Source: Myxosarcina sp. GA_180221_E-2-1-MAG-40_15
GTDB taxonomy: Bacteria > Cyanobacteriota > Cyanobacteriia > Cyanobacteriales > Xenococcaceae
Assembly: GCA_020692205.1 (NCBI GenBank)
Contig: JAIMKV010000040.1
Location: forward strand, 1-44,939
Direction of reading: 5' to 3'
Length of the DNA stretch: 44,939 nt
The notes under the pieces were generated by a model. It was not told the DNA's origin, made no database searches, and worked only from the letters and a program-made list of their open reading frames with translations. A program made the translations under genes and the position numbers. The number at the start of each line of letters is the position of its first letter. Position 1 is the stretch's first letter. This document shows positions 1 to 44,939 of the stretch, piece after piece.

Positions 1-27
1 TCGCCCTTCTTTAATCCCTCAATTTAG

Positions 28-861
28 TACCTGAATTCTTACACTAGTGATACAGTTATCCAAACAATTTACCAAAGCTGTAGAAGCAAGCAGAAAATTA
101 TTGTCTCGCATTATAATATTCATGCTTTTAATTTATCAATGTTATTGCCAGAGTTTTTAACATTCCAACAAAATGCTGATATTACTCTCTGCGATGGCAT
201 GGGAATGATCAAAGGTTTGGAGTTAACGGGTGTAAGTGTTTCATCTAAGTACAGAGTACCTTTAACTTTAATGATTCCCAAGTTACTTAAGGAGTGTGAG
301 CAACATAAATTATCAGTATTTTTATTAGGTTCTAAACCTGAAAATTTAGCTAAAGCCCTGGACAATCAGCAAGAAAAATATCCCAATATAAGCATAGCTG
401 GTTATCATGGCTACTTTGACCACGAAGATCCAGTTGCCAATCAAACTATAATTAAAAAAATTAATCAGTTTAAGCCAGATATTTTAATTGTGGGCATGGG
501 GATGCCCCTGCAAGAACTGTGGATTCAAAATAATTACCAAGATTTAGAAACTCTGGTAATTATTCCTAGTGGTGCAGTTATTGATCGCCTGGCAGGATTA
601 GTCCCAAATTCTCCTAAATGGATGTCTAATGCAGGCTTGGAATGGCTATATCGTTTGAGCAAAGAGCCAAAACGTTTAGCCGCTAGATATATGTTAGGAA
701 ATCCGCTTTTCTTGCTCAATATTTTTTGGGCTAAGTATCAAGATTTTTGTTTCACTCATACTACTAAAAATGAAGTCAAGCCAAATATTTCTAGAAGTAA
801 AGTCAATCAAATAATCGACTCAAAAATTAATTCCCTCGACACCAAGATCAACTATTTATAA
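28..861 (+). CDS. WecG/TagA/CpsF-family glycosyltransferase (5' end unclear)
   Basis: This is a GT26-type enzyme that adds a sugar (typically ManNAc or ManNAcA) to a lipid-linked intermediate in polysaccharide assembly at the inner face of the plasma membrane. Family motifs are visible: ADITLCDGMGM near the N-terminus, the central VGMGMPLQELWI and PSGAVIDRLAG segments, and the C-terminal GLEWLYRLSKEPKRLARRY-like block. The first ATG is at 139, but codons 28-138 upstream in the same frame also read like the family (KIIVSHYNIHAFNLS), and a TAG stops the frame at 25-27. No ATG, GTG or TTG lies between, so the true start is non-standard or the 5' end is frameshifted. It heads the exopolysaccharide locus. 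Family call is firm; the start is not. Confidence 0.8.
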   Translation, partial: YLNSYTSDTVIQTIYQSCRSKQKIIVSHYNIHAFNLSMLLPEFLTFQQNADITLCDGMGMIKGLELTGVSVSSKYRVPLTLMIPKLLKECEQHKLSVFLLGSKPENLAKALDNQQEKYPNISIAGYHGYFDHEDPVANQTIIKKINQFKPDILIVGMGMPLQELWIQNNYQDLETLVIIPSGAVIDRLAGLVPNSPKWMSNAGLEWLYRLSKEPKRLAARYMLGNPLFLLNIFWAKYQDFCFTHTTKNEVKPNISRSKVNQIIDSKINSLDTKINYL

Positions 862-880
862 CTTAATCAAGTGGCTATAT

Positions 881-1840
881 ATGTCTACTCCTATAATTTC
901 GGTAGTTGTACCTGCTTATAATATTGAAGCCTATATTGCAGCAGCACTATCATCCCTAGAAAGCCAATCATTCAGCAATTTTGAAGTTTTGGTAATTGAC
1001 GATGGCTCTAGCGATCGCACGGCTGAACTAGTAAGATCTTTTAGCGATCGCGACTCGCGGTTTAAATTACTCCAAAAGTCCAACGGTGGTCTTTCCTCAG
1101 CTCGCAACTATGGCATTCGTCAGGCTAAAGGAGAGTATATTGCTCTTTTAGACGGAGATGACGTATATGGCTCGGAAAAATTGGCTAATCACGTTGCCCG
1201 ACTGAGATCTTCACCCCAGATCGGTGTTGTCTATAGTGCTTCGCAAGCAATTCGCGATGATGGTACTCCAACTTTTATGCGCTTAAGTGGTAAACCAATC
1301 AAACGAGATCCCTTGGCAGCCTTACTTTGTAAAAACTTTATTGGTCATGGTTCTAATGCCATGTTTCGTCGTTCTATTTTTGATGAGGTAGGAGAATTTG
1401 ATGAGACTTTACGCAGTTGTGAGGATGTGGATTTTTGGTTGAGAATCGCCGCTACTAAAAAATGGGATTTTCAGCGAGAACCAAAAATTCATTCTTTTTA
1501 TCGAGTTCGCCCCTCAGGGCTTTCCTTTGATGTACAGGAAATGAAGGCAAGCCAACTACGAGTAATTATTGCTGCCTGCAAGCGTGATCCAGAATTAGTC
1601 GAGAGTATACTACCCACTGCCTATGCCTACATGAACCGATATTTAGCGCGACTATCTTTGACGGCGGGGGATGTACAATCAGCCAGAAGATACATTGACT
1701 GCGCTCTGGCGGCCAATCGCACCATCTTTTTCCAAGATCCGCGATCGCTTTTAACCCTGATCTCAGTATATTTAGCACCCTTATCGCAATTGGCAATTAG
1801 AAGCTCTCTTGGTTTGGTCGAGACAGAGGTTAGTAATTAG
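881..1840 (+). CDS. GT2-family glycosyltransferase
   Basis: Cytoplasmic inverting glycosyltransferase of the GT-A fold, transferring a nucleotide-sugar residue during polysaccharide repeat-unit assembly. The N-terminus shows the GT2 start ISVVVPAYN (residues 5-13), the VLVIDDGSSDRT motif at about 36-47, the GGLSSARNYGI segment, and the metal-binding ALLDGDDVY stretch near 90-98. A C-terminal part of about 100 residues beyond the catalytic domain is variable in the family. It begins 19 bases after the preceding gene and ends one base before the likely GTG start of the flippase, so these genes are probably co-transcribed. Donor and acceptor sugars cannot be read from sequence. Confidence 0.88.
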   Translation: MSTPIISVVVPAYNIEAYIAAALSSLESQSFSNFEVLVIDDGSSDRTAELVRSFSDRDSRFKLLQKSNGGLSSARNYGIRQAKGEYIALLDGDDVYGSEKLANHVARLRSSPQIGVVYSASQAIRDDGTPTFMRLSGKPIKRDPLAALLCKNFIGHGSNAMFRRSIFDEVGEFDETLRSCEDVDFWLRIAATKKWDFQREPKIHSFYRVRPSGLSFDVQEMKASQLRVIIAACKRDPELVESILPTAYAYMNRYLARLSLTAGDVQSARRYIDCALAANRTIFFQDPRSLLTLISVYLAPLSQLAIRSSLGLVETEVSN

Positions 1841-1841
1841 A

Positions 1842-3377
1842 GTGGCAAAATCTGTTCCAGATAAACTAGCTAATCTCAATGAGCAATATTTTTGCACCGA
1901 TCATCTAAAAACAGAGCTAAAGCAACGATCTGTTCGCGGTGGAGCGGTCACCATGATCGCTCAAGCAATTAAGTTTGTCTTGAGAATGGGTTCGACCGTA
2001 GTTTTGGCGCGTCTGCTCTCACCCGAAGATTACGGATTGATTGGGATGGCAACTGTAGTCGTGGGTTTTGTACAGTTGTTCAAAGATTTGGGTTTATCAG
2101 CAGCAACGGTTCAGAAAGCCAAGATTAATCACCAGCAGGTTAGCACTCTATTTTGGATTAACTTAATCATCAGCTTTGCCATTGCTTTGGTAGTAATAGC
2201 TCTAGCTCCAGTAGTTGCCAGCTTTTATGATGAGCCACTGTTGCGGGGAATTACCATGGCCTTGGGAATTACTTTTATTTTTAGTGGTTTGACCGTTCAA
2301 CATCAGGCACTGCTGCAAAGGCAAATGCAGTTTACGAAACTTGCCAAAATTGAAATTATCTCAATGTTAGTTGGGGTAATAGTCTCCATTGCTGCTGCTA
2401 GGTCTGGGTTGGGTTATTGGGCCTTAGTTTTAATGCAGATAGCAACTACGATTACTAATGCGATCACGGTTTGGATCAGTTGTAGTTGGCGACCTGGATT
2501 ACCGAGCAAAGATTCGGCAATTAAATCGATGCTGGCTTTCGGTGGTAACTTAACGGGGTTTCGCTTAGTCAATTATTTTTCTCGCAATTTAGATAATCTG
2601 CTGATCGGTCGTTATTGGGGATCGCAACAGCTAGGACTTTACGCCAAAGCCTATCAGCTAGTTCTATTACCAATTGAGCAGATCAACAGCCCTGTCAACA
2701 GTGTTGCCCTGCCAGCTTTGAGCAGACTACAGTATGAGCCTGAAAAATACAGTAGATACTACTACAAAGCAATTTTACTAATTACTTCCTTGGGAATGCC
2801 AGTTGTGGGGTTTCTGTTTGCTGCTGCTGACAAAGTAATTATTTTGACATTAGGAGAACAGTGGATGGGTGCGGTGCCAATTTTTCGGTATTTAATGCCC
2901 GCTGCTTTTATGGGAACATTTAATGTAGCTGGAGGATGGGTTTTTCAAACTTTGGGTCGTACTGACCGTCAGTTGCGTATGGGACTGGTTCTCACCGCTA
3001 TTGATATAGCTGTGTTTTCAATTAGTGTACGTTGGGGGGCGCTCGGTGTAGCTGCTGCTTATGGTTTATCTCGACCGATTATTTGGATTCCCAAGATGAT
3101 CTACTGCTATCACGGAACGCATCTTCGAGTCATCGACTTAGCTAAAACTCTATCTCGACCAATGTTTGCTTCGATTAGTGCATCCGCTTTGTTATTAGTA
3201 ATCGATTGGCTAAATTTTATCAATACAAATAACATACTAAATTTATTACTAAATTGTTTATTTTATACTCTATTTTATCTTGCTATATGGCTAGCACTTC
3301 CTAACGGAAAGTCAACTCTATTGGATATGTTAAAGACATTTAAACAAATGAAAAAAATTAAGAAACCAAATAAATAA
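1842..3377 (+). CDS. Polysaccharide flippase (Wzx/MOP family)
   Basis: Multi-pass membrane protein that would flip lipid-linked repeat units across the plasma membrane. The protein is about 511 residues with some twelve hydrophobic segments. It carries the hallmark amphipathic opening LKQRSVRGGAVTMIAQ and the VVLARLLSPEDYGLIGMA motif of the lipopolysaccharide/teichuronic-acid exporter branch (WzxC/TuaB-like). The most plausible start is GTG at 1842, one base after the stop of the preceding glycosyltransferase; an in-frame TTG at 1809 would overlap that gene. The C-terminal 60 residues are AT-rich and basic. With the Wzy-type and Wzc-type genes further on, it argues for a Wzx/Wzy-dependent pathway. 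Confidence 0.9.
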   Translation: MAKSVPDKLANLNEQYFCTDHLKTELKQRSVRGGAVTMIAQAIKFVLRMGSTVVLARLLSPEDYGLIGMATVVVGFVQLFKDLGLSAATVQKAKINHQQVSTLFWINLIISFAIALVVIALAPVVASFYDEPLLRGITMALGITFIFSGLTVQHQALLQRQMQFTKLAKIEIISMLVGVIVSIAAARSGLGYWALVLMQIATTITNAITVWISCSWRPGLPSKDSAIKSMLAFGGNLTGFRLVNYFSRNLDNLLIGRYWGSQQLGLYAKAYQLVLLPIEQINSPVNSVALPALSRLQYEPEKYSRYYYKAILLITSLGMPVVGFLFAAADKVIILTLGEQWMGAVPIFRYLMPAAFMGTFNVAGGWVFQTLGRTDRQLRMGLVLTAIDIAVFSISVRWGALGVAAAYGLSRPIIWIPKMIYCYHGTHLRVIDLAKTLSRPMFASISASALLLVIDWLNFINTNNILNLLLNCLFYTLFYLAIWLALPNGKSTLLDMLKTFKQMKKIKKPNK

Positions 3378-3444
3378 ATTATTACTATGGAAATTAAATA
3401 TTATCAGCAAAAAATTAATTTAAAATTTGAGCTTATTTATAGTA

Positions 3445-4287
3445 ATGAATAATTCAATTAAGGCAAGAATATTTTTAGTAGGATGTCCGCGCTCTGGTAC
3501 AACTTTATTACAAAGTATGTTAGCTGCACATCCAAATATTATTTCATTTCCTGAATCAAAGTTTTTTCAAAGAGTAATTAATCCTGATTCTTTTCGAGGC
3601 AAATTTGGTTTTGTTTCTTCAAAAGCTAGAGCTAATTTCAATCAGTTTTTTGCGGATATTGATCGTCAAGAAATGCAGCAATTACTACCTCAAAAATCAC
3701 CGCTGGTTCATCAACATTCTCAGGCTTTTATCAAAGCATTGGATGCGATCGCGCTACAGCAAAATAAAAGTCAATGGGTTGAGAAAACTCCTGCCCATTT
3801 ACATCGGATTAACTATATTGAAAAACTAGTTGATAATGCTAAATTTATTCATATTATTCGTAATGGAATAGATGTGGTTTCTTCTCTTTACCAGGTAAGT
3901 TGTCAGTATCCTGAAGTTTGGCATGGTAGTTGGAGTATAGATAAATGTATTCAACGATGGCTTAATGACGTACATATTTCTCATTTGTATTCGGGTAAGC
4001 GTAATCATTTAATCGTAAAGTACGAAGCATTGGTTGAAAATCCCCAGTTAGAACTTGAAAAGCTTTGTCAATTTATCGGACTGCCTTTTAATCCGAAAAT
4101 GATCGGCGATCGTCAGATCGTTACTAAATATTTAATTAGAGATAATGAAAAATGGAAATCCTCCGTCAGCGAAAAGATTAACTATAATCAACCATCAAAA
4201 TTTTATAAGTTATTTGATGAAGTTCAAAGAGAACATATCTTAAATGCGATATTAGAAACTGAGCAGGAAATACAGCTAGTATTTTAA
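3445..4287 (+). CDS. PAPS-dependent sulfotransferase (first of two)
   Basis: Predicted to transfer sulfate from PAPS to a sugar hydroxyl. Near the N-terminus is the 5'-phosphosulfate loop GCPRSGTTLLQSML, and mid-protein is the 3'-phosphate-binding strand FIHIIRNGIDVVSSL. An EKTP motif (WVEKTPAHLHRI) typical of bacterial Sulfotransfer_1/3 proteins lies between them. The ATG at 3445 sits directly before the PAPS loop; an upstream TTG at 3427 is possible but less likely. The length of about 280 residues is usual. It lies between the flippase and a GT2 gene, so the likely substrate is the exopolysaccharide of this locus. It differs clearly from the second sulfotransferase at 9635. Confidence 0.85.
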   Translation: MNNSIKARIFLVGCPRSGTTLLQSMLAAHPNIISFPESKFFQRVINPDSFRGKFGFVSSKARANFNQFFADIDRQEMQQLLPQKSPLVHQHSQAFIKALDAIALQQNKSQWVEKTPAHLHRINYIEKLVDNAKFIHIIRNGIDVVSSLYQVSCQYPEVWHGSWSIDKCIQRWLNDVHISHLYSGKRNHLIVKYEALVENPQLELEKLCQFIGLPFNPKMIGDRQIVTKYLIRDNEKWKSSVSEKINYNQPSKFYKLFDEVQREHILNAILETEQEIQLVF

Positions 4288-4318
4288 TTTTGATTAACAA
4301 TTAAACTGAGAAAAAGAT

Positions 4319-5209
4319 ATGGATAATCGCGATAACTCTATTTTTGTTTCTGTAATTATTCCCGTATATAATGACACGGAAAATTTAAAAAAATGTCTAC
4401 AGGCTTTGGCAGGGCAGAATTATCCTCAAAGTTTATTTGAAATTATCGTGGTTGATAATAATTCAACTGAAGACATTAAAACTATTACCGAGCAATTTTC
4501 AGTAAAGTTAGCCACAGAAACAAATCCAGGTTCTTATTCAGCCCGTAATCGAGGAATAGCCTTGGCTAAAGGTCAAATATTAGCATTTATTGATTCAGAC
4601 TGTTTACCAATTGAACAATGGATCGCCAATGGAGTAGCAGCTTTTAATTCAGAGGTAGATTTAGTTGGAGGTAATGTAGTATTTACCTTTTCAGCGCATA
4701 AAACTTTTGCTGAAGTGTATGATTCTATAACAAATATGCAAATTAAAAAGAACATAGCTAACCGAAAGGTATGCAAAACTGCCAATTTGTTTGTCAAGAA
4801 ATATGTGTTTGATGCAGTAGGATTATTTCCAACTTATTTAAAATCTGGCGGAGATGTGATTTGGACAAAAAAAGCAACCGAGGCAAATTTTAACTTAATA
4901 TATTCTTCTGAAGCAAAAGTATTTCATCCAGCCAGAAAGCTACTACCACTGCTAAAAAAACAGTACCGAGTTGGTAAAGGACAAGTTGATATTTGGTTAG
5001 ATCGAGATGAATCTTCGATCAAGATTTTAAGCAAAATAATTAATGACATCAGACCACCATCCTTTTCTAAAATTGCCGATAAAAATATTGGAGAAACAAA
5101 AATAGAAACGATTTTGCTCTGGCTAACAGGGTGGATGTGTAAGATCGCCACCAATACTGGAAGAATTAATAATCTTGAGCGACTTTTTAAAAGTAAAATA
5201 CAAAACTAA
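4319..5209 (+). CDS. GT2-family glycosyltransferase
   Basis: GT-A fold glycosyltransferase. Visible motifs are VSVIIPVYNDT at residues 10-20, IIVVDNNSTED at about 43-53, the NPGSYSARNRGI segment, and the metal-binding AFIDSDCLP at about 89-97. The sequence is closely related to the gene at 6376: both share SVIIPVYND, KCLxAL, IVVDNxS, PGSYxARNxGI and SDCxP in the same order, which suggests a local duplication separated by the unrecognised gene at 5212. It stops two bases before that next ATG, so the pair is probably translated together. Sugar specificity is unknown. Confidence 0.87.
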   Translation: MDNRDNSIFVSVIIPVYNDTENLKKCLQALAGQNYPQSLFEIIVVDNNSTEDIKTITEQFSVKLATETNPGSYSARNRGIALAKGQILAFIDSDCLPIEQWIANGVAAFNSEVDLVGGNVVFTFSAHKTFAEVYDSITNMQIKKNIANRKVCKTANLFVKKYVFDAVGLFPTYLKSGGDVIWTKKATEANFNLIYSSEAKVFHPARKLLPLLKKQYRVGKGQVDIWLDRDESSIKILSKIINDIRPPSFSKIADKNIGETKIETILLWLTGWMCKIATNTGRINNLERLFKSKIQN

Positions 5210-5211
5210 TT

Positions 5212-6312
5212 ATGGTTCAACTCTACGAAATAATCGTTAAAAGTGCTAACGCCGCCTATGAGTTATTAGATCTTGAAGTAGGTAATATGCCTCAAGGACA
5301 TAATGGTGCTTATTATGATGAAGAAACTCCCGTTCGTAATACGTCCCACTGGCTAATTACTTTTTTAAAAGCATATTCTATTTCTCAAGATAAAAAATTA
5401 TTGTATGGGGCGCAAAAAATGGCTAAATACTTATCTAGCTCTGAAGCTCGTCCAATGCAAGCAACATTTTGGCATCGCAAAAATCCTCATAAAGATAGTT
5501 GTAATGGACTTATTGGGCAGGCTTGGACAATCGAAAGCCTAATAATTAGCTCACAAGAGTTAGAAAGACCAGAACTTTTAGACTTAGCCGAAAAAGTATT
5601 TTTACTTCATCCTTTTGACGAGCAAATTGGTATTTGGCGCCGAGTGGGAGTAGATGGTTCTTATTTAAACTATGACATGACCTTTAATCATCAACTATGG
5701 TTTGCAGCTATTGGCGGCATATTAGCTCAGTATACTTCAGAAGAAGTCAGGCACAGAATAATGCGTTTTATGCACAAAATGCCAGATAACTTTGCTGTAT
5801 ATTCTTCAGGGGTTATTCAACACCTACTGGCATTAAATAACTTTGAATGGAGAAAAAAACTTGAATATTCTCTCAATCAACCAATATTTAATCTATCAAA
5901 AGCATTACATAGAAACCATCAGCTAGCTTATAAAGCAATCGGTTATCAAAGTTTTAATTTGTATGCCTTTGCTCTTTTAAAACAAGTATATCCAGAACAT
6001 CATTTATGGAAAAACCAAAAAGTTAAAGCAGCAATAAATTACTCTATGTCTAAAAAATATTTTGATGATCTTGAAAACAATGACTATGGATATCCTTATA
6101 ATCCTACGGGTTTTGAGATGCCTTTTGTCATTGAAATTTTTCAACAAAATAAACAGCAGGAACAAACAAAATGGCTTTCTAAACAAATTAATTTGTGTTA
6201 CGACTTCGAGCAAAATCTTATGTCAAAAAATACTCAGGATTTAATTACTCTTTCTGCCCGTTTATACGAGGCAACTCGTTTGCCCAACTTAGATATAGAG
6301 CTTGAATCTTAA
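5212..6312 (+). CDS. Unrecognised protein, possible (alpha/alpha)-toroid carbohydrate enzyme
   Basis: I do not recognise a specific family. The 366 residues are soluble-looking, with no signal peptide or membrane segment, and with repeated aromatic-rich helices of the kind seen in (alpha/alpha)6-toroid sugar-active enzymes. Examples are SHWLITFLKAYSISQD, NGLIGQAWTIESLIISS, DMTFNHQLWFAAIGG and NDYGYPYNPTGFEMPF. His/Asn/Trp and Asp/Tyr clusters in these segments could form an active site. It lies between two paralogous GT2 genes, starts three bases after the first, and is therefore probably part of the same polysaccharide operon. It might modify, epimerise or cleave an intermediate, but this is inference from fold-like features and position only. 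Confidence 0.6.
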   Translation: MVQLYEIIVKSANAAYELLDLEVGNMPQGHNGAYYDEETPVRNTSHWLITFLKAYSISQDKKLLYGAQKMAKYLSSSEARPMQATFWHRKNPHKDSCNGLIGQAWTIESLIISSQELERPELLDLAEKVFLLHPFDEQIGIWRRVGVDGSYLNYDMTFNHQLWFAAIGGILAQYTSEEVRHRIMRFMHKMPDNFAVYSSGVIQHLLALNNFEWRKKLEYSLNQPIFNLSKALHRNHQLAYKAIGYQSFNLYAFALLKQVYPEHHLWKNQKVKAAINYSMSKKYFDDLENNDYGYPYNPTGFEMPFVIEIFQQNKQQEQTKWLSKQINLCYDFEQNLMSKNTQDLITLSARLYEATRLPNLDIELES

Positions 6313-6375
6313 AAACAAATTTTAATAAGTTAAGAGTTTTAGATTGTTTAGTAAGCGAGATTATACCCAAAATAG

Positions 6376-7281
6376 ATGAAAAATAAGCCTCTTGTTTCCG
6401 TAATTATTCCTGTTTACAACGATGCAGAACGTTTAGAAAAGTGTCTGGCTGCATTGGATAAACAAACTTATCCCCAAGACTTATACGAAGTTATTGTGGT
6501 AGATAATGCTTCAGATGAAAGTATTGTCGAGATTGTCAATAAATATCAGCAAGCATCTACTATCTATGAAGCAGAACCTGGTTCTTATGCTGCTAGAAAT
6601 AAGGGAATTACTGTGGCTAAAGGAGAGATATTTGCTTTTACCGATTCAGACTGTATTCCCGCGGCTGACTGGATTGAAAATGGCGTTACAGCATTAATAA
6701 ATAATCCCGACTGTGGCATTATTGGCGGTAAAATTAAGCTTTTCTTTCGCGATCGCGATCGCTTAACGGCGGTGGAACTATATGAAGATCTAACTGCTTT
6801 TCCCCAAAAAAGACATATTGAACTCAATAATTTTACCCCCACGGCTAATTTATTTACCTACCAAGAAATTTTCGACGAAGTAGGTAAATTTAATCAAAAA
6901 CTAAAATCAAACGGCGATCGCGAATGGTGTCAGCTGGTATACCAGCAAGGCTATGGCATCAAATACGCCGAGCAAGCCATGGTTTCTCATCCAGCCAGAT
7001 CCTCCTTTAAGCAAATTTATCGTCGATATCTGCGCATGGCAGGAGGAAGAGCTGATGCTTATCGAGATAAATATCAAGACCATTTATTTAGATTTAAAAT
7101 TATTTATGAGGTGGCTTTAAACCTTTTAACAACTCCCAAAGATATTTTAGTTGTGGCAATTAAAGGTAATTATTCAGCAGTCCAGAGAGTCAAAATCCTG
7201 TTAATTTTATTGGCTTTAAAATGGGGACTAAACTCAGAAAAAATGCGCGTGATGATGGGAGGGGCATCTCATAATTATTAA
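6376..7281 (+). CDS. GT2-family glycosyltransferase
   Basis: GT-A glycosyltransferase with VSVIIPVYNDAERLEKCL at the N-terminus, VIVVDNASDES at about 39-49, EPGSYAARNKGI, and the metal site AFTDSDCIP. It is the paralogue of the gene at 4319. The middle contains HIP1-rich DNA (overlapping GCGATCGC copies around 6750), unlike the more AT-rich neighbours, but the codons remain in frame. The C-terminal 60 residues hold one or two hydrophobic stretches (LLILLALKWGL) that may tether it to the membrane. It probably works with the other GT2 proteins on the same repeat unit. Confidence 0.87.
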   Translation: MKNKPLVSVIIPVYNDAERLEKCLAALDKQTYPQDLYEVIVVDNASDESIVEIVNKYQQASTIYEAEPGSYAARNKGITVAKGEIFAFTDSDCIPAADWIENGVTALINNPDCGIIGGKIKLFFRDRDRLTAVELYEDLTAFPQKRHIELNNFTPTANLFTYQEIFDEVGKFNQKLKSNGDREWCQLVYQQGYGIKYAEQAMVSHPARSSFKQIYRRYLRMAGGRADAYRDKYQDHLFRFKIIYEVALNLLTTPKDILVVAIKGNYSAVQRVKILLILLALKWGLNSEKMRVMMGGASHNY

Positions 7282-7314
7282 TCAATTGAGACTAATAAAT
7301 TAAGCAAAAAAATT

Positions 7315-8256
7315 ATGTTAGAACCAACTATTAGTGTAATTATCCCAACCCATAGGCGATCGCAACTGGTTAAACGAGCCGTAGCTAGTGCTATGGAACA
7401 AACCCTCTCAGATATTGAAATTATTGTAGTTATTGATGGTTTAGACATCGCAACCGATACCGAGTTAGCTAAGATTAACGATCCTCGTTTACGAATAGTG
7501 CAACTTCCAATCAGTGAAGGTGGTGCAGCAGCTCGTAATGCGGGAATTGCTCAAGCCAAAGCAGCCTGGATTGCTTTTTTAGATGACGACGATGAATGGC
7601 TGCCTCAGAAATTAGAGTTACAGCTAGCAGCCGCCGAAAAATCTCAGTACCAGTATCCCGTGATTAGCTGTTGTCTAACAGCTCGTACCCCAAAAGGCGA
7701 CTTTACCTATCCTCGTAGATTTCCCAAGGCGGAGGAACCCTTGAGTGAATATCTTTTAGCCCGTAATTCTCTCTCATTCGGGGAAGGACTAATTCAAACC
7801 TCCACCATTTTTACAAAGAAAGAGCTACTAACCAAAGTCCCTTTCCCAGAGGGATTGCCCAAACATCAAGATTGGGACTGGCTGTTAAAAGTAGATACTT
7901 TAGCAGATGTGGGAATTGAATTTGTCACTGACACTTTAGTTGTTTGGCATTGTTGGCAACGTCAAAGTACCAGTAACACCAGTAACTGGCAACAATCTTT
8001 AGCTTGGATTCGCGCTAGTCAAAACTTAGTTACCCCAAGGGCTTATTCAGGCTTTATGATGACTCAGGTTGCCCCTCAAGCAGCCAGAGAAGGTCAATGG
8101 CAGGTGTTTTGGTCTTTGCTACAGGAAGCTAGCCGCGGTCGGCCCAAGGCGATCGACCTCATTTTATATTTCCTGATGTGGTTTGTTCCCCAAAATGTAA
8201 GGCGATCGCTTCGGGTATGGTTCAGGCTTAAAACTCAACAAGTTAAGGGTGTATAA
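7315..8256 (+). CDS. GT2-family glycosyltransferase
   Basis: Fourth GT2-type enzyme of the locus. Motifs are ISVIIPTHRRSQLVKRAV at residues 5-22, IIVVIDGLD at about 35-43, EGGAAARNAGI, and FLDDDDEWLP, the DDD metal site near residue 91-97. A WDWLLKVD segment around residue 185 matches the acceptor-side ED/WD region of the family. It is less similar to the other three than two of those are to each other. The stop at 8254-8256 is immediately followed by an out-of-frame ATG and then by the in-frame start of the polymerase-like gene at 8270. Sugar specificity is unknown. Confidence 0.87.
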   Translation: MLEPTISVIIPTHRRSQLVKRAVASAMEQTLSDIEIIVVIDGLDIATDTELAKINDPRLRIVQLPISEGGAAARNAGIAQAKAAWIAFLDDDDEWLPQKLELQLAAAEKSQYQYPVISCCLTARTPKGDFTYPRRFPKAEEPLSEYLLARNSLSFGEGLIQTSTIFTKKELLTKVPFPEGLPKHQDWDWLLKVDTLADVGIEFVTDTLVVWHCWQRQSTSNTSNWQQSLAWIRASQNLVTPRAYSGFMMTQVAPQAAREGQWQVFWSLLQEASRGRPKAIDLILYFLMWFVPQNVRRSLRVWFRLKTQQVKGV

Positions 8257-8269
8257 ATGGTAAAAAGCT

Positions 8270-9592
8270 ATGCTCAAAGCGATCGACAACTCATTTCTAT
8301 TCAAACAAAAATATCTTCAATCAAAAGAATTATCTTTAACCGAGCGGATTCTTTACTTAACCATTGTCCTAACTCCTCTGTGGTGGTTGCTGGGGATACA
8401 GCCTTTGTTTTATCCAGCAGTTGTCATCGGTTTGCTGGCTTATTCATTTGATCTTGATCAGCCGATCAAAAACCCCTTGCCAATGTGTGCTTGGGCTTGG
8501 TTCGTCATGGCTCTAGTGATGTTGGGGACAGCACTACTTGGTATTAGTGACGTTGGTTTTGACCTGATGGAATTAGCCTCGACGCTAGTTACTTTTTTCA
8601 AGGGTTACTTTCTAATTTTTGCCTGTCTAGCACTTCCTTTTTGGCATAAAATCGACTCCCGCGTAATTACCCGGGCAGTTGCTTGGATGGCAATTGGCTA
8701 TTTAAGCTTAATTTGCTTTCAGCTTATTTTGCTCGTTGCCGGAATTAGGATTGGGATATTTTATCCACCTCTGGCAAGCTTGACACCAGGAAACAAACTA
8801 AGTTTGATGGTTAATCTCTCAGCTAGCCTCAAACCTTTCTTTGGGATTAATTTACCCAGGTCTTCTTTATACATGGGCGATCCTCCTATTCCTGGAATCT
8901 GCGGTCTTTTGAGCTTCTTTATCTGCTTGGGCGAGCCAAATTCTCGGTTACGCAATCTTGCTTTAGCTGGTAGCTTGAGTGCGTTGCTGATTAGTCAAAG
9001 CCGCCTAGCTTATGTTTGTTTAGCGATCGCCATAATCACCAATGCCAGCTTTAAAAGTTTTATGGCACGACAAGCCTACCTCTGGTTTATTGCTACTCTT
9101 GCCCTAGTTTGTAGTCTGTGGGAGTGGACTATATCCGATCTAGTTAGTCAACCACTCAAAATTTTCAATCAAGCTCGTCCAGCTTCCTCAACCGATCGTG
9201 AATATGTGGTTGGCAAAACACTTGAAGCCTGGCAAGAATCGCCCTGGTTAGGATGGGGCATTGTTCAAGGCACAGCCAACTGGCACACCTATGAAATTGA
9301 ACTGGGTTCGTTTTCTACCTATGCTGCTGTTCTATATTTACACGGTATTTTTGGCTTTATTTTTTTTATTTTTGCTCTGGCGATAACTTTATTCAATTTC
9401 TGGGAATTTGCTGTTGCTGGAAACCAACTTTGTCAGCGAGCAGTCTCTAGTTTAGTCGCTTTATACATTTTTATTCAGGGTCTTCCTTTATCCTGGATTT
9501 CGGTATATATCTGGTTTTTCTTGATTTGGTTAGGAGCGGTGCTATCAGAAACACAGTCAAAACAGCGATCGAGTTTAAGGGAAATATGGTAA
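8270..9592 (+). CDS. O-antigen ligase / Wzy polymerase-like membrane protein
   Basis: Integral membrane protein of about 440 residues with roughly ten to twelve hydrophobic helices. It has the long periplasmic loop typical of the Wzy_C/O-antigen ligase superfamily. In that loop are NQARPASSTDREYVVGKTLEAW followed by PWLGWGIVQGT and a LGSFSTYAAVLYLHGIFG segment, resembling the conserved R...G-x-G...H-N pattern of the family (here S-T-Y and LHG in place of the usual HNxxL). It would polymerise flipped repeat units or ligate finished chains outside the plasma membrane. It begins 13 bases after the preceding GT2 stop, so it is probably in the same operon. Confidence 0.78.
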   Translation: MLKAIDNSFLFKQKYLQSKELSLTERILYLTIVLTPLWWLLGIQPLFYPAVVIGLLAYSFDLDQPIKNPLPMCAWAWFVMALVMLGTALLGISDVGFDLMELASTLVTFFKGYFLIFACLALPFWHKIDSRVITRAVAWMAIGYLSLICFQLILLVAGIRIGIFYPPLASLTPGNKLSLMVNLSASLKPFFGINLPRSSLYMGDPPIPGICGLLSFFICLGEPNSRLRNLALAGSLSALLISQSRLAYVCLAIAIITNASFKSFMARQAYLWFIATLALVCSLWEWTISDLVSQPLKIFNQARPASSTDREYVVGKTLEAWQESPWLGWGIVQGTANWHTYEIELGSFSTYAAVLYLHGIFGFIFFIFALAITLFNFWEFAVAGNQLCQRAVSSLVALYIFIQGLPLSWISVYIWFFLIWLGAVLSETQSKQRSSLREIW

Positions 9593-9603
9593 TGCAGGGG
9601 AGC

Positions 9604-9631
9604 AGTAATCAGTAATCAGTACTTAGTAATC
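9604..9631 (+). repeat. Heptanucleotide tandem tract (STRR-like), TAATCAG unit
   Basis: Imperfect 7-bp tandem repeat (GTAATCAGTAATCAGTACTT and on) filling most of the short spacer between the polymerase-like gene and the second sulfotransferase. It resembles the short tandemly repeated repetitive sequences known in cyanobacteria. Confidence 0.6.
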
Positions 9632-9634
9632 ATT

Positions 9635-10489
9635 ATGCCATCAAAATCAGAAATACTTTTAAAAATTAAACGAGGTAAGTCGGTAATCCAAGATATTGCT
9701 CTGGAGTTAGATTTAATTAAAGGTCATCAAAACTATACTAAATTCATAATTCTGTGTCGCTCTAGAACGGGGTCTAATTTATTACTCAATCAGCCACAGT
9801 CTCATCAAAATATTAGAATGTTTTATGAAGTATTTAGTCAAGATAATAGTCCTAAAGAATTTTGGGATTATATTAACTACGACCTAAAAAATATTAGAGA
9901 TCTCAAGCAAAATAATCCCCTTGAATTAGTCAATTCATTTATTTATAGAACAATGCCTCTTGATGTAAATGCCGTTGGATTTAAGCTATTTTATTGTCAT
10001 GCTCGAACCCAAAAGCCACAAGAAATTTGGCAATATTTAAGAGATAGACAAGATCTTAGAATTATCCATTTAGTCAGGAGAAATTTGCTAAAAACCCATG
10101 TTTCTCATCAAATAGCCTTAACTACTAATTCCTGGTATGTAAAAAGCGATTGGGCTACGCTAGGGCTTCGCGATCGCCAGAAAAATAGCCCGACAATTCA
10201 ACTAAACTACGAAAAAACCCTAGAAGCTTTTGAACAAACAAAAAAGCTAGAGCAAGAACATGAAGATTTTTTTAAAGATCGTCATCTGCTTAAAATTTTT
10301 TACGAAGATTTAATTGAAGATAATCAAAAAGAAATGAACAAAATTCAAAATTTCTTGGGAGTAAAACCAACCTCTGTCTATATATCAACCAAAAAACAGT
10401 CAAAAAATTCTCTCCAAAAATCAATTCAAAATTACTCAGAGTTAAAAAAACGTTTTCAAGGAAGCCCTTACGCCTCCTTTTTCGAGTAA
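9635..10489 (+). CDS. PAPS-dependent sulfotransferase (second, Stf0/NodH-like)
   Basis: Predicted sulfotransferase of about 284 residues. The PAPS 5'-phosphosulfate loop reads FIILCRSRTGSNLLLN at about residues 37-52, the form seen in the Stf0/NodH branch rather than the PRSGTT form of the protein at 3445. The 3'-phosphate strand is IIHLVRRNLLKTHVSHQ around 142-158. The C-terminus is lysine-rich. The Pro/Gln stretch LLLNQPQSHQN follows the loop where family members usually have a longer segment, so a short deletion is possible. Position in the locus points to a polysaccharide substrate. Two different sulfotransferases suggest sulfation at two positions or of two sugars. Confidence 0.78.
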   Translation: MPSKSEILLKIKRGKSVIQDIALELDLIKGHQNYTKFIILCRSRTGSNLLLNQPQSHQNIRMFYEVFSQDNSPKEFWDYINYDLKNIRDLKQNNPLELVNSFIYRTMPLDVNAVGFKLFYCHARTQKPQEIWQYLRDRQDLRIIHLVRRNLLKTHVSHQIALTTNSWYVKSDWATLGLRDRQKNSPTIQLNYEKTLEAFEQTKKLEQEHEDFFKDRHLLKIFYEDLIEDNQKEMNKIQNFLGVKPTSVYISTKKQSKNSLQKSIQNYSELKKRFQGSPYASFFE

Positions 10490-10572
10490 CGGATATTGGC
10501 TTAAAAAATTTCAAGATAAATATTTTAGACCAGTTAGTTTAATTAGTTTACCTTAAAGGAGCAAGAGCGATT

Positions 10573-12708
10573 GTGAACAAACTTACTTCCAAAGTAAATA
10601 GACATTGGAAACCCTTATTATTATTCAATTTGGCTTTAACTATAGCTGTAGTTGGCAAAATTGTTTTGACTCCTAAAGTTTGGGATGCCAAAGCACAGTT
10701 AATCTTACCTAATACCAGCGGAAATTTAGATGCTGACTTAGGGACACTCGGTTCTTTGAAAAATAGTAGTGTAGATTTTTCTAACACCATGGATCCGCTT
10801 CTAGCTCAGGAGTCTATCCTACTCAGCAACCCAGTCTTGAAACAAACTTTAGCTTTAGACCCCGAAAAAGATCTTTTCCCCCGTGTTTCATCGTACGGAA
10901 AATTCTTTGAAGTATTGCGTACCGAAAAATCCAATACTTTCAACTTAAATGTTAGTGCTTCTAGTCCTGAGTTGGCTAGTCAAAGAACAGCTAACTGGAT
11001 CGCAGCATACCAAGAACGACTCAATCAATTACGCGAAGACAATAATCAAAGTCGGCAACAATTTCAGTCAAATCAACAACAAATCAAAGAAGCCAAACAA
11101 AATTTAGCCCAAGCAGAGCAAGAATTAGCCCAATTTGAGCAAAGCTCACGACTGATTAGCAGCGAAGAACAAGTTAACAGTATGGTGAGAGTAGTTGGCG
11201 ACCTCACTTCCTTACAGGAGCAAGCACAAGCCAAAGCACAGGCAAATCAAAAGCAAATTGCTGCTATTTCCCAAAGAATATCGCTTACACCTGATGAAGC
11301 CATTCGTTCCTTGAGTTTAGGCGAAAACAAAGATTATCAGTTTTTAAAAAATAAGCTGATCGAAATCGAAAATACCTTAAATGGACTGCAAGCTAATTTT
11401 ACTGACCGCGATCCCAGAGTAGCATCATTGATGCTAGAACGAGATGAATTAAGAAGTAAACTACAGCAGTATGTAGATGATGTTGGTGAAGCAGTAAATA
11501 TCGACACTTCCGTAACCAGTGAAGGTCAGGGACGAGCTGGTTTAATTCAACAATTGGTTTTGCTAGAAAGCGAAGCAGAAGCCAATCAAAAGCAAGCTGA
11601 ACAGCTTGAATCTCAGATTGAGGAAATAAACGTCAAGCTCGAAGCAATCCCCCAAGAGCGATCGCAATTATTACGCTTGACCAGACAAAAAAATATTGCC
11701 GAAGGTGTATATCAAGGTTTAGTTGCTCAGGTACAGCAGGCAGGGATCAACTCATTTGATACCTATCCCAATGTTCAGGTAATCGATCCACCAGAGGCTG
11801 GTTCTTTACCCTCTAGTCCCGATAGTCAGATAATTTTACTTGGTTCTTTATTAGCTTCATTGGTAGGCAGCACCGCACTGTTACTGTTGTTAGAAAGCTC
11901 TTCTCCTTTATTGGATGCCAGAGATCTACAGTCATCCAATTTTCCCTTTGTGGTTAGCATCCCTAAATTTAAAAGTTCAGATGGTGCTTTGAGTTTACCG
12001 CCTTATGTAGAAGTAGAATTTGAGAAGTTAGCTTCAGCAATTACTTCTCAACCTCAATTTCAGAGAGCTACTTCGACCTCAAAATCATTACCCTCTGCCG
12101 AAGGATCACAATCAAGCAAATTGACCTTGAGCAATTTTCAGCCCCCGCAAAGTCATCGATTTCTCATTACTAGCGCCGCCACAGGCGAAGGAAAAACTAC
12201 CGCTACGATTGGCATAGCCAAGGCATTAGCCAACTTAGGATATAAGGTATTAATGGTAGATGGAGATTATCATAAAGCACAGTTAAGCCGATACTTTAAC
12301 TACAATCCAGAAGAAACAGAAATCGAAAAACCAATACCAATACAATCAAATCTCGATCTATTAGTTACTCGCTCTCCCGCAACTGGCAAAACTGTCGCCT
12401 TAGTTTCTCAAGGACAATTCGAGCAAAGACTAAAAGCGGCAGAATTGTTAGGTAATTATGATTATGTCCTGATTGACACTTCTCCTGTCAGTGTTACTAG
12501 CGAAGCAGTGATCATGACTTCCATGATTTTGGATATTTTGTTTGTGGTTCGTCCAGGAATAAGCAAGCGTAATTCGGTTAACAGCAGCCTGGAACAACTT
12601 ACGCAAAACAACTCGCGTATTCTAGGTTTAGTGGTTAATGGAGTGAAAAAGAATACTGAAGAATATTCATATCGTTCTAATTATCTTTTGCCGTCTGAGG
12701 CAAGGTAA
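10573..12708 (+). CDS. Wzc-like chain-length determinant / tyrosine autokinase
   Basis: Bitopic polysaccharide co-polymerase that sets chain length and drives export. Order of parts: a membrane helix near residues 12-32, a Wzz-type periplasmic region, a long Gln/Glu/Ala-rich coiled coil (about 150-250 and 320-380), a second membrane helix near 415-440, and a cytoplasmic BY-kinase domain. That domain shows Walker A SAATGEGKTT, Walker A' VLMVDGDY, and Walker B DYVLIDTSP. The tail is short, with a few tyrosines (EEYSYRSNY) in place of a long tyrosine cluster. The start is GTG at 10573, preceded by AAAGGAG. No Wza-type outer-membrane channel or partner phosphatase is in the window. Confidence 0.9.
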   Translation: MNKLTSKVNRHWKPLLLFNLALTIAVVGKIVLTPKVWDAKAQLILPNTSGNLDADLGTLGSLKNSSVDFSNTMDPLLAQESILLSNPVLKQTLALDPEKDLFPRVSSYGKFFEVLRTEKSNTFNLNVSASSPELASQRTANWIAAYQERLNQLREDNNQSRQQFQSNQQQIKEAKQNLAQAEQELAQFEQSSRLISSEEQVNSMVRVVGDLTSLQEQAQAKAQANQKQIAAISQRISLTPDEAIRSLSLGENKDYQFLKNKLIEIENTLNGLQANFTDRDPRVASLMLERDELRSKLQQYVDDVGEAVNIDTSVTSEGQGRAGLIQQLVLLESEAEANQKQAEQLESQIEEINVKLEAIPQERSQLLRLTRQKNIAEGVYQGLVAQVQQAGINSFDTYPNVQVIDPPEAGSLPSSPDSQIILLGSLLASLVGSTALLLLLESSSPLLDARDLQSSNFPFVVSIPKFKSSDGALSLPPYVEVEFEKLASAITSQPQFQRATSTSKSLPSAEGSQSSKLTLSNFQPPQSHRFLITSAATGEGKTTATIGIAKALANLGYKVLMVDGDYHKAQLSRYFNYNPEETEIEKPIPIQSNLDLLVTRSPATGKTVALVSQGQFEQRLKAAELLGNYDYVLIDTSPVSVTSEAVIMTSMILDILFVVRPGISKRNSVNSSLEQLTQNNSRILGLVVNGVKKNTEEYSYRSNYLLPSEAR

Positions 12709-12757
12709 TCAAAAAATGGTTGACTAAATTTGGCATTAATAATTGGGGATTACTGTA

Positions 12758-14146
12758 GTGAAAAAAAGAAGATTTTTGCAGTTAGCAATAGCGGGGACGG
12801 CACTAAGCGCACTTGAAGCTACTAGCCAGGCTGGTCACGGGCGGGGCATGACTGACTTTGGTTCTAACTTGAAGTCGGCTTTGCTAGCTTCAGAGACTAA
12901 CAATACTGCGGTTAATCTTAGCGTTGACTGGTCAACTGCCATATCTGAGACAACGCCTTTAGTTTTTGGCTCTAATGACTATGAGATTATGTATGTCAGT
13001 CATGCAACAGATGCACGATATCAAGACTTGCTGAACCAACTCAAGATTCCTCTAATTCGCATACATCATATTAAACTCAGTGAAAAATGGAGCGATTCGA
13101 CTACTCAAAGTTGGAATGAAGCCAAAATAAAAACCTGTTATGATGCCTCCTATTATCATCAACCCGAAATAGTTCAGACAATTCCTCAGTGGCCAAGCTG
13201 GATGAAAAGCAGCAATGGTCTACTCGACTTGACGGAATACGATAACTACGCTAATTTTTGTGGAGAATTAGTTAGAACTCTTAACAAAACTCAAAATCGA
13301 CAAATTACCTACTGGGAACCATTTAACGAACTGGACAAACCCTACAAAGAGGCAGGAAAACTAGACGATTTATGGGAAATTTACAATCGAGTGGCTACCA
13401 GAATGAAACAGGTAGACCCACAAATCAAAGTAGGAGGTCCAATTTTAACTTGGGATGATTCTGAAACTTTAAATCATTTTCTCGATCGCTGTCGCCAAAA
13501 CGTCGATTTTATTTCTTGGCATCGCTATGCCAGCGGTGATAAAGAAGATTCTACAGCTAAAATTATGGCTTTTACGCCCAAATATGGGGTTCAAACCCGT
13601 AAATTTCGCTCAATAGTCGGCAAACACATTCCCGAACGAAAAATTCCTTTATTTCTCAGTGAATATAATATTAACTACGCTTGGGATTCAGGTGAAACTA
13701 GACAAAACACTTACGTTGGTGCAGTTTGGTTTGCTTCGGTTTTAAAACATCTGGCTGAAGCGGGAACAGATATGGCAGCTTCTTGGCATTTAAAAGATGG
13801 TATTTACGGCATGATCGATCCTGACAATAACCTCCGTCCAGCAGCAACAGTATTCGCTTGGGCAAATAAATTTTTGATCGGCAAAGTAATGAAAAATCAG
13901 AGCGATCGCGATTTTATTGAAGCTTTACCGATTGAGCAAAAAGACAGACGCGCTCTTTTATTGATCAACAAATCAGACGAATACGCTCAAGTAAATCTTA
14001 CCGAAAAACACGGCTCTTTTGAACTTGGAAAAACGACAATACATTCCTTAGATGCTGAGGGAGTAAAAACATCTGATGCCGCAGCAAAAACAAATCTCAA
14101 CTCATTTACTTTAAATCCCTATTCTGTTTTACTATTACATTCTTAA
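12758..14146 (+). CDS. Exported glycoside hydrolase, clan-A (GH39-like)
   Basis: Predicted secreted glycosidase. The protein opens KKRRFLQLAIAGTALSAL, a basic/twin-Arg plus hydrophobic signal that could be Sec or Tat. A TIM-barrel shows a likely acid/base Glu in YWEPFNELDK and a likely nucleophile Glu in LFLSEYNINY, the usual Asn-Glu and Glu pair of clan GH-A. Other clan-like segments are DFISWHRYASG and AASWHLKDGIYG. A small C-terminal beta domain ends NPYSVLLLHS as in GH39/GH51-type enzymes. GTG at 12758 gives the cleanest signal peptide; a TTG at 12743 is possible. At the end of the exopolysaccharide genes it may trim or release polymer. The exact GH family is uncertain. Confidence 0.75.
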   Translation: MKKRRFLQLAIAGTALSALEATSQAGHGRGMTDFGSNLKSALLASETNNTAVNLSVDWSTAISETTPLVFGSNDYEIMYVSHATDARYQDLLNQLKIPLIRIHHIKLSEKWSDSTTQSWNEAKIKTCYDASYYHQPEIVQTIPQWPSWMKSSNGLLDLTEYDNYANFCGELVRTLNKTQNRQITYWEPFNELDKPYKEAGKLDDLWEIYNRVATRMKQVDPQIKVGGPILTWDDSETLNHFLDRCRQNVDFISWHRYASGDKEDSTAKIMAFTPKYGVQTRKFRSIVGKHIPERKIPLFLSEYNINYAWDSGETRQNTYVGAVWFASVLKHLAEAGTDMAASWHLKDGIYGMIDPDNNLRPAATVFAWANKFLIGKVMKNQSDRDFIEALPIEQKDRRALLLINKSDEYAQVNLTEKHGSFELGKTTIHSLDAEGVKTSDAAAKTNLNSFTLNPYSVLLLHS

Positions 14147-14170
14147 AAAACGACAATTTACCAATTTTAA

Positions 14171-14198
14171 GTAGGGGCGATTGGCCAAACGCCCCTAC
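14171..14198. repeat. Palindromic element A (GTAGGGGCG...CGCCCCTAC)
   Basis: A 28-bp nearly perfect palindrome between convergent genes: left arm GTAGGGGCG, centre TTGGCCAA, right arm CGCCCCTAC, with one A/A mismatch pair. It could act as a bidirectional hairpin. Its right end supplies the TAG stop of the MFS gene (14195-14197, read on the - strand). Confidence 0.85.
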
Positions 14199-15526
14199 TT
14201 AAGCAATACCCGTTGAATACTTTTAAGTTGGCGAATAAAAAGCAGCGCACCGCCAATACAGACTAGTCCATTAAAAACGAAGGTATTAGTTACGCCAATC
14301 TGACTAGCTAACCAACCTGAGAATAAACTGCCAAAAGGAACTACACCCATAAACGCCATCGAAACCAGACTCATCAATCTACCTAGTTTGTCATCATCAG
14401 CTATAGTTTGTAATACCGTATTGGTTGAAGCTAGCTGTAAAATTACGCTGAAGCCGATTAGCACCATAATCGGCAGAGAAACGAAGAGAACCTTAGAGAA
14501 AGAGAACACAATCAGACCAATTCCTAATAAGACAGGAGCGATCGCGATCGCCTTTTCTAAGCCAAAAATATTCGCTCTCGAACTCAGATAGACGCTAGCA
14601 ATTAAAGCTCCTAATGCCGAAGCCGCCATCAATAAGCCTAAAGTTTCCGCACCACCCTGAAGAATATCGGCAGCAAAAATAGGCGTTAAAGTTACGTAGG
14701 GTAAGCCGACAAATCCCAGCAAAGACAGCAATAATAGCATCGAACGAATTGCCGAATTATCAAAAGCATAATCAAACCCTTCTTTTAACTTGTCGATGGT
14801 TGAAGTGGTACTAACGGCAATCTTGTGGGGGCGAACTTGCATCGCCAAAAAAGCCGCAATTACTGCCAAATAACTCAAACCATCAAGCAAAAAGCAGAAC
14901 CCTGCGCCAACGCTAGCTACCAAAAAACCAGCTACTGCAGGGCCAATTAATCTCGCACTGCTAACCAAAGAAGAATTTAGAGCGATCGCATTACCCAAGT
15001 CTTCTGGCTGCTCGATTATTTCGTTGACAAAAGCCTGAAGCGTCGGCATATACACAGCACTAACTATACCCTGAAACAGACCCAAGAAAATAATCTGCCA
15101 AACATTAATTATATTGGTAAAAGCCAATACAGCCAGCATCAAAGACTGCACCATCGACAAAATTTGCGTGATCATGATAATGCGATGACGCGAACCGCGA
15201 TCAGCAATAACTCCAGCAATTGGAGAAATAAATAGTGTGGGGATGCGACTAGCAAATCCAACTACACCTAATAAAAAAGCTGAGTCGGTTAATTGGTAAA
15301 CCAGCCAGCTAGTAGCCAGCAGGGTACTCCAGTTACCAATCTGGGAGATTCCCTGTCCCATAAAGTAAAGACGATAATTCCGATAGCGAAAAGCGCGGAG
15401 AATTGGGAGTTTTTTCTCAATCTGTATTAGCTTCAAAAGTTTTATCCAGTTGGTTAATCGATCATAGGGGCGGGTTCGGACGCGCGACGCGCGACACGAA
15501 GTTAGTCCTTTAGGAAAGCTAGTCAT
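14195..15526 (-). CDS. MFS efflux transporter (EntS-like)
   Basis: Twelve-helix major facilitator of the MFS_3 group that includes the enterobactin exporter EntS. Visible are FRYRNYRLYFMGQGISQIGNW at the first helix, the cytoplasmic loop-2 motif GVIADRGSRHRI (canonical G-x-x-x-D-R-x-G-R-R), and an internal duplication. It is the last gene of the - strand block and a natural exporter candidate for a small phenolic product. The only ATG (15526) places about 23 N-terminal residues (SFPKGLTSCRASRVRTRP) inside repeat element B, so the native start may be a downstream TTG (in LLKLIQIEKK). The stop codon is provided by element A. Confidence 0.85.
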   Translation of the reverse strand: MTSFPKGLTSCRASRVRTRPYDRLTNWIKLLKLIQIEKKLPILRAFRYRNYRLYFMGQGISQIGNWSTLLATSWLVYQLTDSAFLLGVVGFASRIPTLFISPIAGVIADRGSRHRIIMITQILSMVQSLMLAVLAFTNIINVWQIIFLGLFQGIVSAVYMPTLQAFVNEIIEQPEDLGNAIALNSSLVSSARLIGPAVAGFLVASVGAGFCFLLDGLSYLAVIAAFLAMQVRPHKIAVSTTSTIDKLKEGFDYAFDNSAIRSMLLLLSLLGFVGLPYVTLTPIFAADILQGGAETLGLLMAASALGALIASVYLSSRANIFGLEKAIAIAPVLLGIGLIVFSFSKVLFVSLPIMVLIGFSVILQLASTNTVLQTIADDDKLGRLMSLVSMAFMGVVPFGSLFSGWLASQIGVTNTFVFNGLVCIGGALLFIRQLKSIQRVLLK

Positions 15527-15564
15527 GCACGGGAAGCTAATCCTTTAGGGCGAATCGCCCCTAC
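15465..15564. repeat. Palindromic/MITE-like element B
   Basis: A roughly 100-bp member of the same family, with a TAGGGGCGGGTTCGG-type left end and TAGGGCGAATCGCCCCTAC at the right end, plus an internal repeat of CCTTTAGG. It covers the start of the MFS gene and supplies the TAG stop (15561-15563) of the TPR gene. Confidence 0.75.
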
Positions 15565-16460
15565 AGCAGCAAAAAGGCGATCAATCGCTGCCACTCATTG
15601 ATATCACCATTATTACTAATTAAAATTTGATTGAGATCATCAAAATCTCGATGAATACTGTCTTTAAGTTGACTAGCTTTTTGCTCAAAAGCTTGAACTT
15701 TTTGCTTATTTGACTTGCCTCTGAGCAAATATCGCCAAAAATAGTCAAATAAATCTACCAGGAGTTGAAAAGGAAAAGGAGCATAATCATAGTCTAGACT
15801 AGCTAAATAAAACTCGTATTCACTATCCATAACGCAAATAATTAAATATTCTAGATAGTTGAGTTTGACAAAAGGACTTTGAGGAAAGTCTTGGAGTGCC
15901 TTACGCATCAGTGCTAAAGATGGCTGCGATTGCCCTTGATTGAGGAGAAACAGGGCATAGCGTTTAATCGCCCAAGTATAAGCAGGGTTGAGATGCAAAA
16001 CCTGTTGATAATAACTGTGGGCGAGAATCGGTTGCTGATTTTTTTCCAGAAAATAGGCGTAATGAGACAAAGTCCAAAGATCTGTGTCATATCCCTCTAT
16101 TAATGCCTTTTGATACCATTTTGCAGCTTGCTCCATCTTGAAGTTTCGTTCGAGAATATAAGCATAGTAATTTGCTCCTGAACGGTTGGGTTGCAGACTA
16201 AAAGCCTTTTCTAAATGCCAGAGAGCCAGATTATAGTCATAAACCTTGCCATAACATTGACCAATGCCATAATAATAGTCAGAGGTTTCTTGCTGCTGGA
16301 GTAAGTAGCGATACAAAGACATTGCCACATTATAAACATCTTCTTCCCTCAGAAAATCTGCTACCTCGGTAACTGTGGTTAACGGATAATTCGGCAAAAT
16401 ATCTATAATTTGCTGATATTCTTGGTTGCGAGCTAATTCCAGTAATCTATTGTTAGTCAT
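15561..16460 (-). CDS. TPR-repeat protein
   Basis: About 299 residues made largely of degenerate tetratricopeptide repeats. Examples are DYYYGIGQCYGKVYDYNLALWHLEKAF, AAKWYQKALIEGYD, AHSYYQQVLHLNPAYTWAIKRYALFLL. No catalytic domain, signal peptide or membrane segment is visible, so it is probably a cytoplasmic scaffold. The ATG at 16460 is preceded by AAAGGAAAT at good spacing. The last residues (IAFLLL) run into the end of repeat element B, whose TAG ends the frame; the native C-terminus may have been altered. It is in the same direction as the polyketide genes but a role there is not evident. Confidence 0.8.
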   Translation of the reverse strand: MTNNRLLELARNQEYQQIIDILPNYPLTTVTEVADFLREEDVYNVAMSLYRYLLQQQETSDYYYGIGQCYGKVYDYNLALWHLEKAFSLQPNRSGANYYAYILERNFKMEQAAKWYQKALIEGYDTDLWTLSHYAYFLEKNQQPILAHSYYQQVLHLNPAYTWAIKRYALFLLNQGQSQPSLALMRKALQDFPQSPFVKLNYLEYLIICVMDSEYEFYLASLDYDYAPFPFQLLVDLFDYFWRYLLRGKSNKQKVQAFEQKASQLKDSIHRDFDDLNQILISNNGDINEWQRLIAFLLL

Positions 16461-16502
16461 GGTTATATTTCCTTTAGCTTGTTACCTTTACCACTGTTCT
16501 AC

Positions 16503-16532
16503 AAAAGCTAAAAGCTATTAGCTTTTAGCTAA
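16503..16532. repeat. Heptanucleotide tandem tract, AAAGCTA/TTAGCTT units
   Basis: Four 7-bp units (AAAGCTA, AAAGCTA, TTAGCTT, TTAGCTA) in the spacer between the TPR gene and the ketopantoate-reductase-like gene; the tract is also self-complementary. Confidence 0.6.
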
Positions 16533-16533
16533 C

Positions 16534-17529
16534 TTAAGATAATGAAACTGTCTCAGCAAGACGATTTTGAGCATCAAAAAACTTGAGCTGTCGATATAGC
16601 ATTGATACCTGGGGCATTTGTACCCCAGCTTGCCAAGCTTGACGTAAAGGATTGCCAAAAATTGCTTCTACTTCCAGAGATCGCCCTTGGTCAAAATCTA
16701 CCTTCATACTGGTTTGGTAATGTTTCATGGTGGCAGTTTGTTTGAGTCGCTTCTGAATATAGAGAGCGGGAATTTGGCGACCATGTGCCAAGGCTGCTGC
16801 CACTATTTCTACCATTAACTGTTCGATCGAGGTAAGAACATCTGCATTGCCAATTAGTTCTTCGATAGCTGAATTTAAGATTACCGAAAGCCCGTTAAAA
16901 GGAATATTGCAGATCAACTTTTGCCAACGCGCTAAAAATAAATCTTCATGTAGTTGAATCATCACATTTGCACTGCTAAAGTCGGCTGCAATCTGACACA
17001 ATCTGGTCGTCACTCCCGCAGCAGCATAGCCAGGAGCATAATCAGCTAAAGTGATCAGCCCATAGTCGAGATGACGAATATGACCCGCCCCCACCTTATA
17101 GTTGAAGGTAAAACAAATACCTCCCATCAGGCGATCGCTACCCACGATTTGAGCGATCTCTGCTTCCATACCCCAACCATTTTGTAGTACCAAGACTACG
17201 CCATTTTCCTTAAGAACCTGAGGCAAAATTCGCGGTAAAAGATAATTATTAGTGGTCTTGAGCGCGACAATAACCACATCACACTGAGGCATCTGGTTAG
17301 CATTGCGATAAGCTCGAACCGAAGGTAGAGTAAAATCTCCATCAGGAGACTCAATCACCAGCCCATGTTGACTAACATACTGATAATCACGATTGAAGAG
17401 AAAATGTACCTCAAAACCCGCTTTTTGTAAGCAAGCTCCATAAAAACCGCCAATTGCACCAGTGCCAATAATGGCGTAGCTACGTCGCGATCGAGGGTCA
17501 TTGCCAGTGAAATTTAATTGCGGTTTCAT
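16534..17529 (-). CDS. Ketopantoate reductase-family protein (PanE/ApbA-like)
   Basis: NADPH-dependent 2-dehydropantoate 2-reductase family, 331 residues. A Rossmann loop IIGTGAIGGFYGACLQKAG lies near residues 20-38, the VVIVALKTTNNY lysine segment and the VLQNGWGMEAE loop follow, and the C-terminal domain opens with the catalytic-type WQKLICNIPFNGLSV (Lys and Asn as in PanE). Its family role is pantoate synthesis for CoA and 4'-phosphopantetheine, which would suit a neighbour of carrier-protein genes, but cyanobacteria carry such genes in many places. Alternatively it reduces another 2-keto acid. It is 81 bases from the preceding gene in the - strand block. Confidence 0.82.
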   Translation of the reverse strand: MKPQLNFTGNDPRSRRSYAIIGTGAIGGFYGACLQKAGFEVHFLFNRDYQYVSQHGLVIESPDGDFTLPSVRAYRNANQMPQCDVVIVALKTTNNYLLPRILPQVLKENGVVLVLQNGWGMEAEIAQIVGSDRLMGGICFTFNYKVGAGHIRHLDYGLITLADYAPGYAAAGVTTRLCQIAADFSSANVMIQLHEDLFLARWQKLICNIPFNGLSVILNSAIEELIGNADVLTSIEQLMVEIVAAALAHGRQIPALYIQKRLKQTATMKHYQTSMKVDFDQGRSLEVEAIFGNPLRQAWQAGVQMPQVSMLYRQLKFFDAQNRLAETVSLS

Positions 17530-17593
17530 AATCGGCGACAGGTAATTAGTGCGTGGGTTAGAGAGAGGAAAGGGAGATAATTAAACTACTTGC

Positions 17594-17615
17594 AACTTTT
17601 GACTTTTGACTTATC
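17594..17615. repeat. Heptanucleotide tandem tract, ACTTTTG unit
   Basis: Two to three copies of a 7-bp unit (ACTTTTG ACTTTTG ACTTATC) in the spacer between the alpha/beta hydrolase and the ketopantoate-reductase-like gene, touching the last codons of the former. Confidence 0.5.
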
Positions 17616-18396
17616 TGCTTACTACAGGCGTACGCAGCAAAAAACCCTCAATTTCTTTGGCTACCTTGGTTGGTTCTTCTACCTGCAAATAGTGACCAGC
17701 ACCAGGGATGTTAACCAGACGAGCATCGGGTATTTGCTTGAGCAACAACTTACTTTTGCGTGGGGAAATAATTACGTCATCAGCACCAGTAATAATTAGA
17801 GTGGGAATCGACAAAGATGCGATCGCTTCACTCAGATCGACAGAGCTAACATCCATAAAATCAGCCGCATCTGAGTTTAAACGAGTGTGCTTAAATTCAT
17901 TTAAAACCAAATTTTTAGCTGCTTCTGGTACTTCAGGGGCAAAACTTTGACGTAAAGTTGCTAAATCCCAGTCCCCACTTAAAGCTGAGGTGAGAAAGTC
18001 GGGATGTAGTTGAATCTTGGCTGCCGTTGTCATTAATACTAATCGTTCGACTCTGTGGGGATAATTTAGAGCAAACTGTATTCCAATTAACCCGCCTAAA
18101 GATTGACCAACGTAGTAAACTTGCTGTTTGATCTTTAGTGCAGTCAAAAAACTGTCAAGAAATTCGGCAACTGCCGCAACGGAATTAGGCACTGTACCAG
18201 ATGTCTCCCCGTGTCCCGGTAAATCCACCACTATCGGGAAAATATCACCATTCAACTGAGATAGCATGGGCAGCCAATGACGGCTACTCCCCCCCGCACC
18301 GTGTACCAGTAACATTATCGGTTTGGAATCGGATTGAGGTATTCCTTGAGGAGCTTGATAATTAACGTTAAAATCGGCAACTTTAATTGATGGCAT
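17611..18396 (-). CDS. Alpha/beta hydrolase
   Basis: Serine hydrolase of the alpha/beta fold. From the preferred ATG at 18396 the protein is 261 residues: oxyanion loop VHGAGGSSRHW at about 31-41, nucleophile elbow GQSLGG with Ser at residue 99, acid in IITGADDVI, and His in PGAGHYLQVE. All three catalytic residues are present. The longer reading from 18450 would add a run of leucines encoded by A/T-rich spacer and is unlikely. In the polyketide block it could release or hydrolyse a thioester or ester, or open a lactone; this is inference from position. It lies 150 bases downstream of the salicylate synthase gene. Confidence 0.85.
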   Translation of the reverse strand: MPSIKVADFNVNYQAPQGIPQSDSKPIMLLVHGAGGSSRHWLPMLSQLNGDIFPIVVDLPGHGETSGTVPNSVAAVAEFLDSFLTALKIKQQVYYVGQSLGGLIGIQFALNYPHRVERLVLMTTAAKIQLHPDFLTSALSGDWDLATLRQSFAPEVPEAAKNLVLNEFKHTRLNSDAADFMDVSSVDLSEAIASLSIPTLIITGADDVIISPRKSKLLLKQIPDARLVNIPGAGHYLQVEEPTKVAKEIEGFLLRTPVVSR

Positions 18397-18485
18397 AATT
18401 TTAAAAAATGATGAGAAATAAAGAAGCAGAAGAAGTAGGAGAAATAACAAATAATAGGTAGTAAATAAATTACTTTCTAAATCAC

Positions 18486-18507
18486 GACTTCCTACTTCTG
18501 ACTTCTG
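18486..18507. repeat. Heptanucleotide tandem tract, ACTTCTG unit
   Basis: Three 7-bp units (ACTTCCT ACTTCTG ACTTCTG) directly abutting palindromic element C; ATTCTG ACTTCT resumes on the other side, as if the palindrome had inserted into the tract. Confidence 0.6.
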
Positions 18508-18534
18508 TACGGGCGAACAGCCGTTCGCCCCTAC
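18507..18534. repeat. Palindromic element C
   Basis: A 28-bp palindrome with arms GTACGGGCGAAC and GTTCGCCCCTAC, in the spacer downstream of the salicylate synthase gene. Same family as elements A, B, D and E. Confidence 0.85.
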
Positions 18535-18546
18535 GAATTCTGACTT

Positions 18547-19872
18547 CTATTCAGATTCCATTACGATGTTGGAAAGCATGGTGTTCATTTTGTTAACCGA
18601 CTCAACATATTCCTTTTCGGGAACAGATTCGCCGACAATACCAGCACCAGCGTTGAGGTAAACACTGTCACCATATTGATATGCTGAACGAATCGCGATC
18701 GCTAGATCTGCTGTTCCGTCACTATCTACCCAACCAATACCACCCGCGTAAAGTCCTCTAGGCTGATCTTCAAGGCGATCAATCCATTCCAGAGCCAGTT
18801 TTTTATTAATTCCCGAGACGGTAATCCCAGGAAAGAGAACTTTGAGAGCATCCCACAAAGATTTATCGGTTTTTAGCTGTCCGCCAACCCGTGAGGAAAG
18901 ATGCTGAACGGTGCGATATTTTTTGACCTCCATAAAGTCAAACACCTGTACGGTTTCAGGCTGACAAACCTGAGCTACTTCTTCCTGTGCTAGCCACACC
19001 GAAAGCGCGTGTTCTTTAACTTCTTTAGCATCGGTAAATAGCTCGTCATGCAGCAGCGCGTCTTTAGCGGGATCGGCTTCGCGGTGTCTAGTTCCCGCTA
19101 AGGGATTAGTAATGACAAACCCGCTAGCATTTACCTCCATCAAAATTTCGGGACTAAAGCCAACCGAGCGCACATCACCTAATTTGAAGCAATAAGAACG
19201 AGCCGCATTATTGCTAGCAGCTCCTAAAGTATAAGTACCTAGCACATCCAGATCGCCTTTAACCTCTACCGAACGAGAAATAATTGCCTTGTGTAGGTCA
19301 CCACGCTGAATTGCCGAGACCAAATCGCCAACTCTAGATTCATACTCTTGATTATCCCCTGCTTCTACAGTTGGAGGAGTAGCCAGATACTCTGGTGGCT
19401 CAGTTTTGGCGGAAATTGCTTCTAAGAGTTTGGTTGGAGAATTAATACTGCGAATATGTACTCCTTTATCGGTAATTCGCAGCTCGATCTCTGGGACAAA
19501 AAAGTACAGCATTGGTTGCTCGATCGCTTTAGAGTAAGCAGAATAAAAGCGAGCAATATCAAAACCGACATAGCCATAAGCCGTCCAATTTTCTACAGGT
19601 AAATGACTCAAAACTGTCTCTACTTGCTTGAGCGGATCGCTAGCTGCCTGAGAGTAAGTTTCGCCCAAATAACTGCTTTCAATGGTATCAGCACTTACCG
19701 CTACATCAGCTAAAGGATTGGCAACTATCCGAACCTCGTTTTCCCCTTCATACATCATATAGTCGCTAAAGACATCTGCGGCGATCGCATTTCGGAGCAA
19801 CATCAAAGGGTCGGTTTTTCCAGGAACAAAAACTTCGTGATAGGTCTGTAAATTATCGGCTAGTAAATACAT
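18547..19872 (-). CDS. Salicylate synthase (MbtI/Irp9-type chorismate-utilising enzyme)
   Basis: Predicted to convert chorismate to isochorismate and on to salicylate plus pyruvate with Mg2+. The 441 residues match the size of the single-domain MbtI/Irp9 group. Signature positions are HKAIISRSVEV with Lys at residue 195, GFSPEILMEV with Glu242, NPLAGTRHR around 256-264, DELFTDAKEVKEHA with acidic metal ligands, FPGITVSGINK, and GAGIVGESVPEKEY near the C-terminus. The SGI-x-K form and the absence of a glutamine amidotransferase favour salicylate or isochorismate synthesis over anthranilate or aminodeoxychorismate. No NRPS is nearby, so a siderophore role is less likely than starter-unit supply for the adjacent type II PKS. 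Confidence 0.87.
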   Translation of the reverse strand: MYLLADNLQTYHEVFVPGKTDPLMLLRNAIAADVFSDYMMYEGENEVRIVANPLADVAVSADTIESSYLGETYSQAASDPLKQVETVLSHLPVENWTAYGYVGFDIARFYSAYSKAIEQPMLYFFVPEIELRITDKGVHIRSINSPTKLLEAISAKTEPPEYLATPPTVEAGDNQEYESRVGDLVSAIQRGDLHKAIISRSVEVKGDLDVLGTYTLGAASNNAARSYCFKLGDVRSVGFSPEILMEVNASGFVITNPLAGTRHREADPAKDALLHDELFTDAKEVKEHALSVWLAQEEVAQVCQPETVQVFDFMEVKKYRTVQHLSSRVGGQLKTDKSLWDALKVLFPGITVSGINKKLALEWIDRLEDQPRGLYAGGIGWVDSDGTADLAIAIRSAYQYGDSVYLNAGAGIVGESVPEKEYVESVNKMNTMLSNIVMESE

Positions 19873-19881
19873 GATCTTGGT

Positions 19882-19910
19882 GATTACTTATTACTGATTA
19901 CTGATTACTG
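19882..19910. repeat. Heptanucleotide tandem tract, ATTACTG unit
   Basis: Three exact copies of ATTACTG plus a degenerate one, directly abutting palindromic element D, in the spacer upstream of the salicylate synthase gene. Confidence 0.65.
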
Positions 19911-19937
19911 TAAGGGCGAACGGCCGTTCGCCCCTAC
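19910..19937. repeat. Palindromic element D
   Basis: A 28-bp near-perfect palindrome with arms GTAAGGGCGAACGG and CCGTTCGCCCCTAC, between the aromatase/cyclase and salicylate synthase genes. Such a hairpin inside an operon could attenuate or stabilise transcript. Confidence 0.88.
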
Positions 19938-19941
19938 GGGG

Positions 19942-20430
19942 TTAAACGGAGACGGTTGCGGGTTTTTTAGCAGACCAAGCTTCGACTCCTTCTTTGATAG
20001 CCTGCATCTGCACTCTGGTATTGCGATTGAGAAAAGCCTCCATTTTTTCTACTGACCATGCGCCTTCAGCAGGCTCAAATCTCTGTTCCCAAGTCATTAC
20101 CGTACCGACATTTTGAGGTAACGCCTCATAAGTCCAGTGAATTTTCATCATCTTGAAAGGAAAGGCTTGCTGGACTCGTTGCGCCTCAGCTTTTTTGCCT
20201 GGTTTATCGATAATGCGGGTGGAAACCCAAGTTCGCGAAGGGCGATCGCCTTCAGGAAAGGTAGTAAGCTGGAAAGTTACTTGATTACCATCGCGTTCTA
20301 AAACCTTAGCCTCTTTATATTCGGTAAACAGTTGCGGCCAAAGTTCAATATCGTTCGTCAAGTCGAAAACGGTGTCAAAGTCTTTTAAAATGACGATGGT
20401 ATTATGAGTGTAACCTGGCAATTCTGACAT
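19942..20430 (-). CDS. Aromatase/cyclase, TcmN/ZhuI-like SRPBCC protein
   Basis: Single START/Bet v1-type domain of 162 residues. It matches the polyketide aromatase/cyclase group closely: NTIVILKDFDTVFDLTNDIELWPQLFTEY at the N-terminus, RTWVSTRIID mid-protein, the HWTYEALPQNVGTVMTWEQRFE strand pair, and the C-terminal helix FLNRNTRVQMQAIKEGVE. In that family the protein binds the ACP-tethered poly-beta-ketone and directs first-ring closure and aromatisation. AGGAG stands about eleven bases before the ATG. It is one of three cyclase-type proteins in the operon and is the strongest single indicator of an aromatic product. Confidence 0.88.
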   Translation of the reverse strand: MSELPGYTHNTIVILKDFDTVFDLTNDIELWPQLFTEYKEAKVLERDGNQVTFQLTTFPEGDRPSRTWVSTRIIDKPGKKAEAQRVQQAFPFKMMKIHWTYEALPQNVGTVMTWEQRFEPAEGAWSVEKMEAFLNRNTRVQMQAIKEGVEAWSAKKPATVSV

Positions 20431-20464
20431 TATGTTGCGTACTCCTAATGTTGTTATGTGGGTT

Positions 20465-20498
20465 AAAAGCTATTAGCTATTAGCTCTTAGCTCTTAGT
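20465..20498. repeat. Heptanucleotide tandem tract, AGCTATT/AGCTCTT units
   Basis: Four 7-bp units (AGCTATT twice, AGCTCTT twice) in the spacer between the PF04199-type cyclase gene and the aromatase/cyclase gene. Confidence 0.65.
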
Positions 20499-20521
20499 TT
20501 TTTGGAAACGTAGTAGCTGAT

Positions 20522-21307
20522 TTAAGTGACTATACCGACAGCTCGAACCCAGCTAGCGTCAAGATCTTTGATCTTTAGAGGAAAACAAGCTACTTGAAAG
20601 CCCGTAGGCGGTAGATGATCGAGGTTTGCCAGTCGTTCGATCTGGATGTATTCCCGTTCCCGTCCGTAAAAGTGGGCGGGCCAAAGATTAGTGCGATCGC
20701 CTGTTTTCCAGAAGTCTTCGAGCATGGTGACAAATGGGCGATCAAATCCATAGGTATCGATGCCGATGACTTTAATGCCCCGATCTACTAGCCATTCAGT
20801 AGCCTCACGGCTCATGCCTGGCGCGTCGCTAAAATACTCTCGTTTACCCCAAAGTCGATCTGTCCCCGTCCACAGCAAGACAATATCTAAAGGCTTAAGT
20901 TCATGCTGAGTTTGCTTGAGGGCATTGTGAATATCGTCAACGGTGATAAACTCTCCCGCTTGTTTATGGGTTAAATCTAAGCGTACTCCAGGGCGATAAA
21001 ACCAATCCAAAGGTAGCTGATCGACGCTACGAGCTGGTTTACCTTCGCTTTCAACGCCGTAATGAATTGGTGCGTCGATGTGAGTACCCATGTGGGTAGG
21101 TAGAGTTACCGTGTCGAGAGTGATAAAAGCGCGATCGGGAAAGTCTTCTACCTGTAGACGACGAGGATCGGATTTAGCTTGGTTGCGAGCTTCTACCTTA
21201 CCGCAAAACTCCTTTGCCCCCCGATGATGATCGAGCCGATCCACCTCTATTTTCATCGGTTCGGAAACCGAGTTTTCGACTAAGACACTAAGGTCAACTA
21301 ACTGCAC
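20522..21307 (-). CDS. Cyclase family protein (PF04199, metal-dependent hydrolase fold)
   Basis: Member of the kynurenine-formamidase/polyketide-cyclase fold. The metal motif reads THMGTHIDAPIHYG (H-x-G-T-H-x-D), with LTHKQAGEFITVDDI, DIVLLWTGTDR, and GIKVIGIDTYGFD as further conserved segments. In actinobacterial type II clusters, relatives such as OxyN and MtmX act in later ring formation. GTG at 21307 is preferred: it starts VQLVDLSVLVEN as the family does and has AGGAG about ten bases upstream, giving a 14-base overlap with the AhpD-like gene. TTG/ATG at 21343/21340 would add an unlikely basic leader. It is probably translationally coupled to its upstream neighbour. Confidence 0.84.
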   Translation of the reverse strand: MQLVDLSVLVENSVSEPMKIEVDRLDHHRGAKEFCGKVEARNQAKSDPRRLQVEDFPDRAFITLDTVTLPTHMGTHIDAPIHYGVESEGKPARSVDQLPLDWFYRPGVRLDLTHKQAGEFITVDDIHNALKQTQHELKPLDIVLLWTGTDRLWGKREYFSDAPGMSREATEWLVDRGIKVIGIDTYGFDRPFVTMLEDFWKTGDRTNLWPAHFYGREREYIQIERLANLDHLPPTGFQVACFPLKIKDLDASWVRAVGIVT

Positions 21308-21623
21308 CTTCGGTTTGCTCCTGTTTTTGCATATAGGCATCAATATGAATCATCGCTTCATCGAGAGCCAAGTTTGTATCGGTAATGCCGACAATGGGGA
21401 GTGCAAGTAAAATAGCGGCGATAATTTCTTCTTTGGTAGCGCCCTCTTCCATCGCGCGTTCGACATGAGTATTAATGCCTCTGAGTCCTCGATGAGCAGC
21501 AAATATACCTAAGATAATTAACTCGTTAGTTTTCATCCCTAGGGGTGAATATTCTCGCGCTGATTTGGCTAGATCGAAAAAACTTTGAGCCACTTCGGGG
21601 GCTTCTTTCATCATATTTTTCAT
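21294..21623 (-). CDS. AhpD/carboxymuconolactone-decarboxylase-like protein without CxxC
   Basis: A 109-residue helical protein of the CMD/AhpD fold, recognisable from FFDLAKSAREYSPLGMKTNELIILGIFAA and THVERAMEEGATKEEIIAAILLALPIVG. Where AhpD proteins carry the peroxidatic C-x-x-C before the conserved His, this protein has GLRGINTH, so both cysteines are missing while the His remains. It cannot work as a thiol peroxidase partner. The fold can also bind aromatic acids or lactones, and a non-redox role in folding, cyclising or binding the polyketide is a reasonable guess. Its ATG directly follows the cupin stop codon with no spacer, and its end overlaps the cyclase gene. Confidence 0.82.
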   Translation of the reverse strand: MKNMMKEAPEVAQSFFDLAKSAREYSPLGMKTNELIILGIFAAHRGLRGINTHVERAMEEGATKEEIIAAILLALPIVGITDTNLALDEAMIHIDAYMQKQEQTEGAVS

Positions 21624-22022
21624 TTAACTGTCTCCTTCTAAAATAATGTGTCCTTCTTTGGGTGATGGTGCTAGAGGGCCAGAGGCAAACACCACCAGAA
21701 TTTCTTCATCGCCGACGTTGTAGATCGAGTGTGCTTTTCCTTGAGGAGTCAACACCGCTTGACCTGCGCGAAAATTTACGTCTCCAACGCCTTCAACCAC
21801 GATTTTTCCTTGACCTCGCAGGACATAGAAACACTCTTCACTGTGAGGATGGGCATGGTTCAAAACTTTGCCGCCAACTGGAACGGTAGCCGTACCCATG
21901 ATCATTTTGGTTGAGCCAACGCTGGTGGGAGAGATCAAAACGTGGATTTCGCCACCTCGATCTTCGATAGTTGCAACGTCCTCTGGGCCCATTGCTAATT
22001 TTTTATTTGTAGTTGTAGTCAT
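21624..22022 (-). CDS. Cupin protein (TcmJ-like position)
   Basis: Single conserved beta-barrel of 132 residues. Cupin motif 1 reads VLNHAHPHSEECFYVLRGQG (H-x-H then Glu), motif 2 reads PQGKAHSIYN, so three His and one Glu for a metal are present. Cupins such as TcmJ and RemF accompany ARO/CYC proteins in aromatic polyketide clusters and aid cyclisation. That role is inferred here from family and neighbours; a dioxygenase is an alternative. No ribosome binding site is visible before the ATG: the six-copy GGGTAAT tract lies immediately upstream, so translation may depend on coupling to the ligase gene. Confidence 0.84.
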   Translation of the reverse strand: MTTTTNKKLAMGPEDVATIEDRGGEIHVLISPTSVGSTKMIMGTATVPVGGKVLNHAHPHSEECFYVLRGQGKIVVEGVGDVNFRAGQAVLTPQGKAHSIYNVGDEEILVVFASGPLAPSPKEGHIILEGDS

Positions 22023-22030
22023 AAGTAACT

Positions 22031-22072
22031 GGGTAATGGGTAATGGGTAATGGGTAATGGGTAATGGGTAAT
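22031..22072. repeat. Heptanucleotide tandem tract, six exact GGGTAAT copies
   Basis: Six perfect head-to-tail copies of GGGTAAT (42 bp), the longest of the heptamer tracts, between the ligase stop codon and the cupin start. Copy number in such tracts is expected to vary between strains. Confidence 0.9.
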
Positions 22073-22105
22073 AGCTACCCTAACCATTAAACTGTCCTAT
22101 CTAAA

Positions 22106-23662
22106 CTAAGGTTGTTGCACTAACTGACGGGCTTTTAACAACGATTTACGATGAATTTTGCCTGTGGAGGTACGGGGTAGCTGATCTAAAAAGTGAATCG
22201 TCTTAGGTGCTTTGAAGTGGGGTAAATTAGCCCGAACAAATTTACGCAGACTATCTTTGAGCTGTTTGGACTCTGCAAAACCAGACTTGAGACTGATATA
22301 TGCCACTACATGAGTTAGATTCTGACCACTATTAGATTCGGGAACAGTGGCTGCATCTAAAACCGCTTCGTGCTGGAGTAAAACGTCTTCAATTTCAAAG
22401 GGAGATACCCATTGACCGCTAACTTTAAACAGATCATCTTTGCGTCCCATAAAGAAGAAATAACCATCTTCATCGCAGAGATATTTATCTCCAGTCCGCA
22501 TGGTGTTACCGTAAATCACTGATCGCGTTTCGCGGTGACGATTCCAGTATTGCAGCATCAGACTACTCCCTTCTACCTGAAGATTGCCAATTTCGCCTCT
22601 AGGTAAATCAAAACCGCGATCGTCAACGATGCGAACGTCATAGCCTGAAACTGGTTTACCACAACTACCAGGACGGCATTCTCCCAAACGATTGGACAGG
22701 AAGATGTGTAAAAATTCACTAGTGCCAATGCCTTCGCAAATCTCTAAGTCGAAGCTACTTTGCCACTTCCGCCAGACGCTTTTGGGTAGCTGTTCTGCGG
22801 CTGAAATACAGAGTCTTAGGGAACTGGTGTCAAGAGGAGCAATTTCTTGAACTGCCCAAATCCCTGAATAAATTGCAGGAATGGCAAATAAAACTGTCGG
22901 TTGATAGCAATTAATATCGGCAATGATGTCAAAAACGTTATTAGCATCAGTTAAAACCGAAGCCGCACCAACCGCCATGGGCATATATAAGGTGTTGCCC
23001 AAACCATAGGCAAAAGGCATTTTGGCTACTGAATAGATAATATCGTCCTGATGCAGTTTCATAGTAGCTTGAGCGTATTCTTCAGCGCAGACTGCCATGC
23101 TGCGATGGAGATGAACTACACCTTTTGGTTTACCAGTACTGCCAGAGGTATAGAGCCAAAATGCTGGTTCGTCAGGAGAAGTGCAGGCAGGGGTAGGTAC
23201 ATGATTTATTTGACTTAACTGCTGCTTAAATGAATCTTCTCCGTCAGTCAGAATCACCTGGCGCAAAAACTCAGAATTATCAAGGGATAGTTGAGCCTGC
23301 CATTCTTGGTTGGTAATTAAAATCTTGGCACGACAATCTTGCAAAATATATTGAATGTCTTCAATCTTACAGGCAGTGTTGATCGGAACAGGAATTGCGC
23401 CCATCCAGATTGCACCCCAAAAAGCAAAGACAAAATCTGGACTGTCAGGTAATAAAATTGCTATGCGGTTTTCTCGCTCTAAACCAAGTTTAAACAGCAA
23501 TCCCGCTGCATGACCGACTTCTTCATTAACTTTACGATAACTGTAGACATCATTCTGGTGGTAAAAAGCAACTCGTTCGCCATTTTCTCGAAAAAGACTA
23601 CTTTTGAGAAAGTAAGCTGCAATATTAAAGATATCAGGCAGTTGTTTATAGGATAAATTCAT
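22106..23662 (-). CDS. Benzoate-CoA-ligase-like adenylating enzyme (predicted salicylate activation)
   Basis: ANL-superfamily adenylate-forming enzyme, 518 residues. The P-loop TSGSTGKPKG is at residues 172-181 within FWLYTSGSTGKPKGVVHLH, a form typical of benzoate-CoA ligases. EGIGTSEFLHIFLSN also matches that group. The hinge MRTGDKYLCDEDGYFFFMGRKDD and the C-terminal catalytic lysine in RTSTGKIHRK are intact. It would activate an aryl acid as the acyl-AMP and pass it to CoA or the neighbouring ACP. With a salicylate synthase in the same operon, salicylate is the obvious substrate, but this is inference. It sits 17 bases after acpS. Confidence 0.87.
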   Translation of the reverse strand: MNLSYKQLPDIFNIAAYFLKSSLFRENGERVAFYHQNDVYSYRKVNEEVGHAAGLLFKLGLERENRIAILLPDSPDFVFAFWGAIWMGAIPVPINTACKIEDIQYILQDCRAKILITNQEWQAQLSLDNSEFLRQVILTDGEDSFKQQLSQINHVPTPACTSPDEPAFWLYTSGSTGKPKGVVHLHRSMAVCAEEYAQATMKLHQDDIIYSVAKMPFAYGLGNTLYMPMAVGAASVLTDANNVFDIIADINCYQPTVLFAIPAIYSGIWAVQEIAPLDTSSLRLCISAAEQLPKSVWRKWQSSFDLEICEGIGTSEFLHIFLSNRLGECRPGSCGKPVSGYDVRIVDDRGFDLPRGEIGNLQVEGSSLMLQYWNRHRETRSVIYGNTMRTGDKYLCDEDGYFFFMGRKDDLFKVSGQWVSPFEIEDVLLQHEAVLDAATVPESNSGQNLTHVVAYISLKSGFAESKQLKDSLRKFVRANLPHFKAPKTIHFLDQLPRTSTGKIHRKSLLKARQLVQQP

Positions 23663-23679
23663 GGTTTCTCTAAAAATAT

Positions 23680-24048
23680 TCAGCTAGCAATTACATGAAC
23701 CAGTACGTAGTCATCACAGCTTGACCAGCTAGCAATCCAATTGGTAAAACCTAGTTTGGTCGCTTGCAACTTAGCTTTGCCGTAGAGCTTAATGGTTAAC
23801 TGAAAATCAGAAACAACTGCTTCAATATCATGCCAGTCAATGCCTGCTAGACCTGTACCCAAAGCCTTTCCCACTGCTTCTTTAGTCGCAAAACAGACAG
23901 CAAAGTACTGATAGGGATGTTTGGCTGAGTGAGCACGATTAATCTCGCCCAGGGTAAACAATAAGCTTAGGGTTTCTCGGTCATAGCGATCAATTAACTG
24001 TGTGATCCGATCTACAGAAGCAATATCGATTCCAATTCCCATCTCCAT
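23680..24048 (-). CDS. acpS: AcpS-type 4'-phosphopantetheinyl transferase
   Basis: Enzyme that moves the phosphopantetheine arm of CoA onto the carrier-protein serine. About 122 residues from ATG 24048: MGIGIDIASVDRITQ at the N-terminus with the metal-binding Asp, and CFATKEAVGKALGTG, the K-E-A-x-x-K-A motif. A longer open frame to 24219 overlaps the ACP gene and reads as non-protein-like, so the later ATG is preferred. Location 82 bases after the ACP gene suggests it is dedicated to that carrier protein, although it could equally be the only holo-ACP synthase of the cell. Confidence 0.87.
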   Translation of the reverse strand: MEMGIGIDIASVDRITQLIDRYDRETLSLLFTLGEINRAHSAKHPYQYFAVCFATKEAVGKALGTGLAGIDWHDIEAVVSDFQLTIKLYGKAKLQATKLGFTNWIASWSSCDDYVLVHVIAS

Positions 24049-24130
24049 TTTGTTAGTGGAAGTTGTTGAGGATGGCGGACAACAGGTAGATAGCTTCACT
24101 ATTTGACTTTTACTATTTAGACAGATACTT

Positions 24131-24436
24131 TTATTTCTGTGGAACAGGGTTCGCGGTTTGAGGTGGTGTTGGCTTTGGAGTTTCAACATAGTTATGAGCT
24201 TCGGAACTAGATTGGGCAACAGCTAGGGCTATTTTTTCGCTAACTTCGGCTAAAGTCATATCTTGACGAGATTCAAGCTTGATATTGATACCCAAACGAC
24301 GTTTTAATCCCAGGGAGATATCAACGGTTTCAGTGGAATCTAGCTGTAAATCCTGACGAATTGAAGCTGTATCGGTAAGTTCCTCTTCAGAAAAGCCCAG
24401 GTCGATTAGAACGGATTTGAGTGCAGGATCGATCAT
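24131..24436 (-). CDS. Acyl carrier protein of type II PKS
   Basis: Stand-alone carrier protein of 101 residues. The attachment motif is LQLDSTETVDISL with the modified serine at residue 34 (DST rather than the common DSL), followed by KRRLGINIKLESRQDMTLAEVSEKI of helices II-IV. A Pro/Gln-rich tail of about 25 residues (ETPKPTPPQTANPVPQ) extends past the usual end and is unusual for fatty-acid ACPs. ATG at 24436 is preceded by GAGG with seven-base spacing; the TTG at 24439 is not needed. It lies 36 bases after the chain-length factor, the standard KS-alpha, KS-beta, ACP order of minimal type II PKS clusters. Confidence 0.88.
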   Translation of the reverse strand: MIDPALKSVLIDLGFSEEELTDTASIRQDLQLDSTETVDISLGLKRRLGINIKLESRQDMTLAEVSEKIALAVAQSSSEAHNYVETPKPTPPQTANPVPQK

Positions 24437-24472
24437 CAATTAACCTCACTTAAATAAAAACTAATTTGAATG

Positions 24473-25687
24473 CTATTTACTAATAACAAAGGAAGCATTA
24501 ACTCCTTCGCGGGCGCGGGAATTAACTAACGTCCGTGAAACAGAGCTAGATTGAGCCTGAGTAACAAAGTTTAGCTGGCAGTCTTGGTCGGGATTAACTG
24601 ACTGCATCACAGGTAGTTTGCCCGTTTCCATTGCCAAAAGGCTACAGGCAACTTCAGTAGTACAGCTAGCCCCATAAAGATGACCAAATAAAGATTTGGG
24701 AACGGTAACGGGTACATCAGGAGCAGTTTGGGCAAATACGGCACTAATGGCTTCTGCCTCTAGGCGATCGCCTGTTTGAGTTCCGCAACCTTCGGCAAAC
24801 ACAATATCAATATCTGAAGCAGACAAGTTGGCATTGGCTAAGGCTTTATTCATTGCCCGCTTAAAGTGAATTCCTTGACTTGGATTGGTGTCAGTAGTCA
24901 TGCTGCCCGAAGTTACTTCACCGTAAATCTTTGCTCCACGGGCTATGGCGTGTTCTTCTGACTCTAAAACTAGGACGGTGCTACCTTCTCCTAAGACAAC
25001 GCCCGATCGCTCTCGATCAAAAGGCTGATAGGCTGTATCTGGATTATCAGCAGCACTAATTTCTCCAGTTTCGTAGTAGCACACCATGCCAAAGCGCGTG
25101 ATAGGAGCTTCTGAACCACCAGTTAAAACCACGTCGTTATGTCCCTGCTGAATCGACTTAACGCCAAAATACAAACCGCTAGCACCACTGGCGCGATCGC
25201 AGACAAAGCTCTTGCTGTAGCCGCGAATACCATAACGGATAGTAACATAACCCTGGGCCGCAGTGGGGAACCAGGCAGTAGCCTGCCAGGGGTTAACCAT
25301 AGTTGGGCCATCGTTATATAGTTCTTTAAAACCCCGTTCGCAGATATCCCAACCCCCCGCATTGTTACCAAACCAAACCCCAACGCGATAAGAATCCTCG
25401 GTTGCTAAATCGAGGTCAGCATCTGCTAGAGCTAGATCGCTGGCGGCTAGGGCATAGTGAGTAAAGCGATCGGTTTTAACCACTAGACGGCGGGGAATAT
25501 AGTCTCCTGGCTTAAAGTCAGAAATCGCTCCCGCTACTTTGGTGGGAAAATTAGTCGTATCAAAGCGATCGATCTCGCTAATTGCCGATTTTCCCTCGGT
25601 CATCTTCTGCCAAAATTCATCTTTACCAATCCCCGAGGGATTAATAATTCCAATTCCCGTAACGACTACCCGTTTTTTGTCTGTCAT
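24473..25687 (-). CDS. Type II PKS KS-beta / chain-length factor
   Basis: Ketosynthase-fold partner that pairs with KS-alpha and sets polyketide length. From ATG 25687 (MTDKKRVVVTGIG) it has about 404 residues. Aligning ASG and I-Q-x-G with catalytic ketosynthases places Arg165 (in VCDRASG) at the active-site cysteine, and Glu299 (in FAEGCGTQTGD) at the first histidine; only the GH of SLFGHLYGAS remains. Known CLFs usually have Gln at the Cys site, so Arg is unusual. It follows KS-alpha closely; a TTG at 25726 would overlap it by four bases. A catalytic FabF role is excluded if the alignment holds. Confidence 0.88.
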   Translation of the reverse strand: MTDKKRVVVTGIGIINPSGIGKDEFWQKMTEGKSAISEIDRFDTTNFPTKVAGAISDFKPGDYIPRRLVVKTDRFTHYALAASDLALADADLDLATEDSYRVGVWFGNNAGGWDICERGFKELYNDGPTMVNPWQATAWFPTAAQGYVTIRYGIRGYSKSFVCDRASGASGLYFGVKSIQQGHNDVVLTGGSEAPITRFGMVCYYETGEISAADNPDTAYQPFDRERSGVVLGEGSTVLVLESEEHAIARGAKIYGEVTSGSMTTDTNPSQGIHFKRAMNKALANANLSASDIDIVFAEGCGTQTGDRLEAEAISAVFAQTAPDVPVTVPKSLFGHLYGASCTTEVACSLLAMETGKLPVMQSVNPDQDCQLNFVTQAQSSSVSRTLVNSRAREGVNASFVISK

Positions 25688-25722
25688 CTTTGCACTAATT
25701 AATGTTAATTGAACCCTTACTG

Positions 25723-27003
25723 TCAAAGCGCAGCCGTTGCTGCTGGTTTTACCTTGCGCAGAATCGCTGCCGAGTGAATGCCGCCAAAACCCGACGCAGT
25801 TAACATAGCTGTATTCACTTCCTGTTCTCTAGCAACGTTGGGAACATAGTCGAGGTCGCAAACTGGATCAGGAAATTCATAATTAGCCGTGGGATGAATT
25901 GTGGAAAGCTCGATCGCGCCTAAGGTGGCAACTACCCCGACTAAACTAGCCGAAGAAAGAGAGTGTCCGATCATCGATTTGGTAGAACTAATTGGCACTT
26001 GATATGCCCGATCACCCAACACTGTTTTATAAGCATTGGTTTCAAAAACGTCATTTTGGGGTGTAGAACTACCGTGAGCGTTGATGTAATCTAGTTCTTC
26101 TGGGGCAACTTTACCCGACTCCATAACTTTCCTAACCACAGCGGCCATCGGAATACCGTGATCGGGTAAATCGGTCATGTGGAAAGCGTTACTAACGCTA
26201 GAGTAGCTAACTACCTCAGCATAGATGTGCGCTCCTCTAGCCAGGGCATGATCCAACTCCTCTAGCACCAAAACCGCAGCCGCCTCACCAATGACAAAGC
26301 CACCCCGCTTGGCATCAAAAGGACGAGAAGATTTGGCAGGTTCGCAGTCGGCTACGGACAATGAGCCGATTACATCCAAGGTGGCATAGGTCAAGCTAGT
26401 TAAAGGAGCTTCAGTTGCTCCCGCCATCATTACCGACATTTCGCCAGACTGGATTAGTTCAAAGCTCAACCCCAAAGCATCCAACCCCGCAGTACAGCCA
26501 GTAGAGAGCGAAGTGCAATGACCCTGGAAGTCATACTTGCGTGCCAACAAGGCAGCCGAATAATTAAACATACCTGCATTGTAGAAATTCTCTCCTGTTT
26601 CTACATAGCTAATTTCTTCTGTACCTCGATTGGTACACTGCTCGTAAATCTTTTGAATATAGGGAGTTCCGCCAATTGCCGAAGAAAAAATCGTTCCTAG
26701 GGTTTCAGGATCTTCCTGGGCTAAATCTATGCCCGAATCTTCGAGAGCGATCGTTCCGGCACATACGCCAAACTGAACCACACGATCCTGTTCGATTAAG
26801 TGTTCAAATTCTGCACCCGAACTATGCTGGGATAAATCAAAATCTAACACTCGACATAAGACGTTACTCTTAATCCCCATCGCCTCCATTTCAGGATCTG
26901 CGGTTAGAAACGACTCCCCTCCGATGGCATTTTTCCAAAATTGCTCCTTGCCAATACCTAAAGGAGCGATCACTCCAATACCTGTAATTACTACTCGTTT
27001 CAT
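25723..27003 (-). CDS. Type II PKS KS-alpha
   Basis: Catalytic ketosynthase that condenses malonyl-ACP with the growing chain. It is 426 residues long with a full active site: Cys170 in SLSTGCTAGLDALG (the TGCT-x-G form seen in aromatic KS-alpha), His310 in YINAHGSSTPQND, and His347 in STKSMIGHSLSS. It starts with MKRVVITGIGVIAPLGIG. Together with the inactive partner directly downstream it forms the heterodimeric KS/CLF pair that distinguishes type II PKS from fatty-acid synthesis, where FabF acts as a homodimer. It is the second gene of the operon, 49 bases after the MTHFR-like gene. Confidence 0.9.
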   Translation of the reverse strand: MKRVVITGIGVIAPLGIGKEQFWKNAIGGESFLTADPEMEAMGIKSNVLCRVLDFDLSQHSSGAEFEHLIEQDRVVQFGVCAGTIALEDSGIDLAQEDPETLGTIFSSAIGGTPYIQKIYEQCTNRGTEEISYVETGENFYNAGMFNYSAALLARKYDFQGHCTSLSTGCTAGLDALGLSFELIQSGEMSVMMAGATEAPLTSLTYATLDVIGSLSVADCEPAKSSRPFDAKRGGFVIGEAAAVLVLEELDHALARGAHIYAEVVSYSSVSNAFHMTDLPDHGIPMAAVVRKVMESGKVAPEELDYINAHGSSTPQNDVFETNAYKTVLGDRAYQVPISSTKSMIGHSLSSASLVGVVATLGAIELSTIHPTANYEFPDPVCDLDYVPNVAREQEVNTAMLTASGFGGIHSAAILRKVKPAATAAL

Positions 27004-27052
27004 ATTGTTTAAGTCAAAAATAACTAGATTGAATTTTCTTTCTGACGCACCC

Positions 27053-27964
27053 TTAAGCAGCGATTGACTCTCGTAATTTTGCTGATTCTACAAGCTGAGC
27101 AATACAGTTGCGAGCATGAGCCGAGCGAAAATGTAGACCCCTAATTCCTTCAATAGCCTTGATCTTGGCAATCAGCTCTAAATTAAACTGAAAACTGGCG
27201 GACTGACTACGCTTAACTGTAGTAAATAACCAGTCAGGAACGTTTAAACCTGCCCATCTATGCAACAGATTTAATTCTTTCTCAGATTTAAAAGGATACA
27301 TAGCCGCGATAAAATAAGCTTTACGGTGTAGTCCTCTCCTAACTGCTGCCGTCATCCACTGCTGCAAAGACTTAAGATCAAATGTCGCCTGTAGCTGAAC
27401 AAATTTGGCCCCACAATTTATTTTGGCTTCAAGATGATCTAAGTTAGCCTCAAGATCTTGAGATTTTACTTCAGTAAATGCCACCGTTCCGACAAAAAAG
27501 TCAGGGGCTGACATAATCTTTTCACCGTTAAACATACGACCACATTCGGTTAAATTATTAATTGCGGCGATCGCTTCAGTGGTACTCATGTCCTGAGCAT
27601 CCTGAGCCTGTGGATCGCTACCTACAGAACAAGGATAACCACCAACCACAATCAGATTGCGAATTCCCAAAGCAGCTAAACCTAAGAGATCGCTTTGCAG
27701 GGCAATACGGTTACGATGCCGCAGAGTCATCTGAACGACTGGCTCGATCCCTGCGTGCCAGACAAACTGAGCTGCAACTAAATTGGATAACCGTGCTTGC
27801 GCTAGAGCATTATCGTTGATCTGGATTACGTCCATGTATGCCTCAAGCTTATCGGCGATCGCCATTAACGGACGTAAATTATGGTGACGGGGTGGTGTTA
27901 GTTCAGCAGATAAGACGAAATGACCAGCAGCTAACAACGTTTGTAGGCGACATGAAGCAGTCAT
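27053..27964 (-). CDS. Methylenetetrahydrofolate-reductase-like protein (non-canonical)
   Basis: TIM-barrel protein of the MTHFR/MetF superfamily, 303 residues. Family-like segments are FVLSAELTPPRHHN (the Glu of the catalytic strand is kept), DVIQINDNALAQARLSNLVAA, GIEPVVQMTLRHRNRIALQSDLLGLAALGIRN, and HFRSAHARNCIAQ. The segment that carries the conserved Asp in MetF (TGDP in the paralogue at 36570) reads IVVGGYPCSVGSD here, so this Asp is missing and true 5,10-methylene-THF reduction is doubtful. As the first gene of the polyketide operon it may supply a one-carbon unit, or use the fold for another flavin reaction. The role is unknown. Confidence 0.8.
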   Translation of the reverse strand: MTASCRLQTLLAAGHFVLSAELTPPRHHNLRPLMAIADKLEAYMDVIQINDNALAQARLSNLVAAQFVWHAGIEPVVQMTLRHRNRIALQSDLLGLAALGIRNLIVVGGYPCSVGSDPQAQDAQDMSTTEAIAAINNLTECGRMFNGEKIMSAPDFFVGTVAFTEVKSQDLEANLDHLEAKINCGAKFVQLQATFDLKSLQQWMTAAVRRGLHRKAYFIAAMYPFKSEKELNLLHRWAGLNVPDWLFTTVKRSQSASFQFNLELIAKIKAIEGIRGLHFRSAHARNCIAQLVESAKLRESIAA

Positions 27965-28460
27965 GAGATAAACCTAATTCTTGAATGGTGGCAATGATTT
28001 GATATATACAATGTTTGACAATACTGATAATTCCTGTTGGATAAATTATTTTTGGCGTTTGCTTACTTTTTAGATTAATCCTTTCTTTTGAGACGTGAGT
28101 AGAAATAAAGTAAGAACTTTGTTGAAACTATGTTCATTTTTTGTCTCGCTAAAATTAATTGTTGTTCTCTAAAAATTGGTTTTATCGTTCTAAATCTAAT
28201 TAGTTTGCTTAATAGTTCTTAATTTAAGTAAAGTTCTACAAAACTCACCCTTAAACCAGGCATAAAACAGCTAAATTCTGAGCTTTATTTAAACGGATTA
28301 TTGAGGCATCAATGCTAAATTAAAAACGAAGGTCAAGGACAATTTACTTAGATTTGCCAGCTTTACAAGCAACTTATCGCTCTGAAATCTTAGTTGCCTG
28401 TGAAATGCCTATCGCTGGTTCGGACGGCTTAAAAATTTAGAAAAATACACGTTAATTATC
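27965..28460. other. Divergent intergenic region upstream of the PKS operon
   Basis: About 500 AT-rich bases between the divergently read MTHFR-like gene and the ISP-domain gene. It must hold the promoter of the - strand operon. I cannot single out a convincing -35/-10 pair for that strand; a TTGACA at 28015-28020 faces the + direction. Codons ending at a TAG at 28438-28440 read LDLPALQATYRSEILVACEM over about 38 codons without a start, possibly a gene remnant. No regulator gene is present. Confidence 0.5.
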
Positions 28461-28943
28461 ATGAAAGTTCTGTTTAAAAATAGTGCTACAGTAGAGATTC
28501 GCAAGCTTTATAAACGCACGGCTGAAATTGTCAAACCTCCAAGGCAAGCCTCAGCACTACAAAGAAATAAGTCCCCAAAACACACTTTAATTTCAGAGAC
28601 AATAACCGTCAAAGAATTACTAGTGAAGCGTTCAATCCCCACTATTGTTACCTATCCAGTTCCAGGAGAAAATACCGTCAATAGCATTACTTATATCGAG
28701 CCTAATCAAAATACTGGTAAAGGATTAGTTCAGATTAATCAAGCGCAATATTTTGAAAATGTACCGCCAAATGTGTGGAATTTTTGTGTAGGTAATTATT
28801 GTGTCTGTCAAAGATGGCTCAAGATTAGAGAAGGGACTACTTTAGATCGGCAAAGTATTCAAGACTATCAGCGTCTGGTCATGTTAATTAGCGAAACTAT
28901 TGATTTAATGAACAACGTTGATTCACAGTTGCTGGCTAACTAG
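28461..28943 (+). CDS. Stand-alone type ISP restriction/modification C-terminal domain-like protein
   Basis: A 160-residue protein. From about residue 63 it resembles the C-terminal (specificity) domain of single-chain type ISP restriction-modification enzymes: TYPVPGENTVNSITYIEPN, GLVQINQAQYFENVPPNVW, FCVGNYCVCQRWLKIREG, and DYQRLVMLISETIDLMNNVD. The first 60 residues are basic and unrecognised. No methylase, helicase or nuclease domain is in the window, so this is either a remnant of a larger enzyme or one of the small stand-alone relatives. The ATG at 28461 is the only good start. The family call rests on motif memory and could be wrong. Confidence 0.6.
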   Translation: MKVLFKNSATVEIRKLYKRTAEIVKPPRQASALQRNKSPKHTLISETITVKELLVKRSIPTIVTYPVPGENTVNSITYIEPNQNTGKGLVQINQAQYFENVPPNVWNFCVGNYCVCQRWLKIREGTTLDRQSIQDYQRLVMLISETIDLMNNVDSQLLAN

Positions 28944-29044
28944 TTCTCTGGGCAGAGGTAATTGGGCGATGAAAAGAATTGCTACTCTTGAGTCCAGACT
29001 TTTTGCTTGTTGACCAAGTTCACTTTACACAACTAAAAAAATTG

Positions 29045-29959
29045 ATGATGAAAACAGCGTGGGTATTTCCAGGACAAGGCTCTCAAAGCTTAGGGATGGG
29101 AGCAGATTTGGTCGATATTCCTTTTGTTCAGGCTCGACTAGAACAGGCTCAAGATATTCTCGGCTGGGATGTAGCAGAAATTTGCCTCAACCAAGAATTA
29201 AAATTATCTCAGACACTTTATACACAGCCCTGCTTGTATATTGTCTCAACGATTTTGGCAGATTTGCTCAAGGATGCAGGCTTCCAGCCTTCTCTAGTTT
29301 CAGGTCATAGTTTGGGAGAATATGCCGCTTTATATGCAGCGGAAGTTTTTAGTTTTGAAACAGGTTTAAAATTAGTTCAGCGTCGGGCAGAACTAATGAC
29401 AAGTGCGCCTTACGGTATTATGGTAGCCTTGATTGGATTTAATCGCGATCGCCTTGAGGAACAAATTTCACAGACATCGGGTGTAGTTATCGCTAACGAC
29501 AATCATAACGGTCAGATAGTAATTTCTGGTACGACAGAAGGAGTCAAGGCATTATTAGACAAGGTAAAAGTTAGACGTATCGTACCACTTGACGTTAGTG
29601 GAGCTTTTCATTCGCCATTGATGGCAGAAGTATCGCAAGAATTTAACCAAATTTTACAAAGGGTAACTTTTCAACCAGCTAAAGTCCCGGTAAAGTCTAA
29701 CGTTGAACCTCTAGCGGCTATTGAAGCAACAATCTTGAAAGAGCGTTTGATGCAACAGATGACTAGTCGAGTTCGATGGCGTGAGATTATCAACCGCTTA
29801 GCTCAAAAAGACTTGGATCAAGTGATCGAAATCGGTCCTGGTAAAGTTTTAACCAATACAATTTTACGAATGTATCCCGACATGAAGCTAGAAAATATTA
29901 GTAGTGATTTGGAACTAGCAAGGTTTAAAAATGTCAATGCCTTAAAAGCCATTGCCTAA
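29045..29959 (+). CDS. fabD: Malonyl-CoA:ACP transacylase
   Basis: Moves malonyl from CoA to ACP for fatty-acid or polyketide synthesis. From ATG 29045 (or 29048) the protein is about 304 residues: KTAWVFPGQGSQSLGMG at the N-terminus, nucleophile serine in SGHSLGEYAALYAA, QRRAELM with the substrate-binding Arg, VSGAFHSPLM with the catalytic His, and a C-terminal EIGPGKVLTNTI. All catalytic residues are intact. It faces away from the PKS operon, about 1.1 kb from its first gene. No other malonyltransferase is in the window, so it may serve both pathways or be the housekeeping copy; sequence alone does not decide. Confidence 0.92.
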   Translation: MMKTAWVFPGQGSQSLGMGADLVDIPFVQARLEQAQDILGWDVAEICLNQELKLSQTLYTQPCLYIVSTILADLLKDAGFQPSLVSGHSLGEYAALYAAEVFSFETGLKLVQRRAELMTSAPYGIMVALIGFNRDRLEEQISQTSGVVIANDNHNGQIVISGTTEGVKALLDKVKVRRIVPLDVSGAFHSPLMAEVSQEFNQILQRVTFQPAKVPVKSNVEPLAAIEATILKERLMQQMTSRVRWREIINRLAQKDLDQVIEIGPGKVLTNTILRMYPDMKLENISSDLELARFKNVNALKAIA

Positions 29960-30236
29960 CTTTAACCTCAGTAAAAGCGAGGTTGACTTAAGCGCAGTTC
30001 AATTTATTGATTTGGCGATCGCCAGATTTCTGAATTTTTCGGAACGAGCCAAGATAATTGCTACCTATGCTTTGTGTGGTTTTTCTAATCTCGGCTCAAT
30101 CGGCATTCAAATCGGCGGAATTGCTGCTGTTGCCCCTAGTCGCCAAAAAGATTTAGCCCAACTCAGTATTAACGCCTTAATTGCTGGTTCAATTGCCTGT
30201 TTTATGACGGCTTGTGTTGCTGGCATTTTGATCTAA
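29952..30236 (+). pseudogene. C-terminal remnant of a NupC-type nucleoside transporter
   Basis: The open frame encodes IIATYALCGFSNLGSIGIQIGGIAAVAPSRQ and a final hydrophobic helix, which match the C-terminal end of concentrative Na+/H+-nucleoside transporters (NupC, usually near 400 residues). Everything upstream of that is missing. The frame has no ATG before the homologous part and opens only with a TTG that overlaps the last codons of fabD. It is best read as a transporter gene truncated by a deletion that placed fabD beside its 3' end. Expression as a small membrane peptide by read-through from fabD cannot be excluded. Confidence 0.75.
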
Positions 30237-30272
30237 GCATAAGTCCTCAATAGATAATCTAGGCGATCGCCG

Positions 30273-30569
30273 TTATGCTTCATCAGTAGCGATAATTTTG
30301 GGTACGCGAAAGAATTCTCCCTGTTGTTCGGGGGCAGCTTTTAATAACTCTGCTTTATCGAGAAAAGGAATTATCTTGTCAGCGCGAGTAATATTACTGG
30401 TTTCAATTGCCCTGGTAGTTGGTGCCACATCGGTGGTATCTAATTCACTCAACTGATCGAAATATTGCAAGATGCTATTGAGTTGAGTCGTAAATTCTGC
30501 TTCTTCTGCCTCAGTAATATTGAGCCGAGCTAGATGAGCCACTTTTCTTACTTCTTCACGATCAATCAT
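30273..30569 (-). CDS. gatC: Asp-tRNA(Asn)/Glu-tRNA(Gln) amidotransferase subunit C
   Basis: Small subunit of GatCAB, which amidates mischarged Glu-tRNA(Gln) and, in some bacteria, Asp-tRNA(Asn). It is 98 residues, the standard length: [25 protein letters not shown] at the N-terminus, [25 protein letters not shown] in the middle, and a C-terminal [14 protein letters not shown] block. GatC wraps around GatA to stabilise the complex. It sits 27 bases after ycf3 on the same strand and converges with the nupC remnant. Housekeeping gene; nothing odd. Confidence 0.95.
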
Positions 30570-30596
30570 ATTTTGATTACTAGTTTATTTAGCTTT

Positions 30597-31118
30597 TTAA
30601 AAGAATACATCCATTTCAGAACGTCCGGTAATCTTGAGCCAGTTTTGAGCTTCCATATAGTTATTGGGTGCAATGCGAATCGCCTGCTTCCAGTATTCAG
30701 CAGCCTTGTCATAATAAGACTCTGCCTTTTCCACGTCTCCTGCTTCCCTGGCTTTTTCACCTTCGTAATGATAAATAACGGCAACGTTATTTAATGCCTG
30801 AGGCATGCGCGGATTTAAGTCGATCGCTTCGGTGTATAGCTCGATCGCTTGATCGACACTACCATTACTGGCGTAAATTAAGCCCATATTATAGAGAATA
30901 TAGCTGCGATCGTTAGGATCTTCCTCCAGAGTCAACGCCTCTTCATAGTTTTCTAGAGCTTCTGCATACTCTCCATCACCCTGAGCCGACATGCCATCGC
31001 GGTAGTAGGCAAAGGCTTCCTTAGCTTTTTTATTGGTAGGCAGAGCTTTGAGAATAATGTCTGCCATGACGGTGAAAGTTTTATCTACGAAGTTATCGTT
31101 TCTTTGAGTACGTGACAT
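30597..31118 (-). CDS. ycf3: Photosystem I assembly protein Ycf3
   Basis: TPR chaperone for assembly of photosystem I subunits at the thylakoid. It is 173 residues, as usual: [37 protein letters not shown] opens the protein, then three TPR units ([91 protein letters not shown]), and the terminal [10 protein letters not shown]. Cyanobacterial and plastid Ycf3 share this layout. Runs with gatC. The 190-bp spacer upstream holds a hairpin next to the acetolactate-synthase-like gene. Confidence 0.96.
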
Positions 31119-31253
31119 AAATATTAGTGCTTAAATCAATCTCATATAGCTAAATAAATATTAACGCCAAACACCAATTAAAAACTATAAGTTACATTGA
31201 GTTTTAATCTGACAATGTCGCCTTATACTTGATTTATAGTTTATTTTGAACTA

Positions 31254-31287
31254 CAAAAGAGCCAGCAGCTAATAACTAGCTCTTTTG
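31254..31287. terminator. Inverted repeat, probable terminator of the acetolactate-synthase-like gene
   Basis: Nine-base perfect stem CAAAAGAGC (31254-31262) and GCTCTTTTG (31279-31287), with a nested AGCT/AGCT pair, 22 bases past the stop of the - strand gene at 31309. Read on the - strand the right arm ends in CTCTTTTG, a modest T run. Confidence 0.6.
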
Positions 31288-31308
31288 TCTTTTTATCTCT
31301 GTTTAAAA

Positions 31309-32964
31309 CTAAAGCACGATTTTGCAGCTGAGATCTCCGGCTTTTTGAGAAAACCGCAAATTTTCCTTATAGTCCACGGGACAGTCGATGATCGCAGGGA
31401 CATCATCTGCTAAAGCTTGTTGTAAAGTAGGAATTAAATCGGCTGCTGATTTAATTCGATAGCCTTTTAGTCCCATACTTTCAGCAAATTTAACAAAATC
31501 TGGATTGCCAAAACTAATGGAAGTGGAGTGACCAAACTGATTGATTTGCTTCCATTCAATTAAGCCATAACCATTATCATTAAAAATTAAAGTAACAAAA
31601 GGCGCTTTAACTCTGAGGGCAGTTTCCAATTCCTGACAGTTCATCATAAAGCCTCCATCTCCCGTCACGGCGACAACTTTGCGATCAGGGTGAACTAGCT
31701 TAGCTGCCATTGCCCCAGGAATAGCGATACCCATTGCGGCAAAGCCATTAGAAATAATGCAGGTGTTGGGACAATCGCAGTGATAGTGGCGCGCCATCCA
31801 CATCTTATGCGCCCCAACGTCACAAATGACAATATCTTCTGGAGCCATTACTTGGCGCAGATCGTAGATAATTTTTTGGGGCTTAATGGGAAAACCATCA
31901 TCATTAGCGTATTGTTCGTAGCTTTCTCTGATTTGACTTCGCAAGTTACTTACTGCCATGGAAGTTTCTTTCGAGGAGCGATCGCAACGTTTGACAATAT
32001 CATTGAGAGAATCGGAAATATCGCCAATTACTTCTACCTTGGGGATATAACTACTATCAATCTCCGATCTGCTTTCGTCAACATGAATAATCTGTTTATC
32101 ACCTTCGGGATTCCATTTCTTAGGAGAATATTCAATTAGATCGTAACCAACGGCAATCACCAGGTCTGCTTCTTCAAAAGCACAGCTAATTAAATCCCGC
32201 TGCTGTAAGCCAATCGTCCATAAAGACAGAGGGTGAGTATAGGGGATTGCCCCTTTACCCATAAAGGTATTAGCCACAGGGATATTTAATTGAGTCGCAA
32301 ATTCAGTCAAAGCCTCACTAGCACAACCGCGAATTACGCCGTTTCCAGCTAAAATCAGCGGGTTTTTGGCTTTAGAGATGGCGGCAGCAGCAGCATTAAG
32401 ACTGCGAGTCGAGGCATAAGTCTTTTCACGGTTGTCTCGCAACAAAGGCTTACTACTTAAAGGCATCGCCGCAATGTTTTCTGGTAAATCAATATGAACA
32501 GCACCAGGTTTTTCGGCTTGAGCGACTTTAAAAGCTTTGCGGACAACTTCGGTAGTGTTATCGGGGCGGACAATTTGGGCATTCCATTTAGTGATGGGGG
32601 CGAACATGGCAACTAAGTCGAGATATTGATGGGATTCAATATGCATTCGATCTGTTCCTACCTGCCCTGTAATTGCTACTAAAGGCGCGCCATCAAGATT
32701 CGCATCAGCAACTCCTGTCATCAGGTTAGTTGCCCCAGGGCCTAAAGTGGATAAACATACTCCTGCCTTACCCGTAAGACGACCATAAACATCCGCCATA
32801 AAAGCAGCACCTTGCTCGTGGCGAGTGGTGATAAATTGAATTGATGAATCTCTTAGTGCTTCTAAAACGTGTAAGTTCTCTTCTCCTGGTAAACCAAAGA
32901 CGTATTCTACCCCTTCACTTTCTAAACACTGCACTAAAACCTCTGCCACATTTAACTCGCCCAT
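31309..32964 (-). CDS. Acetolactate synthase large-subunit-like ThDP enzyme
   Basis: Thiamin-diphosphate-dependent enzyme of the AHAS/AlsS group. From ATG 32964 (MGELNVAEVLVQCLE, preceded by GAGG) it is 551 residues; ATG 33069 would add 35 basic residues and is less likely. Visible are the catalytic Glu in TRHEQGAAFMAD, the LSTLGPGATNLMTGV loop, and the ThDP/Mg motif GDGGFMMNCQELETALR...NDNGYGL. It would condense pyruvate to acetolactate for valine/leucine or acetoin. No small regulatory subunit is adjacent, and cyanobacteria generally carry a separate ilvB-type gene, so this may be the catabolic or IlvG-type isoform. Other ThDP decarboxylases are possible. Confidence 0.85.
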   Translation of the reverse strand: MGELNVAEVLVQCLESEGVEYVFGLPGEENLHVLEALRDSSIQFITTRHEQGAAFMADVYGRLTGKAGVCLSTLGPGATNLMTGVADANLDGAPLVAITGQVGTDRMHIESHQYLDLVAMFAPITKWNAQIVRPDNTTEVVRKAFKVAQAEKPGAVHIDLPENIAAMPLSSKPLLRDNREKTYASTRSLNAAAAAISKAKNPLILAGNGVIRGCASEALTEFATQLNIPVANTFMGKGAIPYTHPLSLWTIGLQQRDLISCAFEEADLVIAVGYDLIEYSPKKWNPEGDKQIIHVDESRSEIDSSYIPKVEVIGDISDSLNDIVKRCDRSSKETSMAVSNLRSQIRESYEQYANDDGFPIKPQKIIYDLRQVMAPEDIVICDVGAHKMWMARHYHCDCPNTCIISNGFAAMGIAIPGAMAAKLVHPDRKVVAVTGDGGFMMNCQELETALRVKAPFVTLIFNDNGYGLIEWKQINQFGHSTSISFGNPDFVKFAESMGLKGYRIKSAADLIPTLQQALADDVPAIIDCPVDYKENLRFSQKAGDLSCKIVL

Positions 32965-33069
32965 TACCTCAGTACTCCGCTTGTCGATTGTTAATTTTTG
33001 CACCAGACTATTATTATTACCAACTGCTGTATTATTTGTAACTGATATTTTGCCGATAATTCTAATCAT

Positions 33070-33420
33070 TCTCTGACGATAAAATTAAGTTCAACCTTAG
33101 CTTAATTACTTGAATACCTGCCATCATCAAAACAAGTGTGCCTCATTTATTTATTGCAGCTAAACCGATTAAAGTTAAAAACAAAAATCGGCGTTGGTAA
33201 TTTAAGCAATGAATTACATAATACTACGTTTATAGCCATCAGCTTTTAGTATTACGCACTTACCAACGCCCAAAAATCAACTACTAAAATAGTTAATCAT
33301 CCTGTAGTCCGCAGCAGGGTGATGTATTTAAGTTAACTAAATAATGTCTAAATCACAACAGCGATCGCTGCTTGGCGACACGGTAAGTTTGATCAGCTAT
33401 TCAACCGAACCTGATCTTAC
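33070..33420. other. Intergenic region with a long-range inverted repeat
   Basis: About 350 bases without a gene between two - strand genes. GGCGTTGGTAA (33190-33200) and TTACCAACGCC (33260-33270) form an 11-bp perfect inverted repeat around a 59-base loop. A HIP1 site lies near 33361. No RNA family is recognised. Confidence 0.55.
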
Positions 33421-33882
33421 TTATCCGCGTAGATAAACCATAACTAGAACTAAAAGCAAACAGCCAGCAAAAGTCAGTCCCAGTAGTACTAAAACAAAGA
33501 CTTCACCCGAAGAGAGAGGGCGATCTGTAGGGTCTAGATAAGCTGTCCTCGAATATTGATCGGGATTTGGTTTAGACCAATCAGGTGCTTGAATTACGTT
33601 GATCCGAGAATAGCCGATTTTTAGATCATAAAGCGATCGCTGTTCGGGACTGCTTAATACAGCATAAGCCTCATTTAATTGCTGAAATTTAGCAGTGGCT
33701 ACATTTGACGGTAGTTCTGTGGTATCAGGATGATATTTTTTGCTTAGTTGGCGATAGGTACGACGGATCGCCAGATTAGAAACCGAGGGATGCAGCCCCA
33801 TCAAACCATAGTAAGTGTTGCTCGGCTTAACTTGGGGCGGTAAGATTGTTGATTTTTGTCGATTAGAATTAGGGTTCACCAT
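33421..33882 (-). CDS. Membrane-anchored J-domain protein
   Basis: DnaJ-type co-chaperone of 153 residues. The J domain spans about residues 22-90: TYYGLMGLHPSVSNLAIRRTYRQLSKKYHPDTTE with the essential HPD, and FQQLNEAYAVLSSPEQRSLYDLKI. A linker rich in Pro and Tyr follows, then one hydrophobic helix near the C-terminus (VFVLVLLGLTFAGCLLLVLVMVYL) ending RG. It would stimulate an Hsp70 at a membrane, probably thylakoid or plasma membrane. No zinc or substrate-binding domain. Such small J-TM proteins are common in cyanobacteria; the partner is unknown. Confidence 0.88.
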   Translation of the reverse strand: MVNPNSNRQKSTILPPQVKPSNTYYGLMGLHPSVSNLAIRRTYRQLSKKYHPDTTELPSNVATAKFQQLNEAYAVLSSPEQRSLYDLKIGYSRINVIQAPDWSKPNPDQYSRTAYLDPTDRPLSSGEVFVLVLLGLTFAGCLLLVLVMVYLRG

Positions 33883-34097
33883 GCTTTGCTATTTATCCTC
33901 GTATGAGGACAACGGAGTCTTTCTTAATTATCTAGCGAACTTTGACTATTGACGCAAGCCAATAGAGCTGACCTGCTTAAGAAATATTAAACTTAATCAA
34001 CAAATCACTATATAACCTAAACTGCTTGTAACAGAATTTAAAGTTATCTCGTCTTTTACCGAGTCAGAATAGGAGCATAGGGTAAACTAACCCTTGA

Positions 34098-34394
<297 letters not shown>

Positions 34395-34479
34395 GACAAA
34401 ATCTAATAGTAAATTGCGGTATTAACCAACATTTATCTATAGAGCATCTACGTATCTACTATGTCGTCTGGCTTCTATG

Positions 34480-34502
34480 GTTGCGCTGTATTTCAGCGTA
34501 AT
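34480..34502 (+). terminator. Weak hairpin downstream of psaC
   Basis: CGCTG...CAGCG stem with a TATTT loop followed by TAATTTT, about 90 bases past the psaC stop. Placement fits a terminator but the stem is short. Confidence 0.35.
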
Positions 34503-34535
34503 TTTAGAATTGGGCGACATTATTTTATTTTTTGG

Positions 34536-35351
34536 CTAACTTTTAATTCCTGTTGAGCCGATGCCCTGAATAAACTGTTTCTGACCAATCAAAAACAGCA
34601 GTAACACGGGAATAGTGGCAATTACCACCGCTGCCATCAGTAATGACCAATCACTGGTAAACTGCTCTTGAAACTCAGATAATGCTAACTGTACCGTTCT
34701 CAATTCAGGGCGCGTAGTAAACACCAATGGTTTAAACAGATCATTCCATTCGCCAATAAAGGTAAAAAGAAACAAGGTAACTAGGGCAGGACGAGATAAA
34801 GGCAGCATAATGCGCGTTAGAATTTGCCAGCGGTTGGCACCATCTAATGCAGCAGCTTCTTCAAGTTCAATGGGGATACTAACGAAATATTGACGCATGA
34901 GAAAAATACCAAAACCACTGGCTGCCGTAGGCAAAATTAATGACCAATAGCTGTTGATCAAATGTGTCCATTTTAAGATCATAAAAACGGGTATTACTAA
35001 TAATTGAAAAGGTATTACTAAAGTAGCTAAAATTAACAATAGTATGGCTTGTTTTCCCTTAAATCTAAGTCTAGCTAAGGCATATCCTGCTAGGGCAGAA
35101 GTAATTATTTGCAAAGCAGTAACTCCTGAGGCAACAATAGTAGAATTGGCAAAAGCCAGTAAAAATTTCCCTTGATGCCATGCTTGTTGATAATTAGCTA
35201 GGGTAAAATGATTGTTAGCAGTCACAAAAGAGCTTTGAAGCACAATTATTAAGGGAAATAAAACAATTATTACTCCCAGAATTAAGCCAATTAAGGTTAA
35301 TAGTTTAGCCCAAGAAAGATTGAAGGTAGATAAAAGTGATCGCCGTTTCAT
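34536..35351 (-). CDS. Carbohydrate ABC transporter permease (MalG/LacG type)
   Basis: Inner-membrane permease of CUT1-type sugar importers, 271 residues with six hydrophobic helices. The ATPase-coupling EAA loop reads PIELEEAAALDGANRWQILTRIMLPLSRPAL (E-A-A...D-G-A...P-L...P), and the C-terminus ends in IGQKQFIQGIGSTGIKS as in the MalG group. No partner permease, substrate-binding protein or ATPase is within the window. Cyanobacterial sugar importers (for example for glucosylglycerol, trehalose or sucrose) are sometimes split across the genome, so the gene may still be functional. Substrate unknown. Confidence 0.9.
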   Translation of the reverse strand: MKRRSLLSTFNLSWAKLLTLIGLILGVIIVLFPLIIVLQSSFVTANNHFTLANYQQAWHQGKFLLAFANSTIVASGVTALQIITSALAGYALARLRFKGKQAILLLILATLVIPFQLLVIPVFMILKWTHLINSYWSLILPTAASGFGIFLMRQYFVSIPIELEEAAALDGANRWQILTRIMLPLSRPALVTLFLFTFIGEWNDLFKPLVFTTRPELRTVQLALSEFQEQFTSDWSLLMAAVVIATIPVLLLFLIGQKQFIQGIGSTGIKS

Positions 35352-35514
35352 AAAACAAACTGGTATTTAAAAGTACTCAACAAGCATTATCAAATCGGTC
35401 ATTAATGTTGTATTCCTATAAAATCAGGTAATATTAATTTTCATAGGTATATTCATATTCCTCTTTGTTTAAGATCTCAAGAGGAAACTTTAGGAGCGGA
35501 ATTTTCTACACAAC

Positions 35515-36519
35515 ATGAGCAAACGGGTATTATCAGGGATTCAAACTACTGGCAATTTACATCTGGGTAACTATCTGGGTGCGATTCGCAACTGGGTAGA
35601 AATACAGCAAGACTATGATAATTTCTTCTTTTTTGCCGATCTTCATGCTATAACTGTACCCCACGATGCTAAATTATTGGCAGAAAACACCCTCAAGATG
35701 GCAGCGGTATATCTAGCTAGCGGCATCGATTTGGAATGCTCGACTATTTTCGTTCAGTCTCATGTATCTGCTCATAGCGAGCTGGCTTGGTTACTCAATT
35801 GCGTTACGCCCCTAAACTGGTTAGAAAGAATGATTCAGTTTAAGGAAAAAGCCGTTAAACAAGGTGAAAACGTCAGTGTTGGACTACTCGACTATCCTGT
35901 GCTGATGGCAGCAGATATCTTACTTTATGATGCCGACAAAGTACCTGTTGGCGAAGACCAAAAGCAACACCTGGAGTTAACCAGAGATATTGCCGCAAGA
36001 GTTAATGATCGCTTTGGCAAAAAACAGCCAGTGTTAAAAGTGCCTGACCCTATGATTCGTAAAGAGGGAGCAAGGGTAATGAGTCTTACTGATGGGACTC
36101 AAAAAATGTCCAAGTCCGATCCTTCAGATTTAAGTAGAATTGAACTACTCGATCCCCCTGATGCTATCAAAAGAAAGATCAAAAAGTGTAAAACAGATCC
36201 AATAAAAGGGTTAACTTTTGACGATCCAGAGCGCCCTGAGTGTCATAATTTGCTTACTCTGTATCAAATTTTGGGTAACAAGACTAAAGAAGAAATTGCA
36301 GTAGAATGCCAGGATATGGGATGGGGGCAATTTAAACCGCTTTTGACCGAAACTGTGATTGAATCTCTCAAACCGATTCAAGACAAATATCATGAATTAA
36401 TGAGCGATCGCGATTATCTTAATTCAGTGTTGCGAGAAGGTGCAGCACAAGCTAGCAATGTCGCTAACCAAACATTATCTAGAGTTAAAGACGCTTTAGG
36501 ATTTTTACCATCCTGTTAA
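35515..36519 (+). CDS. trpS: Tryptophanyl-tRNA synthetase
   Basis: Class I aminoacyl-tRNA synthetase charging tRNA(Trp). The 334 residues show the HIGH-type motif in IQTTGNLHLGNYLGAIRNWV, the tryptophan-binding region DYPVLMAADILLYDADKVPVGEDQKQHLEL, and the KMSKS motif in TDGTQKMSKSDPS. ATG at 35515 starts directly before the first conserved strand and has TAGGAGCGGA upstream at longer than usual spacing. No sign of truncation. It precedes the MTHFR-like gene by 50 bases on the same strand, but a shared function is not apparent. Confidence 0.97.
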   Translation: MSKRVLSGIQTTGNLHLGNYLGAIRNWVEIQQDYDNFFFFADLHAITVPHDAKLLAENTLKMAAVYLASGIDLECSTIFVQSHVSAHSELAWLLNCVTPLNWLERMIQFKEKAVKQGENVSVGLLDYPVLMAADILLYDADKVPVGEDQKQHLELTRDIAARVNDRFGKKQPVLKVPDPMIRKEGARVMSLTDGTQKMSKSDPSDLSRIELLDPPDAIKRKIKKCKTDPIKGLTFDDPERPECHNLLTLYQILGNKTKEEIAVECQDMGWGQFKPLLTETVIESLKPIQDKYHELMSDRDYLNSVLREGAAQASNVANQTLSRVKDALGFLPSC

Positions 36520-36569
36520 TTCATCATTAAATCTATTTTTTAATATTTTATAGAATCAGAGTAATATTA

Positions 36570-37475
36570 ATGAGTGATAATCTTCGACATGCAGCTTTAA
36601 ATAAAGATTTTTTAGTCACGGCAGAAGTTGCTCCGCCTAAAGGGGGAAACCCAGCGCGCATGCTGGAAGTAGCAGCCAAATTGAAAGACAGGGTTCATGC
36701 TGTCAACGTTACGGATGGTAGCCGTGCAGTCTTAAGAATGTCATCTGTGGCTGCTTCAACAATTCTGTTGCATCACGGTATTGAACCAATATGTCAGGTT
36801 GCCTGTCGCGATCGCAACTGCATTGGATTACAGGCAGATCTCATGGGTGCTTATGCTTTAGGTATTCGTAATGTTCTCGCCCTTACAGGAGATCCAGTTA
36901 AAGCAGGAGATCACCAAAAGTCTCGCTCTGTATTTGAATTAGAATCTGTTAGGTTACTTCAGCTAATTAGCAAGCTTAATCGTGGGGTTGATTTTAACGA
37001 CAAAGCAATGCCCGATGAAGCCCTGAATTTATTTTCAGGTGCTGCGGTTGACCCCCAGCTCAAAAGCTGGTCTAGTCTGCAAAAAAGATTTGAGAAAAAA
37101 CTAGAGGCGGGAGCGCAATTTTTTCAAAGTCAGATGATTACTGATTTTGAAAAACTGGATAAATTCATGAGTCAAATTGCCTGTATTAGCGATAAACCGA
37201 TCTTGGCTGGGATATTTCTCTTAAAATCTGCTAAAAACGCTCAGTTTATCAATAAATACGTGCCTGGCGTTAACATTTCCGACACTACAATCCAACGTTT
37301 AGCCGATGCCGAACAACCTCTGCAAGAAGGAGTTAGAATTGCCGCCGAACAAGTTAAACTAGCGCAAACTATGTGCCAGGGAGTACATTTAATGGCAGTT
37401 AAGCGTGAAGATTTAATTCCTGAAATTCTCGATTTGGCAGAAATTAAACCTATATCTACTACAGCTATTCAGTGA
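36570..37475 (+). CDS. Methylenetetrahydrofolate reductase family protein (canonical residues)
   Basis: TIM-barrel MTHFR-type flavoprotein of 301 residues, expected to interconvert 5,10-methylene- and 5-methyl-tetrahydrofolate for methionine synthesis. The catalytic strand Glu is in LVTAEVAPPKGGN, and the conserved Asp is in NVLALTGDPVKAGDH, both kept. Other segments are RVHAVNVTDGSRA, GIEPICQVACRDRNCIGLQADLMGAYALGIRN and the C-terminal GVHLMAVKRED. It is a distant paralogue of the protein at 27053, which lost that Asp. The typical C-terminal regulatory domain of eukaryotic enzymes is absent, as expected. Located 50 bases after trpS. Confidence 0.82.
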   Translation: MSDNLRHAALNKDFLVTAEVAPPKGGNPARMLEVAAKLKDRVHAVNVTDGSRAVLRMSSVAASTILLHHGIEPICQVACRDRNCIGLQADLMGAYALGIRNVLALTGDPVKAGDHQKSRSVFELESVRLLQLISKLNRGVDFNDKAMPDEALNLFSGAAVDPQLKSWSSLQKRFEKKLEAGAQFFQSQMITDFEKLDKFMSQIACISDKPILAGIFLLKSAKNAQFINKYVPGVNISDTTIQRLADAEQPLQEGVRIAAEQVKLAQTMCQGVHLMAVKREDLIPEILDLAEIKPISTTAIQ

Positions 37476-37651
37476 TGATTGTCTGAGTGCGGCAGTGTAA
37501 ATAACATCAATCCAATATACTATTTGTGGTTTATGGCGATCGCCAATAGCTATGAAAAACCGACAAACCTGTAAATTCATTTAATTATGGTTTGAAAAAT
37601 TATTGATTTGCACCTCATCTATTAAGTTAATCTATCAATTAAAACACGACC

Positions 37652-37687
37652 ACCAAAAAGCCGGGGTCATGCTCCGGCTTTTTTGGT
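37652..37687. terminator. Bidirectional intrinsic terminator
   Basis: A GC-rich stem GCCGG/CCGGC flanked by A-run and T-run: ACCAAAAAGCCGG (37652-37664) pairs with CCGGCTTTTTTGG (37674-37686), loop GGTCATGCT. It lies between the convergent MTHFR-like gene and sbtB and marks the edge of the GC-rich sbtBA segment. Confidence 0.85.
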
Positions 37688-37707
37688 TTGCTCGGCTGGG
37701 TTTTAAG

Positions 37708-38034
<327 letters not shown>

Positions 38035-38101
38035 TTAACGTGTGTATTCATTGAATTATATAGAAACTGAGGAAAACGGCAGCACCGCGACCCGTCTAGG
38101 A

Positions 38102-39232
38102 TCAGCTGCCCATTAGCGCCTGGGCTAGCCCGATGAAGAGCGGTATTGCCAAGGCAATCGCAACCGGCGTGCCGACGGCTGTGGAAGCTCCAATGTAGGC
38201 GGAGGGATTGGCCGAGGGGATACCAGCTCTTAAAGTGGGCGGCCCTGAGATGTCTGAACTGGAGGCGGCGATGACGGCCAGAAGCACGACACCGCCAGGG
38301 CTGAATCCCGTGGTGACGTGGGCAATCATGCCGAGACCGAAGGCGATGAACCCATGCAGCAGCGGCGCCACCAAGGCATATACGGCGTACCACTGGGCCA
38401 CCTGGCGCAGCTCTTTAATCCTTGCGCTGGCCTCCATACCCATTATCAGCATCAATACCGAAAGCAGACCGCGAAAGAGGGGATCGTAAAAGCTTTCATA
38501 GACGCTTTCCGGCTGGGTTAGCAGACCTAGAGCAAGGCCGAGCAGTAGTGCCGATAGGGCAGAACCCTGGAGGCTTTCCTTCACGATGGGCCAGATCCTG
38601 ACCCGCTTGCCTGCGGTAATGCCCTGCTCGCTGGGATACCCGCCTGCGGTAATGCCCTGCTCGCTGGGATACCCGCCTGCGGTAACGCGCTGCTTGCTGA
38701 GATACTCCTGCTTGCTGAGATACTCGTCTGCGGTACTGCGCTGCTTCTGCTTGTTGGTATAAACGCTGGCCAAGACGATCGCCGTCACGAGCGCTGGGAT
38801 GTCCATGAAGGGATAGAGTGCGGCGGCCCATGGCTCGTATGGGATGCCTTGCCCTTCCAGTACCGTTATGCCGGCGGCGAGGGTAGAGCCACTCACGGCA
38901 CCGAACAAGCCCGCGGTCGCAATGCCATCCTCGGTTTTGACGTTCGGCAGCCTGCACAACGTGTAGCGCCCAATGAACACGATCAGGATTCCTATTGCCA
39001 CGGCGAACACCGCGGGCAACAGGATCTCCGCCAGATTGGAGTCGCGGATCGCCTGCCCACCGGTCAGGCCGACTTTAATGAGCAGCATGAAGACGATGAA
39101 CTTATAGACCGGATCTGGAATTGATAGTCGGCTACCGACGGAGGCAATGACCATACCACCAATCAGAAAGCCGAGTGTCGGAGACTGTAACTGCTCCAAA
39201 AAGCTCATCAAAAAATCGGATAAAAAATCCAC
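38102..39232 (-). CDS. sbtA: Sodium-dependent bicarbonate transporter SbtA
   Basis: High-affinity Na+/HCO3- symporter of the plasma membrane, part of the CO2-concentrating mechanism. It is 376 residues with about ten membrane helices in two inverted halves: FLSDFLMSFLEQLQSPTLGFLIGGM at the N-terminus, LFGAVSGSTLAAGITVLE, PFMDIPALVTAIVLASVY, and LAVIAASSSDISGPPTLRAGIPSANPSAYIGAS. The start is GTG at 39232 behind a near-perfect AAGGAGG. The cytoplasmic linker between the halves (about residues 164-208) holds tandem copies of GYPSEQGITAG and EYLSKQ, absent from standard SbtA. High GC and absence of HIP1 sites point to acquisition by transfer. Confidence 0.95.
   Translation of the reverse strand: MDFLSDFLMSFLEQLQSPTLGFLIGGMVIASVGSRLSIPDPVYKFIVFMLLIKVGLTGGQAIRDSNLAEILLPAVFAVAIGILIVFIGRYTLCRLPNVKTEDGIATAGLFGAVSGSTLAAGITVLEGQGIPYEPWAAALYPFMDIPALVTAIVLASVYTNKQKQRSTADEYLSKQEYLSKQRVTAGGYPSEQGITAGGYPSEQGITAGKRVRIWPIVKESLQGSALSALLLGLALGLLTQPESVYESFYDPLFRGLLSVLMLIMGMEASARIKELRQVAQWYAVYALVAPLLHGFIAFGLGMIAHVTTGFSPGGVVLLAVIAASSSDISGPPTLRAGIPSANPSAYIGASTAVGTPVAIALAIPLFIGLAQALMGS
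38610..38726. repeat. In-frame 33-bp tandem repeat inside sbtA
   Basis: Units start at 38610, 38643 and 38676 (period 33 bp): two nearly identical copies beginning CCTGCGGTAATGCCCTGCTC, a diverged third, then an 18-bp partial repeat (TGCTTGCTGAGATACTC twice). Encodes 11-residue GYPSEQGITAG and six-residue EYLSKQ repeats. Confidence 0.92.
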
Positions 39233-39437
39233 GTTGTAATTCCTCCTTAATCAGAACTTAGGGTTTAGAAATTATTGAAACAAATCAATCATTATCTTGC
39301 TTTTCATTTATATAACTCTATCTTGTTAGCTGCGCAAAAGCTAACCAAATTCCCAGAATTTGAGACGTATTATTTTATTCGATTGATAATTTAGACTTAT
39401 GATTTAAGCCTTAGTCATATCTAATCGTGACCAATAG

Positions 39438-39728
39438 TCAATCTATCCCGAAGGGGAATGAACTGATAGGCTCAGCGCGGAAGCCTTCGCTATAGTTCGT
39501 TTCAGGAGTTTGTGAAAAGTTTATCAAATGCTTGGTATTGCTTGAGAAGCTATGAGACACGCTATAGAGAGCAGACCAGACAATGGCCACTAGAAGACCC
39601 ACCCCAATGCCCCAACTGAACGCCAAAATATGGGAAGGCTCTAGAGTAAACCGCAGGTGGCGATCGCTATCGTAAACATGGACAGCCCACCCTTCGCCTG
39701 TGGATGGTTTCGCCTTTGCCTTATTCAT
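39438..39728 (-). CDS. Small single-helix membrane protein, unknown function
   Basis: A 96-residue protein. The N-terminus GEGWAVHVYDSDRHLRFTLEPSHILAF is polar, then one hydrophobic helix FSWGIGVGLLVAIVWSALYSV, then a Ser/Asn-rich tail. GAGGA stands eight bases before the ATG, which supports a real gene. I do not recognise a family. It lies 205 bases upstream of sbtA on the same strand, so it may belong to the inorganic-carbon transport unit, but its base composition is intermediate between the GC-rich sbtBA genes and the AT-rich surroundings. A regulator or small subunit of a membrane complex is possible; no function is claimed. Confidence 0.7.
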   Translation of the reverse strand: MNKAKAKPSTGEGWAVHVYDSDRHLRFTLEPSHILAFSWGIGVGLLVAIVWSALYSVSHSFSSNTKHLINFSQTPETNYSEGFRAEPISSFPFGID

Positions 39729-40622
39729 AATGGTGTCCTCGTATTTTTAAAATAGATAGATTTAAGAAGAGATAAATCAATGCTTAGTGAAAACTGGTTC
39801 ATAAAATCTCCTGATAGCTAGGAATATATGCTCTTCGGCTGCAACTGTAAGTTTGAAAAAATGAAAAAACAAGAGTTGTGAAGAGATACTCACTTCACTC
39901 ATAGTCTTATATAAATCTAAAGATAAAAACCATTGACTCATGTCTATTTAGGTATCATACCCCGAAAACTTAAAAAATGAGCGATTAGGGTTATAAAAAT
40001 TGTTAATTTGATTCTCAATATTTTCTTATTTGAGTAACTTAAATACTGTTCTGAATATCTATGATTGATAAAAGTTAATGATCCAAAATAAAAAGTTTTA
40101 AATTCTATAATATGACTATTTAAAATAATTTCTTGTTCTCAATTAAGTAAGATTGATTTATCTCAATACTAACTACAGTTGATCAACTTGTGTATTTATA
40201 CTCAAGAGAAAATATACTAAGTTGCTAAGAATAAAGAAAAAATTACTATATAGTTTAAATTAATTCTTATACGTTTATTGTCATTTGTGGTTTTAAAGTC
40301 CAAAATAGACAATAGTAAAATCAAAATAAAAATTATTAATATTTATCTATGCTCAACTAATGTTTTTTATAATTCATTACGGATTTATGAGTTTTATTGA
40401 TAATTATAAGTCGAGCTAATCAGTATATTTATAAATAAGTATTTTACAAATTAATAGATTGTACGTAAATATAAAGAAAGAAAGAAAAAGCATTCTTTAC
40501 TTTGGCAAATAAGATTAATTTAGGTAACAGATGATAGAGCATAAACAAGAGTTGTGCTGCCTGCAATTGAGATTTGCCCCAGGAATTTAGAGTACTTAAC
40601 CAAAAGTAGGAGTAACTGACTT
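39729..40622. promoter_or_regulatory. Long AT-rich spacer upstream of flv4
   Basis: About 890 bases without an open frame worth reporting and without a HIP1 site; one 60-base line (40081-40140) has only 10 G or C. It must hold the promoter of the small membrane gene on the - strand and that of flv4 on the + strand. In Synechocystis the flv4-2 promoter region is controlled by NdhR and an antisense RNA to flv4; I cannot place either here by eye. Confidence 0.5.
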
Positions 40623-42353
40623 ATGGTTGCATTCACAGATATTAATCAGAAGAGTAGATCTACCGCTAGATTAACTTTACAAACTGTCGAGATTGCCTCA
40701 GAAACCTTGGCAATTCGTTGTCTGGATTGGGATCGCAATCGCTTTGATATTGAATTTGGTTTACAAAACGGGACAACCTATAATTCTTTTATCATTCAAG
40801 GTGAAAAGCTAGCACTTGTTGATACTTCTCACGCTAAGTTTCGTCAGCTTTATCTGGAGTTATTAACAGGTTTAATCGATCCAGCTCAACTGGATTATTT
40901 AATTATCAGTCATACCGAACCAGATCATAGTGGTTTAGTTAAAGACATCTTGGCATTAGCACCCCAGGTTACAGTAGTTGGGGCAAAAGTGGCAATTCAG
41001 TTTTTAGCCAACATGGTGCATCAGCCTTTTCAACATCAGATCGTTAAAAACGGCGATCGCTTGGATTTGGGAAATAGGCATGAATTAGAATTCGTTTCTG
41101 CACCTAATTTACATTGGCCCGATACAATTTTTACTTACGATTACAAAACTCAAGTTTTATATACTTGCGATGCCTTTGGGATGCATTATTGTGATGAACC
41201 GACTTTTGATGAAGATTTGGAACTGATTGAGGCAGACTTTGAATATTACTATGACTGTCTTATGAAACCTAATGCCCGTTCGGTTTTAGCTGCGATCAAG
41301 CGGATGGGGAAACTAGAACTAGCAACCATCGCCACAGGACATGGCCCATTATTACAATATCATCGTGCTGAATTAGTCGATCGCTATCAACAGTGGAGTC
41401 AAGCACAAACCAAAACTGAAACTTTAGTCGCGCTATTCTATGCCGAAGATTATGGTTATAGTGATTATTTAGCCAGAGCGATCAAGCCTGGAATTACGAA
41501 AACAGGTGTCGCAGTAGAATTAGTTGATTGGAACAATACTGAACCGCAAGAAGTAAGAGAATTAGTCTCTCAAGCAGCAGGTTTAGTCATTGGCATGCCA
41601 CCCCAATCAGATAAAGAAGCTCAAGCTATTCTTAGTACTATACTGGCAGCCGCCCACGCTAAACAAGCGATCGCCCTATTTGAAGCAGGTGGCGGAGAAG
41701 ATGAACCAATTTATCCGCTACGCAATCAGTTTCAAGAAATTGGACTAACCGAGGTTTTTCCGCCCATTTTAGTCAAAAAAGCTCCCGATCGAGTTATTAA
41801 CCAAGTCTGTGATGAAGCTGGTACCGATTTAGGACAATGGTTAACCCGCGATCGCACTGTTAAACAAATGAAAGCCATTGATAACAGTTTAGAAAAAGCT
41901 CTAGGTAGAATCAGCAACGGCTTGTATATTATTACCGCCACCAAAGGCGAAATCAAGAGCGCGATGGTTGCCTCTTGGGTAATGCAAGCCAGCTTAACTC
42001 CTTTGGGAGTTGCGATCGCCGTGGCTAAAGATCGAGCGATTGAATCTTTCTTAAATATCGGCGATCGCTTTGTGTTGAATGTTTTAGAAGAAGGGAATTA
42101 TCAGCATTTAATTAGACATTTTCTCAAACGTTTTCCCCCTGGTGGCGATCGCTTTGCAGGAATTAAAACCGTACCTGCTAGCAATGGTTCACCAATTATT
42201 GCTGAATCTTTAGCTTATATTGAATGCGAAGTTAGCAATCGAATTGAGTGTAGCGATCACTGGATTGTTTATGGTATTGCGCAAGCTGGCAGAGTAGCCA
42301 AACTGGATGTCCTGACTGCCGTTCATCATCGCAAAGTTGGAAACCATTATTAA
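40623..42353 (+). CDS. flv4: Flavodiiron protein Flv4-like (canonical diiron ligands)
   Basis: Cyanobacterial class C flavodiiron protein, 576 residues, working as an electron sink on the acceptor side of photosystem II/plastoquinone. Parts in order: a metallo-beta-lactamase-like domain (about 1-250), a flavodoxin domain (about 255-400, ETLVALFYAEDYGYSDYL), and a flavin-reductase domain (about 415-576, ISNGLYIITATKGEIKSAMVASW). Diiron ligands are canonical: His97, Glu99, Asp101, His102 in SHTEPDHSG, a His in NLHWPDT, Asp in YTCDAFG, and His in TGHGPLL. That pattern marks Flv3/Flv4, and the operon with a PsiE-like gene and a second Flv identifies Flv4. AGGAG precedes the ATG. Confidence 0.93.
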   Translation: MVAFTDINQKSRSTARLTLQTVEIASETLAIRCLDWDRNRFDIEFGLQNGTTYNSFIIQGEKLALVDTSHAKFRQLYLELLTGLIDPAQLDYLIISHTEPDHSGLVKDILALAPQVTVVGAKVAIQFLANMVHQPFQHQIVKNGDRLDLGNRHELEFVSAPNLHWPDTIFTYDYKTQVLYTCDAFGMHYCDEPTFDEDLELIEADFEYYYDCLMKPNARSVLAAIKRMGKLELATIATGHGPLLQYHRAELVDRYQQWSQAQTKTETLVALFYAEDYGYSDYLARAIKPGITKTGVAVELVDWNNTEPQEVRELVSQAAGLVIGMPPQSDKEAQAILSTILAAAHAKQAIALFEAGGGEDEPIYPLRNQFQEIGLTEVFPPILVKKAPDRVINQVCDEAGTDLGQWLTRDRTVKQMKAIDNSLEKALGRISNGLYIITATKGEIKSAMVASWVMQASLTPLGVAIAVAKDRAIESFLNIGDRFVLNVLEEGNYQHLIRHFLKRFPPGGDRFAGIKTVPASNGSPIIAESLAYIECEVSNRIECSDHWIVYGIAQAGRVAKLDVLTAVHHRKVGNHY

Positions 42354-42477
42354 TTAGCTTTTAGCTTCACAAAACTTGTTTTTTGTCTTCCTTTATTAGA
42401 TATAGGGAAGTTGGGAAATTGGAAATTAAGCAAAAATTCTGTCAGTTTTCCCCTATACCCCAAATCTCATTGTCATC

Positions 42478-43008
42478 ATGCAAAAACTCATTAACTCTCC
42501 TCCAACCCCCTGGCACAAATTACTCAATAGCACTGGGGTAATTCAAATTTTGGAATTTATCCAAGACTTTATCATTATCTCTCTTTGTATTGGTTTATTT
42601 GGCTTTATGACGCTTCAGTTGCGAGAGATGTTTGTATCTCTGCTACCGCCTTTAAACTTTACTAGAGTCACGGCTGATATTTTGTTTGTACTGATTTTAG
42701 TGGAATTATTTCGCTTATTAATCATTTATTTACAAGAACGTCGCGTTTCTATTGGAGTTGCCGTAGAAGTTTCCATTGTTTCGGTGTTACGAGAAATTAT
42801 TGTTAAGGGAATTCTAGATATTCCCTGGAGTCAAGTATTAGCAACTTGTTCCTTTTTATTAGTTTTAGCAGTGTTATTGCTAGTCCGAGTGTGGCTACCA
42901 CCCACTTTTGAAGGTGTTGATCCAGAACAAAAAATATCCGAGAGATATAAACAAAAATCAGTAATTAGTAAGGTAGGGGCAATTCGCGATGCGAAGCGAG
43001 TCCTTTAG
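42478..43008 (+). CDS. Sll0218-like membrane protein of the flv4-2 operon (PsiE-like)
   Basis: Small membrane protein with about four hydrophobic helices (FIIISLCIGLFGFMTLQL, ADILFVLILVELFRLLIIYL, VSIVSVLREIIVKGIL, VLATCSFLLVLAVLLLVRVWL), matching the PsiE-type Sll0218 family between flv4 and flv2. In Synechocystis Sll0218 supports photosystem II assembly or stability. The last residues (VGAIRDAKRVL) are encoded inside repeat element E, and its CCTTTAG supplies the stop, so the native C-terminus has probably been replaced. It starts 124 bases after flv4 and is followed 55 bases later by the flv2 start. Confidence 0.85.
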   Translation: MQKLINSPPTPWHKLLNSTGVIQILEFIQDFIIISLCIGLFGFMTLQLREMFVSLLPPLNFTRVTADILFVLILVELFRLLIIYLQERRVSIGVAVEVSIVSVLREIIVKGILDIPWSQVLATCSFLLVLAVLLLVRVWLPPTFEGVDPEQKISERYKQKSVISKVGAIRDAKRVL

Positions 43009-43024
43009 GGCGAATCGCCCTTAC
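42973..43024. repeat. Palindromic element E
   Basis: A 52-bp member of the GTAGGGGC family with terminal inverted repeats (GTAGGGGCAATTCGC and GCGAATCGCCCTTAC) and the internal AGTCCTTTAGG also found in element B. It is flanked by TAATCAG-like heptamers and lies between the sll0218-like gene and flv2, supplying the stop of the former. Confidence 0.85.
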
Positions 43025-43063
43025 AGTAATCAGCAATTTATCAACAATCAAGCATTAAAAATC

Positions 43064-44803
43064 ATGACACAAGCAACTATTAATCCCACACCTGCCAAAC
43101 AAAGAGACGTTCAAGTAGCAAATATTGGCACAAACACTCAGGTATTGCGATCGCGTACTTGGGATAGATTAAAGTTTGAAGTTGAATATTCGCGTCAAAA
43201 AGGCACAACTTCTAATTCTTATCTCATTCAAGCCGATAAGTTAGCACTAATCGATCCGCCAGGACAATCTTTTACGCAAATTTATTTAGAAACCTTAGAA
43301 CAGCATCTCGATCTGGCAAAATTAGATTACATCATCTTACAGCACGTTAATCCCAATCGCTTGGCGACAATACAAGTCCTAGCGGGAAAAGCCACCCAAG
43401 CAACAATTATTTGCTCTAAACCAGCAGTTAAAGCCTTAGAAGCTGCATTAATATTTCCTCAATGGCGATCGCGAATTCAAGTAGTCAGAGATAATGATAC
43501 TTTAGACTTGGGACAAGGACATCAACTACAGTTTATTAGTGCGACTACTCCTCGTTGGGTAGATGGATTATGTACCTTCGATCCTCAGAGTAAAATTCTT
43601 TACACCGATAAGTTTTTTGGCTCGCATTTGTGTGATGAACCAATCTTTGATGACAACTGGAAACAGTTAGATTTAGACCGTCGTTTCTATTTTGACTGTC
43701 TTCACGCTGCTCAAACTAAACAGTTAGAGACTGCTTTAGTTAAATTTAAGGATTTTGACAGCAAAATCTATGCTCCTGCTCATGGTTCATTAGTTAAATA
43801 TAGTCTTAGTCGCTTTAGCTACGATTATCGTTCCTGGTGTCGAGAACAAAAAGTCCAAGAATTTAAGGTGGCTCTGCTTTACGCCTCTGCTTATGGCAAC
43901 ACTGCAACTTTGGCTCAGGCGATCGCTCAAGGCTTAATACAATCGGGAGTAGATGTAGAATCGATTAACTGCGAACTTGCTTCAACCGAAGAGATTACTC
44001 AAGCAATTCAAACTTGTGATGGTTTGATCATTGGTTCGCCGACATTAGGTGGTCATGCACCGACTCAAATTCAAACGGCATTGGGAATCGTTTTGGCTAA
44101 CGCTGCCAAAACTAAATTAGTCGGAGTATTTGGTTCTTATGGCTGGAGTGGTGAGGCGATCGATTTATTAGAAAACAAACTTAGAGACGCTCACTATAGC
44201 TTTGGATTTGAACCAATTCGCGTGCGTTTTAGTCCTACTGCTATTACTTTAGAAGACTGTCAACAAGCAGGTAGAGAATTTACTCAGAAATTGAAAAAAA
44301 CTAAAAGGCTACGTACTCCGCGTCAGGGAATTACAGAAACCCAAATTGATCGCACCGAACAAGCAGTTGGCAGAATTATTGGTTCGCTCTGTGTTTTAAC
44401 TACCTGTAACAATAATCAACATAGCGGTGTGCTGACTTCGTGGATATCCCAAGCAACCTTTAATCCTCCTGGGATCATGCTAGCCGTTGACCCAGCACAA
44501 AATAGTGATTTAATTAGAAATCCAGGGGATAAACTGGTGCTAAATATTCTCAATGAAGGTAGAAGCGTCCGACGCAATTTTTTATCTCAAAGTACTGATT
44601 CCTTTGACAACTTAACGACCAAAACCGCTACCAATGGCTGCTTAATTATTGAAGAGGCTTTGGCTTATTTAGAATGTACGGTTCAAAATAAGATTGAGTC
44701 TGGCGATCGCACTTTAATTTATGCGGTCATAGATCAAGGAGAAGTCTTGGAAAACCATGGTGTTACCGCGATTCAGCATCGTAAATCTGGCAGTCATTAT
44801 TAA
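43064..44803 (+). CDS. flv2: Flavodiiron protein Flv2-like (non-canonical ligands)
   Basis: Second flavodiiron protein of the operon, partner of Flv4 in a heterodimer. From ATG 43064 (MTQATINPTPAKQRDVQV) it has 579 residues with the same three domains as Flv4. The diiron site is altered: LQHVNPNRLAT gives His94, Asn96, Asn98 and Arg99 in place of H-x-E-x-D-H; the next His is Arg (TPRWVDG), and the Asp is Lys (YTDKFFG). Such neutral or basic replacements are typical of Flv1/Flv2. The longer frame from 42989 would add residues encoded by repeat element E and is rejected. Confidence 0.93.
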   Translation: MTQATINPTPAKQRDVQVANIGTNTQVLRSRTWDRLKFEVEYSRQKGTTSNSYLIQADKLALIDPPGQSFTQIYLETLEQHLDLAKLDYIILQHVNPNRLATIQVLAGKATQATIICSKPAVKALEAALIFPQWRSRIQVVRDNDTLDLGQGHQLQFISATTPRWVDGLCTFDPQSKILYTDKFFGSHLCDEPIFDDNWKQLDLDRRFYFDCLHAAQTKQLETALVKFKDFDSKIYAPAHGSLVKYSLSRFSYDYRSWCREQKVQEFKVALLYASAYGNTATLAQAIAQGLIQSGVDVESINCELASTEEITQAIQTCDGLIIGSPTLGGHAPTQIQTALGIVLANAAKTKLVGVFGSYGWSGEAIDLLENKLRDAHYSFGFEPIRVRFSPTAITLEDCQQAGREFTQKLKKTKRLRTPRQGITETQIDRTEQAVGRIIGSLCVLTTCNNNQHSGVLTSWISQATFNPPGIMLAVDPAQNSDLIRNPGDKLVLNILNEGRSVRRNFLSQSTDSFDNLTTKTATNGCLIIEEALAYLECTVQNKIESGDRTLIYAVIDQGEVLENHGVTAIQHRKSGSHY

Positions 44804-44867
44804 TATCGCCTGAGTTCGGGTTAAGCAGATTAAAGCGGGATAGCTAAAACCCTTGAGCTAAATGAAA

Positions 44868-44939
44868 GAGCGGATGAGGGGAATCGAACCCCACTAAGAA
44901 ACTCTGTTAACGCTATTGCGTTCTCTCAAACACTTACTC
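44868..44939 (-). tRNA. Partial tRNA-like 3' half at window edge
   Basis: Read on the - strand, GGGGTTCGATTCCCC forms a T arm with the B-box TTCGATTCC, followed by CATCCGC as the 3' acceptor strand (5' partner would be GCGGATG, as in many bacterial tRNA-Leu). AACGCAATAGCGTT upstream could be a long variable arm. The 5' half is outside the window. The base after the acceptor strand is T, and the outer T-stem pair is T/T, both unusual, so isoacceptor identity is open and a tRNA relic is possible. Confidence 0.5.

Follow-up and report, generated by a model that had tools for sequence, protein, structure and literature searches.

Thermorubin is a ribosome-targeting antibiotic, the genes for which were reportedly described by McCord in 2022. 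A cyanobacterial salicyl-primed type II polyketide synthase (PKS), likened to that of thermorubin, had been described in PMC11744666. The synthase of Gloeocapsa PCC 7428 (gloPKS) used salicyl priming and 11 malonyl units to give C29 products in vitro, 13C-malonyl produced a shift of 22, and its ligase placed salicylate on the PKS ACP in vitro (PMC11744666). The reconstitution was run with an ACP altered at two positions; the minimal synthase also yielded malonyl-only C24–C26 products, malonyl-CoA alone gave an orange/brown mixture, and the authors stated that the in vitro products may or may not equal those in the cell (PMC11744666).

The operon described below lies in the window, the whole stretch of 44,939 nt of Myxosarcina DNA that was analysed, and very probably encodes a salicylate-primed type II PKS of the thermorubin/gloPKS kind.

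Gene content and protein families of the operon

Positions 17611–27964 (- strand) form one operon, with an MTHFR-like gene first, an alpha/beta hydrolase gene last and spacings of -50 to 96 bases between adjacent genes. Its twelve genes are listed in operon order, followed by four neighbours.

27053..27964, -: MTHFR-like protein, operon gene 1 (PF02219, Pfam 2.3e-27)
25723..27003, -: KS-alpha ketosynthase, upstream of CLF (KS-alpha clade; Cys/His/Lys/His retained)
24473..25687, -: KS-beta/CLF (CLF clade; ATG start placed by comparison with relatives, the mechanical ORF opening at 25726)
24131..24436, -: ACP with LQLDST motif containing the Ppant Ser (weak NCBIfam ACP matches and alignment with 16 relatives; start inferred)
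23680..24048, -: AcpS-type phosphopantetheinyl transferase (PF01648, 7.4e-13 on a longer ORF with mechanical start 24219; start inferred from relatives)
22106..23662, -: salicylate (benzoate-family) CoA ligase (TIGR02262, 497.7 bits; PDB 2v7b, 8.2e-104)
21624..22022, -: cupin (PF07883, 1.3e-15)
21294..21623, -: carboxymuconolactone decarboxylase family protein, CMD (PF02627, 3.8e-12)
20522..21343, -: PF04199 metal-dependent cyclase family protein, start uncertain (4.8e-37)
19942..20430, -: TcmN-like aromatase/cyclase, ARO/CYC (PDB 2rer, 4.5e-31)
18547..19872, -: salicylate synthase, SAS (TIGR03494 over cut-off; MbtI, 9.4e-69)
17611..18450, -: alpha/beta hydrolase, final gene of the core common with Laceyella (PF00561, 3e-30)
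16534..17529, -: ketopantoate-reductase-like oxidoreductase, KPR (PF02558)
15561..16460, -: TPR protein (Pfam TPR)
14195..15526, -: MFS transporter, possible exporter (PF05977)
28979..29959, +: FabD-like acyltransferase, divergent neighbour (PF00698)

Every gene named in the initial annotation was present on this strand and inside the coordinates given; the MTHFR-like, CMD and hydrolase genes, and the KPR-like and TPR genes outside the annotated range, had not been listed. The FabD-like acyltransferase, which also neighbours the cluster at two other loci (L034 and L046), is possibly a malonyl supplier or mere housekeeping.

The phylogenetic tree placed KS-alpha, CLF and FabF in three separate clades (support 100/99, 100/100 and 100/100), so the ketosynthases did not branch with FabF, in agreement with the initial annotation. 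The cyanobacterial genes formed a single clade adjoining Laceyella and other Firmicutes. In the CLF active site Arg replaced Cys and Glu replaced one His, and the operon thus combines a KS-alpha with a catalytically dead CLF, both outside FabF. It was the tree that told the pair apart from FabF, rather than best-model or structure matches: fabF was the top NCBIfam model for both proteins, with a score under its cut-off. The closest solved structures for KS-alpha were 6smo_B and the actinorhodin KS 1tqy_A; for CLF, FabF entries ranked above the actinorhodin CLF. A FabF identity for the pair was dropped given the split clades, although model and structure searches ranked FabF first for CLF.

The ACP gave no match in the Pfam search and weak NCBIfam matches. 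Its alignment with 16 relatives showed an invariant D-S-x-E, with D34-S35 in 17/17 rows, indicating a discrete ACP with a Ppant serine; the window protein has Q/S/T matching gloACP Q31/S34/T35.

Both the salicylate synthase and the CoA ligase lie within the PKS operon. The former scored 356.4 bits against the NCBIfam equivalog TIGR03494 (cut-off 325.15), with MbtI as its nearest solved relative, and the latter exceeded the cut-off of the benzoate-CoA ligase model TIGR02262 (375.25 bits). TcmN was the nearest solved relative of the ARO/CYC, in which Y38, R72 and N135 were invariant in 15 rows, and HxGTHxDxPxH was invariant in 14 rows of the PF04199 protein alignment, giving the operon the aromatase/cyclase of a type II aromatic PKS. 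For the ARO/CYC and the salicylate synthase, residue roles were presumed to be those of TcmN and MbtI.

Comparison with described clusters and proposed mechanism

By clade and core neighbours, the window cluster is the orthologue of gloPKS (L049). The PCC 7428 locus has the whole core in matching order, with MTHFR before, KPR after and TPR nearby. Identity between the two was 82% for KS-alpha, 77% for CLF, 70% for SAS and 74% for the ligase, and just 55% for the MTHFR-like protein. The loci differ in a NACHT gene that adjoins gloPKS and has no equivalent beside the window cluster, in the MFS gene neighbouring the latter, and in the longer C-terminal tail of the window ACP.

The core order is common to the window, PCC 7428 and Laceyella sacchari (L039), a locus taken as the thermorubin cluster from the species name and PMC11744666. 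The eleven core genes of Laceyella were colinear with those of the window at 36–65% identity, and its CLF is also of the Arg type. Its core is flanked by LCM and class I methyltransferase genes, an ARD-type cupin gene and a ferritin-like gene, none of which had a counterpart among window ORFs 8270–37475 or the cyanobacterial flanks compared; conversely, MTHFR, KPR and TPR had no match at the Laceyella locus. The ferritin-like gene had a DUF455 match under the cut-off. Classification as the thermorubin pathway itself was rejected, as these stretches gave no counterpart of the methyltransferase, ARD cupin and ferritin-like genes, some or all of which thermorubin presumably needs.

Other Firmicute clusters, on plasmids of Priestia megaterium (L058) and Apilactobacillus kunkeei (L060) and in Orenia (L041), had KS-alpha, CLF, ACP and ligase in window order, and L058 and L041 additionally shared the cupin, CMD, cyclase, ARO and hydrolase, ordered as in the window. 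These three differ in a methyltransferase that separates the ACP from the ligase, an arrangement also seen in Laceyella, and in having no salicylate synthase match in the stretches read (9 kb for L060). Actinobacterial type II PKSs (a Streptomyces plasmid, L059, and the actinorhodin system, 1tqy) resemble the window in the KS-alpha/CLF pair, the ACP and the aromatase/cyclase. Gln is the usual residue at the CLF site and was found in L059, whereas the window has Arg; the L059 stretch included an adenylate-forming enzyme, with no salicylate synthase listed.

In the proposed mechanism, the salicylate synthase, assigned by family, would convert chorismate to salicylate, which the benzoate-family ligase would activate and load onto holo-ACP, as the 74%-identical Gloeocapsa enzyme does in vitro. 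KS-alpha/CLF would then add malonyl units, most likely 11 by analogy with the orthologue, to give a C29 poly-beta-ketone. The family scan of ORFs found no ketoreductase in the operon, and the chain should therefore remain unreduced. Its folding to a fused aromatic ring system may be the work of the TcmN-like ARO/CYC and PF04199 proteins, perhaps assisted by cupin and CMD; the alpha/beta hydrolase may free or trim the product. Because the Laceyella flank genes had no counterpart next to the cyanobacterial cores that were compared, the skeleton of thermorubin is probably shared, and not all its tailoring. The cyanobacterial product is expected to be a coloured, UV-absorbing phenolic compound. 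Given the altered ACP and the malonyl-only C24–C26 products of gloPKS, the cell could use more than one kind of priming, and since window proteins were 55–82% identical to their PCC 7428 counterparts, chain length could differ. Salicylate priming with malonyl extension, as first suggested from the window, is supported by the in vitro work on the orthologous synthase (PMC11744666).

Conservation and distribution of the cluster

The eleven core genes were colinear in 10/10 cyanobacterial loci of sufficient length and in Laceyella sacchari, and this recurrence of order and content in other genomes indicates that the operon is not a chance assembly. The ligase and salicylate synthase were retained in all of these loci, the outcome that the synteny check of the initial annotation had called for. 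Among the ten complete-length cyanobacterial loci, the MTHFR-like gene was found in eight, a KPR-like gene in seven and a TPR gene in eight (the latter also in G007); an MFS gene neighbours the window cluster and those of LEGE 10410 and G007.

The cluster was rare, occurring in 4/388 genomes of the class sample (the window's own, G041, ULC18 and ULC007; G856 and G868 were taken as ULC18 and ULC007 from matching coordinates). Within the order of ULC007 it was found in 2/42 genomes, ULC007 and ULC18, and the other member of the ULC007 genus was without it. Among the carriers are Gloeocapsa PCC 7428, Gloeocapsopsis and Pleurocapsales; Rhizonema and LEGE 10410 were also named. Recent transfer between the ULC007 and window lineages was not supported, as KS-alpha/CLF identity (78/74%) was close to that of FabF (75%). 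KS-alpha identity was 2–9 points higher than that of FabF in 6/6 genome pairs compared, which leaves room for older transfers.

Positions 139–14146 of the window hold a sulfated-EPS-like operon. WecG-like genes adjoin the cluster at five loci (L040, L047, L048, L050 and L049) and Wzy-like genes at L048 and L050; no EPS-type matches were found in the stretches around the LEGE 10410, G007, ULC007 and ULC18 clusters. The exopolysaccharide operon was dropped as part of the system because such neighbours are not conserved across loci.

Candidate products

Gloeocapsin is a halochromic sheath pigment that has been reported from Gloeocapsa, Solentia and Phormidesmis ULC007. Its structure is unsettled, probably anthraquinone-like or else that of a coumarin or flavonoid, according to PMC10359912. 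The open literature searched yielded no genes for gloeocapsin. We tentatively suggest that the cluster might make it, which would agree with the mechanism proposed above. ULC007, a reported producer, has the whole core (L036), a question set before the scan, and is one of the few carriers in the class sample and its order; further carriers are Gloeocapsa PCC 7428, Gloeocapsopsis and Pleurocapsales. Seven ketosynthase matches were found in ULC007. Two are KS-alpha/CLF, one is FabF and one is partial; the remaining three belong to the sole additional PKS locus, which encodes a type I line of the reducing kind (KR, DH, ER and aminotransferase domains). The partial match sits in a 411-aa frame, and the ULC007 FabF is 75% identical to that of the window genome. 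A type III PKS (PF00195) was rejected as the source of the ULC007 pigment, with no match in 5/7 cluster-bearing genomes, ULC007 included; PCC 7428 had one match and G004 one weak match, and 5/14 control genomes were positive. Against gloeocapsin, ULC007 is the only sequenced reported producer, and it is named P. nigrescens in the pigment report and P. priestleyi in the genome record, the two being equated by strain number. Named matches included no Solentia genome and no Gloeocapsa compacta, although related genera carry the cluster; the adjoining exopolysaccharide genes are not conserved, and a C29 synthase would not suit a small C15–C16 anthraquinone. It is possible, though doubtful, that gloeocapsin is a salicyl-primed type II polyketide from this cyanobacterial cluster and an ancient trait of cyanobacteria that most lineages have lost.

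The product could instead be a thermorubin-like antibiotic directed at competitors rather than a screening pigment, a possible though doubtful reading to which the colinear core of the thermorubin species Laceyella sacchari and the MFS gene next to the window, LEGE 10410 and G007 clusters lend some weight, and against which stands the lack of counterparts of the Laceyella methyltransferase, ARD and ferritin-like neighbours among the cyanobacterial flanking ORFs compared. That salicylate is destined for a siderophore, with acetate priming the PKS, is very improbable: two cyanobacterial plasmids do carry SAS and ligase within NRPS/PKS clusters of siderophore-like type (SAS 63–65% identical to the window's) and minimal gloPKS takes malonyl-CoA alone, but both genes lie inside the PKS operon in 10/10 complete-length cyanobacterial loci, ORFs scanned between 139 and 29959 of the window gave no NRPS or iron-uptake family match, and the ligase of the orthologous system charges the ACP of its PKS (PMC11744666).

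The salicylate-primed mechanism is well supported, and this kind of synthase was already known. The initial annotation named no characterised cyanobacterial product of this gene combination; a cyanobacterial salicyl-primed type II PKS has been published (PMC11744666), and the open literature searched held no native cyanobacterial product of such a cluster. What is new here is the cluster in Phormidesmis ULC007, a reported gloeocapsin producer, which makes the operon a good candidate for the origin of this rock-surface sunscreen pigment, which the title of Lara 2022 (cited through PMC10359912) proposes as a biosignature in palaeobiology and astrobiology. If the cluster does produce gloeocapsin, a structure class, a genetic marker and an evolutionary history could be assigned to the pigment. 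Should it make something else, the window still adds a Pleurocapsales member to the aryl-primed aromatic synthases, a rare family studied only in part, and the locus comparison defines the core genes that this family shares.

Operon layout and conserved core

Twelve minus-strand genes with intergenic spacing of −50 to 96 bases lie between 27964 and 17611 of the window, a contig of the Myxosarcina sp. genome (4.87 Mb, 131 contigs), and are followed on the same strand by a ketopantoate-reductase-like (KPR-like) gene and a TPR gene. The mechanical ORF starts of CLF, ACP, and AcpS were apparently overlong and were placed by comparison with relatives at 25687, 24436, and 24048, respectively. The G + C content of 17611–27964 was 44.6%, and that of the entire window 40.8%.

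Features of the window and of compared loci
27964 to 17611, minus strand, in order: MTHFR-like, KS-alpha, KS-beta/CLF, ACP, AcpS, benzoate-family CoA ligase, cupin, CMD, PF04199, TcmN-like ARO/CYC, salicylate synthase (SAS), alpha/beta hydrolase
After the hydrolase, minus strand: KPR-like gene, TPR gene
25194–25222, minus strand: CLF stretch with Arg at the active-site Cys position
139–14146, plus strand: polysaccharide operon encoding WecG, four GT2 glycosyltransferases, Wzx-type, Wzy_C, two sulfotransferases, Wzc-like, GH39-like
28461–28943, plus strand: 160-aa ORF whose sole match is to PF18135, the specificity domain at the C-terminus of type ISP restriction enzymes
Divergent 776–819-aa gene in compared loci: L035:2657–4987, L036 (Phormidesmis ULC007):4548–7007, L038:4615–6963, L040:1382–3739, L047:15551–18004, L048:756–3119, L049 (Gloeocapsa PCC 7428):15630–17993, L050:1310–3667

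The window was compared with 17 loci. The eleven core genes, KS-alpha through the hydrolase, were all present and colinear in 11 of them, comprising ten cyanobacterial loci and Laceyella sacchari, the thermorubin species. The initial annotation had proposed a type II PKS operon with its own salicylate supply, and the syntenic-block search bore this out by placing both SAS and the ligase inside the conserved core of these loci. SAS and the ligase also exceeded the curated NCBIfam cut-offs (TIGR03494 and TIGR02262, respectively). Among the other loci, Rhizonema showed four core genes on a short contig, the Orenia locus gave no match to SAS or AcpS in the locus comparison (its ACP was found in the family alignment), the rearranged Streptomyces oryzae locus gave no cupin, CMD, or PF04199 match, and the remaining three had a partial core only. 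MTHFR, KPR, and TPR were found in eight, seven, and eight of the ten complete-length cyanobacterial loci, respectively, with TPR also in genome G007 on re-inspection. Locus L049 was assigned to Gloeocapsa sp. PCC 7428 because 6 kb from a different contig of its genome was 100% identical to that strain's plasmid NC_019746.1. Identities between the window and PCC 7428 were 82% (KS-alpha), 81% (PF04199), 77% (CLF), 76% (CMD and cupin), 74% (ligase), 72% (ARO), 70% (SAS), 67% (ACP), 63% (hydrolase), 61% (KPR), 59% (TPR), 57% (AcpS), and 55% (MTHFR).

The flanks were also compared. The divergent 776–819-aa gene lies upstream of the PKS operon in eight cyanobacterial loci with a mutual identity of 44–97%; two copies were scanned, and both are NTPases of the NACHT (STAND) type. 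The flanking ORF comparison found no such gene adjoining the cluster in the window or in compared loci L034 and L046. The PF18135 ORF is kept next to the cluster in the window, L034, and L046. The polysaccharide operon is convergent with the PKS operon and, judged by its gene content, looks like a sulfated exopolysaccharide locus.

Ketosynthase phylogeny and active-site residues

Plain similarity searches were ambiguous as to whether the window KS proteins are type II PKS or FabF: fabF was the top NCBIfam model for both, yet under its cut-off, and FabF entries ranked ahead of the actinorhodin CLF among solved structures matching the window CLF. A maximum likelihood tree was reconstructed from 39 hand-picked proteins (17 KS-alpha, 17 CLF, and five cyanobacterial FabF including the window genome's own), omitting close copies within a cluster or its sister clusters, as well as further FabF rows. 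KS-alpha, CLF, and FabF each formed one clade with support of 100/99, 100/100, and 100/100, respectively, and both window KS proteins were positioned outside the FabF clade, as the type II assignment predicted; the tree program gave a long-branch warning for several actinobacterial and lactobacillar rows. The cyanobacterial KS-alpha (n = 8) and CLF (n = 8) formed their own clades (support 98/95 and 100/97), adjoined in each case by Laceyella and other Firmicutes.

The Cys, His, Lys, and His residues were retained in all 17 KS-alpha rows of the tree. In the thermorubin-like CLF group (n = 13), the Cys position was Arg in 12 and Lys in one (Apilactobacillus), and Glu replaced His in all 13; CLFs outside this group had Gln (Streptomyces plasmid), Arg (one Propionibacterium), or Thr (two others). 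Arg at this position may be linked to ligase-loaded starter units. Positions matching MbtI K195, E242, T261, E287, R395, E421, E424, and K428, which we take to be catalytic or metal-binding, were invariant in 13 SAS rows. All 15 ARO/CYC rows kept TcmN-type Y38, R72, and N135, presumably functional residues, and all 14 PF04199 rows had the motif HxGTHxDxPxH. The window ACP motif LQLDST shares Q, S, and T with gloACP Q31, S34, and T35, as numbered in PMC11744666.

Expected salicylate priming and relation to thermorubin

The salicyl-primed type II PKS of Gloeocapsa PCC 7428 (gloPKS) is described in PMC11744666. There, the KS-CLF was reconstituted with an ACP changed at two positions, onto which the cognate ligase put salicylate. 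The extension products were C29H20O10 and C29H22O11, with a shift of 22 units from 13C-malonyl-CoA indicating 11 malonyl units, a count that agrees with thermorubin; without salicylate, an orange/brown mixture with C24 and C26 products was obtained. Because the window cluster is orthologous, it is expected to act like gloPKS, and would convert chorismate to salicylate and salicyl-ACP, then to an unreduced C29 chain and fused aromatic rings, with putative post-PKS steps. The salicylate-primed mechanism put forward initially is thus upheld by the tree, the TIGR03494 and TIGR02262 cut-offs, the core synteny, and the in vitro orthologue (PMC11744666). Its novelty held only in part: the thermorubin/gloPKS kind was already known, the likeness of gloPKS to the Laceyella sacchari thermorubin PKS having been noted in the same paper, and the window system belongs to this kind as an additional member.

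Two methyltransferases, one LCM and one class I, adjoin the Laceyella core together with an ARD-type cupin and a ferritin-like protein whose DUF455 match, at 28.2 bits, fell below the 34.3-bit cut-off; in the flank comparison, none of these clustered with a cyanobacterial flanking ORF. The cyanobacterial product should therefore differ from thermorubin in tailoring. The Priestia megaterium (L058) and Apilactobacillus kunkeei (L060) plasmid clusters share much of the window core order, with no SAS match within the stretches read.

Plasmids of Chroococcidiopsis CCNUC1 (L056) and Pseudanabaena ABRG5-3 (L057) encode an SAS 63–65% identical to that of the window with an adjoining benzoate-CoA ligase, within NRPS/type I PKS clusters that also carry TonB-type receptors. 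These are probably clusters for salicylate siderophores, and the SAS–ligase pair looks like a shared module.

Distribution and a possible link to the pigment gloeocapsin

The contigs of 84,980 species were scanned with two exact peptide patterns from the CLF alignment, so that the counts are a lower bound; 28 stretches matched, 12 of which encode relatives. CLF identities to the window were 91% (Pleurocapsales LEGE 10410, which matches a genome placed in the window organism's genus by kinship search), 76% (Chroococcidiopsidaceae MAG and Gloeocapsopsis crepidinum), 74% (Phormidesmis priestleyi ULC007), 72% (Stenomitos frigidus ULC18), and 69% (Rhizonema MAG), and outside cyanobacteria 63% (Laceyella sacchari), 50% (Orenia and Streptomyces oryzae), and 35–39% (three actinobacteria). 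By whole-genome search, in overlapping samples, the gene was present in 10/388 genomes of the order, 4/388 of the class sample, and 2/386 of the phylum sample (each including the window genome), and in 2/42 of ULC007's order and 6/19 of the PCC 7428 family (each including the centre genome). Three of the 13 genomes of the window's own genus carry it. The distribution is patchy, close relatives included. In six pairs from four genomes, KS-alpha identity was 2–9 points above FabF identity and CLF was within about 4 points of FabF, in line with the PKS cluster being an old trait.

Gloeocapsin is a dark UV-screening pigment of Gloeocapsa, Solentia, and Phormidesmis nigrescens ULC007 and is probably anthraquinone-like, with coumarin and flavonoid as alternatives (PMC10359912, on the basis of Storme 2015 and Lara 2022); it is a sheath pigment laid down in the extracellular matrix (PMC11156808). 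That the cluster makes gloeocapsin is a tentative and rather doubtful proposal. ULC007 carries the complete core with MTHFR and TPR, a presence posed as a test before the genome scan. Its seven ketosynthase matches comprised KS-alpha, CLF, one FabF, one partial (411-aa frame), and three in one reducing type I line with a P450 and an AMP-binding protein among the neighbours; with no PF00195 type III PKS match in ULC007, the type II cluster is thus the sole aromatic-type PKS found in that genome. However, ULC007 is the one reported producer with a sequenced genome, its species name differs between the genome record (P. priestleyi) and the pigment report (P. nigrescens), and a C15–C16 anthraquinone would be incompatible with a C29 synthase. 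The open literature searched, as far as its text was available, contained no work linking gloeocapsin with a polyketide, joint mentions being in a reference list or unrelated passages. The interest of the cluster lies in this possible gloeocapsin link, which is directly testable in ULC007, a strain reported to be axenic.
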